A DNA stretch of 64,000 bases from Selaginella tamariscina (lineage: Eukaryota > Streptophyta > Lycopodiopsida > Selaginellales > Selaginellaceae): assembly GCA_003024785.1 (NCBI GenBank), contig PUQB01000233.1:248001-312000 (forward strand), written 5' to 3'. The notes beneath the pieces were generated by a model. It was not told the origin of the DNA. It made no database searches and was given only the letters and a program-made list of their open reading frames with translations. The position numbers and the translations under genes are program-made. This document shows positions 1 through 64,000 of this stretch, in pieces; position 1 is the first letter of the stretch, and every line of letters starts with the position of its first letter.

Positions 1-2
1 AC

Positions 3-273
3 GAATCCATAAAGGAGTATTTGAGAAAGTTCCCTCCAGATAAGTGCGATAGCTCTGAAGACGAATCTGGTTCAATGTCGGAGTCTGAGACGAACTTCAA
101 TCAGATATTAGACCGGAAGTTATCTCGAGGAGTACAGAACATTCGCACACTCCATTACCCATGGAAACATCAATAGAAGATGCAGAAATCTTGAACCATC
201 TCACAAGCGGCTTAGACCTTCTTCGCCTCACTCAGAAGGTAATAGCGAAGAAGAATTGTTAATGAATTGTTAG
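3..273 (+). pseudogene. 3' fragment of an unidentified coding region
   Basis: Codons from base 3 are open to about 150 and read as an acidic, serine-rich tail containing KEYLRKFPPDKCDSSEDES. From about 151 the reading continues better one frame later, with PSHKRLRPSSPHSEGNSEEE, and stops at 271-273. A poly(A)-signal-like AAAATAAAT lies near 338. The charged composition and the stop followed by a poly(A)-like signal suggest the C-terminal end of a protein that begins outside the window. I do not recognise the family. It could also be an upstream exon of the FCP1-like gene that follows, which needs one frame change around 150. Confidence 0.35.
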
Positions 274-452
274 AGTGACGAATAGTTGTAAATGAGTGTA
301 ACATAAGGCATTTTTGTATATTTCGTTTATATTTGTACAGAAAATAAATTCTCAAGGATTAATGAAGCTTTTAGTTCAAACATGGGTCACACATTAACAA
401 GGTAAATAATATACCTTGATAATTTTAAGGTCAGCTAATTATCATTTTGCAG

Positions 453-1699
453 ATGTAATGAAACAATTGAGAACATGGATTTTCAGCATTGCATGAGGTA
501 AGAGAGGGGTTTGGCGACAATTTCTTGTGCCACATGTCAGAATGACAGAGTTCATGCAGGAAATGGATAATAATGCAGCTCAAAACATCGTTACCATGGG
601 GGCCACTTCAGTTTTTTCATCATCATTTTTATTGGCTTCAGTTCCGAAATCAATTTCTTCAGCGCATGCAATATCTGAATCTTGTAAGGATGATGTACAA
701 TTAAATGATGAAGGGATAGGCAACGAGATAGTGGCAACGGATAAATGTGAAAGGGAGCAAAACAAGTGATTTGCAAAGTATTCAAGAGGCAACGCTATCT
801 CATGTTACTCATGGCCATATTGTGTTGTTGGATGTCAATGGTGTTCTGCTTCATCGACAAAGGCCCGAGGATAGAAAAAAGAAATCAAACAAGGAGATTT
901 CATTCCTTGTCATGGTAAATTTCGATATGATATTATTTTTCGTCCAGGGTTGGATCGTCTCTTTCAAAAGCTTAAGGAGATGGGTGCGCTTGTGGGGATT
1001 TGGTCATGCATGCAGATTCATAACTTAACACCGCTGTTGAATTTGCTTAAGAAACATTGTAGTGTTGCAGAAGAGGTGATTCGTAAAGATTGGATTTTTG
1101 ACCAGCGAATGTGTTATAAACCTCTCGAATTTCACAATATAAGAAAGGAAAGCAAGCCATACTTCTTCAAGAATGAAAGAATAATTGGGACTCATGGGGA
1201 GATCAGTCGCTTAAGGATAACGAAGAATGCACATATCTTAGTAGTAGACGACTCTCCTCAGAAGGCTATGCTCAACCAAAACATTGCTTGTATTCATCCA
1301 ATCACTTTCGATCCATATTCTGATACCGATATCATGGATGAGCTAGTGAACTACTTGGATACGTGCCTCAGAAAGAAGAATCTCGAAAATTTTTGTGAGC
1401 AGTATCCACCGTATCATACATTTCCTGAAGCTTTTCTTTCTCGTGATTTTGAATTTTATAAAATGAAGGATAGCAACCGGGCGCTTTATAATATTATTCT
1501 TAAGGAACGTCATTTTTTAGATGAGCCTTTATGCAGACCTGGTCTTATTACATCTTATGTATTAACAAGGATGGCAACTCCCAATTGCATTCGTGAGAGT
1601 GTTAAGTGGTGGCAACAACATCAAGATATTGACCAAAATGATTTGATTAATCCGGAGAGTGATGATTTAGACAAAATGAGGAGATTTCTTGTATGTTAG
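453..1699 (+). CDS. FCP1/NIF (CTD-phosphatase-like) domain protein, broken by indels
   Basis: The product contains an FCP1-homology (NLI-interacting-factor) domain of the HAD superfamily, the fold of RNA polymerase II CTD phosphatases. The motif-I strand HIVLLDVNGVLL is at about 811-846, the motif-II region GALVGIWSCMQIHN at about 977-1,018, and the motif-III strand ILVVDDSPQKAML at about 1,237-1,275. The last codon is at 1,696. The second acidic residue of the canonical DxD is Asn (LDVNG), as in a plant subfamily of NIF proteins, so phosphatase activity is doubtful. A likely upstream exon is 453-497, between TTTTGCAG and GTAAGA. The serine-rich N-terminal part (about 559-765) is in a different frame from motif I, with a break beside the A-run at 759-762. 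A second break lies at the T-run 898-900. Either the gene is a young pseudogene or the sequence has base-call errors. The domain is clear, the exon structure is not. Confidence 0.7.
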
Positions 1700-3108
1700 G
1701 AAGAAAGTATTTATAAAAAAATTAACATGTTGATAAGAAATGATTTCATTTGTAATTATGTTTGATAGTATTTCTTCATTATTGTAAACTATTTTTAGAA
1801 TAATATGAATATTCTAAGATATTTAGGAATATTCCTTACTAAGTAAGGTTATTGAAGGATTAATTAATTAATTAATTAATATTTAAGGCTTAATTACATA
1901 TTAATTAAATGATTAATTAATAATTAAAACTTAAGTATTAATTAGTAATTTATTTTATATTCCCATTTTCACGTATCATGCCCACTTTAGTTACAACGTG
2001 CATAAGTGAGTTATATATTTTTTTCTCTCATGTGTAACACGCTAATACGTACATATATAATCATATGCATGGGTTATGAACATTCACAATGCGTGGTTAA
2101 CTGTTATATTGACATAATACATAAGTACATCATTGAGCATTTTAAATAATTTAAGCTTGTTTCAAGTTGCATATCCGCTCATACAACTACGTAAAACATA
2201 ATTTGAATTGAAATATTCTTTGATAATTATTCTCGATTCACGTAGAGCTTCTAACTGTACATACACTGTACAAGAAAATGAAAATGTATATTTAGTTTTA
2301 TTATTAATTAATTTACTTATTAAAGTTAATAAAATGGAATCCATATTTTAATCTCGTATAGCCACTGGGAGTACCTTCCGTCTTCCCACGCTTTACATAT
2401 GCAGTTGTAATCAATGAAATGGAAAATTACATTTATATTCTGAAATTTATCATATTTACATATATATCCTTAGAAATTTTATATTTACATATATACCTTA
2501 AAACTTCAATTTAAAACTTCATAAATTTCAAAATTAAAAATTAAAAAACATTTTTAAAAAATTAACAAAAATTTATGATTAATTTATATTTTATTATATT
2601 TAAATTTAAAATACAGCCTATTAAACATATATATCACAATATAATATAATTATTTTAAAAATACTTTATTTTTTACTATGGCAATTTTTTGATATTTACC
2701 ACTTAATAAATTTTAATTATTTCATTTGCAATATATTATGAATTAAAAATATATTTTAATTAATATTATTATTTAAAAGTCAAAATATCACGATTAAAGT
2801 TTTTAAAATGTATATATGTAAATTACAAACTCTTAAAATATATATATATATATAATTTCTAGGGATATATTTATAAATATGATAAATTTCAAGAATATAA
2901 ATGTAATTTTCCTTAAATGAAATATACAAACCATGTTGAATCATAATACATTTTTTTTTTAATATATAAATGGTATATGTATAGAAAGAAGATTAGTGTA
3001 GAACACCTTCCTTTATTTTAATTTTAATTTTTAATTAATTAATTAAAATACACTATATATACCAAATCATGTTTTTCAAAAAAAATTACAAAATGTGTCC
3101 ATATAGCA

Positions 3109-3420
3109 AAGAGGGGCTCCCCGTTCGAGCCGGGGATCACCGGCGGCGGCGATGGAAGGTTCGGTGCAACTTTGGCGATGGGCAGCCGGTCGACTCGCCG
3201 GTGGGTCGGTGATCTCCTTCCGTTCCCGGTGGCGGATGGGATGGCCGGATCGATAGGGGCGGCAGTAGCAATAAGGTAAGAAAGAGGGGGGGTATGTGTG
3301 TGTAAAAAGGCTTTCCTCTGTCTCTTCTGGTCTTCTGCTGGTCTACTAATAAGGGAGGGGCCGGATATGATGGGGTGAAGGGGGGGGGGGTTTTGGACGC
3401 AGAGGCTCCATAATTTATAC
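3109..3420 (-). other. GC-rich island, possible leader or retroelement fragment
   Basis: About 310 bases of GC-rich DNA sit abruptly in AT-rich surroundings. Read on the minus strand, a pyrimidine-rich leader with long C and T runs (3,280-3,400) leads into codons rich in Pro, Arg and His. Near the other end, CCCCG-TTCGAGC-CGGGG forms a perfect tRNA T-arm-like hairpin, but no acceptor, D or anticodon arm accompanies it. The abrupt composition change suggests transferred or transposed DNA such as an LTR leader or TRIM fragment. No family is recognised. Confidence 0.3.
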
Positions 3421-3495
3421 GCAATTTATGGATATGTAGTCTTTCCATGTTCAAGTATCTATAATAAATGTTAGCACACAAATAAATAAATATAA

Positions 3496-3518
3496 TACAC
3501 ACACACACACACACACAT
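3496..3518. repeat. (CA)n microsatellite
   Basis: An uninterrupted CA tract followed by a short (TC)n run. Confidence 0.95.
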
Positions 3519-4968
3519 TCTCTCTCTAATACACACTGATTATGTATAAACCTCTGTGTATATTCAATTATATACTTGTTTACTATTAATTACTAACCAT
3601 TGATTAATGTTGTTTTAAATCCCCTTGCTTATTTACCATAGATATACCCTCATATATGAATTTAAAAATATCTTTAAGTTAATACACGCTCTAAGTACTC
3701 AAATTAGATGTACAGTATGTGTCAAATTATGTAATATACATGTACCACAGGTGTATGTGTCTGTATCTTATGTAATAAAACTATATATCATTGCTTTTTA
3801 CATAAACTAAAATATTCAAAGAACCATAACTAAAATATTCGAATAACATTGTATAAAAAATAATTTAATAGGAATTCTCTTAAGATAATTCATAACATAC
3901 TTTAAAAAAAAGAGAACTTAACCTCTTTACAGACAAGATTTATTAATATACTTCTATATTAGAAAATTGTTGACAAATAACAAATAAATATATAAAACTA
4001 TGATGTGCATGCACATAGGTACACACTTTATTGAGTGTATTTATTTAATATTTGGGTTAAACTTATTAATTAATCATATCGATCGAATTATGACACAGAA
4101 AATGCGAAAGATGTAATTAAGACCGTTAGAATTTAGTAATTAAGATAAACCACTTGATAAGATCTGACATTTATACTTTAAACATATTTATGTGTTTTTA
4201 AATTTATATACTGCATTCATTTATATATTATGTATCTGTACTTTACTGATTAGCCGAAATTAAACTTTAAAATTAATTTAAAATATTTAAAACTTTGAAG
4301 GTTTATATGGTAAAAGAAGATAATAAAAAATCAATTAATAAATTTAAATGACAAAATATTGAATAATATATTTAAGTTTACCTTAAAATATTTTAGGGCC
4401 ACTAGAATTTGAATACTTTTATAGATTATTTATAATAATTTATTAATTGATTGTACTTTAATTTTAAAGTATTAATATGTAAAAGAATTGTAGGAATGTT
4501 ACAAGACGCACATCACACAAACATATATTTAATAAATTAATATACAGACAATATTATGTTTTATAATAAATATTACAAATACATGTGAAGCCTGAAATGA
4601 CATCTAATAATAATAAAAATTACATTTTAAAATATAAATCTCTAATATTAATTTGTAATAGACACTTAAGTACAAAAATATTAAGATAAAGTTAGTATAT
4701 GTATCAATGTGAATTAGATATTAAATATTCTTAAACATAATTAAATATTTAATATCGGGTTTAAATTATGCTTTATTTATCAATAAAGAATATTCTAATT
4801 CAAATTAAACGATTCCTCTAACAAATAGGGAGTAATATACATGTTATATATGATAAATTTAAAATATATAGATCAATCAAATTTAAATGGTTCCAACCAT
4901 ATTTTTATGTAGACCAAATAAGGACTAAATAATATATTAATATCTAATTGACATTAAAAATCAATGTT

Positions 4969-6453
4969 TTAGTAATATATTGTTCGAGTGTGATGGAATG
5001 GACGATTCTTTACATCTGATGATAATATTCCAGATGACCATAGCCACCAGTCTAGTTGAATGCTAAGAATCTGCAAGTCATACCATATATTACAATCACA
5101 CACACACACCCACGCACACACACACATTGTGTGTCTCTGTTGTGTCGTAAACCAACCTGTTGTCCTGTTTTAAGTTTGAGTCTCTCACGAAGCATCTCCA
5201 CAGCTGCAATAGTACATGCACGTATTTCAACCTCCTCTTCACTACCGGATGGGATTTCCTGCAAAATCTTTACTGAAATCTCTCTCTCTCTCCCACACGC
5301 ACACGCACACGCACAGAAGAGTGTTCACCTGGAAGTTATCTACAGTTTTAGCGAGGTTTAAGCTGTAATTAAGAATATCCCACTCTCTAAGTACGGCAGG
5401 AACCACATAATCTGCAAACATTGTTAAGGAAGCAATGTCTGCGAATGATCCCAAGCCTTTGCCTCTGAATGCCCCCCACACATCCGCCACAAATATTTGT
5501 GCTCTCTTATATAGGAACACTTGGTGTCCCTTATATATGGAATGATCTCTAAACCCTGCAAATATACTCATAATATATATTATTTTTAAATATGATGTAT
5601 TTAGATTACATACACACACACGCACGCATGTTGTTGGTGTTGTTTATATATACTTACCGGGAAAATGCCTTGTAAGTAGATCGACAAGCTTAACAGCTGA
5701 TCCATTAGCAGCAAGAACTAAGTTAACTGCCTGTCCACTAAAGCTTCTGTCTAATTCTTCTCCAACCTAATAATAATTTTTTTAAATGAGTATATCTCTA
5801 ATAATTAAATAATGCATAATTACACACACACACACACACACACATCATTGCATATATACCTCACGCAAGAGACGAGCACGTTCATCTTCCAGAGGAAGAC
5901 GACGGGGCCATTGAAGTAGCTCACGCACGTCCGCCCCTTCATTATATTTAAATATTGATTAGCATCAATAATACTACTTATTATTTACTATTATGAATAA
6001 TAATATATACTGTACTTTTATTTAATACCCGTATAAAACCGGAGACGATTAGAATCAAATACCGTTTTGTCTTTTTGTAAACAAGCTTAAGACTTGATGC
6101 CAAGTGATCGTAGTGCAGCTCAGGATCTGAATATATACAAGTAACGATATAATATATATATATGTGTGGTGTGTGTGTGTGTGTGTGTGTGTGTAACTTA
6201 TATTTTAAAAATGTATAATACATTTAATTTATATATATATATAAATAGTATAACATATACGAACCTGGCCAGAAACAAAAGTTTAATGCATCTAAAACTA
6301 GCAGATATTGAACTGTGAGTGGCCCATCATCGAAATAATGAATCCCTTCGAAATCCCACCGTACCGATTGGTAAATTGTTTTGCAGCTTTTCCACCACTT
6401 TTTCAATTCCTTAAAATAATTAAAATAATATATATATATATAATACATACATA

Positions 6454-6486
<33 letters not shown>

Positions 6487-6620
6487 CATATGTGTATGTG
6501 TATGTACGGGAGTTAAACTTGTTTAATGTAATGACTTAGTATACCAATGGGGTTGATGGAAACATGAGAGGCGTGTTTTGCTACCCAATCTGCCGTGTTG
6601 CGAACGAAGAGTGACGCCAT
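4969..6620 (-). CDS. QNG1: Queuosine 5'-phosphate N-glycosylase (DUF2419, Q salvage), 8 exons
   Basis: This family (human C9orf64/QNG1) hydrolyses queuosine 5'-monophosphate to free queuine, which eukaryotes reuse for tRNA wobble modification. Exons by splice sites are 6545-6620, 6265-6409, 6029-6126, 5860-5936, 5658-5766, 5555-5329, 5258-5157 and 5070-4969. Phases agree at each junction apart from two indels. The ATG at 6,618-6,620 gives MASLFVRNTADWVAKHAS. Family hallmarks are LLVLDALNFCFW in exon 2, VNLVLAANGSAVKLVDLL in exon 5, YKRAQIFVADVWGAF followed by LTMFADYVVPAVL in exon 6, SGSEEEVEIRACTI in exon 7, and the diagnostic C-terminus HHTRTIYY before TAA. Frame breaks lie at the TT doublet 6,368-6,369 and the AAA run 6,079-6,081. 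Total length is close to the family's usual ~320-340 residues. Six of seven introns contain a CA/GT or CT repeat. The structure is so complete that I think the gene is functional and the breaks are sequence errors. Confidence 0.92.
5822..5844. repeat. (CA)n microsatellite in QNG1 intron 4
   Basis: A pure CA tract inside the intron between the exons at 5,860-5,936 and 5,658-5,766. It reads GT on the coding strand. Confidence 0.95.
6169..6194. repeat. (GT)n microsatellite in QNG1 intron 2
   Basis: A GT tract next to a TA tract, inside the intron at 6,127-6,264. It reads CA on the coding strand, the opposite sense to the repeats in the other introns. Confidence 0.95.
6456..6485. repeat. (CA)n microsatellite in QNG1 intron 1
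   Basis: An AC tract of about 30 bases in the intron at 6,410-6,544, next to a (TA)n tract. Confidence 0.95.
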
Positions 6621-6632
6621 TTCGGGTTAAGG

Positions 6633-6641
6633 AAACCCTAA
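6633..6641 (-). promoter_or_regulatory. telo-box (AAACCCTAA) upstream of the QNG1 start
   Basis: AAACCCTAA lies 13 bases upstream of the ATG, and reads TTAGGGTTT on the coding strand. Plant telo-boxes cluster near the start sites of translation-related genes. That fits a tRNA-modification salvage gene, though one short motif is weak evidence. Confidence 0.45.
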
Positions 6642-6779
6642 TACAGAGTAGGTTTATGAAAATACCCTTATCTAAATAATGACCTTTTTTATTACTAATG
6701 TAATTAATTTCATCTCTTCTGCTGCAATATTTGAATTAAAATATCAATTTAATAAAGTTAATAATACTTGTAAAACTTA

Positions 6780-7897
6780 TTTTAGTTAATGTTATTCTAA
6801 TTGCTAGTCTAACTATTTATTAATTAATATAAAACGATTTCACTGTACAGAAAATACATAGAAATCTAAATAAAATAACATCATATAACTTTTGAAAAAA
6901 AAACTAAGAGTCTGCAGCAAACTTCGTTTCTCACGATGAGTTTTCAAATGGTTCCGCGGTTTTAGTTTTAATATAATAATCTATATTTATTAAGTTGATT
7001 CATTTTTATTTCCGATGTAATTTTTCCAAATTTTTGTTATTAATGTTTAAAACATATAAACATTTCAATAATCACTAATGTTTTAATCGATTCATTTTAA
7101 ATTTTAGAAAACAATTAAAACGCATGTTCTTTCCTAAAGATTAATTTATCCCATATACATTTTGCCTGATTTTTTGGTGATCATAGAGAGTAAGTATAAC
7201 TACATCGATATATGCATGTGTGTGTGTGTATGTGTATTTTCTCTAGGTGTTTATGTGTTCGGCGAATCTACTCAACGATGAGTACAAGGAGGCATTACAG
7301 AGAAGATGAGGAACTGAAGTTGTTTGAAGCTGAAGAATGAGATTGAGTTGTTATTTGGTTTTCTTTTAAATGTTTCACAATGATAAACTTTAGAAGTATA
7401 TGTGTGTATACAATGCATACATATAAGTGTGTGCGCGTGTGCACACCTTGCATTCTAAGTCTTATTCAGGTTTAAATCGGTCACACTTCAACGATTGTTT
7501 CTTAATGTTGTGTATAGAGTCCCACAGACACACTCACATACTCACTCACTCACTCGTTCTCTCTCTCTCTAGGTTAGCCATATATAGAAACTTAAATGTT
7601 TATATACATCAATATTAATCACATATTATGTTTATAATGTATACTATACATTGCTTGAAACTTTATATCAGTTCTAGTATATACCATCTATATGCTGCTC
7701 ACAAATGGTTGGTTACAAACACAGGTCTAGCTGTTGGGGTATCTTAATAGGGTGTCAAACACACGCACGCACACATTCGTGTATAAGGCATATATATGCT
7801 AAGTTAAATTTCGTTGCATTTAACCATATAGTAAAATAATTAGTGCTACATGTTAAGACCCCCTTATATCTTTTTGGATATTGTAATACAAGATTCT

Positions 7898-7931
<34 letters not shown>

Positions 7932-8110
7932 ACGTACTTCAGAGGTTTATAAACTGTCAAACGAGGTTGTGTTAGAGAATTCAAGCCATATGACATGGAG
8001 ACTAACTCCGGCTGAAGTCCGACGTGTACTTGGGGCTCTAGGTAACACATTCTTTAACGGTTCGTATATTTGTACTCATGGTTACACTAAAGCTGTTAAA
8101 CTATATAAAT
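6780..8110. repeat. Duplicated segment, copy 1 (partner 31,350-33,060)
   Basis: Many blocks recur in the same order and orientation at 31,350-33,060. One begins CTAATTGCTAGT (6,797 / 31,377), one contains TTCCGCGGTTTT (6,952 / 31,541), and one is CGCATGTTCTTTCCTAAAG (7,122 / 31,733). Another follows CTTATTCAGGTTTA (7,462 / 32,148), and the last is GATTCTACG(TG)n followed by ATGACATGGAGACTAACTCC (7,890-8,010 / 32,706-32,817). The copies have diverged by many substitutions and length changes in GT tracts. Apart from one exon-like stretch at 7,943-8,041 I see no coding region. A (GT)n tract occupies 7,902-7,929. Confidence 0.8.
7943..8041 (+). CDS. Possible internal exon of an unrecognised gene
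   Basis: Between an acceptor-like CTTCAG and a donor-like TAG|GTAACA, 99 bases are open and read as a sensible protein segment containing SSHMTWRLTPAEVRRVLGAL. The second copy of this segment, near 32,790-32,830, keeps MTWRLTPAEVR but is degraded around it. I do not recognise the protein. A second coding-like stretch, NLLNDEYKEALQRR, lies at about 7,267-7,308. This is weak evidence for a decayed gene spanning 7,250-8,050. Confidence 0.3.
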
Positions 8111-8159
8111 ATAAATATATATATATATATACACTAGTATAAATGCCCCTTAATTATTT

Positions 8160-8806
8160 CATAATAGTTTATTATTTACTCAATTGTTATATTTAACATG
8201 TGAATTTATTCTAAGTTTTTAGGTTTATCCACGACTGAGCTTAATTACTTAATAACCTATAACCTATTTGTTATGTTTAATTTGGACTATTTAATTAAGT
8301 TATTATCCTTAACTTTATGAATTTAATTCTTATTCTTAACCTAGTGAGTTTATTCTTAATTTAGATTCTAACTTAATTATTATTCTTAATTTAGTGAATT
8401 TATCCTTAAATTCATGCTTGGGCTTAATTATTTTATGATTATTAATTCAATTATTATTCTTAACTTAATTTAAATATAACCCTTAACTCAATTATTATTC
8501 TTAACATAAGTTGAATGAAATAGAATATCAACTAACAAATGGTGAGTTTAATGGTCCAATGAGGTTGTCCATGACACACACACATACATGCAATATAAAC
8601 TTAATCTATTCTTAATTTGATGAGTCTTTTAACTCAATTGTTATTCTTAATTTAATGAGTTTATTTTTAAATTTATATTTAGGTTTAACTATTTAAAGGC
8701 TTTAATATGATGAATTTATTTCTAAATTGGACCCTTAACTTAATTATTATTCAAGTTTATCATTAAGTTGGACCCTTAATCAATTAATATCCTTAACTTG
8801 ATGAGT
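8160..8806. repeat. Degenerate ~50-60-bp satellite, CTTAA orientation
   Basis: An imperfect tandem array built from the words TTATTCTTAACTT, GATGAGTTTAT and CCTTAA(A)TTGGA, with a period of roughly 50-60 bases. The same family appears at 49,850-50,175 in this orientation, and reverse-complemented at 34,130-35,130, 36,220-36,420 and 48,690-49,240. Element 1 inserted at its right edge. Confidence 0.75.
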
Positions 8807-8811
8807 AAGTT

Positions 8812-9772
8812 TGTCAGAGTTTTTACCTGGTGCCACAAAGGCGACTTGCCAGGTACCAACCCTGGAATCCTCTCTCTGGAAATCCCATGAAATCTGGTAA
8901 AATAACCCATATTAGGAACCCAAGCCCTAGGAACTCAAACCCCTAGCTGACTAAGTCCACGAACAAGACTCACCTTGTGAATTAGGATACACTGACTACC
9001 CGAACTTCAGGTGTCGTTCCTAGCTTGGCGTGGTTGAGGCGGCCGGAGTAAGGCCTCAACCACTAGTTTTGTAGAACATGAACTCGAGTAATGCCTTTGA
9101 GCTTTGCAAACAGGTTTTCGGACCAAGGAATCTAACTCCTTGGAAGTGATGTGCCCCTATCTCAAAGGCAAGATCCTGCCAATGATAAGGATAGTTTAAC
9201 CCTAGGGTGGGGTGGGTTGTACCCCTTCATGTGGAAGTTTGGGCGGCACAACAAAGGGTTGTACCTTGACGACACAAGTTTAGCTTGCACCGGTAGGAGG
9301 TTAACGAGCTCTCTTTTGAACCCAAGAAGCCTCATTACATATACTCTACCTTATTTATGTGACGAACCCCCCCCTGTTTACCTAAGTGAGTAAGTGGGCT
9401 GGCACGGAAATGCCAGCCCTTAGAGAAAATAGTTGTCCTAACCTAACCCTAAACCTAACCCCTAGGGGGGGTTTAGGGCGTGGGGTTAGGTCAACCCTAG
9501 GAGTGTCCCTAACCCTTATTTTGACAAGCTATACTTTGCGAAGAACCCTAACCTGGAACATCAAACCGAGGGAGAGTTTCTAGAAGGTAAGTTTTAGCTT
9601 CGCCTAGAGTTTCCTACAAATACCTAATGACACCCGACCAGACCATCACTAAATACCCAAGTGCACTAAATGGGCCTGTTTCCTACTACATCTAGGGTTC
9701 GTTACACAACTCGGTAAATAACAACAGTCAAACCCCAAAGTAAAGGGTCGAGTCATAGTAAAAACTATGACA
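8812..9772 (-). repeat. Element 1 LTR (3' LTR in element sense)
   Basis: A 961-base direct repeat of 15,124-16,103 with TGTCA/TGACA ends. It contains a cluster of telomere-like CCTAACCC and CCTAAACC words near 9,437-9,465. Confidence 0.95.
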
Positions 9773-9788
9773 CACTCCCCGCCTTTGA
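9773..9788 (-). other. Element 1 polypurine tract
   Basis: On the minus strand AAAGGCGGGGAGTG directly precedes the 3' LTR, the expected site and composition of a plus-strand primer. Confidence 0.75.
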
Positions 9789-10151
9789 GAATGTCAACGT
9801 CCTCGTTGACGTCTAACTCCAAGATTAGACTAGGTTAGGAAAAATTAACTGAAAACTAACACTAATCACTCTATGCGGAGTCAACAAAAAGTTCACAAGT
9901 TTTTATTACCCCCTTGCACTATGCGAAGCCAAATACTTCAAAACCGTCGTTCACTAAGCGAGAACTCAGCTGCCAAAGGTACCACCTGCGACAAGAAGTC
10001 ATTTGGAGACCTTTTGCACATCTGCAAAGTCTGTCACCCAACACAGACAACAGGTTAGTTAATTTCTTTTTAGTTAACTAGAATTTATATTGGAGGCCTC
10101 TAGTTAATGTTGTTTGTCGGCCCCTAGGTTAAGAAGAAATAACTTTATTTC

Positions 10152-13100
10152 TTAATTAGTTTGAGACCTCGTCTCAAACTGATTCACCAACTCCATCGCG
10201 TTATGCAGATTCTCTAATGGTTCCCATGTCGACTCGCATGCTGGGTACCCTTTCCACTTAACAAGATATTCACGTTTATGTTTTCGCCGTCCATGAATGT
10301 TTCACCCCTTTAATATCGCATCAACTTCAAATTCTTCTCCTCACCAACTAACTCTGGAGGCGGACGTAAACTATGATATCTATGTGGATGTTTCTCATCC
10401 TTGTGGAATGACTCGAGCAAGTTGACATGAAACACATTGTGTATTGTTCCCAACTCTGGAGAAAGATCTAACCCATAAGCCACTTTCCCTACTCACTTCA
10501 CCACCTTGTATGGGCCTATGTAATGTGATAGAAACTTCTTCGAAAGAGTCGTTGGAACCTTCAGGTTTTTGGTACTCAACAATACCATGTCCCTAATCTA
10601 ATACTCTACATCCCGTCGATGCTTATCATACTACTACGATACCTTTCCTGAGCTGCAGCCATTGCTTGACGAGCAGCTTCCCATGTCCGATACAACTGTC
10701 CAGTGAACTCTACTACAGAGGGAACTTGATTGACATTGTCTTTTGGTAACACCATACTCTGAGGAATACGACTTTTATTCCCAGTCAACACTTCCATCGG
10801 GCTACATCCGATCGCAGTGTGCATCAAGTTATTATACCATATCTCAGCCATATCCAAGTGTTCAGCCCAATCAAGTTAATCACCTTGAACATAGCATCTG
10901 AGATAGTCCTCGACTTGTCGGTTCACCCTCTCCGTTTGACCATCAGTTTGTGGATGGTAGGCTGTATTGAACTTGAGCATCGTACCAAACTGCTTAAACA
11001 ATGTTCCCCAAAACTTGCCTGTAAATCGAGGATCCCGATATGAGATCATCATTTTTCGGTAGCCCGCACACTCTTATGACTTCGTGGAAGAACAACTTCG
11101 CTGCTTGAATTGCATTCATTGTCTCTACAGTTGGAATGAAATGAGCAACCTTTGAAAACCGATCGACTACCACCATGAGTGCGTTGAAACCATAAGATTT
11201 TGGCAATCCCATGATAAAGTCCAAAGTAACATTTTAAAATGGCCGCTCTAGAATCGGTATACACTACAACTTCCTAGCTCGTTTTTGCGATCGGCTCTTT
11301 ACTTGTTGACATGTGGGGCATGTCTTGACATACATGGCAACATCATCTATCATACCCAGCCAATAGAATCCCTGTTTCAACAAGCCAATGTCATATGCCT
11401 TCCACCATGTCCTTCCAAAGGAACGTCGTGATGCTCTCTTAACAACCTCTCCCTCCATGTCCTTTCTGGAACATAGAGTCTCTTTTCTTTATAATAAAGA
11501 ACTCCATCTCGTACCGCAAAATGCACCTGTTTGAGTGCATCCATTCGACTTTCTATTTCTGCTGGAATATTACTATCTTTTCGTAACTGATGAACTTGTT
11601 TTCTCTTTGCCACCAGGCTCAAAGCCTCCTTAGCAAACTTGTCATGAGGATATGCCATTACAAATTCATCCACCAAAGTTGACACGGGTGCCGACATAAC
11701 ACGAAGATGACCCTTCCTACTGAGTGCATCGGTTACCACATTGTCCTTTCCCGCCTTATGTCTGATTTCAGGTTGGAAATCGTGCCAACTTCTGCTGCCA
11801 TCTAGCATACTTTGGCGATAGCTTCGGTTGCGTTTCAAAATACCTTAGAGTTACACTATCTGTCCAAACCATAGTGCCATGACTTGGAAGATAATGACGC
11901 CAATACTCCAAGGAAGCAACAATAGCATACATCTCCTTTTCGTGAGTAGGCTATCGAGTTTGTGCGGCATCTAACTTCTTCGAGAAAAAGACACTAGATG
12001 TTCTTTCTGTTGCAATACACCACCAATTGCAAAGTCGGAAGCGTCACATTCTACTTCAAAAGGATCTTCAAAGATGGGCAACTACAAAACTAGCTCAGAA
12101 GAGATAGCCTCTTTGAGTTTGACAAAAGCACATTGGCACTCTGGAGTCCAATGCCATGGAATGTTCTTCGTAAGATCTGTCAATGGGGCCGCTATTTTCG
12201 AGTAACCCTTTATGAATCTTCGATAATACCCTGTCAGACCAAGAAATGATCTAACTTCATGCACATAGTGTCCCAAGAAATCTATCTTGGTTTGACCAAA
12301 TGCGCACTTGCTTTATTTAGCATACAACTGGTTCTCTCTCAACCTCTGAAACACTTTTTTTAAGTGTTCCACATGTTCCTCGATTGTCGAACTGAAAATC
12401 AGAATGTCATTAATATACACCACTACGAACTCGTCTAGATAGTCTCTAAACACATCATCCATCATTGTGCAAAAAGTTACTGGAGCATTGCACAACCCGA
12501 ATGGCAAAACTAGAAACTCAAATGATCCATAACGCGTTCGAAAAGCGGTCTTCTCAATGTCATTCTCTGCTACCCAAATCTGATGGTACTTCAATCTCAA
12601 GTTTATTCTTGAAAAATACTTTGCTTTTGATAGCCTATCAAATAAGTCATCCATTCGTAGAAGAGGATACTTATTTTTTGATAGTTATGGTGTTCATCGC
12701 TCGATATTCCACACACATTCGCATTGTACCATCCTTTTTCATTACAAACAAGATAGGTGCACCATACGGTGATCGACTAGGTCGAATGTGTCCTCGACCA
12801 ATCAATTCTGTCAACTGTCTCTTCAGTTCTACTAATTCTTGAGGATTCAATCGATATGGGGCTCTTGCCGGTGGAGACGAACCTAGCAAAATCTCTATTT
12901 TGTGGTCCACAGCTCGACGTGGAGGTAACTCGAGTGGCAAGTCTTCTGGTAACACATCATTAAACATGTTCAAGACTTCCAAAATAGGTTCAGGAACAGA
13001 GTCTTGACCATCTCCTATTTTGACTTCACCAGTATCCAAAACCATTGCAAGAAACACATGTTCCCAATGTCTAACTGCCTTACGCAATTGAGTTAAGGTA

Positions 13101-13541
13101 AGGAACATAGGATTCTAATCCTTATCAGTTAGCATTTCCATTTTGAGCGTGGTCTTTCTAATGTCCTCTTTATCTATGCAAGCGTGATTCGATTATCTCC
13201 AAACCCCTCATTTCAATTACATGTTTATGGAACCATTCCATACCTAAAACAAAGTCAAACCCCGTCATATTTAAGACAACTAAGTCTAGCTTAGCCTTTC
13301 AATATTTAATTTGGACAGGAACTGCCCTTGCTATATTATTAGTATTTTGAGAACCTTTGCCAAAATTCATCTTTATTTCACACATCTTTATTACATCCAA
13401 ATTCAATCAACGAGCTAGACTAGTCGATATGAAGTTGTATGTTGCTCTAGTATCGATCATTATTCGGACTCGGTCCCCTCGTATCCTTCTTGTCAAATAT
13501 AGCAAATGGTCAGTTTTGTCTTGAATAGTGAATAAGGCATG
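10152..13541 (-). pseudogene. Element 1 pol: protease-RT-RNase H-integrase-chromodomain, decayed
   Basis: The protease site at about 13,440-13,460 reads IMIDTRATYNFIS, where the family has D-S/T-G-A, so its Gly is replaced by Arg. Reverse transcriptase (about 13,100-12,300) has [18 protein letters not shown] and [10 protein letters not shown]. Its active site reads [12 protein letters not shown] instead of Y-x-D-D, so the first catalytic Asp is Asn. RNase H starts near 12,276 with [20 protein letters not shown]. The integrase zinc finger and core (11,460-10,994) include MYVKTCPTCQQVK and MDFIMGLPKSYGFNALMVVV. A C-terminal chromodomain lies at 10,152-10,330 and is recognised by EYLVKWKGYPACESTWEP. 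Frameshifts and stops separate these blocks. The domain order is certain and the copy is dead. Confidence 0.92.
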
Positions 13542-14798
13542 TTATGTCTGGCACAACATTACCTCTTCTGACTCATCTTCCGGATTTTCAAGCATTTCTG
13601 GTTCAGCAACTTCCTCTTCTACCATCGCCTTGAAATGTCCCGATTGTTGTGAAGGTGCTTGACACTCTTTAGCAAAATGACCAGGCTTGTTACAATTATA
13701 ACATTTCACAACCCCGCCTGCGGACTGCGGGGGAGCATACTTTGGAGCCAATCCTTTGGCCTGCTGAGCTGGTGGTAATGCCAATGGTTTCTGAAATCCG
13801 GTGGGTCTTGATGTGTCTGAAAACTTGAAACTGCCGACAAAGGGACTTACACTTCGAATTGATGGCGATTGATCTAGTCGCCTATCAAACCTTTTAAACC
13901 CAGACTTTGGAGGAAACCTCCTTTGATTTAGGTTTTGCTTCCTCCCCTTTGTACAAGTCTTCTAACGACATGCCATAAACAACCTTTTAAGCTGCCTCTT
14001 GACATTCTCGATAGCTTGTAGGCTTGTACCTTAAGATTTCTCTTCGTGTCTTCTCATTCAAGCTAGCCATGAAGCAACTTCGAGCTTCATCATCGCTCAT
14101 ATTTGGCATCAATCGCCGTACATTTTCGAATCGATAAACGTGGTTCATTGGACTTCCTCAAACTTCTTGTTGACAAAGTGCTAGGTCAGCACGTAATCAC
14201 AAACCAAAATCATCTGGCATATACTGCTTTTTGATCTCCTTTTTCATGTGTTTCCAGTTGTTTCGGTATCCACGTTCACCTTCAACAATTCGCCACCAAG
14301 TCTTAGCTTTTTCTTTAAGAAATTGCTTGGCACATGCAACCTTTTCTGTCTTTCTCACGGAAGCAGCCTCGAAATAGCTTTCCATATCATACAACCAGTC
14401 ATCCAAAACCTTGTAATCTTTTGAACCCATGAAATTCGAAGGCTTTACCGGTTTGAATTTACTGGGACCTCCACCACTTACTTCCATCAAAGAATCTGAT
14501 TCAGAGGAACCTGACTCTGAGTCATGCTTCTTCTTCTTTTTTTCCGTGTGTCTTGTTGCGGAACATCTAGCACTGTAGTATTCGTCAAAATCCAAACGGC
14601 AACATTATCAATTCGGTCGTTCAACCCCAAAACATCCCCTCGAAGTTCGTTTAGGGCATCCATCATTATTTCTCGCCAACCAGGTCGTTGTTTAACTCTA
14701 GGGGGTCGACCTGGATCAGCCTCATCCATCTCCTCATTTTGAGCCTCTGCGACAGCCCTCTTTGCCTCAGGCTCTGGTTGCTTTCTTTTGCTCATCAT
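13542..14798 (-). pseudogene. Element 1 gag
   Basis: The frame opens MMSKRKQPEPEAKRAVAEA at 14,798. The capsid-like part runs from about 14,590 to 13,960 and includes FMGSKDYKVLDDWLYDMESY. A CCHC knuckle CYNCNKPGHFAKEC is at about 13,660-13,705. A frame change falls in an A7 run near 14,540, inside a lysine stretch, and a stop interrupts capsid near 14,197. Gag would coat the element RNA, and the knuckle binds nucleic acid. Confidence 0.85.
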
Positions 14799-15109
14799 AT
14801 TGAACCCTAGTTTCAACACTCGAAGAATATGCTTGGAATATTCCCAATGTGAATTTGGAAACACCCTGCACAGGTTGTACACCCACACACATCAGCTTAA
14901 ACCAGCATAAGACTTTCGGACATACCTAGAATCTCACGCCGACTCACTGAGCAAGTGTTCTTCGAAGTTTGACAACTCACAGGATCAAACTCTCTGTGCA
15001 GAATACAGACATGTCAACCGAAAGCAATAGAGTATACCAAGAATTTAGAGTCATCTAAACATTGAAACACCCTACGACTTAAGGCAATCCTACTAATTGC
15101 AGAGAACTT

Positions 15110-15121
15110 CCTCCGATACCA
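15110..15121 (-). other. Element 1 primer-binding site, tRNA-iMet type
   Basis: Three bases inside the 5' LTR (right-hand LTR), the minus strand reads TGGTATCGGAGG. It resembles the usual plant initiator-Met site TGGTATCAGAGC. Confidence 0.8.
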
Positions 15122-15123
15122 AT

Positions 15124-16103
15124 TGTCAGAGTTTTTACCTGGTGCCACAAAGGCGACTTGCCAGGTGCCAACCCTGGAATCCCCTCTCTGGAAACCCCAC
15201 GAAATCTAGTAAAATAACCCATATTAGGAACCCAAGCCTAGGAACTCAAACCCCAGCTGACTAAGTCCACGAACGAGACTCACCTTGTGAATCAGGATAC
15301 ACTGACTACCCGAGCTTCAGGTGTCGTTCCTAGCTTGGCGTGGTTGAGGCGGCCGGAGCAAGGCCTCAACCACTAGTTTTGCAGAACGTGAACTCGGGCA
15401 ATGCCTTTGAGCTTTGCAGACAGGTTTTCGGACCAAGGAATTTAATTCCTTGGAAGTGACGTGCCCCTATCTCAAAGGCAAGATCCTGCCAACGATAAGG
15501 ATAATCTAACCCTAGGGTGGGTTGTACCCCTGTCGTGTGAAAGTTTGGGCGACACAATAGAGGGTTGCACCTTGACGACACAAGCTTAGCTTGCACCGGT
15601 AGGAGGTTAACGAGTTCTCTTTTGAACCCAGGAAGCCTCATTACATATACTCTACCTTATTTATGTGACGGACCCCCCCCCCCCCCCCGTTTACCTAAGT
15701 GAGTAAGTGGGCTGGTACGGAAATGCCAACCCTTAGAGAAAATAGTTGTCCTAACCTAACCCTAAACCTAACCCCTATGGGGGGGTTTAGGGCGTGGGGT
15801 TAGAGCAACCCTAGGGTTAGGTCAACCCTAGGAGTGTCCCTAACCCTTATTTTGACAAGCTATACTTTGCGAAGAACCCTAACTTGAAACATCAAACCAG
15901 GGGAGAGTTTCTAGAAGGTAAGTTCTAGCTTCGCCTAGAGTTTCTTACAAATACCTAATGACACCCGGCCGGACCATCACTAGATACCCAAGTGCACTAA
16001 ACGGGCCTATTTACTACTATATATAGGGTTCGTCACACAACTCGGTAAATAACAATAGTCAAACCCCAAAGTAAAGGGTCGAGTCATAGTAAAAACTATG
16101 ACA
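15124..16103 (-). repeat. Element 1 LTR (5' LTR in element sense)
   Basis: A 980-base partner of 8,812-9,772. Part of the extra length is a short internal duplication near 15,800-15,830 (the AACCCTAGG word twice) and a C run of about 18 near 15,670. Confidence 0.95.
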
Positions 16104-16108
16104 AAGTT

Positions 16109-17650
16109 GGAACTTTACCAAATGCCATAATTCATAGTGTTATTAATTTCTACTTATTTAGGTAATTTTGCACCATTTATGTTTATAATGGATTTTGTTA
16201 TATAATAGACATGCCTTTATTATCCAAGTTTTGAAGGTTTTTACTTTGCAGATGGGAATCTAATAAGCTTTCACATTTCCCTTTCATCCATAAACAAATG
16301 GGTTGATAGTGTTTGAATTGAATTTTTAAATGTATAATTTATATGTATGTAAATTCTACTCAAAATGATTAGGATTGGTATTTGCAATATTTAAGATTTG
16401 CATACAACACCAACATTTAGAGTTTATTAGTATGTCTTCATTATAAACATTGTATGGATGAAATTAATGAATGTCTCTAAGAGTTGGATTTTCACAAATT
16501 TAAGTATACAAAAGCTCGATATTAAGCTATTTACTTAGATCTGCATGTTACCTTTGTAAAACATTTGAGTCAAGCACAAATTCAACAAAAACAAGGTTAT
16601 AATTCTTATCATCATCCACTTTCTTAATTTGTTAATAACAACATTATCTTGTGCATTTTCTAAGACTTCAACTCAAAGGACTCACTCCATATTTCTTATG
16701 AAATGGCTTAGTCCTTACAAAGTTTTTTCATCAAGTCAGTCCTCAAGTATACCATATATAGAATGTTGAGTCTCGAGACACTCCTTTGGTTGCTAATGTT
16801 TGCAATATTTTTATAAAGGGATGGTGTAATATAATTAAGGTATATACAGAGGTTAAACATGGTATAATTTAAAAGTTGTTATACTTAACACTTTATTTTT
16901 TGTTTATAGGATAATCTAAATATGGTTAAAATGTATATTTCCTTTTATATATAAATCTTGACCTTAAATATAAAGAATACCTCTTAGTTCTATTTATTGT
17001 ATTGTGTACTATTGTGTCTCGAGCAAGGCCCAAATTTGAAGAGCAAGGGTATTTTTTTCTTTACATGTAATTCACTAGTCTTATTGAAAGGTTTGAAAAA
17101 AAACAATACCCTTCTAGATCAATATATATATATATATATATATAATCACACTTCATTTCATAAAACAAGCGATCAATGACTCTATTTTCTTGTCAATATT
17201 GAAAACAAGTTGATAATTAATGTTTTTTTGTTGAAGGAGCTGAAAGTGATAAAAATATTAACGTATCTAAAGTCTTCAACTTCAAACTTGCTCTATTGTT
17301 GTCTTTGATGTAATTTTATCATTTGAAGTTGCATCAGGGTATCATCAAAACAACTTTTCAAATCTTCATAACTTCACTACCTAGAAGAGTAAAATAATTA
17401 GAATATTGTAACTTAGAAACCAAGCTTACTTGTTAGAGTTGTAGATGTTCCAGAGGCTGATCATATCTTTCCTACCATAATCTGTAAACAATCTCAATCC
17501 AAACTTCACTACTTACATTTTGAATTGTTCCACATTGATAAGATTTATAAATTGATCAACAAGGATAGTACTCCAAGTCCAAGTAACTTCAAAGCTCCTT
17601 GCAAGTTATTTAAATCCAAATCTAAATAGAATGTAGTGTGGAACAATTTT
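16109..17650. other. AT-rich DNA without recognisable genes
   Basis: I see no domain, RNA gene or repeat boundary here. A (TA)n tract lies at about 17,121-17,143. It may be decayed flank of the hAT-like relic to its right. Confidence 0.5.
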
Positions 17651-18250
17651 ACACCTTCTAACATATCTTTCTCATTCTTTGGTCTCCAAGTAAATAATCA
17701 CTTGTTGAACATAAGCTTGTGCAATTTGCACACATTGGTTCAAAGCCTCCTGCATTGATGTAATACCACATACAAGTTGGTAATAATGTGCAAAACCTAC
17801 ATCCTCTATGTAGAAAAGTGCTCCATTGTGTGTTGGACATTCTCTCAGACATAGAAAAATAAGTTGCTACCTTTTCCAGATGGTTCTCTTAAGAATTTTG
17901 CTCTTAGAATATGGCAAGTGCCCTACACCATTGAAGTAATTCCTACTATTTCAACCTCCCTGCTTTGGAACCTTTTTTTCAAATGATTTAACTCCAGCAA
18001 AACATTAGCAAGAAAATGAAATAAAAATTATACCTCCAATCTCTTGAAGCTAGCAAGTAGTTTTAGGTTTATCACTAGTCTCCCACAAATGCAAAAAGCA
18101 GCTACAATAACAACAATTCTCTCCACCACTTTTTTCTGAGAGAGAGCAGCAAATGTTGTGCATTCGGAACAAATTGAGTCTCTTGAGCTTGAATATCTTC
18201 TATTGAATTTAGGAGTTGCAATCTTTAGGAAGATCTACCAACTCAACCAC

Positions 18251-18417
18251 TCACCCTCCTTGCCAAAGCCTCCAAATCTCTAAGTATTGGGAAATATTGA
18301 AAGCATTAATTGTTGCTAAAGCCTCCTTATGTGCAATACAATGTATAACCACTAGATCAAAAATGACATGTTTAAGCTGTGTAACTAAACTTGATCTAAT
18401 ACCTTGTATTGCAATTG
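18251..18417 (-). pseudogene. hAT-like transposase relic, downstream half
   Basis: The minus strand reads IRSSLVTQLKHVIFDLVVIH followed by CIAHKEALATINAF. This resembles the core of hAT-derived transposases (ZNF862/ZBED type), in which a 'short-loop, HC-x-AH-x-EAL' segment follows the DG strand. It continues directly from the relic at 27,450-27,665. Element 2 lies between the two halves and its insertion split one reading frame. Further degraded sequence extends leftward to about 17,650. Confidence 0.6.
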
Positions 18418-18967
18418 TGTTAACATACAAAACTTTCCTGTGTGCAAAAACACTGTTCAACAGCACAGGAAAAGCTTTGCAAGTTAAAGTGTAGGATTTC
18501 GTCCAATAGAGAGCTCTATATATACACTTATCTCGTCTCTAAGGTCAAGGATAGGATTTGCTTTGGATTGCCATGTATAAGCTCACAATACACCATAAAT
18601 ATGCACTTGCATTACTATATGAATACAAAGAGATAGCAAGTGTGGAAGACTTACTTTCTCCCTAAGATACTCTTTCTCTCATGCATTGCTCTCCATAGCC
18701 TTCATAGCCTTCATAGTCCTCTCTCCCCTTCTTGCCCTTGCTTGCCCTTCCTTGCCCTAACCGAATCCTGTCCTCCTCCAACCGTCATAACTGTCTGCTT
18801 CTTGCAACCCGGATCCTTCCTACCATGTAGGATTTTTTCCTACTGCTGTAGGATTTTCCTTATACATAGGATATTTCCTACTACTACTTTCCTACAAGTT
18901 ATTCCTCCACCGTAGGAAAGTTCCTATGTATGCAGTTCTTACATGCTATATTTTTTGGCCTCTAACA
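18418..18967 (-). repeat. Element 2 LTR (3' LTR in element sense)
   Basis: A direct repeat of 26,906-27,449. A TATATATA box lies near 18,517-18,526. The repeated words TGTAGGA and TTCCTAC near 18,800-18,920 could fold back on themselves. Confidence 0.95.
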
Positions 18968-18981
18968 CTATTCCCCACCTT
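18968..18981 (-). other. Element 2 polypurine tract
   Basis: The minus strand AAGGTGGGGAATAG abuts the 3' LTR. Confidence 0.7.
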
Positions 18982-19079
18982 GAATCCTTGCAATGTCCTC
19001 ATTGCACCTGTCCTGCACCCTCATTCTCCTGCGGCTCCTCAGATACTATGTCTCGTATTCCTCCTTGTACCTCACAAAC

Positions 19080-21250
19080 TCTGCCTTTACCTTCTCCATT
19101 TCCTGTGCCATGGATGCCACCTGCAGTCGGAGACCCTGGTTCTCCACTGCAGTCGTGAAGTTCCTCTCCCAGCACCGTCAGTAATGCTCCTCCCTGTCGG
19201 AGTTCTTCCTGTCTTGACTATCTTCTGCGCCATCGGCATAGGTTCTGAAACACTCACAGGCTTGCTCTCAAGAACTGTAGGACTAGGAGTCCTTGCCTTC
19301 ACCGGTCGTGCTCCTATCCTGCTAACTGTAGCCTGCATGGTGTTGATCTTCGGCATTATCACTGCCTCCACCGCTTCTGCAATCAACCTCGAATTCTGCT
19401 CTGTCCTTCACTGTGTACCCATATTCACAAACTGGTTGTACAATGCTGAAGCCAACTGTGGTACATCCTGCGATGCTGAACTCACCTTTGCCGATTTGTC
19501 CAGTATCTCCTGCTGCATACGAGACAAAACCTGCGCCAGCTGTACCTCAACCTCCATAGGCACTTCCTCCTGTCTGAAGGATTTCCGCGCTTACCACCAT
19601 GTGAACGTCCCTGGTCCATAAACTCTTGCCATTTCTTCAGCCGCCGCTTCGTAGCATGAGTCATTCCCCCACCTACGTGATGCATAGGATACCCTCCTCG
19701 TGCAAACGTACCTCTTCCTCTTGGAGAATGCCCTGCCGCTCCACGGTTGAACCATGGCTGCCGTGTCATTGGAACACGTCCCATACCTTCACTTGGTGAT
19801 TGAGCTTGCCCGTTGGTAACTGCAACAAAACTGCAGTTGCCTCCTCAACTGTTCCTGGAATATCCCCGGGAATCTCCTTTCCCTTATTCCCTAACGCTCC
19901 GGTGACAACTCCACCGATTTCCCTGTCTCCATTGTTGGTAGCTCCTCCTTCGTCACTCTCCCGCAACTCAGGCGACTTCTCTTCCTTATTGTGTTCTCCA
20001 GACGTCCTATCCTGCGACTGTTCTTTCGGCTTTCCTCTGCTACCTTCGTCTGAGTCGTGGTACTTGTTCATGTGGCTTCTCTAGCTCCATTTGTACCACT
20101 TCCTCCAACGTCTTCTTCTCCGGATGCTGTCCCACCTTCTGTGGCTCTCTGGTTTTCAGCGGCTTCACCCTCAAAACCTGTTCCGAGTGCTCTTCCTCCT
20201 CCTCTTCTCCTGTTCCTGTCGAATCCTCATCATCCAAATGGATGCTCTCCCGCGGGCTTCGTCTTTCCCTTCCGCACGGACTTCCGCATCGGCATCACCC
20301 GTGATATCTTTTGCTTCTTCCCCTGGTGTCTTCATCACCTTACTGGTACTCTCCTGACGCTTCCCACTAGTCCTTCCTGTACCTTCTTTCCTACAGCCTG
20401 TTCTGAGGTGTGAGCACCTTCTGCAACTTACTAGCATACTCCTGCTCCTCCTTCCTCTCCACACTCCATCACATGATTCACAAGTGACTGTATCCACGCC
20501 AATGCATCATCGGAGACTCCTTCTGCTGTATCTCCTTCTCCTGAGCAGTAAAAACATACTCACCCAGTTTCCTGAGGAGATAACGTGCACTCCTGCACAC
20601 TTCCCCGTCTTAAGTGCGTCATACAGCGACATAACTGTCTTTGAGGCTGTAGTGGAAGAAAGTCTGAACTCAAAAGAGTTCACCAGAAAATTACCACAAG
20701 CTCCACTTCTTCCTCCAGATCCGCCACACGCAAGCCAAGCTTGCTATTGTATTGCCTCCCCTCTTTCAGATAGATATCTAATTCTTCTTATCTACCTCCA
20801 ACTCTCCTTCTCCTAATGGCAGCCGAAATACCTCCGCGATTGCCTTCTCATTAATCAACATCCTTCTCCCTTCGGCATATGCAACAAAATTATCCCAACC
20901 ATCTTTTCCGCCATCATGATGAAATGATAGCACTGTAGCGCATCAGGATTTACCTGCGCTAGAAGGTGAGCATACTTCTCAAGACCCAATCCCTGAAGAG
21001 CGTTCTCCAGCTCTGGATTGATCTCCCATCCCGTCAACATGACTGTAAAATGGCCACATGCCAGATCTCAGCCGCCTTATGCAGAGATCGGCAATTTTTC
21101 ACCACAAGAGTATTCTTTCCTCCTGCCATATCCGCGAAGAAAGAAGCTACAAACCCTAGATCTAGGTTTGGCGCTGATTTCCAAGTGTATTGGAATATTC
21201 GTATAGAATATATCTCAACGTCTATAAATGATACTTCATACCTCCTCAAT
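19080..21250 (-). pseudogene. Element 2 accessory 3' ORF(s), unknown function
   Basis: Downstream of integrase and in the same sense is a coding-like region broken into frames. It starts near 21,249. Segments include SAPNLDLGFVASFFADMAGG, KNCRSLHKAAEIWHVAIL, INPELENALQGLGLEKYAHL and MLINEKAIAEVFRLPLGEGE. It then passes into a Glu/Lys/Ser-rich stretch (about 20,500-19,770), an RGG-like patch SPRGRGTFARGGYP near 19,720, and a coiled, Gln-rich end near 19,480. The position corresponds to the env-like or extra ORF of Athila/Tat elements. I see no signal peptide or membrane segment that would support an envelope. The RGG patch suggests nucleic-acid binding, which is only inference. Confidence 0.6.
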
Positions 21251-21299
21251 TATTTATGTTTACCCTTTCCTGCATTCCGTCTCCTGTTAGGGTTTCAAC

Positions 21300-24200
21300 A
21301 TTTACCACACCTTCCTCACTTATCTCCTTGACTTTAATGGACCTAACCATTTCATTTTTAATTTATCCTGTGGTTTATCAACACTTCCTCTATACCACAA
21401 GACCAAATCTCCTTCTCTTATATCATGCTTCTTTCTTTTCCTATTATACCAGGCTCTCCTTCTTTTCTGAATTGCCTGTACAGTCCATAAAGCATGTAAT
21501 CTTATCTCATCCAGTTTTTCTAATTCCTGTAACCTACGTTGTAAGGATTCTTGCTCACCTAAATTATGCTTTACAGCAATCCTTAAAGATGGCACAATAT
21601 ATTCAACAGGAGTTATTGCCTCAAGTCCATATGCTAACTTAAAAGGCGTCATTCCTGTTACAACCTTATAGGCTGTCCTGTAAGCCCACAAGACTTCAGG
21701 AAGTCTTTCATCCCAGTCTTTTCCATTTTCCTGAATCACTTTCCTTAAAGGACTTTATTTGTAGATTCAGCTTGACCATTCCCTTGAGGATAATAAGGTG
21801 TAGATTTCTTATGTTTTATTCTTCCATAAGTGTTTGAATTGTTTCATTAATAAAGTGTTTTCCTCTATCACTTATGATTTCCTTAGGAATTCCATACCGC
21901 TATAATCATATATTATATATAGCACGGGCTGTATTATAAGCATCAGCTTTCCTCATAGGTTCTGCTTCTACCCACTTAGTCATATAATCCGTAAGTACCA
22001 GAATATATTGATTCCTTTTTGTACTCAGGATTTATAGGTCCTATAAAATCCATTCCCCACCTTTGAAAAGGTTCTATGGTAGGATAGGATTTAAGGATAT
22101 ACCTGTTTCTTAGGTGGTATATGTGCTCTTTGGCACTTATCACATTTCCTACAGAAATCTCCTACATCCTTCCATAATGTAGGCCACCATAACCCAGCCT
22201 GTAATATTTTCCTTGCAGTTATTTCCTCTGCAAAATGCCCTCCTGCTAGACCCGCATGGGCCTCTTTCAGGATATCCATAACCTCAAAAGGTTCCACCCA
22301 ACGTCTTAACACTCCATCCTGACCCGTCTTATATAACTTTCCTCCCACCAAAGAATAACGTCGTGTCCTCACGACAAATAACTTTTTCTGATCATTAGTC
22401 TCATAGGATGGTGGAACTAGTCCAGTCGACAAATAAACTTTTATGTCATCCATCAAGTGTGCATCAGGAAAGTCATCCATGTACTGGATTGGAACTTCTC
22501 CTTGTTTAATGCGGCTTAAATGGTCAGCCTGTTCATGCTGTCTACCAGGTTTATGTATGATTTGAAAATCATACTCCTGTAACAGGAGAAACCATCTAGC
22601 TAAACGTCCTGTTAGGACTGGCTTGTTTAAAAGATGTAACAAAGCCTTATGATCTACAAAGATTTTGACTTTATTAGCTAATAAATAGTGTCTAATTTAT
22701 GAATTGCATATACCATTCCTAAAGCTTCTTTTTCTGTGGTAGTATAGTTTACCTCTGCCGGTGTTAACCTGCGACTTGCATAGTAGATAGGACGGTCCTT
22801 TCCATCTTCCTGCGTCTGCGTAAGGATAGCTCCTATTGCATGTCTGAGGCATCAACCTGCACATGAAATTCCCTGTCCCATTTAGGATTCACTAATATAG
22901 GTGCTGTTACTAAAGATTTCCTTAATGTATCAAAAGCTTCCTGACACGCAGGAGTCCAATCATAGGATTTTCCTGCCTTTAAAAGGTCAGTTAAAGGTCT
23001 GGCTATTTGGGCATAATCCTTAATAAACCTCCTATGATAGCCAATCTTTCCTAAAAACCGCCTTAATTCTTTTAGATCCTGCGGTGATTGTAAGGTAAGT
23101 ATAACTTTAACCTTATCCTGATCCACCAGGATTCCTTCCTTACACACTACATGTCCTAAGAGAACTCCTGATTTTACAAAAAAATTACATTTCTCAGGAT
23201 TTAAAGCAACTGATTTTGCTTACATTTCTGAAAACACCTTTCTAAACAATAAAGATGATTCTCTTTATCACTATATACACTAAAATCATCCATAAAAACT
23301 TTCATAAAATCCAATAAATATTCCCTAAAGGTATCAGTTATGATCCTTTGGAAAGTAAAAGGTGCATTACATAAGCCAAATGGCATAACTTTATATGCAT
23401 ATGCACCCCATGGACTTATAAAAGCTGTTTTATGTTGGTCCTCCGGAGCTACTAGAATCTGATTATATCCTGAGAATCCATCCATAAAGGAATACATCTC
23501 ATGTCCGGCCACACTATCCAACATTTCTTCTGTAAATGGGATAGGAAAAACATCCTTCTTTGTGGCATCATTTAACTTCTTATAGTTTACACATACTCTC
23601 AACTTTCCATTCTTTTTAGGAACAATCACAAGTGGTGATAACCATTGTGCACCCTGTATAGGATAAATAAAACCTACACTTAACAGCTTATCTATCTCCT
23701 CCTTCACAAGCTGTGCATAATTAGGATTCATCCTATATGCTCTCTGTTTCACAGGCTCACTTCCTGGTAATAATTGTATAGTGTGTGTACACAATTCAGG
23801 AGGTATGCCTTTAAGATCTTTATAGGACCAGGCAAAAACATCCTGATATTTTTGAAGCAAATTCAATCCTTTTTCCCGGAATTCTTTATCTAATTCCTGA
23901 GCAATGAATAGGTTTTTAGGTTCATTTTCTGTACCTATATTCACTTGCTGCAAAGGATCTGTAGTATACACATATGTATACTCTGCAGGTGTTCCTGTAA
24001 ATCAATCTCATATGGGATTGCCTTATAGAACTTTTCCTGCAATCCGGGCCTATCTTCTTCCTTCTGCTGAACAGTTTTCTTTCCTTTCAGCACTACGTTT
24101 AAGTCTATATCCGTCAGGACTTTTAAGTCAGGATATGCTTTCAGGATTTCTACTTCTTCCTGATCGTCTAAGCCATTAAACCAGTCATATCCTTCTAAAA

Positions 24201-24762
24201 TAAGGGTCTGTTTTCCTTTTTAACATACCTTTTTGTATGATTGTATATCACCGGTTTTCCTTCTCCTTCTCCCAGCATCATTTTCCTGTTCCCCAATCCT
24301 GTATAACTTTAGCAGTTTTCAGCCAAGGCCTACCTAATAACATAGTATATACAGTATCTTTTCCTTCCATTTGGAGGACAATAAGGGACACTTATATTTA
24401 AGACCCTTTATAGATATAGTCACTCCTCTCACTATACCTGTAGGCTTGACACTTCTCTGGTCTGCCATTTTTAAATTAAAAGGAGCAGGCTCAATGGGTC
24501 CTAAACCCATTTTCTTACAAGCATGTTCCTCAATAAAATTAACTCCTGAGCCTCCATCTATAAGGACTTCTTTTATCTTGTTTTTACCAATATATACAGT
24601 AATGCTGGGCACATACCCATCATAATCACCTTCTTTTTCATAATGTTTTTCTACTCGGTGAATTTCATTTCCTGTATATGCAGGTAAGGATTTTGGAACA
24701 ATGTTCAACATTTCCAAGATTTGATTTTTAATATATGGGGCAATATGTATTAATTGTCCCAA
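21300..24762 (-). pseudogene. Element 2 pol: protease-RT-RNase H-integrase
   Basis: The protease has EVLIDGGSGVNFIEEHACKK (about 24,550). RT (23,971-23,201) has WLSPLVIVPKKNGKLRVCVN, MYSFMDGFSGYNQI and VFMDDFSVYSD. RNase H follows, with ELRRFLGKIGYHRRFIKDYA. Integrase follows, with an HHCC finger CRKCDKCQRAHIPPKKQ at about 22,110-22,160. The core includes VLWAYRTAYKVVTGMTPFKL (about 21,690), and the C-terminal segment has GDLVLWYRGSVDK. Breaks occur near 23,217, 22,839 and about 22,680, and each is explained by one missing base in a doublet. All catalytic-looking motifs are otherwise kept. I count it as broken as written, but possibly intact in the real genome. Confidence 0.92.
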
Positions 24763-25009
24763 CGTATTGTAATTTCTTGGCTCAATGCACTTTGAGCCAT
24801 TGATTCTGCCACGTCATCCTGAATCCGTTTCACAGGAATGCTCTGTTTTCTAGGGTTACTCTGTTTTACAGGAATATTCTTTTTCTCTTGAATATTCTTC
24901 CCTAAAATAGAATCAGTTATTTTTAGATCTTTAGGTATATCCGTCGGTTGTGTATCATCATCCGAGATATACTCAGGGAGATCTCGTTCTTGGAGATGAG
25001 TGTTCATCT

Positions 25010-26777
25010 CTCCCATTGTTTGCGTACTATCCCGCAATGATGGATAGAATTTCCTTCTTCTGCTGGAAGGTATTCCTGTTTCTGACATATATTTCTTTTT
25101 GTACAGATTACTGCTCTCACGGCAGGATGGTTTTCTAGCTCATTCTCGTCCACATCAATGAACCGAGCTCCAAGCTCTCTCTTAGGAGCATTGTTTGAGG
25201 TGGAAGGCTGATTCTTAGGACAATTTGGAGAAATATGTCCTTTCTCTCCACATGTATAACAAGTAAGATTAATAGAATTCCTTCCTTGTACTTGTCTTTG
25301 TCTATAGTTATTTTGATCTCCATAACTTTCTTTTCTTGGATATCTTTCTGGTCCTCTAGGACGTCTCCTTCCTTCCCATATTAGGCTTATATGGTGGAGC
25401 ATATCTAGTTTGATTCCCCATACAGCCTATCATCTCCTCCTGTATAAGGAACATTCCTTCTGTTATCAAAAGGATTCCTATTTCTTCCTTCTTCCCAACT
25501 CCCAGGCTGTTCCTCATAATAGAGCTTCCTATTCCGAGATGGGAATGTGGTAACAGGTGGTTGTCTCACAGGAAACGGCCTGTTATACCAGCCTTTTTCT
25601 TCCTTCTTTCTCCTTTCTTTTTCCACACGTGCCACATTTTGATTAATAAAATACTTACAGTCTTTTGCCGAATGTCCTTCTTTATCACATATTTGACATT
25701 TTGGCAACTGTAGTCTACACTCATCCTTAGTATGTCCAGGATTTTTACACTTGGCACACCATACTTTGCATCTAATTCCTTATACACAGGATTACCTTTC
25801 AAGGACTTAACTAGCTGTAATAACATTCTCTCATCAGCCTTATAATCCCGAACTTTGATAGGTTCATCCTCATCATCTGAACTATCCTCCTTTCTCCTTG
25901 AGGATTTTATCTTTCCTTCTGCTATGTTTTCTATTTGTCTCCTCTTCTTCTCATAATCTTTAAGATGCTTTACAAGATCTTTCCTGTCTACTTCCTCAAT
26001 TGTCATTGCATAATGCCTATATGGCTTCTGCAATCCTTGCTTATACCATTGAAGCAAAGCTTCTTCCTTAACATATAGTGAGCATTTCTTTTCATGCTTT
26101 TTAAAACGGTGTGTATATTCCTCTAGAGTTTCAGTTTTTCCTTGTAGGATATTTCTGAGCTTCTCTAAGTGCTCTTCAGGCAACTCTTCCTTTTTAAAGT
26201 ATTCTTTAAAAGCTTCTGTAACTTTCTCATAATCTTCTCTCACATCTTTCTCCAACTCATAATACCAATCAGATGCATTTCCTTTTAATGTGTGAGGAAA
26301 TATAAGCAACTTATCTGCATTGCTTACTTTATACAACTTTACAACTTCCTCAAACTGCAATAAATGTCTTTTAGGATTTTCCTTCTTTCCTGCGGAAAAT
26401 ATTGGGAACATCAATGTGCCTCCCAACATTCCGGGGAAAAGTGTCATATTAGACATACTCGGTGGGTTTTCTCTACCACCTTCCTCCTCACCAAGAGGGG
26501 AATTTCCAGGAGATACTCCTCCTGGTCTAATAGGAAATCCTGTTCTCCGAGGAGTTCCTTCCAACTCCTCTTCTCCTGCAGTTTGATAGTCACCGTATTG
26601 TATATCCTCCACACCTTTAGCAGCACTTTCTCCTATCTGATCAATGAGTTTTATAAGAGCTTCTTGCCTATTAGCAAGCTCTATTTGCTCAGCTCGGGCA
26701 GCCTCTCTCTCGGCCTGCCTATTATCTCTCTCTCTTGCTAGAGACGAGTTAGGATTATGTTGCCTCCAAGGCTCCAT
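25010..26777 (-). pseudogene. Element 2 gag with three CCHC knuckles
   Basis: The ATG at 26,777 opens a frame of about 340 codons. It has a glutamine/arginine-rich N-terminus, then the capsid domain (LLQFEEVVKLYKVSNADKLL to LLQWYKQGLQKPYRHY), then an acidic linker. Three zinc knuckles follow: CAKCKNPGHTKDEC and CQICDKEGHSAKDC (about 25,680-25,755) and CYTCGEKGHISPNC (about 25,210-25,250). The knuckles are one frame away from capsid, and the break is at the T run 25,765-25,767 (AAA in gag sense). Confidence 0.9.
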
Positions 26778-26883
26778 CCATCATCATATATATACACACT
26801 TCTTTTTCACTTAAGCTCTACTTCTCTCAGAGCTATATCACTTCTCACTTAGGAATTCAACAAATTCCTCCACAACAATGGCG

Positions 26884-26903
26884 AAATCCCTCCGTGGTCG
26901 CCA
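26884..26903 (-). other. Element 2 primer-binding site
   Basis: Beside the 5' LTR the minus strand reads TGGCGACCACGGAGG. The TGGCG start and GGGATTT that follows resemble the tRNA-Asp-type site of Tat/Athila elements, but the middle does not match. The identity of the tRNA is uncertain. Confidence 0.5.
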
Positions 26904-26905
26904 TG

Positions 26906-27449
26906 TGTTAACATACAAAACTTTCCTGTGTGCAGAAAACACTGTTCACAGCGCAGGAAAAGCTTTGCAAGTTAAAGTGTAGGGATTTCGTCCAATAGAG
27001 AGCTCTATATATACTTATCTCGTCTCTAAGGTCAAGGATAGGATTTTGCTTTGGCCATTGCCATGTATAAGCATTCACAATACACCATAAATATGCACTT
27101 GCATTACTATATGAATACAAAGAGATAGCAAGTGTGGAGACTTACTTCTCTCCCAAGATACTCTCTCTCTCATGCATTGCTCTCCATAGCCTTCATAGCC
27201 TTCATAGTCTCTCTCCTTCTTGCCCTTGCTTGCCTTGCCCTAACCGAATCCTGTCCTCCTCCAACCGTCATAACTGTCTGCTTCCTGCAACCGTAGGATC
27301 CTTCCTACCCTGTAGGATTTTTCCTACTGCTGTAGGATTTTTCCTGTACACAGGATATTTCCTACTACTACTTTCCTACAAGTTATTCCTCCACCGTAGG
27401 AAAGTCCTATGTATGCAGTTCCTACATGCTATATTTTTGGCCTCTAACA
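26906..27449 (-). repeat. Element 2 LTR (5' LTR in element sense)
   Basis: A partner of 18,418-18,967. The copies differ mainly by single-base indels in short runs and a few substitutions, so the insertion is fairly recent. Confidence 0.95.
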
Positions 27450-27665
27450 CATTGCATCTTTCTGTAGTTATACCCACAAGTTTATGCAATGGAAGGCATA
27501 GTTCCTCAACACATGACAATATTATTGCCATCCTTAGTGGAAAATAGCTTCAAGTATTTAAATTTGTTTTTAGCTCTCCTCTTGAAAGAAGCTTCACATA
27601 AAGGATTAAATGATGCTTCAACCTGTTATTAATGGATTCATCCATTAAAGCCCAAAGAATGGATT
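27450..27665 (-). pseudogene. hAT-like transposase relic, upstream half
   Basis: From 27,665 downward the minus strand reads LMDESINNRLKHHLILYVKL, the 'LLDESTD...H' region of hAT transposases. After a frame break it reads PLHKLVGITTERCN right up to Element 2. Across the insertion the protein sense continues at 18,417. Frameshifts and stops make this a relic. Confidence 0.6.
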
Positions 27666-28379
27666 AGAAAATAGCTCAAACCTCAACTTTTGATAATATG
27701 CCTTGTGTGTAGCAAAAAGAAATCCCTTAATAGTCATAGGATTTGTGTAACTTGAATATCCATCAGTTACTACATATTTGGTGTTCCCATAAATTTATAA
27801 AACTTACAATTAGCCTCAAACCTCTCCAAAAAATCCCTTTATTTTACAAGTTGATATACTATCTTCATCACAATAAAAACTCTTTTCTATTCTTGAACAT
27901 TTAGATTTTCTAAATGCTCAGGAATGGTTTTTCTTAAATTGGGGCCTAAGCTTTGTTTTATGAAAAGTTTCAACTTTTTTATTTTTTTGTGATTATTAGA
28001 CTTATAATAGGTTCTAAGAGCCCCCTTTAAAAAGTTTTACACCCTTTCTAGTGAACACATTGTTCATTTTGGCCTTTATGCAATAACTATATTTAATCCT
28101 TTCATTACACCCAAGGAAAACTCAAGAGCCAATGCTCAATGAATTTTCTTGATTTTTTAAAAATTTGTTCAGTTTCTTAAACAATTTGTTCATTCAGTGC
28201 TTCTCTCGTGGACTCTCCTTGGACCCTTCTCTCATAAACTGAGTACTTTAACCCAAAAAATAAATGTTTAACTATGATTATTTAGAGTCCTTTTTTGGCT
28301 TGTTCATTAGTTTATTCCCCTAGTTCATCTCGACCCTTTGTCACAAATATGCATCAACATTGTCCATCTTAATTTATAC
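27666..28379. other. AT-rich relic between the hAT fragment and Harbinger element
   Basis: Short coding-like pieces in the minus sense (for example MTIKGFLFATHKAYYQKLRF, about 27,690-27,750) probably belong to the 5' part of the hAT-like relic. Otherwise it is featureless and AT-rich. Confidence 0.4.
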
Positions 28380-28689
28380 TTAAGGCCCTTCACACATGAC
28401 ATTAACATTAACTCCAGTTAATGTTGACATTAACTTAATGTTGAAATATTATCGCCACCATTTGCACTTAGTGTTTATATAATGAGACATTATCTCAAAA
28501 TAATGTTAATGTTAACATTAATACTAAATACCTCTTCATACTAGAAAACATTAACTTTTTAACTCAAAATTAACACAAAACATCTTCACATGTATTTTTC
28601 TAACATTAACATTAATTTATTTAGACTTTAATAAGTTTTAAATTTAAACTTTAAGTTTAATTTTTTAAAATTTGAATTCATGTTGGAAA

Positions 28690-29520
28690 GCTCAAGCTTG
28701 AGTTTGAGCTCGAGATCGAGCAGTAAGAGGCTGGAGAAATGCCACAATCTTCTCTTGAATTTGCTCACTTGCAGGATCATTCCCTTCAAGTAGGCGCACC
28801 CAATTTTGTTCATAAATTCCTCATCATTTTCCTCCTCTTTAGCATCAAGCAAAAAATTATGGAGAATGCAACAAGCAACTACAACTTTTGGAGCGGCATC
28901 TAGTTTTGTTGGAACACCATGTTGAAGGATTCTCCACTTCCCTTCACACTCAATTTAAAAAATTAATTAATTAATTAATTAAAATGAACCAAAAAAAAAA
29001 AAAACCTTTAAGAAGACCAAAGCTTCTCTCAACGATTTCTCGAGCCCGACAAAGCTCTTTGTTGTAGAACCTTTTCAAGTTGGACAATGGAACTCCGATC
29101 TTTTTGTATGAGGTCACGACAAGAGCAGAGCATGGGTAAGCCTTATCCCCCACAAGATAAGGCTTCAAGTTGAAGCATCGGAGGGGAAATGTTGGTTCTT
29201 GAAGCACCTCCTTGGCTAGTCCCCATTTGTAAAACCCTGAGTTCTTTCAAACTCTTGAATCATGAACAGACCCTAGCCAGCCATAATACACATCCAAAAA
29301 CCTTCTCCTACTATCCACCATTGCCTAGAGAACAATTGAGAATCAATGGTGCTTGTTGTAGCTGTCTGGATCCACCTCTGAAGTTTGAATTGGTATTTGA
29401 GACACATCCACCGCCCCGGCAACGTTGGGGAGTTTACTTTTCTCAGCAAAGCCTGTGATGACTCCACCAAGCTCCTCAACAGTCTCCGGAAACCTTATCA
29501 GCTGGATTGGAGATGAGCTG
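28690..29520 (-). pseudogene. Harbinger DDE_4 transposase, 5'-truncated, with stops
   Basis: The minus strand shows AGAVDVSQIPI (first catalytic Asp region, about 29,410), FSIVL then AMVDSRRRF (about 29,330), SVHDSRV (about 29,260), YLVGDKAYPCSAL (second Asp, about 29,140) and ELCRAREIVERSFGLLKG (Glu region, about 29,030). Next comes an intron of 64 bases (28,942-29,005) with a run of 14 T. The C-terminus follows, with KWRILQHGVPTKLDAAPK and CILHNFLLDAKEEE. In-frame stops lie at about 29,357 (TGA), 29,340 (TAG where family members have Gln) and 29,255 (TGA). It is dead as a transposase source. Confidence 0.85.
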
Positions 29521-29549
29521 CTATCCGCTCGCTTGAATCCATCTGGAAA

Positions 29550-30060
29550 CTAAGTGCAGCCTGTGGATTTGTCGTACAACTTGATGTCTTTGTAGATCCC
29601 ATTGATGTTGCTCCACTTGTCCTTGCATTTCTTCCAATCTCGCCCCGTGAAGCCGCTCTTAGCCATGTCTTTGGCAATCTCGCTCCACTTCTCTCTCGCA
29701 GTTTTCATTCGGCCTCGTTGATTAGGATGTTGGTCAACTTGAAGGATCTGAGCTCTCCTCAACCCGATAAGGTAAATCATTTCTTCCTTGGACCATTTAG
29801 CTTGGCGGGGAGCTCGAAAACCAGTTGGGGGGGCACCTGTTGCAGGGGCAGTGTTACCCCGAACTTCCACCACCTCTACCTCTTCCTCCACACCTTCTAT
29901 GTGAGCTGTGGAGTGTGAAGATTCATTAAGCAATACTGATGGAGATCGAGAACTTCTAGGCTGTTGAGAAGGGGCGATACCTGGGTTCGGAGAAGATGTA
30001 GCCGGGGAAACTATAGATTTCTGGTTAGATATATGCCTAACATGTTCAAAGTGAAAGGAG
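29550..30060 (-). CDS. Harbinger Myb/SANT-like DNA-binding protein
   Basis: A serine/proline-rich N-terminus (SPNPGIAPSQQPRSSRSP) and an acidic stretch precede a trihelix/SANT-like domain. That domain has QAKWSKEEMIYLIGLRRAQI, REKWSEIAKDMAKSGFTGRD and WKKCKDKWSNINGIYKDIKL. In PIF/Harbinger elements this second protein helps the transposase bind DNA and enter the nucleus. The frame ends at 29,550, only about 30 bases before transposase C-terminal sequence begins. The normal end of this gene and the start of the transposase have therefore been deleted. Confidence 0.75.
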
Positions 30061-30370
30061 TTTACCTAGATGGAGACTTGATCATCATGCCATAGATTTG
30101 TTCTCGTGCTGCAACTCAAACCCTGAATGAATATTCAGTAATGTAATGTTGTAATTTTAATGATGCAAATTCTTATCATTAAAAAAAAAAACCAGCTTCT
30201 TCCTATTTTAATGTTAATTCTAATGTTGACATTAATGTTAATGTTGCAAGTGTGAAAACACATTAATTTAAATCATATAAAACATTAATGTCAAATTTTA
30301 ATGTTTTCAAGTGTGAAGAGAAGTTAATGTTAATGTCACTGTTTTAATGTCATGTGCTAAGGGCCCCTTA

Positions 30371-30605
30371 ATGTTAATTAAAATTTAATCAATTATTTAA
30401 AAAAAAAATTATATTTCTTTTGCAAGTCTTCTTTTTATGTTGCCTTCTTTATACAAGGTTAAATTTTTTTCTTTACTTTTTATTAAAAACTTATATTTAA
30501 AATGCATTTTTTTAAATGTGAAATGGCCTTGGAAGGGTACGCAGGCCGTCCTCCGACTCTAGAGGTTCTTACATACTAATACTTTATTAAAATATCGGTA
30601 CCGTA
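30371..30605. other. AT-rich spacer
   Basis: T-rich DNA without recognisable features. Confidence 0.5.
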
Positions 30606-30852
30606 ATGGTTATATATACGCGTGTGCAAAACTTTATATATATAACCATTATACAAAGGACCTTATACATTCTTAACGTACAGTATCTCATTACAATATA
30701 TATTATCACACATAGTGGCCCCTACGTCCTTTATCATCTGATACTCTGGCTTGTTATTTCTTTGCTTTGTGCGGCACTTACACTGCCATATACTCTTTCC
30801 TAAAGTTAGCTTGTCACTCTCTGCTCGTGAGCTTTTGTACGCATCTCTCTCT

Positions 30853-30889
<37 letters not shown>

Positions 30890-31242
30890 ATCTTGTAAGT
30901 GCATATATATGAATATATGTATGAAAAAAAGAGGAAAGCACATCCCAGTGTGATACGACTGGGATGTCCTTTCCTCTTTTTTACATAAATATGCATATAT
31001 AAATGTTTATCTCTGCATAACACTGTATACAGACAAGCATTATTATCCTTTCTATATATTAGTTGTTGGTTTTGGGTTTACACACACATATAGATTATAT
31101 ACTATTTATGTCGTATGTGTAGATACTGACAGATTTCCCAAGTGTTTTTCTCCAGAATATTTCTTCTGCTTTTGGCATCTCTCACGTATGTGTGTGTGTG
31201 TGTGGTGTGTGTGTGTGTGTGTGTGTATAGATTTGTCTAACA

Positions 31243-31273
<31 letters not shown>

Positions 31274-31340
31274 CTGTCGCATATGTACAGAAACACTGTA
31301 TATTGTCGATTTTCTTTTTCCGTTATCCTTCGCTGCCTTT
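30606..31340. repeat. Duplicated segment A, copy 1 (partner 37,414-38,215)
   Basis: It shares long collinear blocks with 37,414-38,215: ATGGTTATATATA at the left, GTGGCCCCTACGTCCTTTAT, a hairpin, TTAGTTGTTGGTTTTGGGTT, GTCGTATGTGTAGATAC, and TTTCTTTTTCCGTTA near the right end. GT tracts lie at 30,856-30,885, 31,199-31,226 and 31,245-31,273. No coding sequence is evident. Confidence 0.85.
30924..30982. ncRNA. Conserved hairpin, copy 1
   Basis: Arms GAGGAAAGCACATCCCAGT (30,931-30,949) and ACTGGGATGTCCTTTCCTC (30,958-30,976) pair over 19 positions with one C-C mismatch around an 8-base loop GTGATACG. Flanking A7 and T6 runs extend the stem. TA-rich sequence beyond is also roughly complementary, giving arms of about 45-50 bases. 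It may be a small foldback transposon, a microRNA-like precursor or a structured transcript end. The sequence does not decide between these. Confidence 0.4.
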
Positions 31341-31349
31341 TCAGAGGTA

Positions 31350-33060
31350 TAATAATATTCGAGTTAATATTATTCTAATTGCTAGTTTAACTATTTATTA
31401 ATTAATATAAAATGATATCACTGTACCTAAAATATATCATATAAATTAATAAATTAAGAGTCTCATATATTGCTGCATGAAAACGTCATTTGTCACGATG
31501 AGTTTTAAACATGTCAAATCTTATCATAACTACAAATGTTTCCGCGGTTTTGGTTTTAATATAATAATCTATATTAAGCTGAATAATTTCTATAAATCCA
31601 TTCTGATGTAATAATGTTCAAGGAAGGGCAAATTTTTATTACCATTATTTTTATTAATGTTTAAAACATATAAACATTTCGATAATAACTATAATGTTTT
31701 GATCGATTCATTTTAAATTTAAAAATTAGCACGCATGTTCTTTCCTAAAGATTAATATATCCCATATACATTTGATTTTTGGATATTTCTAGATCACGTT
31801 TTTGAATATATCCATAGAATATGCTTCGTATCGATTTAGGGTTCATAGTGTAAGCTACATTTGACATATATATGCAGTTTAGCGCATACATGTACGTTTG
31901 CATGTGTGTATATATCGTGTGTGTAATGTATTTGTATTAATGGACTATTGGCAGCTGGATGCTAAGACAATCCCGTGAGTGATCAGCCAAACGCAAACTG
32001 GAGGAAGTCATTTGCAAGAAATTCTCATGTGATTCTATTGTTGTAAGAATGATTTTATTTACATACTTTATATGCTAGTTAACAAACTAGTCCTCCGAAC
32101 CACACGCGCACGCACGCACGCACGCACGCACGCAGGTTTATATTGTTCTTATTCAGGTTTATATTGGTCACTTCAACGATATTTTCTTAATGTTGTGTAT
32201 AGAGTTCCACAGTTTCTCTCTCTCTAGCCATATACGAAGTGTTCGATGTATGTGTGGACATGACACACATGACGCGATTTACCTTATAGATATACGCGAG
32301 CTTGTTGTTTTCACATGTTAAGTAGATAAATTTATTCTGACTTTTACAGGTTTTTTCTGCACCTGGTGGAGCTCAATACAGGAGCGTGCATACGTGTTTG
32401 TGCGTGCGTGTGTGTACGTAAAAACTTAGGTGTTTATATACATCACATATTATGTTTATAATGTATACATTGCTTTGAAACTATAAAGACTATTATATCA
32501 GTTCTAGTATATATCGTCTATATGCTGTTCACAAATGGTTGGTTACAAACACATGATTTATTTATGATTTCATATGAAGTGTCAACCAGATATACGCACA
32601 CATTCATATATATGTTAGTTATATTTCGTTGCATCTAACCATATGTTGTATGTTTGCATTGTAAGACACTAATTACATGTTAATCCTTATATCTTATTGG
32701 AACCAGATTCTACGTGTGTGTGTGTGTGTGTGTGTGTGTTTACGTACTAGGAGACTAACTGTAATACGAGGTTGTGTGTTACTGAGAATTCCGGGCCTAT
32801 GACATGGAGACTAACTCCTGCTGAAGTCCGACTTGATTTCAAGGCTGAGCGCTCAAGCTGTAAAAGATAACACATTCTTTTTTTGTTCTACTTTATAGAT
32901 TCTCCAAATCTACCAAACAAGCTTTGATACACTTTCCTTATACAATATATATTAAATATCTACCTTACAGCACATAATGGTCATATATTTGTACTCATCA
33001 TTATACTAAAGCTGTTAGTTATACAAAAGCTGTGGGATATATTTTTCCCTATTGCTGTAA
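31350..33060. repeat. Duplicated segment B, copy 2 (partner 6,780-8,110)
   Basis: See the partner for shared blocks. This copy is longer and more degraded, and carries extra CA/GT tracts (32,103-32,133 ACGC repeats, 32,714-32,739 GT). No intact gene. Confidence 0.8.
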
Positions 33061-33264
33061 AGTTTGCCTTGTATGTCACTCACACACATAACACACGTGT
33101 GCACCTCTAGTTCTTTGCTAGTTGTGCACAGCTACCGTCTGCACGATCGAATGATCCTTGTATGTGTATGTGCGTGTGTTTTGTTACTTTGTGTGTGTGT
33201 GTGTGTGTGGAGAAGGTTATCCAAACTCAACTTGTACAATCGAATCACTTTAGTAGGACCTTAG

Positions 33265-34130
33265 GCATGTTTTATGTTATGTCCACTATATAGATTCTAA
33301 AATTAAACATTAGATTATTTATCTAATGTTATTTAAAATCTGTTATTTGTTTTACAATTTTAATTTTAAAGACGAATTGGAATTCAAAGTTATTTGAAAT
33401 TTATTTTATTCTTTTTAATTTCAAGAATAAATTCCAATACTATTTCATTTTTATAAATTTATTAGACAGAGAAAAAAATTATTTATTTAGATCTTGTTAA
33501 CCTACAATGTGTGTAATAATATCTATTTGGGTTAACCTTGCTTATTGAGTTTATGGATTGAATGATTAGTAAAGTGTTTAGATTATAGCAATGTTTATAA
33601 TTTACTACTTATGATAATATAAGAAGTTTATTTAACTTTAATATTTCAAAAGTAAAAGTATAAGAAAGTTGTTACAAGTAAATATAAAAGAATTATTGAC
33701 ATGCATCTTAGATAAGAATGAGAACAATTACATTATAAGTTTGATAAGGGTCATTCTTGAAGTCATGGTTGGTGAAACTTGAGGTAATTCCTAATTTTAT
33801 TGTTTATTACAAATAAAGTCACCAAACTTATTATATAAGGATTTAAGTTATATTTATAATGGAATAAATAATTATCTTTATAAGGAAAAAATGGATACTT
33901 AACAATAATACAGACGATATTAATGTATTTTGTTTTATAATCTTTTTTTGATACAAATTAATCAAATACATAAATTCTCTTGTTTAAATACAATATAAAA
34001 GCTTATATAATAAGTTTATTTAGTGTGTGTTTGTTATGAATTGCCTTATCAATATTCATTCTAAAATTTTATCCAATAGCTATTTTAAATTCAATCTGAT
34101 GGTTATTTTACACTCAATTCAAGGTTATCC
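33265..34130. other. AT-rich DNA without features
   Basis: Low-complexity A/T sequence with no gene, RNA or repeat boundary that I can support. Confidence 0.5.
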
Positions 34131-35130
34131 TAAATTCATGAGGTTAGGGTGGATTAATGGTTTGACTTAAGGATAAATAATTGAATTAAGGGTTAAGTTA
34201 AGAATAAATTCATTAAATTACATTAAATAATAGTTGGGTTAAGAGTTCATCTTATGAATAAATTTATTGAGTTAAAGATAATAAATTTATTAACAATTGG
34301 GTTAAGAGTTCAATTCAAAAATAAATTTATCAAATTAAGAATAACAACTAGGTTAATGATTTAAATAACTTAAGGATAAACTCATTAAGTTAAGAGTAAT
34401 AACTAGACTAAATTAAATAGTTAAGCCCAAAACCTAAGAGCTTAAAATTAAATTAACCATGTTAAGGATAACAGTAAATAATTAATAATTATTAAATAAT
34501 TAAACCATGGGCATGTGTATTATCTTGTATAATAAATTTATTCAATGTTTGTTTATCATTAACACCCTATAAATGGTCATTATAAAGTCTTAAATCCTCA
34601 TACATGGCATGGGTGATTAGGGATAAATCATCATATTAAAAATAATAATTAAGTTAAGAGTAAACTCACTAAGTTAAGAATTTATATATTTACTATGGTA
34701 AGGATAACAATTGAGTTAGGGTCTATGGTTTAAGAGTAATTAAATGTGTAAATCTAAGAAGTTATGGGTCTAACTTAAGGATAACAACTAGGTTAAAGGT
34801 CGTTAAATAATTGAGTCTAGATAAGATAAGCTCATCAAGTTAAGAATAAGAATTGAGTTAAGGGTCTAGCTTATGAATAAATTCATCATAGTAACTAGGT
34901 TAAGGATTTAACTTAATATAAACTCATGTTAAGGATAATAAATAGATTAAGGGTAGTTAAGTAACCTAGGTTGTTAGATAATTAAACCCTTATAAATTAA
35001 CTCAGGTAACCTAAGAAGTTAAGGGTTTAATTAGATATAAAACTTAAGGATAAACTCAATAATTAAGAGTCTAATTTATAAACTCACTAATGTAGAAAAT
35101 TAATGATGTTAAGTATAATAGGGTTGAGAC
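34130..35130. repeat. Degenerate ~50-60-bp satellite, TTAAG orientation
   Basis: An imperfect array of units built around GGATAAACTCATTAAGTTAA and TTGGGTTAAGGGT. Two clear adjacent units begin TTGGGTTAAGAGTTCA near 34,232 and 34,297. It is the inverse of the array at 8,160-8,806. Confidence 0.75.
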
Positions 35131-35234
35131 TTCACTAATTATTAAATAATTAAGGGGCATGTGTACTAGTCTTATATAATAAGTTTATTCATTGTTTGTT
35201 TGTATGTTATGAACGCCTATTCTAAGTTTTAAAC

Positions 35235-35425
35235 CCAAGTGGCACTATCCAGACTATTAAACCTAGCAATCGTCATCCTAAATACTATGTAGTACTATCG
35301 GGATCTTAAAATATAAACCCACGTGGCACTATTAGGTTTGTTAAACCTCATCAACGACCATCTTAAATCCTAAACTCATGGCCATTAAACCCCATTAACA
35401 ACTATAACCCATGTGACAGTATCAA
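35235..35425. repeat. Short tandem repeat, ~80-100-bp unit
   Basis: Three imperfect units share CCCA-GTGGCACTAT (near 35,243 and 35,320) and a diverged CCATGTGACAGTATC (near 35,408), each followed by a TTAAACC-type word. Confidence 0.5.
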
Positions 35426-35539
35426 ATTTGTGGATTATGCATGACCATGCATGGCATACATGGCATGGGTGTTTAGATACTCATTAATAATTGGATTAAG
35501 GGTAAACTCATTAGGTTAAAGATAATAATTAGTTAATAG

Positions 35540-36220
35540 TAAATTCACCATGTATAAGCACAAGTTTTAAGGTCCTGCCCTAAGTCTTTAAAATGATTAT
35601 TTCTTTAAATTTAAAGGATAATCCAAGTAGACTTTTATAATACTGTCCCAAGAGACCTGGACATGCTCATGCCTTGCACATACCTCATGTTAAAGATGGA
35701 GTACAAACCCTTTAGGGCAATAAGGGGTACCCTAAACCATGTTAACCCTTAAATCATATTCTAAACCTAGGGTTTGTATTTAATGAAAACACGAGTGTGC
35801 GTTATAGGTAAACACAAGTGTTTTATTAAATAAACTCCCTAAGGTTAAGTTTGAATCATAAATACATGACCTAACAAATGCTTTATGAAAGGGTCATTCA
35901 ACCCTTAGACCCCCAAGGAGAACACCCCCTAGCTAAGTGTGATGATAACACACCTAATTATGAGACATAATCTCCCTTGAGCAGATGCCTAAAGTTTATC
36001 ACCTTGATGCAAGCCATGCTAGAGTATCCAATCCTTCAAAGCCATGAGATAACCTAAAGGGACATGCCTTGAGTGTTATACTCTGTGCCATATAGCCCCA
36101 GTGTCACATTATTTCCCAAGATGTGGGTATCTCGTTATAGCCATTAGATTCAAAAATTACACCTTGTGCCACGAATGTAACTCTCAAATACCAACTTTAA
36201 AACCCCTACACTAACAATTG
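35540..36220. other. Unique-looking insert within satellite DNA
   Basis: Sequence of more even composition (for example CCCTAAACC and AACCCTTAGACCCCCAAGG words) interrupts the satellite. I find no open frame or domain. It may be an LTR fragment. Confidence 0.3.
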
Positions 36221-36420
36221 GATAAGGATTAAAAATAATAATTGAGTTAAAACCAAATTAAGAATAACAATTAAATTAAGGGTTTAATTTAGGAATAAAC
36301 TCATTAAAGAATCATTAAATAATTAAGTTTAAGCATAAGTAAACCTTGAGAATAAACTTTATTACAACTAAATTAAGATTTTAGAGTAGAGATAAATTCA
36401 TCAAATTAAAGATAACAATG
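36220..36420. repeat. Satellite family, short block (TTAAG orientation)
   Basis: A few degraded units of the same family as 34,130-35,130. Confidence 0.6.
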
Positions 36421-37410
36421 ATATTTACTACCCATATACATACATATGTTACATACATGTTTGCGTACATGTATGATACATATGAAAAATCTTTCATACA
36501 CTACAATTAGTAATGGAAAAAAGAAATGTAAAAAAAATATTAAAAAAACATAAAATTAAGCAAATCTTTTAATGTTTTTCTTAAACAAAATTTTCTTCTT
36601 CGTACATTTCTTCTTCCTTTTCCATTTGTTCTTTTTCTTTTTATATTTCCCCTTAATCTCAATTTTCTTAACTTTATCATCACATAAAATACATTGTATT
36701 ATAAAACCATTTATTATACATTATAATACGTACTATAGAGCCATCGTACCTGTGATGATAAGTAGGATTGCAATTCTATTAAAAGTCCAGTTTAAAATAA
36801 ATTCATAACAATTAGGTTAAAAATATATTAATTAATAAACTATTATTAAATAATTAAACCCACCAATGGTGGGCATTGTACTAATATTAATACTAAATTT
36901 ATTCTAATTTAATCATGGAGACTGTAACACAACGGTTGTAATATCGAAAGATGACTACGAGGAACATTATATTAATATCAAAATCAAGGAATAACTAATA
37001 TTAAAAAAATAATTAAGATAAGACTATGGAGCGCTTGTAGTCAATATCTTTTCCTCTTAGGTGAAACATGGCCTGGCTATTGAACTTGGTTTTTCTTTTA
37101 ACTTGTATAAATTGAATTCGATATCTGATGTTCTCAACAATAATAATGTATTATAATGTATTAATTTGATTTTCTCCACAACAGCCTAATAAGTAAAGTT
37201 TGATTTTCTCAACAACAATAATCCATATGAAATAATAAAAATGTTTCATTATTATTATTGATTATGACAAAGGTGAATAGCATAATAAATGTAATATATG
37301 TTGTGACATTGAATAATTGAAATGTAACTTATGCCTAAGGCTTGTCGAAATGCATGCCTGCATGAGCGTCCTATCTCCCAACTTCCATCAGTGGTATTCT
37401 CTTTCATAAA
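36420..37410. other. AT-rich DNA
   Basis: It contains a palindromic ATACATGT/ACATGTAT patch near 36,450-36,480 and otherwise no supported feature. Confidence 0.5.
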
Positions 37411-37754
37411 CACAATGGTTATATATATGTGTGCAAAACTTCATATATATATAACCATTATATTTTATATATGCTCTGGGACCAAAGGACCTTATACCTT
37501 CTTAACGTATTGTATCTCATTACGCATATAGTGGCCCCTACGTCCTTTATCATCTGATACTCCTGGCTTGTTATTTTCTTTGCTTTGTGCGTGCACGTAC
37601 ACTGTCATATACTCTTCCTAAACTTATTGTGATACGCAAAGCACAGCTTGTCACTTTCTGCTCGTGAACTTTTGTACACATCTCTCTCTCGTGCGTGTGT
37701 GTAAACATCGTTTAAGTGCATATATACGAAATATATATATATATATGTTAAAAG

Positions 37755-37801
37755 GAGGAAAGAACATCCCAGTGTGATACCGACTGGGATGTTCTTTCCT
37801 C
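37755..37801. ncRNA. Conserved hairpin, copy 2
   Basis: Arms GAGGAAAGAACATCCCAGT and ACTGGGATGTTCTTTCCTC pair perfectly over 19 positions around the loop GTGATACCG. At the position where copy 1 has a C-C mismatch, this copy has an A-T pair. Confidence 0.4.
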
Positions 37802-38108
37802 TTTTTTACATATATATGCATTTATAAATGTTTATCTCTGCCGTATGCATAAAACACTTTATATGTCAGGATACAAACGAGCATTATTATCCTTTCAATA
37901 TATTAGTTGTTGGTTTTGGGTTTCATCACACGACATACAGATATATATATATACACATACATATGCATATATGATTTGTCGTATGTGTAGATACACACTG
38001 TATTACTGACAGATATCCAAGTGTATGTACATACGCACTGTATATTGTCATGATACAGACATACGCTTATGTTTTCTATTATATTGCTTTGAGTTTTAAC
38101 ACGCACGT

Positions 38109-38152
38109 ACACACACTCATATATATATATATATATATATATGAGTGTGTGT
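38109..38152. repeat. Perfect palindrome: CA-TA-TG
   Basis: ACACACACTCAT, then (AT)10, then ATGAGTGTGTGT form a perfect inverted repeat able to extrude as a cruciform. Confidence 0.9.
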
Positions 38153-38215
38153 ATGTTTGCGTACATAAACGCGGTACAGAACTATATTTTCTTTTTCCGT
38201 TAGCTGCCTTTTCAG

Positions 38216-39440
38216 CACACACACACACGCACGCACGCACGCCCTGAACATATGATCGTACAAGCTTATTTTATGTTCATTATCATCATGAACTGGTATA
38301 GTTAGTTCGGTGGGCGCCTGTGCTTTAGAGTCTCCAGCCACGAAGTGGGCCTGGAAATAAAAGAAAACCTAAGTCCTTTTTATTGTCTATCTGCCTGGCA
38401 GTTCACATGGGCCGAAATGTTTGTTATTATTGTTGCGGGCCATTCCGAAGGCCGGCGTCTGTACATGCACGAACCAGCAAACAACTGACACCTCGCTCTC
38501 ACACAAACACACGCACACGCGCACACACACACACACACACACACACCTTAGTTGGAGACATAAAGATTGATAGAGGCTTATTTTACTATTTCTCTTTGTA
38601 CTCTGCTGCTTTCTTGTTTGTATCGATAGCTTCACTTTGTATATGCAGATCAGCTTAAACACTTTGTTTTAAACAGCTCGTGCATTAGTGGGCAACAGCT
38701 GGTGTCAATCTTCGTGTTTGTATATTTAAGTATATACCGCTCCATGTGTAAGTATCTGTTTAAATTTGAGGTCTAGGCTGTGTGTTGAGTGAGAATGTCA
38801 TCATATTTAACTCTCGTATAATTGAAGTTAATGTCCTGTTTAATGCATATGATCACAGATGTCATGTATTAGATACGTCTCGACGTATATATGACACGTA
38901 AGTCACTCCAATTGGTAGCTGTGATATTAGACATATATAAATAGGGACAAAGGATAGGATTGGTGGTAAAGTGAGAATGCTGATAGTTTTATTTTATAGA
39001 GGAAAACGTTTTCAAAGAACTCCACTCTGCACGCACAGCTGCTTTGCAATCTTGGGGACAAGCCAGACATGTATTGACACGAGGTAATGCATATCATAAG
39101 TAGCAGTAGCGGTACAGACACGGACAGCACAGCACACACCCTGTTTTCCTCTCTTCAAGTCCCATTCCACTGGTTCCCCCGTTAACCGCATCTGTAACAG
39201 GTGTCGCAAAGCAAGAGCGCTTTTCCGTATAAAAGTGCTCAACAATTAACCGCGCTGACGACAGCAGGATCTTCAATCTGACATGTACTGCCGTCCAAAC
39301 CCGTGACCACTCAATAGAATATCTGTATGCAGAAGCGATACACCCCGCACTCCATATCTAAAATGGCTTGTCATCAATAGAAAACTTATACATACTCCAA
39401 ATGGTCATTTCTACACACTTCTGTAGTATTCAGTATCCCT
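38216..39440. other. Intergenic region with CA repeat
   Basis: It holds a CA tract at 38,522-38,546 and a moderately GC-rich stretch at 39,020-39,300, possibly 3' flank of the DUF1005 gene. I see no recognisable protein. Confidence 0.45.
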
Positions 39441-39619
39441 AGTTCATCCTGTCCGTCCATACCCTTTCCTCCGTACAGAAGTACCCCAACATTCCAGCAG
39501 ACTACTGACCTCCACATTATACAGAGAGCACTGCTGTCGCTGTTCCTTGCTAACCTCTACACTGCCAAAAAATATGTACGAAAACCCGCCAACTCCTGTA
39601 CGAAAAGCCCAGCCACAGA

Positions 39620-41109
39620 CTATGAAAGCTCCTTTCGCAGCTTCCGAGAGAACGGCTGGCAAGCATCAATGCTCAAGTCCACGGCTGCCGCCAGAGCCAT
39701 GAAAACGGCTGCGTCCTCTGCACACGTTATATGCCGCATTGCCAGCTGAACTAGCGGCTTACCGCACGAGCTCCTCTCTCCTCTAGTCGTGCAGCTCATC
39801 ACGAACCCACCCGAGACGGCAGTCCGAGGTTGAAGTTGCAGTCCCCGCTGCTTCTCGGGCTCTGAACCGGTGTCCGAGATGGTGAAACCGCCGGCCGGAA
39901 CTTGACAGTGTCCACTGAAAACTCCCACCAGTCCGCGAGTTGATGACAGTCTCGGAGACAAGAACACCGCTTCCGAAGTTCGTAGCACTTCCGCCTTCTG
40001 CCACTAGCTGAAACCTGAGGCCTAATCCTCCTTGCTTTCCTCTCTCCTCCATGCCTCTAGTCTTCCCCACGGTTCCCAGCTATCTCCATCTGGTCTCAGA
40101 ATCAACCACGCACCTGGGTTTGAGCGGCTTACTCGATCAGTTCCGGCTGACGGGACAAACGGAGTCACCATAGACGCTGCTGCTACAGGCGAACCGGATA
40201 GGTCGTGTATCATGATGAGCCACCCTTTGCGTTCCTTCCTCTCCTTGTCGTGTCCTCCCAATGGTCCAGACCACTTCCGAGGCGTTTCACAGACACCCAG
40301 TCTGTCATTGAGAAAAAAGAAACGACGTTCTTAAATGCGAGAAGTAAACAACTATCCATAGCAAGAAAAAAGGTGTGACTGAAACAATCATGCATGTGAA
40401 GAACATAGACCCAGTACCACTAGCAAAGCCAGTATGCAAAAACAACGGCCTAGATGAAAATTGCACAGCACCCATTAACTAACCTTGAGCGACTGAGCCT
40501 GTCCCGGCTAAATTTACAGCTGAAGAGCGGTTGAGTGATGTTGCCTTGAATCTGAACAATCTGGGGACTTGAGACTGTCTCCCCGTCGAACTGGAAAATG
40601 TATCTCGGATCAGCCTCCACTTTGATTGTGAGATGCAATTCTGCCCGGGCTTTCCGTCCGTAGAGTTTCCGCGACCGATTCCTGTCCAGCCATTGTGTAC
40701 CTGAACGGGTTTCCCGTCTATCCACTGAGAATCGACCGGAACGGAGAATGTCCCAATGAGCTTTCCCTCTTTCACCCCGCAGCGAGTGCCCTGCCTGCCG
40801 GTATAGACCAGAACCTCCAGACACGGAAAAGACGAGGTTTTGAAGCAGGAAGCCGGCGAGAGCAGCTTCTCAAGAGCCGATTCGTCGAGGTAAAAGTTAG
40901 CTGCAATGCTGCCCCGATCAGGAGGAGCTGGAGAAGACGGAGAGATGAGCGGAACCGGCGCTATTTGGACCGGATAACCTGGAAGCCGGATTTCGCAGAA
41001 GAACGGAGATGCCGAGGCGTGAATACCTGTTCTTGCTGGCTTCGGGCGCTAGCGGCACCCTCACGGCCAAAGCGGCCACCGAGATTTTCACGAACGCTCG
41101 AGGATCCAT
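39620..41109 (-). CDS. DUF1005 family protein, 2 exons, several frame breaks
   Basis: A plant-specific family of unknown biochemical function. Exon 1 (41,109-40,484) starts MDPRAFVKISVAALAVRVPL and ends at the donor AAG|GTTAG. Exon 2 (about 40,303-39,620) follows the acceptor AATGACAG. Family signatures in order are SPFFCEIRLPGYPVQIAPVP, VLVYTGRQGTRCGV, VQVHNGWTGIG, ELHLTIKVEADPRYIFQFDG, PQIVQIQGNITQPLFSCKFS, KERKGWLIMIHDLSGSPVAA, DRVSRSNPGAWLILRPDGDS and WGRLEAWRRE. The C-terminus is FVMSCTT, ITCAEDAAVFMALAAAVDLS and KLRKELS before TAG. Total length (~430 residues) is normal for the family. Successive motifs fall in different frames, with breaks near 41,038 and 40,647 (both explained by one missing C) and near 40,035 and 39,950. 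All conserved blocks are kept, so I favour sequence error over a pseudogene. Confidence 0.88.
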
Positions 41110-42252
41110 CTCAAAGATGAATTTTTTTACCCAAGAACTTTATTTCATACCTCGCGGATTGATGAATCTGAGACCATACCGTGCGGATTCATCCCGATAC
41201 CGTGCAGATTGATTCTTTTTGAACCACTTGCGATTTGACGAAACCGGAATTCTACGCTTGTATCGAGAAGAAATGCTTGTCGTAACGCAGCAGAGCGCAG
41301 AAGCCGAGAGATTGTCCTTGCTTACAAGAAAAATAGAGAAAAACCTGCGCTTTCCAGCAAGAATCGGGAAAAGAGAAGCCAGCTACTTGCCGATTCCAAA
41401 AGACAGAGATTGATGAAGATACTTACAGAGATTTGAGCGGTGCCTTCCCTGGATCCAGTAACAAACGAGCAGTCCCTGCGCCTGCGCCGAGGGTCTATGC
41501 GGGAATCCTTTCTTTGTGTTCTTACGCCTTGTGTGCGTGTGTGTCTATATGTATCCTGCGTACAGCCAGGAATGTGATAGGGTTTTTCACATTTCTTGTT
41601 GGCCAACTCAAATACAAAAAAAGGCCAGGCCAGGCAAACACAGGCTGTAAAACAAGACTGGGGGACCCGCGGTCCGTGACAAAATCCAGCGGATAAAGCA
41701 CCAGACTTAGCTGCTGACGTGGATATGCAGCTGGACAAATCTTTTACCAGGCATCCAGTCTGGCATCGATTGTGATTGGCCAGCTCAAATGACGGTTGAC
41801 GGCCAGCCTGGCGTCATCCTTCAACAATATAGACAACATACATTGCCATCATATGAATATTCCATAAATCACAGCTCTCGTGTTGTCAGCAGGCAAAGAC
41901 TTTTAAGCAAGACGTTCCCAGTTCAAATCCTTGCAGCGCACGGAACTCTCATATTCCTTCAAAACTTGCTGTCTTGGGAAATTATTCCTTAACAAAATCT
42001 GCCCAACGACTTTTCTACATCTTACAACAAACTATAATATGTGTGTATATATACATGCAGATTCCTGTCAACGTTTTCATATATCAGCTACGTGTCCCAA
42101 GCCTATTTATAACCCTAACTGATGCCACACGTCGTGTTGGTTTTGTGACACGCCCTTCTCAAGCGTGCGTGTGATGTTCCCTCAACAGTAACAACCACAT
42201 CCTGGTGCACTAACAATAACAACCACATCCTGGTGCCCAACACTGTGAGAAC
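41110..42252. promoter_or_regulatory. Shared upstream region of divergent DUF1005 and F-box genes
   Basis: About 1.14 kb separates the two start codons, which face away from each other. TGACGTGG lies near 41,716 and TACGTGTC at 42,089-42,096, both ACGT-core elements of the kind bound by plant bZIP factors. A TATATATA stretch lies near 42,045, about 200 bases before the F-box start. Function as a promoter is inferred from position. Confidence 0.4.
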
Positions 42253-43309
42253 ATGGCAGACAATGCATGGACAGATCTTCCCCAGGATCTCATACAGGCC
42301 ATTCTCACACATCTACCAGTGAGGACAGTCCTGAAATGCCACACACTCTCCGGGGAATACAATTCATGGCTAAGAAACCAAGAGTTTCTGAAGCAGTACT
42401 CCATGAACCATTCCCAAGCGTCGTGGTTAGCATTCTCCGAACCGGAATTCATATCTTCATACGACCCAGAACTGGACTCGTGGTGTAAAACTGCCCAACC
42501 TGCATCTAAACGCTAGAGCATTGGCGTCCTCAAGGGGACTAATCTGCACCCTCCAGTCTGGTAACGGAAACCTCCGAGTTGGGAACCGGTGACCGGAGCC
42601 CGGGTTCCGGTCCCTACACCTCATGAGCTCTCCAGGTTCTTCTTCCTTGTGGTTGGCATGTTCACCAGCCAGTCACGTTTCAAGATCGTAGTTGCTGGTT
42701 CAGAACTTATCTCTGAGGATTCAACCCAGTTCAAACTCGAGACATGTATCTTCGACTCTCGCACGTATTCCTGGACAAAAAGGCAGCAGCACAAGCATCC
42801 CCGCCCCGATTACGTCCGTCAGAGCTTCCGACGGGTTCGGGAAGCTGTTTGTCGTAGTAGGAAGACACTACCTCCTGTGCTATGATATTAAGTTCGGACT
42901 CTGGCATCCGGTTAACTTCCCAGTTAACGGGCAGCTTTCCTCGGTTAAGCTAGTTAACCGACCGCAAAACCTGGTACTCGTCGGAAGAACCGACGACGGT
43001 AGGATACGTCTCTGGGAGTATCGAACCAGGGAAATATGGCATTACCTTGATACAATGCCGGAGTGCTACCATGAGGAGCTTCTTCAGTCGGGGTCCAGGA
43101 GATTTGCATGCGTTGGAGATGGAGATGTTGTGTATTTCAGTGGGACTAGGTGTGAGAAGATACTCGTGTACAGATTGTCGTCGAGGAGCTGGAAATGGGC
43201 TGCTTCTTGTACGCACGTCACAAAGAATCCCCACTATGATATGCTACAAGGGATCTGCATCGAACCTCGGTTGGATACCAGCCCACACTGCAATCCTAAT
43301 CTGTGTTAA
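42253..43309 (+). CDS. F-box protein, broken by three indels
   Basis: The ATG at 42,253 gives MADNAWTDLPQDLIQAILTH followed by LPVRTVLKCHTL, an F-box, which binds SKP1 in SCF ubiquitin ligases. The remainder has the repeating strand pattern of a plant F-box/kelch-like C-terminal propeller: NARALASSRGLICTLQSGNG, KIVVAGSELISEDSTQFKLE, TCIFDSRTYSWTKR, LFVVVGRHYLLCYD, QNLVLVGRTDDGRIRLWEY, FACVGDGDVVYFSGT and ILVYRLSSRSWKWA. The stop is at 43,307-43,309, and the length of ~350 residues is usual. Frame breaks lie at the A run 42,487-42,490, the CC at 42,586-42,587, and near 42,785. The substrate is unknown. Conservation of all blades across the breaks argues for base-call errors. Confidence 0.85.
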
Positions 43310-43519
43310 TGACGTGTCAATCATGCTGCTACATCACAACAGTCCTAAACATACTATTGTAGAAACCTCTGTGTAAGATAGAGGATAATAAATGCATAAG
43401 CATGCAAAAGGGTTAAAACACTGTGTACAGAACAATATCAATGTAGCTTAAAGTTACATATAAAAACATAGATTTGTATATACATGTACCAGGATATATG
43501 TTTATCTATACTGCAATCT

Positions 43520-43917
43520 TTACACCTTGTACACTGTATGGCCATCACGGGCAACATAGAGATCAACTCTAAGCTTCCCCCTCTCTCTCTATGCATACGT
43601 GATGTAATGAAACCGTTCAACTGTAAACTCACATTTTAGAATCGACCTAGGTTTGCTTAAAATAACCTGTTTAATGGATTACGCACGTTCACACACATAC
43701 ATGCACATAGACAGTCACAGTACCTTGTTTGGATCTTCAAGATGTGGTTTGTGGCGAGCTGACTTTGCGGAAAAAAAATTGTAAAGAACGATAATCCAGA
43801 TTGAATAAATGGAGAAAACGAAGTGGAAATGCGCATACCATGCTTAATCCAAACGCACCGAGGCAATGTCACAGCTGTGGTGCTGGTCACAATCCCGGCG
43901 GCAGACAGAGAACACAT
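43520..43917 (-). CDS. Small three-exon gene, ~71 residues, unknown function
   Basis: Exons are 43,839-43,917 (ATG, MCSLSAAGIVTSTTAVTLPR...; donor ATG|GTATGC), 43,724-43,758 (acceptor GTCAG, ARHKPHLEDPNK; donor AAG|GTACTG) and 43,520-43,620 (acceptor TTTACAG). The last exon reads LNGFITSRMHRERGG and then, after a one-base break in the C run 43,577-43,581, KLRVDLYVARDGHTVYKV and a stop. Splice phases agree (1, then 0). A telo-box-like AACCCTAA lies just upstream of the ATG at 43,922-43,929, as is common for plant housekeeping genes. The end is basic and hydrophilic and there is no membrane segment. I do not recognise the family. A small organelle or ribosome-associated protein is possible but unproven. 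Confidence 0.5.
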
Positions 43918-43929
43918 TCGAACCCTAAT

Positions 43930-45415
43930 CCTCTGTTTAGGGCTTCAAAACAGTATTGTCTATTCTATTTATTTTGTTACAGAACTGTTTGTGCTTTATT
44001 TATTTGCTAACCACTAAATTCTGCTATTATTTGATTATCTCTTTCATAAATAAATGTAGATTTGATGTTCCTTGTAAGAATTAACTATTTAATGAAGGTA
44101 GATAACGTTTAAAAACTTAACATTTAATTTTAAATTAGTAATAGCAAAGATAATTTAATAATTATTTTTTAAATAATTACTTTATAGATATTTAAATTGA
44201 ATGCATTTATATTATCAAAGCAGACATTTTAGACTTGAGTACTCTTGAACAACCTTGTTAAAAGTTCCATAATTTAATATAAATATTTGTATATATAGTA
44301 AATGTTTCATGCCTCAAATGTAATTTTAACTATAGTTTAACTACTTAGAGCTTCTAAGTAATAGTTAAAATTAAGAGCAAGAGTAATAAGATATATGTTT
44401 GAATTCCACATTAATTGAGTTGGCATTTAAGCTTGAAATATACAGGGAAGTCGAGGAGGTGCAGCATAAGAACATGGAGTAAAAGACAATGCAAAAGGAG
44501 AGAGAACAGGGATAACATCTAAAGACAGAGATTTAAAGAAAACATCTATTGGAAACTCACGATGATGGGCTTCTTTACATTTTGAATTTGTAATAGGAAG
44601 GTTACTAAAAAGGAAATGCAATGGTTAATTTCTATTTTAATTAGAATTATGAAACATACACTACATTATTAAATTGACAAAGCAATAAAATGTATGGAGA
44701 CAAGTAGTTAAGGGTATTGATCAACATGTTTGACATGAAGACCAACATACATAAGTACCGTCACATCCTCCCAACAGATTACACATGGAGGTCTCTTCTT
44801 GATCGATGGCATTTCCATAGTGACTAGTCACCAAGATGGTGACCGACAAAAACAAGGGGTTGACCAACACATTCTCTCAACAAGGTTACTACCACCATAA
44901 TCACCACCAACTCCATGTTGAGGGCTGAAGACATGGTCTTGCACTTGAAAGCTAAGTTCACCCTTATGGGGGGGAGGCATTGGGGTTCAAACCCTTATGA
45001 AAGGCCATGCACCATCCTTAGCATCTTTTTATTGAGCCCTTAAATGGCTAGTTGGCTGGTTGGCAGACAACATGTTCTCTAATCTATTTTATTAAGACTA
45101 ATTTATATATTAGTCATGATAGTTTCCTAGTACATGTGTTGCTAAATAAAGGAGGTTGCAAATATGAATTTGCCTTATGTCTCAGTTCTAGATGGGTAAT
45201 GAAATGTTCATTAAGAGGAGTATCATTGGACAACAAAGAGTATGTTGTGTCCATAAATTTTTGCAAATTCTATAAGAAGCACTACATTAGTTGTATGTAA
45301 CCCGCTAAAGGCACTCAGCTTTGGGAGTTATGCGTCCTTGACAACATCATAAGCATGAAAAGTAATGTTTGCGATGTGTTTCCTAGTGGGTTGAGGAACT
45401 CTTCTGCACTTAAGT
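43930..45415. other. AT-rich intergenic DNA
   Basis: Short open frames exist at 44,427-44,621 (minus) and 45,052-45,300 (plus), but neither has a recognisable domain. GGTTCAAACCC near 44,979 resembles a pol III B box without a matching A box. Confidence 0.4.
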
Positions 45416-45417
45416 CA

Positions 45418-46080
45418 TTAGTGCATACTATTTAACATGTAAAACTCACCCATATTCCTCTCATCTGGCTGAAACTCCATAGCATAAGTAAAAGATTGCC
45501 AATAAATACCTTCATGATTGAATGTCTTCATTGTGTGAATGTTACATATGTTCATAAACTCTTTCACCTGTAACTTTTGAAAGAGCAAATGCTTTATGCT
45601 CTCACATTGTTCAGGACATGTCATGTTCAATACTTTTATGTCATCGTAAAAGTTTGATATACTAAGATACCTTTTCAAACAACATTTGCCACCAAGTCTT
45701 AATCCACTATAAGTCCAAATAAAAAGTCCAAAAGGTTGTAGATGATGTATTACCAAGTTTCTTGTCGAGCTCCCAAGTATGAAAGCTTGTTCTTCCCAAT
45801 AAGCATTCATATCTTCTTATAGAAGGGTATGCTCTTGAGCTCCATCAGAACAAATCAAGTATGGACTGCCATAACAACTTACAGCTTCAGCATATACATG
45901 AAATATTGTTGTGGACTTCTTATTTGTGCTAACTATGCGACCAACAACGTACTGAGTTGCTTCATCGATTATGACATTTACATAAACACCCCAAGGCAAA
46001 ACATGCAATAAGTTGCATATATAGAGATGTCACATAGGCTTTTGAATGTGTTATATACCTCACCATCCATGTGTCACAAA
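45418..46080 (-). pseudogene. Relic of an integrase-core (DDE/RNase H-like) protein
   Basis: The minus strand reads VNVIIDEATQYVVGRIVSTN, AEAVSCYGSPYLICSDGAQE and AFILGSSTRNLVIHHLQPF. These correspond to the 'IDG.SR.v', 'G.PS.vRsD.G.EN' and 'GsS..N.rIErlW' blocks of a eukaryotic integrase-core family related to rve domains. A possible upstream HMDGE block lies near 46,060. The polypeptide continues to about 45,418 with helical sequence (CESIKHLLFQKLQVKEF). The second Asp is kept (CSDG). In the third block His replaces the expected Glu, and at least two frame breaks occur. Inactive. Confidence 0.55.
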
Positions 46081-46350
46081 AGCATATGCTTAGTCACTGC
46101 AAACATGTCTTAGAATTCTTTAGGGACTTCATTATTATAGCGATTCTTTTGATATTAACCTTATTATAATTACAACCAAATTGCAACCCTATATAGTCTT
46201 GTTATCTACATAGAGATGAATAAATTAATGAGTAGTGCAATCACAAGGATATTTTTATAATAATACACTTCATTCTAGCAAAGACAATGTAAACCCTCAT
46301 CATAGAACTGTTTTCCACACCTAAAGTTTTCATTATGTCCTTTATTAACA

Positions 46351-46352
<2 letters not shown>

Positions 46353-46385
<33 letters not shown>
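46353..46385 (-). repeat. Poly(T)33, possible poly(A) tail of a minus-strand retrocopy
   Basis: Thirty-three T in a row. If it is the tail of a retroposed sequence, the body lies at 46,386 upward on the minus strand, with ATTAAA just upstream of the tail. No target duplication or coding body could be recognised. Confidence 0.5.
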
Positions 46386-46386
<1 letters not shown>

Positions 46387-47374
46387 TGAACCCAATCAAT
46401 TAAATTCTTTAATGTACTCAAATTCGTGCACCTCAAAATTCTTTTTTAGGACAAGTTCTGTGCTATCCCAAATCGTATAATCCTATATAAAAAAAATTAC
46501 AATCAACTTTTATTGTATGTGAGATAGATCATTCTTCAACCTTCTTATTGTTTATTTAAGAAATGAGATTTTCATTTTTAACAAAATGATAATGCCTCAA
46601 TAACCATTTGCCCATTCTCATGCCTATGAATTGTTAAATTTAAGTGCATGAACTAGTCAGATCTAAAAGCATGACTTAAAGAACCCTAAATCAAAAAGTT
46701 TTTCATGTAATCTCCATGCCAAATCATCTTCACAAAAGCGTATAATAACATGTCAATTTAAAACGAGTTGTCATCACCCCATTTCAGTGTATTTTAGGGT
46801 CTATGTTGTTCCTCACATAGATACAATAATATTTAATTATTAATTTTGATATGGCCATCTCCACATCTTTATATCTTCTTTAATTTTATACAAATGGAAC
46901 TTCATCATCACAAGGGAAATTATGTAATGAGTATCTAGTGAATCAATATAACTTAAAGCCATAACAATGTAAACTGTATGTATGTATATATGCACGTGTA
47001 CACAATTATAGTTATATATTCATAGATATGTTTAATGGATGTTTCTTGACTTTGCATTATGCTATATATATATATATGTATATAGATAAAATTAACGAGT
47101 CTTGTAAATATTTACTTATATAGTATATGTACACATAAATGAGTTATATGTATATTAATATAGAGAATAAATGTATACATACATAATACATGTAATTATT
47201 ATTATATAAGAAAGCAACACATTTTTTGTAAAGTATTATTTAGTTTTATAATTTATTACTAAGAATATTATTTAATTTTATAATTGGCTAGACACATATT
47301 TAACAATTAATGGGGTTTCGTATTTACAATAATCATTTATATTGAAGTACTCTTATGTGTAAACTAATTCTTAG

Positions 47375-47419
<45 letters not shown>

Positions 47420-48690
47420 CACACACATAGGGGGGAGGGAAGTCTAATCAATACTTGTCTATTTGATTGAAAAATGTATGGGAAAAACATTTAAGCACAT
47501 TATTTACTCCAATGAAAAATAAACATTACATATATAACATTGGTCTATCAAGTACATATACAAAAATAACGATCTCTAATACATGTTTATCTTCATCAAT
47601 AAATCAAAACTTAGTTTCTAGTCAATGTGAACGGGATTTAGTGTAGCATAACATAAATCTTAATTATTAAATGTGTAGATAGCTACACTCCCATAAATTT
47701 AATCACAACCATGAGATGTATAAAGCTTATGATTTCAAGGAACCTTCACCAATTATAGGTTTCTTGGTTTTTTTGGGCTTGTAGACCTTTCCATCTATAA
47801 ATTTAATGTTGCACCAAGGCAAATATACTTGGGGGCTGTCCCCATTGAAATAATTCAATTTTGCTACGTGCCCACATTGAGAGCATGGGGATTGAGATTT
47901 GTATTGAGATCACTTGTATTTTGATTCTATCCCCACTAACATTTTCACTTGTGTGTATTTTCTTTTTTTTGCCACTAGCATTACTATGTTCTTACTATGG
48001 CAAATTTAGGATCTCCCAGGATTCCCATCTTTGCTTTGATTGTTCAAAGGTTTATCTAACCATTGTGGTTGAAGGGTATTCACAACTTTTCTAATGGAGT
48101 CATTAGTATATTTTATCATTAAGTTCGTTGCACTACTGCTCTTGTTATCCATTTTAAGCTCATGTATACTCAACGAGATGCTAGAAAAATCTTAGGTTTT
48201 ATTAACTTATCTAATTATTGACGGGTTATGACATACATGCTCTTACTTATAAAAGAACCTTTATATATATTCAATGTATAAAGAATACTCTAAGCATGTA
48301 AGAGTTTTCACCTTGTGATAAAAGATCTTTTAAAGTATGATTATTGACCATGTTTACTAAATTTGGATGTAAATTCATAAAATATTATATATATATATAT
48401 GGATTTATTGTATTCATCTGGCATATTTATATACATTTATATTTATTGTATTTATATGAGATATATATTCATGATTTTAAAAGCTTTTTTAAATTTATGA
48501 AAGTAAAAACTCCATATGTAATGAAATAAAGTATCCTTATCCCTTAGGCATTTTATTCAATGTTATGGGTGTGTCTCTCTATCATGAACACACATTTTGT
48601 TGGCCATCTTAATTCTTATTTAATGGCATCCTAAATTTTAAATGTGTTCATCGATACCCGTTAACAACTATATTAAATTAGTTATTCTAA
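46386..48690. other. AT-rich DNA with TA repeats
   Basis: (TA)n at 47,378-47,409 next to (CA)n. No gene supported. Confidence 0.5.
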
Positions 48691-49240
48691 GTTTTAAAAT
48701 TATGAGGTTAAGGTGGTTAAGAATCCAAATTAGGGATAAATTCATTAAGTTAAGGATAATAATTGGGTTAAGGGTTTGTTAAAGATAATAACCTAACTTA
48801 TAAATAATTAAGCTCAAACATGACTAAATTTAAGAGCTTTAAGGATAAACTCAATAATTGGGTTAATAATCATTAAATAATTAACCCTATGCATAAAATT
48901 TTAAGGATAAACTCATCCAAGTTAGGAATAAATTAACTAGTTAAGAATAATAATAATTGAGTTAACAGTTATTAAATAGTTAAGTCCATGCATAAGAATT
49001 TAAGGATAAACTCATTAGGTTTAGAATAATAATTAGATTAAAGGTCCAACTTAGGAATAATAACAACTATGTTAAGGGTGCTTGAGGATAAAATCATTAA
49101 GTTTAGAATAACGACTGGGTTAAAGGTTTAACTTAAAAATACATGGGTAAACCTAAAAGTTTAAGGATAGACTCACAAAGTTAAAGGTAATAATTGATTA
49201 AGGATCCATTAATTAATACATTATTATTAAATAATTAAGC
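48690..49240. repeat. Satellite family block (TTAAG orientation)
   Basis: Units around AAGGATAAACTCATTAGG and TTGGGTTAAGGG, related to 34,130-35,130. It ends near a (TA)n tract at 49,258-49,287. Confidence 0.7.
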
Positions 49241-49254
49241 CCACCAAATGTGAC

Positions 49255-49286
<32 letters not shown>

Positions 49287-49287
49287 G

Positions 49288-49849
49288 AGTTTTAAACAAT
49301 AGGCCTATGTTCACCCACTCTTATAATAATTAATACCCTAATAAATAAACATTGGTCCTTGCATGTGTATATATATCATCTTTTATATGGTGCAACATTA
49401 ATATGTTGGAGTTGTTGGACTTGAAATCTATTGGGCTTGCCCTTGTAGGTTCAAGTGATGTGATTGATGGTTTCTTATACATGCAATAATAAAGTGTTGT
49501 GATTGATGGTTTCTTATATATACAATAAATATTGATTATGAATCAATTAATAAAACAAATTACATTATTTAGGAGCAAGGGTGTTTTGGTGTTGCAACAT
49601 TGGTGTTACCAACATGTGAATGCAATATATGATAATATCACTTACTTTAGAAATTCATTAAGAAGTTATATACATTGGATAATTAATAAGCACTTGTTAT
49701 GTTTAATTTATAAATTTAAGTTTATGACATGAATAAGAACTTAAATTAAATACACTTGCAATTAATTTAAATATAAATTTGTTTGTAAACCTTAAAATTA
49801 CAAGGTGTATTAGTACACATGCCCATTGTTGGTGGGTTTAATTATTTAA
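49288..49849. other. AT-rich DNA
   Basis: No supported feature, apart from a direct repeat of GATTGATGGTTTCTTATA at 49,461 and 49,502. Confidence 0.5.
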
Positions 49850-50175
49850 TAATACTTTATTTAATTAATGAACCCTTAACCTAATTATTATTCTTAGCCT
49901 GGTAAGTTTATCCCTAAATTGAACACTTAACTAAATTTATCTCTAAGTTGAATACTTAACCTAGTTGTTATACTTAACCTTTGATGAATTTATCCTAGCT
50001 CTTAGGTTTGGACTTAATTATATAATGATCCTTAACTTAGTTATTTTCTTAACTTGATGAGTTGGACTCTTAACCCAATTGTTATCTTAATATGGTGAAG
50101 TTTATTCCTAAGTTAAACCCTTAATTCAATTGTTATCCTTAACTTATAAGTTTATCTTTAAATACTCATGTTATG
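49850..50175. repeat. Satellite family block (CTTAA orientation)
   Basis: Units around TTATCCTTAACTT and CCTTAACCTAATTATTATTC. Orientation is opposite to the neighbouring block at 48,690-49,240, so the two form a large inverted pair. Confidence 0.7.
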
Positions 50176-51020
50176 CCATGGATGCTATGCCTGATTCAAT
50201 ACCCCATATCAATTTAAAGTTAAGGATGGTCATTGATAAGTGTTGATGACACACATACACTTTAGTGGCCCAATAGTGCCAACATAGCTATATGATTTAG
50301 TGGCTCTTGATGGGGCCGTTAGTGACATACAGATACACATTAAATAAACTTATTATATAATATCTTACAACATGTTAATCTAAGGAGAATAAACCCTAAG
50401 CCTTTTGATAATGGATTTTATCATGAATGAACCCTTAGATCATCATTTAACCAATAATATAAGTTAAGGTCTTAGATCACTTCATAGGCTATTCTCATTA
50501 TATTTTATTTTTATTTCAAAGATATCTTTCTAAAACTCTTATAATTCCTCTCTAGCTTGATGAATTTGATTTGTGATTTACTTTCTATTGGACTTGCATT
50601 TTAACTTTGGGGATTTTGCATTTGATTTGTGAAGCTTTTGGATTGAGGATTTCATTTGGCTGAAGTTGCCCTTCATTAAGTAAAAATAATGGAGAAAAGT
50701 AATAACAATCCAAGTGGGTAGAATTGAGATTTCATTGTCAATTCGGATTAAGAACCTCATGTTTCAAATGCTCAAGCCTTCAAAATAGGAAGATTTCATT
50801 GAGCTTCTCAAAACTATGTAGCAACAAAACCATGCCTTGCCTTGGTGTTGTTATGACCCATACAACAAATCAAAGAATATTCCTCCAAAAGGTATAAGCC
50901 AGAATATTCCTGAGGAGTTAATATTGGAGGCCTTTTGGAGAGCAGTGTGTGGAGACTAAAGACAACTTAGGGGAGGTCGGGTGGTTTTGTGAGGGTCTCT
51001 AGTTTGTATGTAGTGGTGCC
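50176..51020. other. Unassigned, probably includes remains of Element 3's 5' LTR
   Basis: No domain is recognisable. The last part (50,880-51,020) is more G-rich and leads into a primer-site-like motif. Confidence 0.35.
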
Positions 51021-51028
51021 TAACAATT

Positions 51029-51040
51029 TGGTTTAGAGCA
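51029..51040 (+). other. Degraded tRNA-iMet-type primer-binding site of Element 3
   Basis: TGGTTTAGAGCA resembles TGGTATCAGAGC, and lies upstream of gag-pol remnants in the same sense. Confidence 0.45.
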
Positions 51041-51263
51041 AGGTTTGGGATGGGTTGATCAATAAGAAGGAGAGGATAATACCCTATGTGGAGATGTTAC
51101 ACACTGAGAGGCAAATTGTCCAGCAAGCCAAGGACAAAAGTTTTAATGCAGTAAGGACAGTGCCTAAGAAGCTTTGGAGATGGAGTGTGGAGAGGAGCAT
51201 AAGGAAGACTTCTCTAAACTATGAAGTAAATTTCTATTTGTTCTTGCTCAACATGTAAACTTC

Positions 51264-52529
51264 ATGGCACGAGAGAAGCCACATACACGTGCTATTGTGG
51301 TGGAGGGACAACTTGGTGAGCGTCCAGTGCAAGTCCTCATGGATAGCAGGAGTAATGATAGCTTTGTGTCAACAAAGTTAGTGGAGGAGTGCAGCTTGCC
51401 CACAAAGATTATGCCTCAACACGAGATTGAGGGCTCAACTATCACATAGAGCTACAGTGCTTATGTGAAGGAGTTATAGCTGGAGGTTGGCAAAACCTAG
51501 CTGGTGGAGATGGGCAAAGACTGTGCCTCAATACGATATTGAGGGCTCATCTATCACACAGAGCTAAAGTGCTTATGTGGAGGAGTTATAATTGGAGGTT
51601 GGCAAACCTAGCTGGTGGAGACTTTCTTTCTTGTGGAGCTAGAGTATGTGGATCCTAAGATCCAATGGAGTACTAAGCACATAAAGCTTGAGTACAGTGG
51701 AGTGAAGGCACTTGGTTTGGAACAAAACTTGAGTTTCCAAACAAGTTTTTCCATTGTCACCTCTAATGGAGTTGTTATGCAAGTTATCCTTGAGGAGTTT
51801 GCTGATGTCTTCCCTCTCGAGTTATCTCATGGCTTATCACCTCCAAGAGGTGTGGAGCATGAGATTGTGTTGGAACAGGGTATGAAAGCCATTTATTGTA
51901 AGCCATTTCATGCTGAGGAGCAAGAGGTTAAGAGACAAGTGATGGAGCTAGTGGAATATGGCTTCATACAACCGAGCAAGTCTCCATTTGGTGGTGCACT
52001 AATATTACTCGTCAGGAACAAAGATGGCATCATGAGGATGTGCATAGACTATCGAGCACTTAACAAGCAAACAATGAAGGACATGATGCCCATGCCACGT
52101 GTGGATACTATCATGGATCATCTCGGTGGAGCCAAAGTGTTCACCAAGACAGATCTGTAGAGTGGGCATCATCAAATTGATGTGAAGGAGGTAGATATTT
52201 ACAAAAATGCTTTCAACACCAGCTTTGGGCATTTTGAGTTCATTGTTATGCCATTTGACTTAACAAATTCCCCAACCACATTCACTTAGTTGATGACTGA
52301 GGTGTTTAGTGGCTACTTGTACAACTTTGTGGAGATCTTCCTCGACGATATTCTTATTTATAATAAGAATATGAAGGAGCATGTGGAGCATTTATGGAGA
52401 GTTCTTCAGTTGTTGCTGGAGAACAAGCTCTATGCAAAGAAGAACAAATATGCATTTGCTCACTGCGAAGTGGAGTATTTGGGTCACATTGTGACGTCAA
52501 GTGAAGTGAAGACTAATTCACAGAAGGTG
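51264..52529 (+). pseudogene. Element 3 protease and RT remnant
   Basis: The protease-like part reads VLMDSRSNDSFVSTKLVEEC, in which the active-site Gly is changed. A partial duplication of this area follows (the 51,441-51,475 text recurs at about 51,547-51,583). RT runs from about 51,800 with SPFGGALILLVRNKDGIMRM, KVFTKTDL followed by TAG, then [18 protein letters not shown] and the active site VEIFLDDILIYNKN. Several stops interrupt it. Confidence 0.8.
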
Positions 52530-52534
52530 GCAGT

Positions 52535-53154
52535 TGTCACGACCCGATACAAAATACAGGATTCCGGATACAGGACATGGGTTGCAGGACTTTCCTACAG
52601 GATTCCGGATACAGGATATGGGTTGCAGGATTTTCCTACAGGATATTCCTACCAGGATTCCGGACACAGGATTCGGTTGCAGGATATTCCTACAAGATAT
52701 GCCACAGGATATGCCTAGGGATAAGGGACATGTGGACTCATCTTAGCCTCTGCATGCATGCAATCACTTTTGCATGCATGCAACCACTTTTGCATGCATG
52801 CCTAGATTAGCTCTTGGAGTTGTGAGCATAAAAGCTCCGACCTAATTGTTGTACAATCAGTTACTATCAACACCAGTCTTACTATGATCAATTTCGTCTT
52901 GTCTTGTTCTCGTCTTGTTTCTTGTCCTGTTCCTGTCTCGCTCCTGTTTCCTGTCCTGCCCTGGATCCTATCCTGCTCCGGGATCCTGTCCTGTTCCTGT
53001 CTCGCTCCCGGATCCTATCCTGATCCTGTCTTGCTCTTAGATCCGTCCTGTTCCTATTTCCAGTTCCTGTCCTGCTCTCGGTCCTGTTCCTGAGTCAGGC
53101 CTTCCTGTCCTTGGAATCCTGTTCCCTTCCTGGTTCCTGGATCATGGCATGACA
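52535..53154 (+). repeat. Element 4 5' LTR
   Basis: The U3 part (to about 52,858) is dense in CAGGA words, and the R/U5 part (from about 52,870) is dense in TCCTG words, its complement. A TATA-like CATAAAAG lies at 52,827-52,834, which places the start of transcription close to 52,859. Confidence 0.95.
52859..52870 (+). promoter_or_regulatory. Predicted transcript 5' end, complementary to the primer site
   Basis: AGTTACTATCAA begins about 30 bases after the TATA-like box and is the exact reverse complement of 53,157-53,168. Confidence 0.6.
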
Positions 53155-53156
53155 GT

Positions 53157-53168
53157 TTGATAGTAACT
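53157..53168 (+). other. Element 4 self-complementary primer-binding site
   Basis: TTGATAGTAACT lies two bases after the 5' LTR, where a tRNA-primed element has TGG.... It does not fit a tRNA 3' end, but pairs over 12 bases with the predicted 5' end of the element's own RNA. A GT beyond a one-base bulge would extend the pairing. Confidence 0.6.
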
Positions 53169-53246
53169 CCTTCATAGTTCTCCGTTTTCCAGCTACCTTT
53201 TTCTTGATTCTTTTCCTTCATTTTCCTCCTTTTTCTTTCCTAGATC

Positions 53247-54219
53247 ATGGCTGATTTTGAGCGTTTCAACGAGCACCAAATGTACTTCATGAGCTGGCCA
53301 CTTTGCGCCAAGTGGTCACCGACCTGCAAGGTTCCACCACTGCGGCACATGCAGCTGCTGATGCATCCTCCAAGGCTGCTGCGCAGGCTCTCTCCCAGGC
53401 ATCGGTGGTTCCCTCTTCATCAAACTTTTCTTCGGAGCCGAAGGTTAGCATGCCAGAGAAGTTCAGTGGTAATCGTGCCGATTTCCAAGGTTTCCTGAAT
53501 CAGATCCGGCTCTTGATCCGTATGCAACCACGGCGCTACTCGACTGATGCTCAAAAGGTGGGTCTTTTGGCATCCTTACTAAGTGGATCTCCACGGGCTT
53601 GGGTTGCCCCCTTGCTGGAGCGTGACGATCCATTGATGGAAGACTTTGAAGGTTTCGTGGCTGCCTTTGAAGCCTGTTTTGGAGATCCTGATAAGTACCG
53701 TTCTGCATGCACGAAGTTACGGAAGCTCACTCAAGGATCCCGACCAGCTTCCGTCTATGCATCCGAATTTCAGCAACTTTGCACGAACATTCCATGGGAC
53801 GAGACTGCATTGATCGAACACTTCCGTTTTGGGTTGAGGGACGACGTGAAGGACCTTCTCCTTACGTTACCGGATGCCCAAACATTAGCGGAGATCATGC
53901 AACAAGCTGTTCGTTGCGACAACCGTTTGTTCGAGCGTCGTCAGGAAAGATCCCGTCAACAGTTCCTGCAAACCAATCCTGCAGCTGTGGTACATGTTCC
54001 TGCACCACCTTCTGGAGTAGTTCCTATGGAGGTTGAGAAATCCAAGCGTGGCTCTCTTTCCGCTGCGAGAAGCAACGTCGTCGCAGTGAGAACCTGTGCT
54101 TGTATTGTGGTGGAGCAGGACACAAGGTGGCAGATTGTCCTATTAAAGCCAGGAACTTCAAGACGCGTGAAGTTGAAGCTGAAGTTCAGTCGGAAAACTC
54201 CAATGTCCACTTCGTCTAG
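53247..54219 (+). CDS. Element 4 gag
   Basis: The ATG at 53,247 opens MADFERFNEH. After a break at the A run 53,278-53,280 the capsid part continues: TLRQVVTDLQGSTTAAHAAA, KVSMPEKFSGNRADFQGFLN, ASLLSGSPRAWVAPLLERDD and FRFGLRDDVKDLLLTLPDAQ. After a second break at GG 54,050-54,051 a CCHC knuckle CLYCGGAGHKVADC follows, and the frame stops at 54,217-54,219. Capsid plus a single knuckle is typical of this family. Confidence 0.88.
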
Positions 54220-57200
54220 GAGCCGCGAAGTTGGACGTAGGTGCAGGCTCCATTGGTGCTGCTCATACCATCCCATCACTTAAGTTTCCTGTACACATTC
54301 ATCTTAATAATCGAGAGCTCATGGAGTTTGCCTTGTTAGACACTGGTGCAAATGCATGCTTCATGGATGACACGTTTGCAACTCAACATGGCATTTCGGT
54401 GGTGAAGTTGAAGCGTGCAGTTCCTGTAGAGGTGGCCGATGGGCGTCTAATTGCTTCTGGTGCAGTTACCCATGCTACCGAACCTCTCTCCTGCAGGTAT
54501 GGCACATTCAACTGTTCAATTTCCTTCAACTTGATCAAGACTCGGTCGACTCCCATCATTTTGGGCATGCCATGGTTCGTTGTTGCAAATCCGCAGATCG
54601 ACTGGAGGTCTAGGACGCTCACGTTTTCCTCTCCAACTGCTAGGATCAATCCTGTACCTTCCTGCGTGCAGGATACATCCTTAGTATCTGAGGCAGTACA
54701 AGCTACAGGATTGACCGTGCCTGTTCCTGTACCAGTGTTGAAGACTCCTCCTCGACAGGATTCACCTCATGTCAGTTCCTCAGCACATCCGCAGGCTCTC
54801 TCCACTCCTGTAAGTTTGCGGTGTCCTGTACAGGGTTCTTCCAATCCTGTATCAGTGTCGAAGGTTCCTCCTCAACAGGATCCACCTCCTGTTGATTCGT
54901 CAGCACATTCGCAGGCTTCTTCCACTCTTGCGCAACCACGGACTCCTGTACAGGATTCTTCCAATCCTGTACACTCATCAACACCACACAGGTTTTTTCC
55001 AATCCTGCTTCTTTCTGTTACCCTGCTTCTGTTCCATCCCCCAAGATCCTTCCTCTTTTTCAGTCACAGCTCCCTCCTTCTCCTCTCCGAGTTCTTACCA
55101 CTACCATGCATGAACTCGCCACTGATCCTGCTCCCTTCCACCTTTTTGCCTTTCAAGTAACTCCTACGTCCTCTTCTACCTTTCCTGTATCCGACTCCCC
55201 TGTTTTTTCTCCTTCTCCTTCTCCTTCTCCTCCTTCTTCCCTACCATCCAAGTACCACGACTTTAAGGACGTTTTTGACAAGCACAAGGCTGCAGTTCTT
55301 CCTGTTCACAGGTCCTACGACTGTCCTATTGATCTTGCGGAAGGAAAGACTCCACCATTCGGACCGATTTATGCATTGTCACCCACAGAGTTGGAGGTTC
55401 TTCGTCAGTACATCGAGGACAACTTGGCATCCGGCTTCATTCGTCACTCAAAGTCCCCTGCAGGAGCTCCTATCTTCTTTGTCAAGAAGAAGGATGGGAG
55501 TTTACGTTTGGTTGTGGACTACAGGGGTTTGAATCAAGTCACCATTCGGAATCGGTACCCGTTGCCATTGATCCCGGAACTTCTCGATCGGCTGCGAGGA
55601 GCAAAGGTGTTCACGAAGATCGACTTACGAGGAGCCTACAACCTTGTACGGATTCGTCCCGGCGATGAGTGGAAGACTGCCTTTCGTACAAGGTATGGAC
55701 ATTTTGAGTACACGGTAATGCCTTTCGGCCTTACCAATGCCCCAGCTGTTCCAACACATGGTGAACGACATTTTCCGTGACTTCTTGGACCAGTTTGTGG
55801 TGATCTACCTCGACGACATCTTGATTTTCTCCAAGGACCAGGCGGCACATGACAAGCATGTACGACTAGTTTTAGAGCGGCTTCGCGAGCATGGCCTGTA
55901 CGCGAAGTTGGAGAAGTGTTTTTTCGATAGGGATTCGGTGGAGTTCTTGGGCTACATCGTCTCTCCTGCTGGCGTTTCCATGGACATGCACAAGGTGAAG
56001 ACCATCGTGGAGTGGGAGAGGCCCAAGTCGGTACGAGATGTACAATGTTTCCTTGGCTTTGCAAACTTCTACAGGCGGTTCATACAGGACTTCTCCAAGC
56101 GTGTACTTCCACTCACAGAACTCACCAAGCGCACAGGACTTTTCTCTTGGTCCGACAAGGCGGAACACGCGTTCACAACACTCAAGGACGTTTTCACGAC
56201 AGCTCCGATTTTAGCACATCCTGACCCTTCTCATCCTTTCTTCATTGAAGCAGATGCCTCGGATTTTGCAGTAGGATCCGTCTATCGCAAGTTGGAGAGG
56301 ACAAGTTGCTTCATCCTGTAGCTTTTCACTCTCGTAAGTTCCTGTCGGCGGAGATCAACTACGAGATTCATGACAAGGAACTCAAGGCCATTGTGGATTC
56401 GTTTGAGGAGTGGCGGCATTTCCTGGAAGGTGCTGCACATCCTGTACAAGTTCTTACGGATCACAAGAACCTGGAGTACTTTCAAACGGCTCGGGTCCTC
56501 AGTCGGCGACAGGCTAGGTGGGCAGAGTTCCTATCACGTTTTGACTTCGTCATCGTCTACAGGCCCGGCTTTCGGAATGGCAAGGCGGACGCATTGTCTA
56601 GGCGCTCTTACCTTGCACCAAGCCCGGGCGATCCTGCATTTGACGGTCAAAGGCAAGTGTTGTTGGGTCCTGATCGTTTCCGGCTTGCGGCACTGCAGGT
56701 TCATCAGGCTCCAGCAAATTCAACACTCCTACAGGACGTCCGTTCGCAGTTGGCTACAGACGACTTGGCAAAGAATGTGTTCTCACACATTCATCCTGAC
56801 GTTGCAAGTTCCTCTTCCTCCAGTTCCCGTCCAGACTACAACCTGTTCACCATACAGGATGGACTCCTGTACCGGGAAGGTCTCCTGTACGTTCCTGTTG
56901 GTATTTCCAGGACTCGTGTGGTACAGGATTGTCATGATACCCCGGCTACAGGACATTTTGGTGTGGCCAAGACAGTGGAGTTGGTGACTCGCAACTATTG
57001 GTGGCCTGGGTTGCGAGGTTTTGTGGAGAGGTTTGTACGGAGTTGTGACACTTGTAGCAGGTCGAAGATGCCTCATCATGCACCCTCTGGTCTTCTTCGT
57101 CCTCTTCCTGTTCCGTCTGCTCCTTGGAGATCCATTTCTATGGATTTCCTCACAGATCTTCCTCCTTCTCGTGGATTTGATGCAGTTCTTGTGGTGGTTG

Positions 57201-58212
57201 ACCGTTTCACCAAGCAGGCTCATTTCCTACCCTGCAACAAGACAGCTACAGGTCAGACAACTGCCGAGTTGGTGATCCGCGAGGTGTTCCGACATCATGG
57301 TCTTCCTGAGAGCATTGTTTCCGATCGAGGTCCACAATTCATGTCCAAGTTTTGGCGAGAGCTTCTTCGGAGTCTACAGGTCAAAGCGGATCTTTCTTCA
57401 GGATATCACCCACAAACCGATGGGCAGTCCGAACGCACAATTCAGACCTTAGAACAGTATCTTCGTTGCTTCATCAGTTACCAGCAGGACAACTGGTTGG
57501 ACCTCCTTCCAATGGCGGAGTTTGCCTACAACAACTCCATCCACGCATCTACAGGACAGACACCTTCTTTGCTCTTACAGGCCACCATCCACGTTTTGAC
57601 TTTGCTCCTCCCGCTTCTCCTTCTTCCGCTCCTGCAGTACAGGATCGTCTTCAGCATCTTCGGCAGGTACAGGATGATCTCCAGGTTCATCTTCAACAGG
57701 CACAGGAACGATACAAGCATCATGCTGATGCTCACCGTCAGCCGGCACCTGCATACAAGATTGGTGATCTCGTGTGGCTTCTTCGTCGACACATTCGCAC
57801 CAACAGGCCTTCTTCTAAGTTGGATTTTCAACGATTGGGCCCTTATAGGATCGTGGCGGAGGTAAATCCTGTAGCTTTCCGACTCGAGTTACCATCCACG
57901 GTGAAACTTCATCCTGTGTTTCACACCTCTTTGTTGGAGCCGTATCATCCTTCTTCTCTTCCCGGTCGTGTTTCTTCTCCTCCCCCTCCTGTGGTCATTG
58001 ACACGGAACCTGAGTACGAAGTCGCAGCCATCCTTGACTCTCGTCTTCATCGTCACCAACTCCAATACTTGGTGGATTGGAAAGGGTACCTGCCTACTGA
58101 TCGCACTTGGGAACCTGCATCCAACTTACTCCATGCTTCTTCCAAGGTTGCTGCCTTCCATCGGCATTATCCTGCTAAACCAGGTCCCAAGACTCGTGGA
58201 ACTCGTCTTTAG
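54220..58212 (+). CDS. Element 4 pol: protease-RT-RNase H-integrase-chromodomain
   Basis: The frame is -1 relative to the gag end. The protease has [14 protein letters not shown] (about 54,331-54,372). A Pro/Ser-rich spacer with many CCTGTACAGG-like words follows (54,640-55,230). RT has [40 protein letters not shown] and the intact active site [14 protein letters not shown] (about 55,800-55,840). RNase H has [14 protein letters not shown] and the tether [20 protein letters not shown]. Integrase has an HHCC finger (SCDTCSRSK), [39 protein letters not shown] and [20 protein letters not shown]. The GPY/F segment [20 protein letters not shown] comes next. The chromodomain ([31 protein letters not shown]) ends the protein at 58,210-58,212. 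Breaks near 55,748, 56,282 and 57,565 are each a single lost base. All visible catalytic residues are conserved. Confidence 0.93.
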
Positions 58213-58223
58213 GGAGGAGGTGC
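58212..58223 (+). other. Element 4 polypurine tract
   Basis: GGGAGGAGGTGC directly before the 3' LTR, overlapping the pol stop codon by one base. Confidence 0.75.
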
Positions 58224-58841
58224 TGTCACGACCCGATACAGAATACAGGATTCCGGATACAGGACATGGGTTGCAGGACTTTCCTACAGGATTCCGGATA
58301 CAGGATATGGGTTGCAGGATTTCCTACAGGATATTCCTACCAGGATTCCGGACACAGGATTCGGTTGCAGGATATTCCTACAGGATATGCCACAGGATAT
58401 GCCTAGAGGATAAGGGACATGTGGACTCATCTTAGCCTCTGCATGCATGCAATCACTTTTGCATGCATGCAACCACTTTTGCATCATGCCTAGATTAGCT
58501 CTTGGAGTTGTGAGCATAAAAGCTCCGACCTAATTGTTGTACAATCAGTTACTATCAACACCAGTCTTACTACGATCAATTTCGTCTTGTCTTGTTCTTG
58601 TCTTGTTTCCTGTCCTGTTCCTGTCTCGCTCCTGTTTCCTGTCCTGCCCTGGATCCTATCCTGCTCCGGGATCCTGTCCTGTTCCTGTCTCCTCCCGGAT
58701 CCTATCCTGATCCTGTCTTGCTCTTAGATCCGTCCTGTTCCTATTTCCAGTTCCTGTCCTGCTCTCGGTCCTGTTCCTGAGTCAGGCCTTCCTGTCCTTG
58801 GAATCCTGTTCCCTTCCTGGTTCCTGGATCGTGGCATGACA
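58224..58841 (+). repeat. Element 4 3' LTR
   Basis: A 618-base partner of 52,535-53,154. The self-pairing word AGTTACTATCAA is preserved at 58,547-58,558. Confidence 0.95.
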
Positions 58842-58846
58842 GCAGT

Positions 58847-60880
58847 GGTGGAGCAATGCCAGTTCCTAGCAATGTAAAGTTACAGAGTTTTGGGCATGGC
58901 TTGTTATTATCGGTATGTCAAAGATTATGCCAAGAAAGCTTCTCTATTAACTAGGTTGTTGAGGAAGAACGTTTCCCTTTGCATGGAGTGCTTTAGAGAA
59001 GAGCAGCTTCCAAGCTTTGAAATAAGCTTTGGTACATGCACCAGTTTTATCTATTGCAGATCCCTTTAAGCCTTATGAGGTATCATGTGATGCAAGTGGA
59101 AGTGGCCATTGGAGATGTACTTATGCAAGAGGGAAGGCTTATTGATTATGAGAGTTGTACTTTGAATCCTGCAAAGCAATGGTACTCAGCGTATGAGCAA
59201 GAACTACTGGCTATTGTTAATGCATTACGAGTTTGGAGGCACTATCTTTATGGTGCAAGTTTCAAGGTGTTTTAAAAATTACAAGCCTTTGGTGTATTTG
59301 TTCACATAGAAAGAGTTAAACTCTTAGCAAGCTCACATGATGTTTAAGTTCATGGAGTCCAGCAAATTTCCTATTGAGCATCGCGCGGAAAGGCTAACGT
59401 GGTGGCATATGCTTTGTCATGCGTTAGGAGAGCCATAATAGTTGGAGAATTCCAAACAAACTTATGTAATGCATTAACAAGGATGGTCAGTGAGTTTAGC
59501 TAGGTAATTCAGCATGCTCAAGCACAAGACGCCGAGGTGCATGAGCTCAGAGGACAGCTAGAGCCACCATTCTCATTTCATAATGAATTTTTGTACTACA
59601 ATGGCCGTGTGTATTTTCCTAATGTGGACCATTTATGAACATTGTAACTAAAAGAAAATGTTTTCTTAATAATTAGCAATTTTAATTATTTAATTAGCAT
59701 TTTTTAATATAAAAAATAATTTTTAGAATAATATATGTTTAAAGAAAATATTCTTTAAAATGTAGTTTAAAATATTAATAATTAATACATAAGTATTAAT
59801 TAAAGATTTTTTTATTTCTCAATTTTTATGTATCATTCCCATTTTAGTTACACGTTCATATTTAATCAATTAAGTACTATATTTCTACTATGATCGCCCG
59901 AAGATTGGTCATTTGGGGGGGAGGAAAACATGTGAGTTGATCAAGAGGAGGTTTTACTAGAGGAATATGAAAGCTGATATCATAGAGTACTATAGGACTT
60001 GTGACAAGTGACAGCAAGTAAAGGTGCCCTTTGTCACTCATTTACCAATGACATAGAGGCAGAATGAACAGGTGTGGATCATTGTGGACATGTTGACAAA
60101 GTTTGTTAAATTCGTTCCCTTGGAGAAGAATGTGAATGCATCTAAGCTGGCTACAATGTATTTACAACATATATTTCATATCCACGAATTTCCAGATGAT
60201 ATTGTAAGTGATTAGGACTCTAAGTTCACTTCTAGCTTTTGGAGAGGCTTTTATAAGTGCATGGAAGTGAAGCTTAAGCTGTGTAGTGTAGATCATCTCG
60301 AAACAGATGGGTAAACAAAGAGGGTGAACCAAGTTTTAGAAGATATGCTGAAGTGCACTATTAACTAGAAGGAAGGCCAATGGGATAAGTATATTTAAAT
60401 ACTCGAGTTTGCTTATAATAACAACAAGCACAATGGTATTGGAATGAGTCCGTACTATGCCATGTTTGGACAGCATCCCAAGACAGCTTTTGAGTTGGGG
60501 TTAACAAGTAAGAAGGCTCAAGGCAACATGGATGAAGAAGTTAAAGATCTGAGTGTTGAGCTTGAGAACATTCATAGTTTGTGCAAGAAGAACTTGTAAG
60601 CAACTCAGAGTCAAGTTATCAAGTTTGCTAATAAACACATGTGGGAGATTATGTATATCTCCAAGTGGGATTTGCCACACATGTAAGGTGAAACACTATT
60701 ATGGCCTTACGGAAGGGACGCAATGATAAGTTGTTTCCCAGGTACTTAGGTCCTTATGAGATTTTGGAGTGTATCAGTAAAGTGGCGTATCAACTACAAA
60801 TGCTAAAAGGAGTGAGGGTGCACCCAGTGTTTCATGTTAGCTAGTTAAAGAGAGTACTCACAAGGAACGAGACCCGTGTA
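58847..60880 (+). pseudogene. Element 3 RNase H and integrase remnant
   Basis: RNase H pieces are at about 58,900-59,275 (YYRYVKDYAKKASLLTRLLR and YSAYEQELLAIVNALRVWRH). Integrase pieces run from about 59,990 (CDK-x2-C finger remnant). They continue with HEFPDDIVSD and SKFTSSFWRGFYKCMEVKLK (about 60,185-60,280), then EFAYNNNKHNGIGMSPYYAM (about 60,408) and the late RVHPVFHVS segment near 60,820. Stops are frequent. An AT-rich interval without coding signal lies at 59,640-59,880. Confidence 0.8.
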
Positions 60881-60949
60881 GATTCTTTGTGGATGTACGA
60901 GACTAATACAAGAGACGAGCGGTGAAGGCACAACAGGTATGGACTGACG

Positions 60950-63530
60950 ACGGCGGTGATCAATTACCAAGGTACTTGGGACAACACGCGTGAGGGAGGT
61001 GCATAAATGCTATAGGCAGGACTCTGTCATAGGGCGGTAAACCAATGGGAGCGTGCCACCTGTACCTAGGGTTTAGCACTAGCCAACCTACTATATAAGT
61101 AGGAAGGCTTGTAGTGGGTCGAGGTCCTTCTAGTCTGTCATCTTGTTCCACCATCTTTGGGGCAGTTTTGTACTTGGACGTGCAATATATGTATATTTAC
61201 TCCTTTTGTCCACCACCTTCTCCGGTTACTCTCCTCTTGCCCCACTCCTAGTCTGATGACATACAATCAAGAAGTGGAACCATTGCGCCTAGGAGAACTC
61301 CTCCTCACTTGTACACGGACCCTTGCGGCATCCGGGTAGAGGCCATCTCAACACCTTCCAATGCTCTCAAGGTAAGTCCGACTCGCCGAGGCGGACCCTC
61401 GAGACTGGACACTACCACATCATCCTGAGACTTCATAGAACCACCACATTTGGCCTATAGAGTCCCCAATGACCATTTGTGATGACCACGGAGGATAATA
61501 ATTACACACGGATGGAGTTCATTATAGCAAGCAGGGTTGCGGCCCAAGAAGAGACTAGAGAGTCGGGATTAACTCATTTGAACAACTAGAGATCAGCGAG
61601 TACCAGTTGGCCAAGAGGATGCATCAGGCTGGTCAAGAAAGGTTAATGGGGGAGAGGTACCCTGGTTGCCACAATCAGCCTATGCCTCACCTACCCAAGG
61701 AAACGACAAAACACCACATGGCCGAACCTCCGAGAAGTGGTAAACTTGACGCATCAACAGTAGAGGTGGTTGCAAGCCATAGACGACGAAGAAAGATACG
61801 AAGAACCCACAACACATTCGAATGTCATTCCATGTGTAGGAGCGTGTGTGAATGAGTAGCGCTTGGACAGGTGACCCCACCCGACAATGACCTATAATGC
61901 AAAGTGGGATGGATGGCAAGACGATGGAAGCCCTCCACCCCTCTCGATGTAGGTAAAAGTGATTGTTACGATGAGCCCCCACACTGAAGAGCCAAACCCG
62001 TGTTCGAAAAGTACCCCCAAGGGAGGAGACCCACGCAGGAAACCCTAGGAGAGGGAAGGCCTGCACTGGAGGCAAGAATCTTGAGGCGGTGAAATTAGCA
62101 CGGATAGCAACGAGGGACAAGAGCCAAAGGTCTGGCGTGGCCAATGCTACAAGGGACATAAGATAAAAAACCTAGGGCCGTCATCATCCACCAGGGTAAG
62201 GCGGGAGGACCGTGGATGCTCGAAAAGAAAGGAGGAAGAGCTTCATCCGGAAGGTCCCCATAGGGAAGGGCACTGATTATTGACAAAACAACCTCTGCAT
62301 CAGGAGTTCAGCCGATTGAACGATGCAACAAGCAAGGGTGGTTACCAAAATGAGAACTGAGGTTTCGAAAGGCCAGGGTACACATGAGACGAAGACGTTG
62401 ACGAACTAATGGATTGGGAAGAGGTATCAACAAGGGGGGCCACACAATGGTCACTTTGGACGAGGGAAGGGCTAGGGAAATCTGCTCAAGTGACCAAGAC
62501 CATATCGACCCACGAGGGAATTCCACAAGGGAGCACGGTAGAGCTGCAACCATTCTATAGGGTTGCAGGGTCCTACAAAGCCACTCACTGGATGAGGGAA
62601 TACCGTCCAGCCAAGGTATGCTGTGCCACCAATTGTAAGGTTGGTCCCACGAAGAGGGCCCTCGAGGGATAGCTTGGAAGAGCCCATCCTTGTCCCACCC
62701 TCAACCGAAGGGTAGGGCAGAGGGAGAGAAAATGCTCAACGGGATGCCATGGGAATCGATCTAGTGACCACGTGCTCAATCTGATGTAGGAGAGCACAGT
62801 AATAGTGCCCTTACTCGCATTTCGAGGAGTGAAGGGTGAAGACATAGACCAGCATGTACACAAGTTCGAGCAATTATGCAAGTTGAGAAGCATAATCGCA
62901 TGCACTTTGGACAAAAAGGTGCATGCATGCTAGATGCGATTCCACGAGGTAAACAAAGGAGCTTGTTGGGAAACCGCATGGAGGGCATTTCTGGATCTAG
63001 GAGGAAAAGAGCGAGGAGGAGGTAATCCATAAGCTAACAAGCTTGAAGCAGAAAGTAGGAGAGTCGATCGACGAATACACAATCCACATGCTAGGGTACA
63101 TCGCCGACTAAGAGATGCCCCAGTCGATTTGACCAAGAAAATGTGGTACCAAAAGGGACTGTGGCAAATGAGTCTTATGAGGTGTACACAAATGCGTGTG
63201 GCTATGCCATTGGAGGAGTTCTTATGCAAGCTGGTCATGTCATTGCTTTTAAGAGTCAAAAGCTAAATGATATAGAGTGTTGGTTTTCAACTTATGATTA
63301 GGAACTGATGGCTACCGTGCATGTCGTGCACACCTAGAGGCACTATCTACACAATGGACGTCCCTTCAAAGTGTTTACTGACACAAACCTTTGAGGCATT
63401 TCTTAGATTAGAGGATCTAAATGCTAGGCAGGTTTTTAGTCGATGTTTCTACACAAGTTTTCAGGACTTATGACTATCCATTATAAAGAGGGAAGAAGAA
63501 TGTGGTTGCAAATGCTCTTTCTTGTATCAG
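60950..63530 (+). mobile_element. Element 5: fragmentary Ty3/gypsy remnant
   Basis: An LTR-like 5' region (about 60,950-61,480) has a TATA box CTATATAAGTAGG at 61,089-61,101. An ATG at 61,482 begins a gag-like frame, MTTEDNNYTRMEFIIASRVA, which stops at 61,587. Gag-like sequence persists at about 62,800-63,110 (HVHKFEQLCKLRSIIACTLD and LTSLKQKVGESIDEYTIHML in different frames). RNase H-like sequence, EVYTNACGYAIGGVLMQAGH and VIAFKSQKLNDIECW, follows at about 63,178-63,290. Protease and RT are absent between them, so this is a deletion remnant. LTR edges and target duplications were not found. Confidence 0.6.
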
Positions 63531-64000
63531 ATTGTGGTGTTGTGTTCGTCCCTCGTCCTGACTTGGTAGTATTACCATTACTTGATTTGCCTGCGGTGTG
63601 GGGATTAGAGTGGGGGTCTACCCATTCGTCTCCTTTGTGGTGCTAGGAGCTTGCACTTCCAACATGGGTTTGATTAATGATACCCAGGAGCACCCATAGA
63701 GTAGGTGCGAACCACCACAAAGTGCGCACGTCATCCCCTTGCGTTCCATCCGCTTCTCCCCGTCATTGTACCTAGGTTGGTAGGGCTGCCACTCCCAGGG
63801 AATGAGACTTATGACTCTAGTTTCTTGATTGTGACCTCCTGCGAGGTTGGTCGTTCCCTTCCGTCCTACGTCCATTACTCCTCCGGGTGTCTGCGTCCCC
63901 CTCTGCCTTCCATTCCACCGTTAATGTGGTCCATGTTGTGGGACTTGCGGATGTTATATACCCAACAGTACTTGTCCCCGCGTGTAGTGGATCCCATTTG
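63531..64000 (-). other. Possible gag zinc-knuckle fragment at the window edge
   Basis: On the minus strand, 63,875-63,618 is open and contains MERKGMTCALCGGSHLLYGC. This is a C-x2-C-x3-H-x4-C cluster, one residue shorter than the gag CCHC knuckle. It may be a fragment of another retroelement in opposite orientation that continues beyond the window. Weak. Confidence 0.3.

Follow-up and report, generated by a model that had tools for sequence, protein, structure and literature searches.

Known and predicted self-priming elements

The Tf1 element of fission yeast makes a self-primer from its own RNA, which is cut by RNase H, and its self-primer word has about 11 bases. Primer sites that are served by a tRNA start with TGG. 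The element that we describe here shares with Tf1 an RNA 5' end, in our case a predicted one, that is complementary to the primer-binding site; it differs in the length of the word (12 bases against about 11), in its plant host, and in being known from sequence alone. In the available part of the literature, the same complementarity is described for Tj1 (PMC4600332).

Among plant retrotransposons, most elements of the Tcn1 clade, from mosses and club-mosses, are predicted to be self-priming (Neumann et al., 2019, PMC6317226), and as far as the accessible text of that study goes, self-priming of plant Tcn1 elements has hitherto rested on prediction. The same source predicts self-priming for the TAR lineage of plant Ty1/copia elements, which are thus like our element in this respect and unlike it in superfamily. 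For SM-Tcn1 of Selaginella moellendorffii, the accessible text reports that neither a tRNA site nor self-priming was found (Novikova et al., 2010, PMC2864245); compared by description, no self-priming pair is reported there, whereas the pair is clear here. The entry of Tcn1 into plants by horizontal transfer is a published hypothesis (PMC2864245, PMC6317226, both as partly available). One review, in the part available, places Tcn1 only in algae and non-plant species, in a wording that joins Chlamyvir and Tcn1 (PMC9033089), and this statement conflicts with PMC6317226 and PMC2864245.

The subject of this analysis is a stretch of 64,000 nt (the window), which carries a 6.3-kb Ty3/chromovirus at 52535-58841 (+). 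This element is very probably a Tcn1-like chromovirus of the Tf1/sushi side, residing in a Selaginella-like genome and priming its own reverse transcription. It is a further case of the self-priming already predicted for moss and club-moss Tcn1 elements in the accessible text of Neumann et al. (2019, PMC6317226), and the novelty implied by the initial annotation was therefore too high. What is new are two details, the covariation of the priming words across five different words and the probable presence of relatives in a fern (Azolla).

Architecture of the element

The element, like all of its parts named below, lies on the forward strand. It is bounded by a 5' LTR of 620 bp (TGTCA...TGACA, 52535-53154) and a 3' LTR of 618 bp (58224-58841), which are 98.4% identical, and it is flanked by the target-site duplication GCAGT (52530-52534 on the left, 58842-58846 on the right). 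Pfam places a gag domain at 53567-53842 (Retrotrans_gag, PF03732, with matches to Ty3_capsid and DUF4939 as well), followed by an aspartyl protease at 54297-54575, for which support is weak: PF13975 falls below its curated cut-off, and PF08284 and PF13650 exceed theirs. The reverse transcriptase (RVT_1, 55481-55961) and the RNase H (RT_RNaseH_2 and RT_RNaseH, 56148-56542) each extend across two reading frames. Farther downstream are an integrase with an H2C2 zinc finger and rve core (56909-57412), a Tf2-1-like SH3 domain (PF24626, 57763-57948), and a chromodomain (58015-58167), detected by Pfam and aligned to HP1. A purine-rich stretch, AGGGAGGAGGTGC, upstream of the 3' LTR (58211-58223) may serve as the polypurine tract. 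The TG...CA termini of the LTRs, the target duplication, and the order gag-PR-RT-RH-INT-chromodomain are those of a Ty3/gypsy chromovirus.

The element seems to be nested in an older Ty3 element. Upstream, the frame at 52290-52718 looks reverse transcriptase-like by eye, and its neighbor at 51612-52157 gave no domain match with Pfam; downstream, an integrase-like stretch is present at 59826-60452.

In the unmended sequence, the Pfam coding domains of the element are scattered among several reading frames, and this copy may therefore be inactive. It is possible, if on the whole doubtful, that it is immobile and that the match described below is a record of self-priming by its parent, an explanation compatible with self-priming as such. 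The near identity of the two LTRs and the intactness of both words speak against it, and because a DUF1005 gene of the host in the same window is also frame-changed, some of the frame breaks may be sequence errors.

A putative primer site matched by an inverted word in the LTR

The putative primer-binding site, TTGATAGTAACT (53157-53168, +), begins two bases 3' of the end of the 5' LTR, from which it is separated by the spacer GT (53155-53156). Its exact reverse complement, AGTTACTATCAA, occurs once in each LTR, at 52859-52870 and at 58547-58558. Three exact matches to TTGATAGTAACT or its reverse complement are thus present in the window, compared with 0.07 expected. The 5' copy follows a TATA-like CATAAAAG (52827-52834), a presumptive promoter, by about 30 bases, and starts 31 bases past the A of ATAAAAG. 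By this TATA spacing, the word would form the 5' end of the RNA and the start of R, and the primer site is complementary to this predicted end. The initial annotation had given the same coordinates for the two words and their position relative to the TATA-like box, and had noted that the word is kept in the 3' LTR; we confirm both.

We reverse-complemented the 22 bases that follow the LTR and compared them with the LTR itself; the longest match was 12. A match of this length, anywhere in the LTR, was reached in one of 3000 LTRs shuffled with dinucleotides preserved, and the real chance would be smaller than this figure because the places of both words are fixed relative to the LTR end and the TATA-like box. 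When 459 pieces of 22 bases (step 11) from the internal region were compared with the LTR in the same manner, one reached 12, one reached 11, and four reached 10; the sole piece at 12 is taken to be the primer site itself. TGG is absent from the 22 bases following the LTR, and by this sign the TGG-type site of a tRNA-primed plant chromovirus, which matches a tRNA 3' end, is not found just after the LTR.

Covariation of the two words among relatives

We searched with a protein profile for the RNase H-integrase region and retrieved 59 loci in prokaryote assemblies, which we read as eukaryotic contamination of these assemblies; two scans of viral contigs yielded no confirmed relative. The inverted-word scan covered 14 of the 59 loci, chosen among L001-L025 and L054 by a gag match with upstream sequence. 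In the integrase-part tree presented below, the window element falls in a clade of 24 rows, and DNA is available for 11 members of this clade, namely this element and 10 loci. Three of them (L004, L015, L017) have no readable sequence upstream of gag and were left out of the word count, and both sites are readable in the other eight (the window element, L001, L002, L003, L005, L006, L016, and L024).

Seven of these eight members carry an exact word pair of 11-12 bases in the same place, with 12 matching bases in the window element, L001, and L024 and 11 in L002, L003, L006, and L016, and five distinct words are represented. The exception is L005, where the longest match is 7 bases; by eye, its R word looks altered and its primer site similar to the one in L016. 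In an 11-base cross-table of the seven members, each word matches its own partner at 11/11 and unrelated words at 4-6/11. The word of L016 matches those of L002, L003, and L006 at 10/11, and its single change is compensated in the partner. The word is identical in the latter three, so that the seven matches represent at most five independent words, that of L016 being one change away. All seven matching members have a constant CAA at the 3' end of the word, a first TATA-like site that starts 31-33 bases upstream of it, and a primer site two bases after TGACA.

For comparison, we used nine TGG-type sites as tRNA-type controls, and in all nine the longest match was 5-6 bases. They comprise two other elements of the window (8811-16103 and 18416-27453) and seven loci with TGGTATCAGAGC, which we take to be the usual tRNA-Met site; these loci were picked by that word rather than from an LTR end that had been checked, and the site of L033 looks the same as that of L034 and the site of L043 the same as that of L044.

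The claim of self-priming made in the initial annotation, together with the covariation proposed there as its check, is supported by these five words in seven of eight readable members, the check having been run on relatives in prokaryote assemblies and having failed only in L005. We consider the sequence evidence for self-priming to be strong; covariation of the words from family to family weighs more, as sequence evidence, than the earlier prediction.

Outside the 24-row clade, L007 (9 bases) and L013 (9 bases, with a predicted helix probability of 0.00) were set aside and are not counted as support. The inverted-word scan gave mostly AT-rich matches in L009, L012, and L014 and none in L019 and L022.

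Predicted RNA fold and proposed priming mechanism

The 12-base helix is present in both the minimum free energy and the centroid folds of 52859-53200. When a 20-base tail is included, the bases of the helix pair with a mean probability of 0.94 in the window element and 0.92-0.96 in the other six matching members; a 150-base tail lowers this value to 0.76 in the window element and to 0.40 in L003, the remaining five members being at 0.94-0.95. The energy of the whole fold is only mildly below that of shuffled sequences (z -1.81, 4 of 100 shuffles being as stable).

In the mechanism that we propose, the TATA-like box would set the RNA start at 52859, so that the RNA would begin with AGUUACUAUCAA. 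Its 12 5' bases are exactly complementary to the site two bases past the LTR and are predicted by the fold to pair with it. A cut by RNase H after the word, as in Tf1, would then free a 3' end, and the reverse transcriptase could extend this primer through the GT spacer and U5. The two spacer bases would later be removed by the integrase to leave the CA end. The primer would finally be copied into a new primer site, and both words would thereby be re-matched in every cycle. Such re-matching would account for words that are particular to each family and yet exact in their pairing.

The helix might instead have another role, such as packaging, dimerization, or translation control, with something else acting as primer; base pairing alone has been shown, and the helix closes the RNA leader. 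We consider this very unlikely, given that in all seven matching members the site lies two bases past the LTR, where a primer must sit, and that the partner word is located where transcription should start. Least likely of all, to the point of being scarcely credible, is priming by a tRNA or tRNA fragment without the usual TGG pairing, the inverted word being a chance match: most surveyed plant elements are tRNA-primed and some copia lineages use half-tRNAs (PMC6317226, in the part available), and two other elements of the window have TGG-type sites, but the 22 bases past the LTR lack TGG, and five words, each with its own partner at a fixed place, are impossible from one shared tRNA.

Placement among chromoviruses

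For the integrase-part tree, a quick one, 81 rows were gathered and 17 dropped; L015, L017, L024, and pieces of two other window elements were included, and named reference sequences of Tcn1, Maggy, Tf1, sushi, or plant chromoviruses are not among its rows. The element falls within the 24-row clade (SH-aLRT 99), itself nested in a 49-row set (SH-aLRT 99) that holds a vertebrate row (P0065, Leptobrachium) and a fungal row (P0070, Podosphaera). The Leptobrachium row, which we take as sushi-like, shares this set with the element and differs in lying on a separate branch. Outside the 49-row set are L026, L032, L028, L029, and the two pieces of other window elements, which are short and long-branched. 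The four loci belong to the assembly that also supplied most of the relatives.

In the available text of PMC3350952, a classical chromodomain is defined by an aromatic cage of Y24, W45, and Y48. When the chromodomain of the element was aligned to HP1 (1kna), all three cage residues proved to be kept, their places being assigned by hand. The initial annotation had assigned the element to a Tcn1-like group. A position on the fungal/vertebrate Tf1/sushi side is supported by the integrase tree and the chromodomain cage; membership in the plant Tcn1 clade is likely, as judged from shared features and from a tree whose rows include no named Tcn1. The features matched, as described in the accessible portions of PMC6317226, PMC2864245, and PMC3350952, are a spikemoss host, a probable Tf1/sushi-side placement, a classical caged chromodomain, and predicted self-priming. 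The likeness to fungal Tcn1 is likewise one of features and not of sequence alignment.

Hosts of the element and its relatives

The DUF1005 gene of the window is 68% identical to its counterpart in S. moellendorffii and at most 53% identical to the other 119 matches listed. In a tree of 22 rows, its partner is the S. moellendorffii protein (support 100/100). The plant is therefore most likely a Selaginella or a close relative, and probably a species other than S. moellendorffii. A search for the host with the NIF-phosphatase ORF gave no match. Through this gene, the element has a non-seed plant host of the moss or club-moss kind, as do members of the plant Tcn1 clade.

A single assembly, titled uncultured Trichormus, supplied nine of the 10 clade loci (L001-L006 and L015-L017), and L024 was found in a cyanobacterial bin. 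Also called Trichormus azollae, 'Nostoc azollae' lives in symbiosis with the fern Azolla (PMC5901025, as partly available). On the strength of the name Trichormus, which the bin has in common with Trichormus azollae, we infer that the relatives in this assembly are probably Azolla DNA, which would widen the group to ferns. We met with no description of fern Tcn1 elements in the literature searched, outside of which lay most subscription papers and supplementary files, the sources found being available in part.

A third copy of the word

The window element and L001 show no further inverted copy of the word, and L002, L003, L006, and L016 have a third, inverted copy in U3, just upstream of the predicted RNA start; L024 has an imperfect one. 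In L016, this copy bears the family-specific change. If general, it could be a mark written by self-primed elements through their own copying, for example by a fold-back of the cDNA end, an idea that we hold to be rather improbable.

Third copy of the word in U3

In four relatives of the probably self-priming Ty3/chromovirus (L002, L003, L006 and L016, loci of its tree clade found by protein profile in prokaryote assemblies), the family word, an LTR sequence of 11-12 bases inferred to be the RNA 5' end, occurs a third time, inverted, in U3 directly upstream of the word itself. With 2000 shuffles each, this gave p <=0.0065 in all four, of which L002, L003 and L006 have one common word and are thus not independent cases. 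A further clade member, L024, has an imperfect inverted copy in U3 (p 0.016, 2000 shuffles). No inverted copy was found upstream of the word in the window element, in L001, or in L007 and L013, which fall outside the clade. In L005, read by eye, the word region differs between the two ends of the locus (160-340 and 5110-5180); the first word copy is altered, and the U3 word and primer-site word are still alike.

All these loci belong to a set of 59 (L001-L059) on Ty3-like contigs of eukaryotic look within prokaryote assemblies of the genome collection.

Repeats and other features of the window

The internal region of the window element (52535-58841) contains 33 occurrences of TACAGG/CCTGTA, against 1.4 expected and a maximum of 8 among 60 shuffles. 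Its coding pieces hold 31, against 8.6 under synonymous-codon shuffling (maximum 16 among 300), with none in the gag piece. The enrichment was absent from all other sequences tested, namely five relatives and two other window stretches.

Two further LTR elements, at 8811-16103 (LTR identity 91.7%) and 18416-27453 (93.5%), have minus-strand retroelement reading frames and TGG-type (tRNA-type) primer sites. A plant DUF1005 gene at 39620-41109 (minus strand), closest to Selaginella moellendorffii among the matches listed, shows frame changes; either it is a pseudogene or these are sequence errors.
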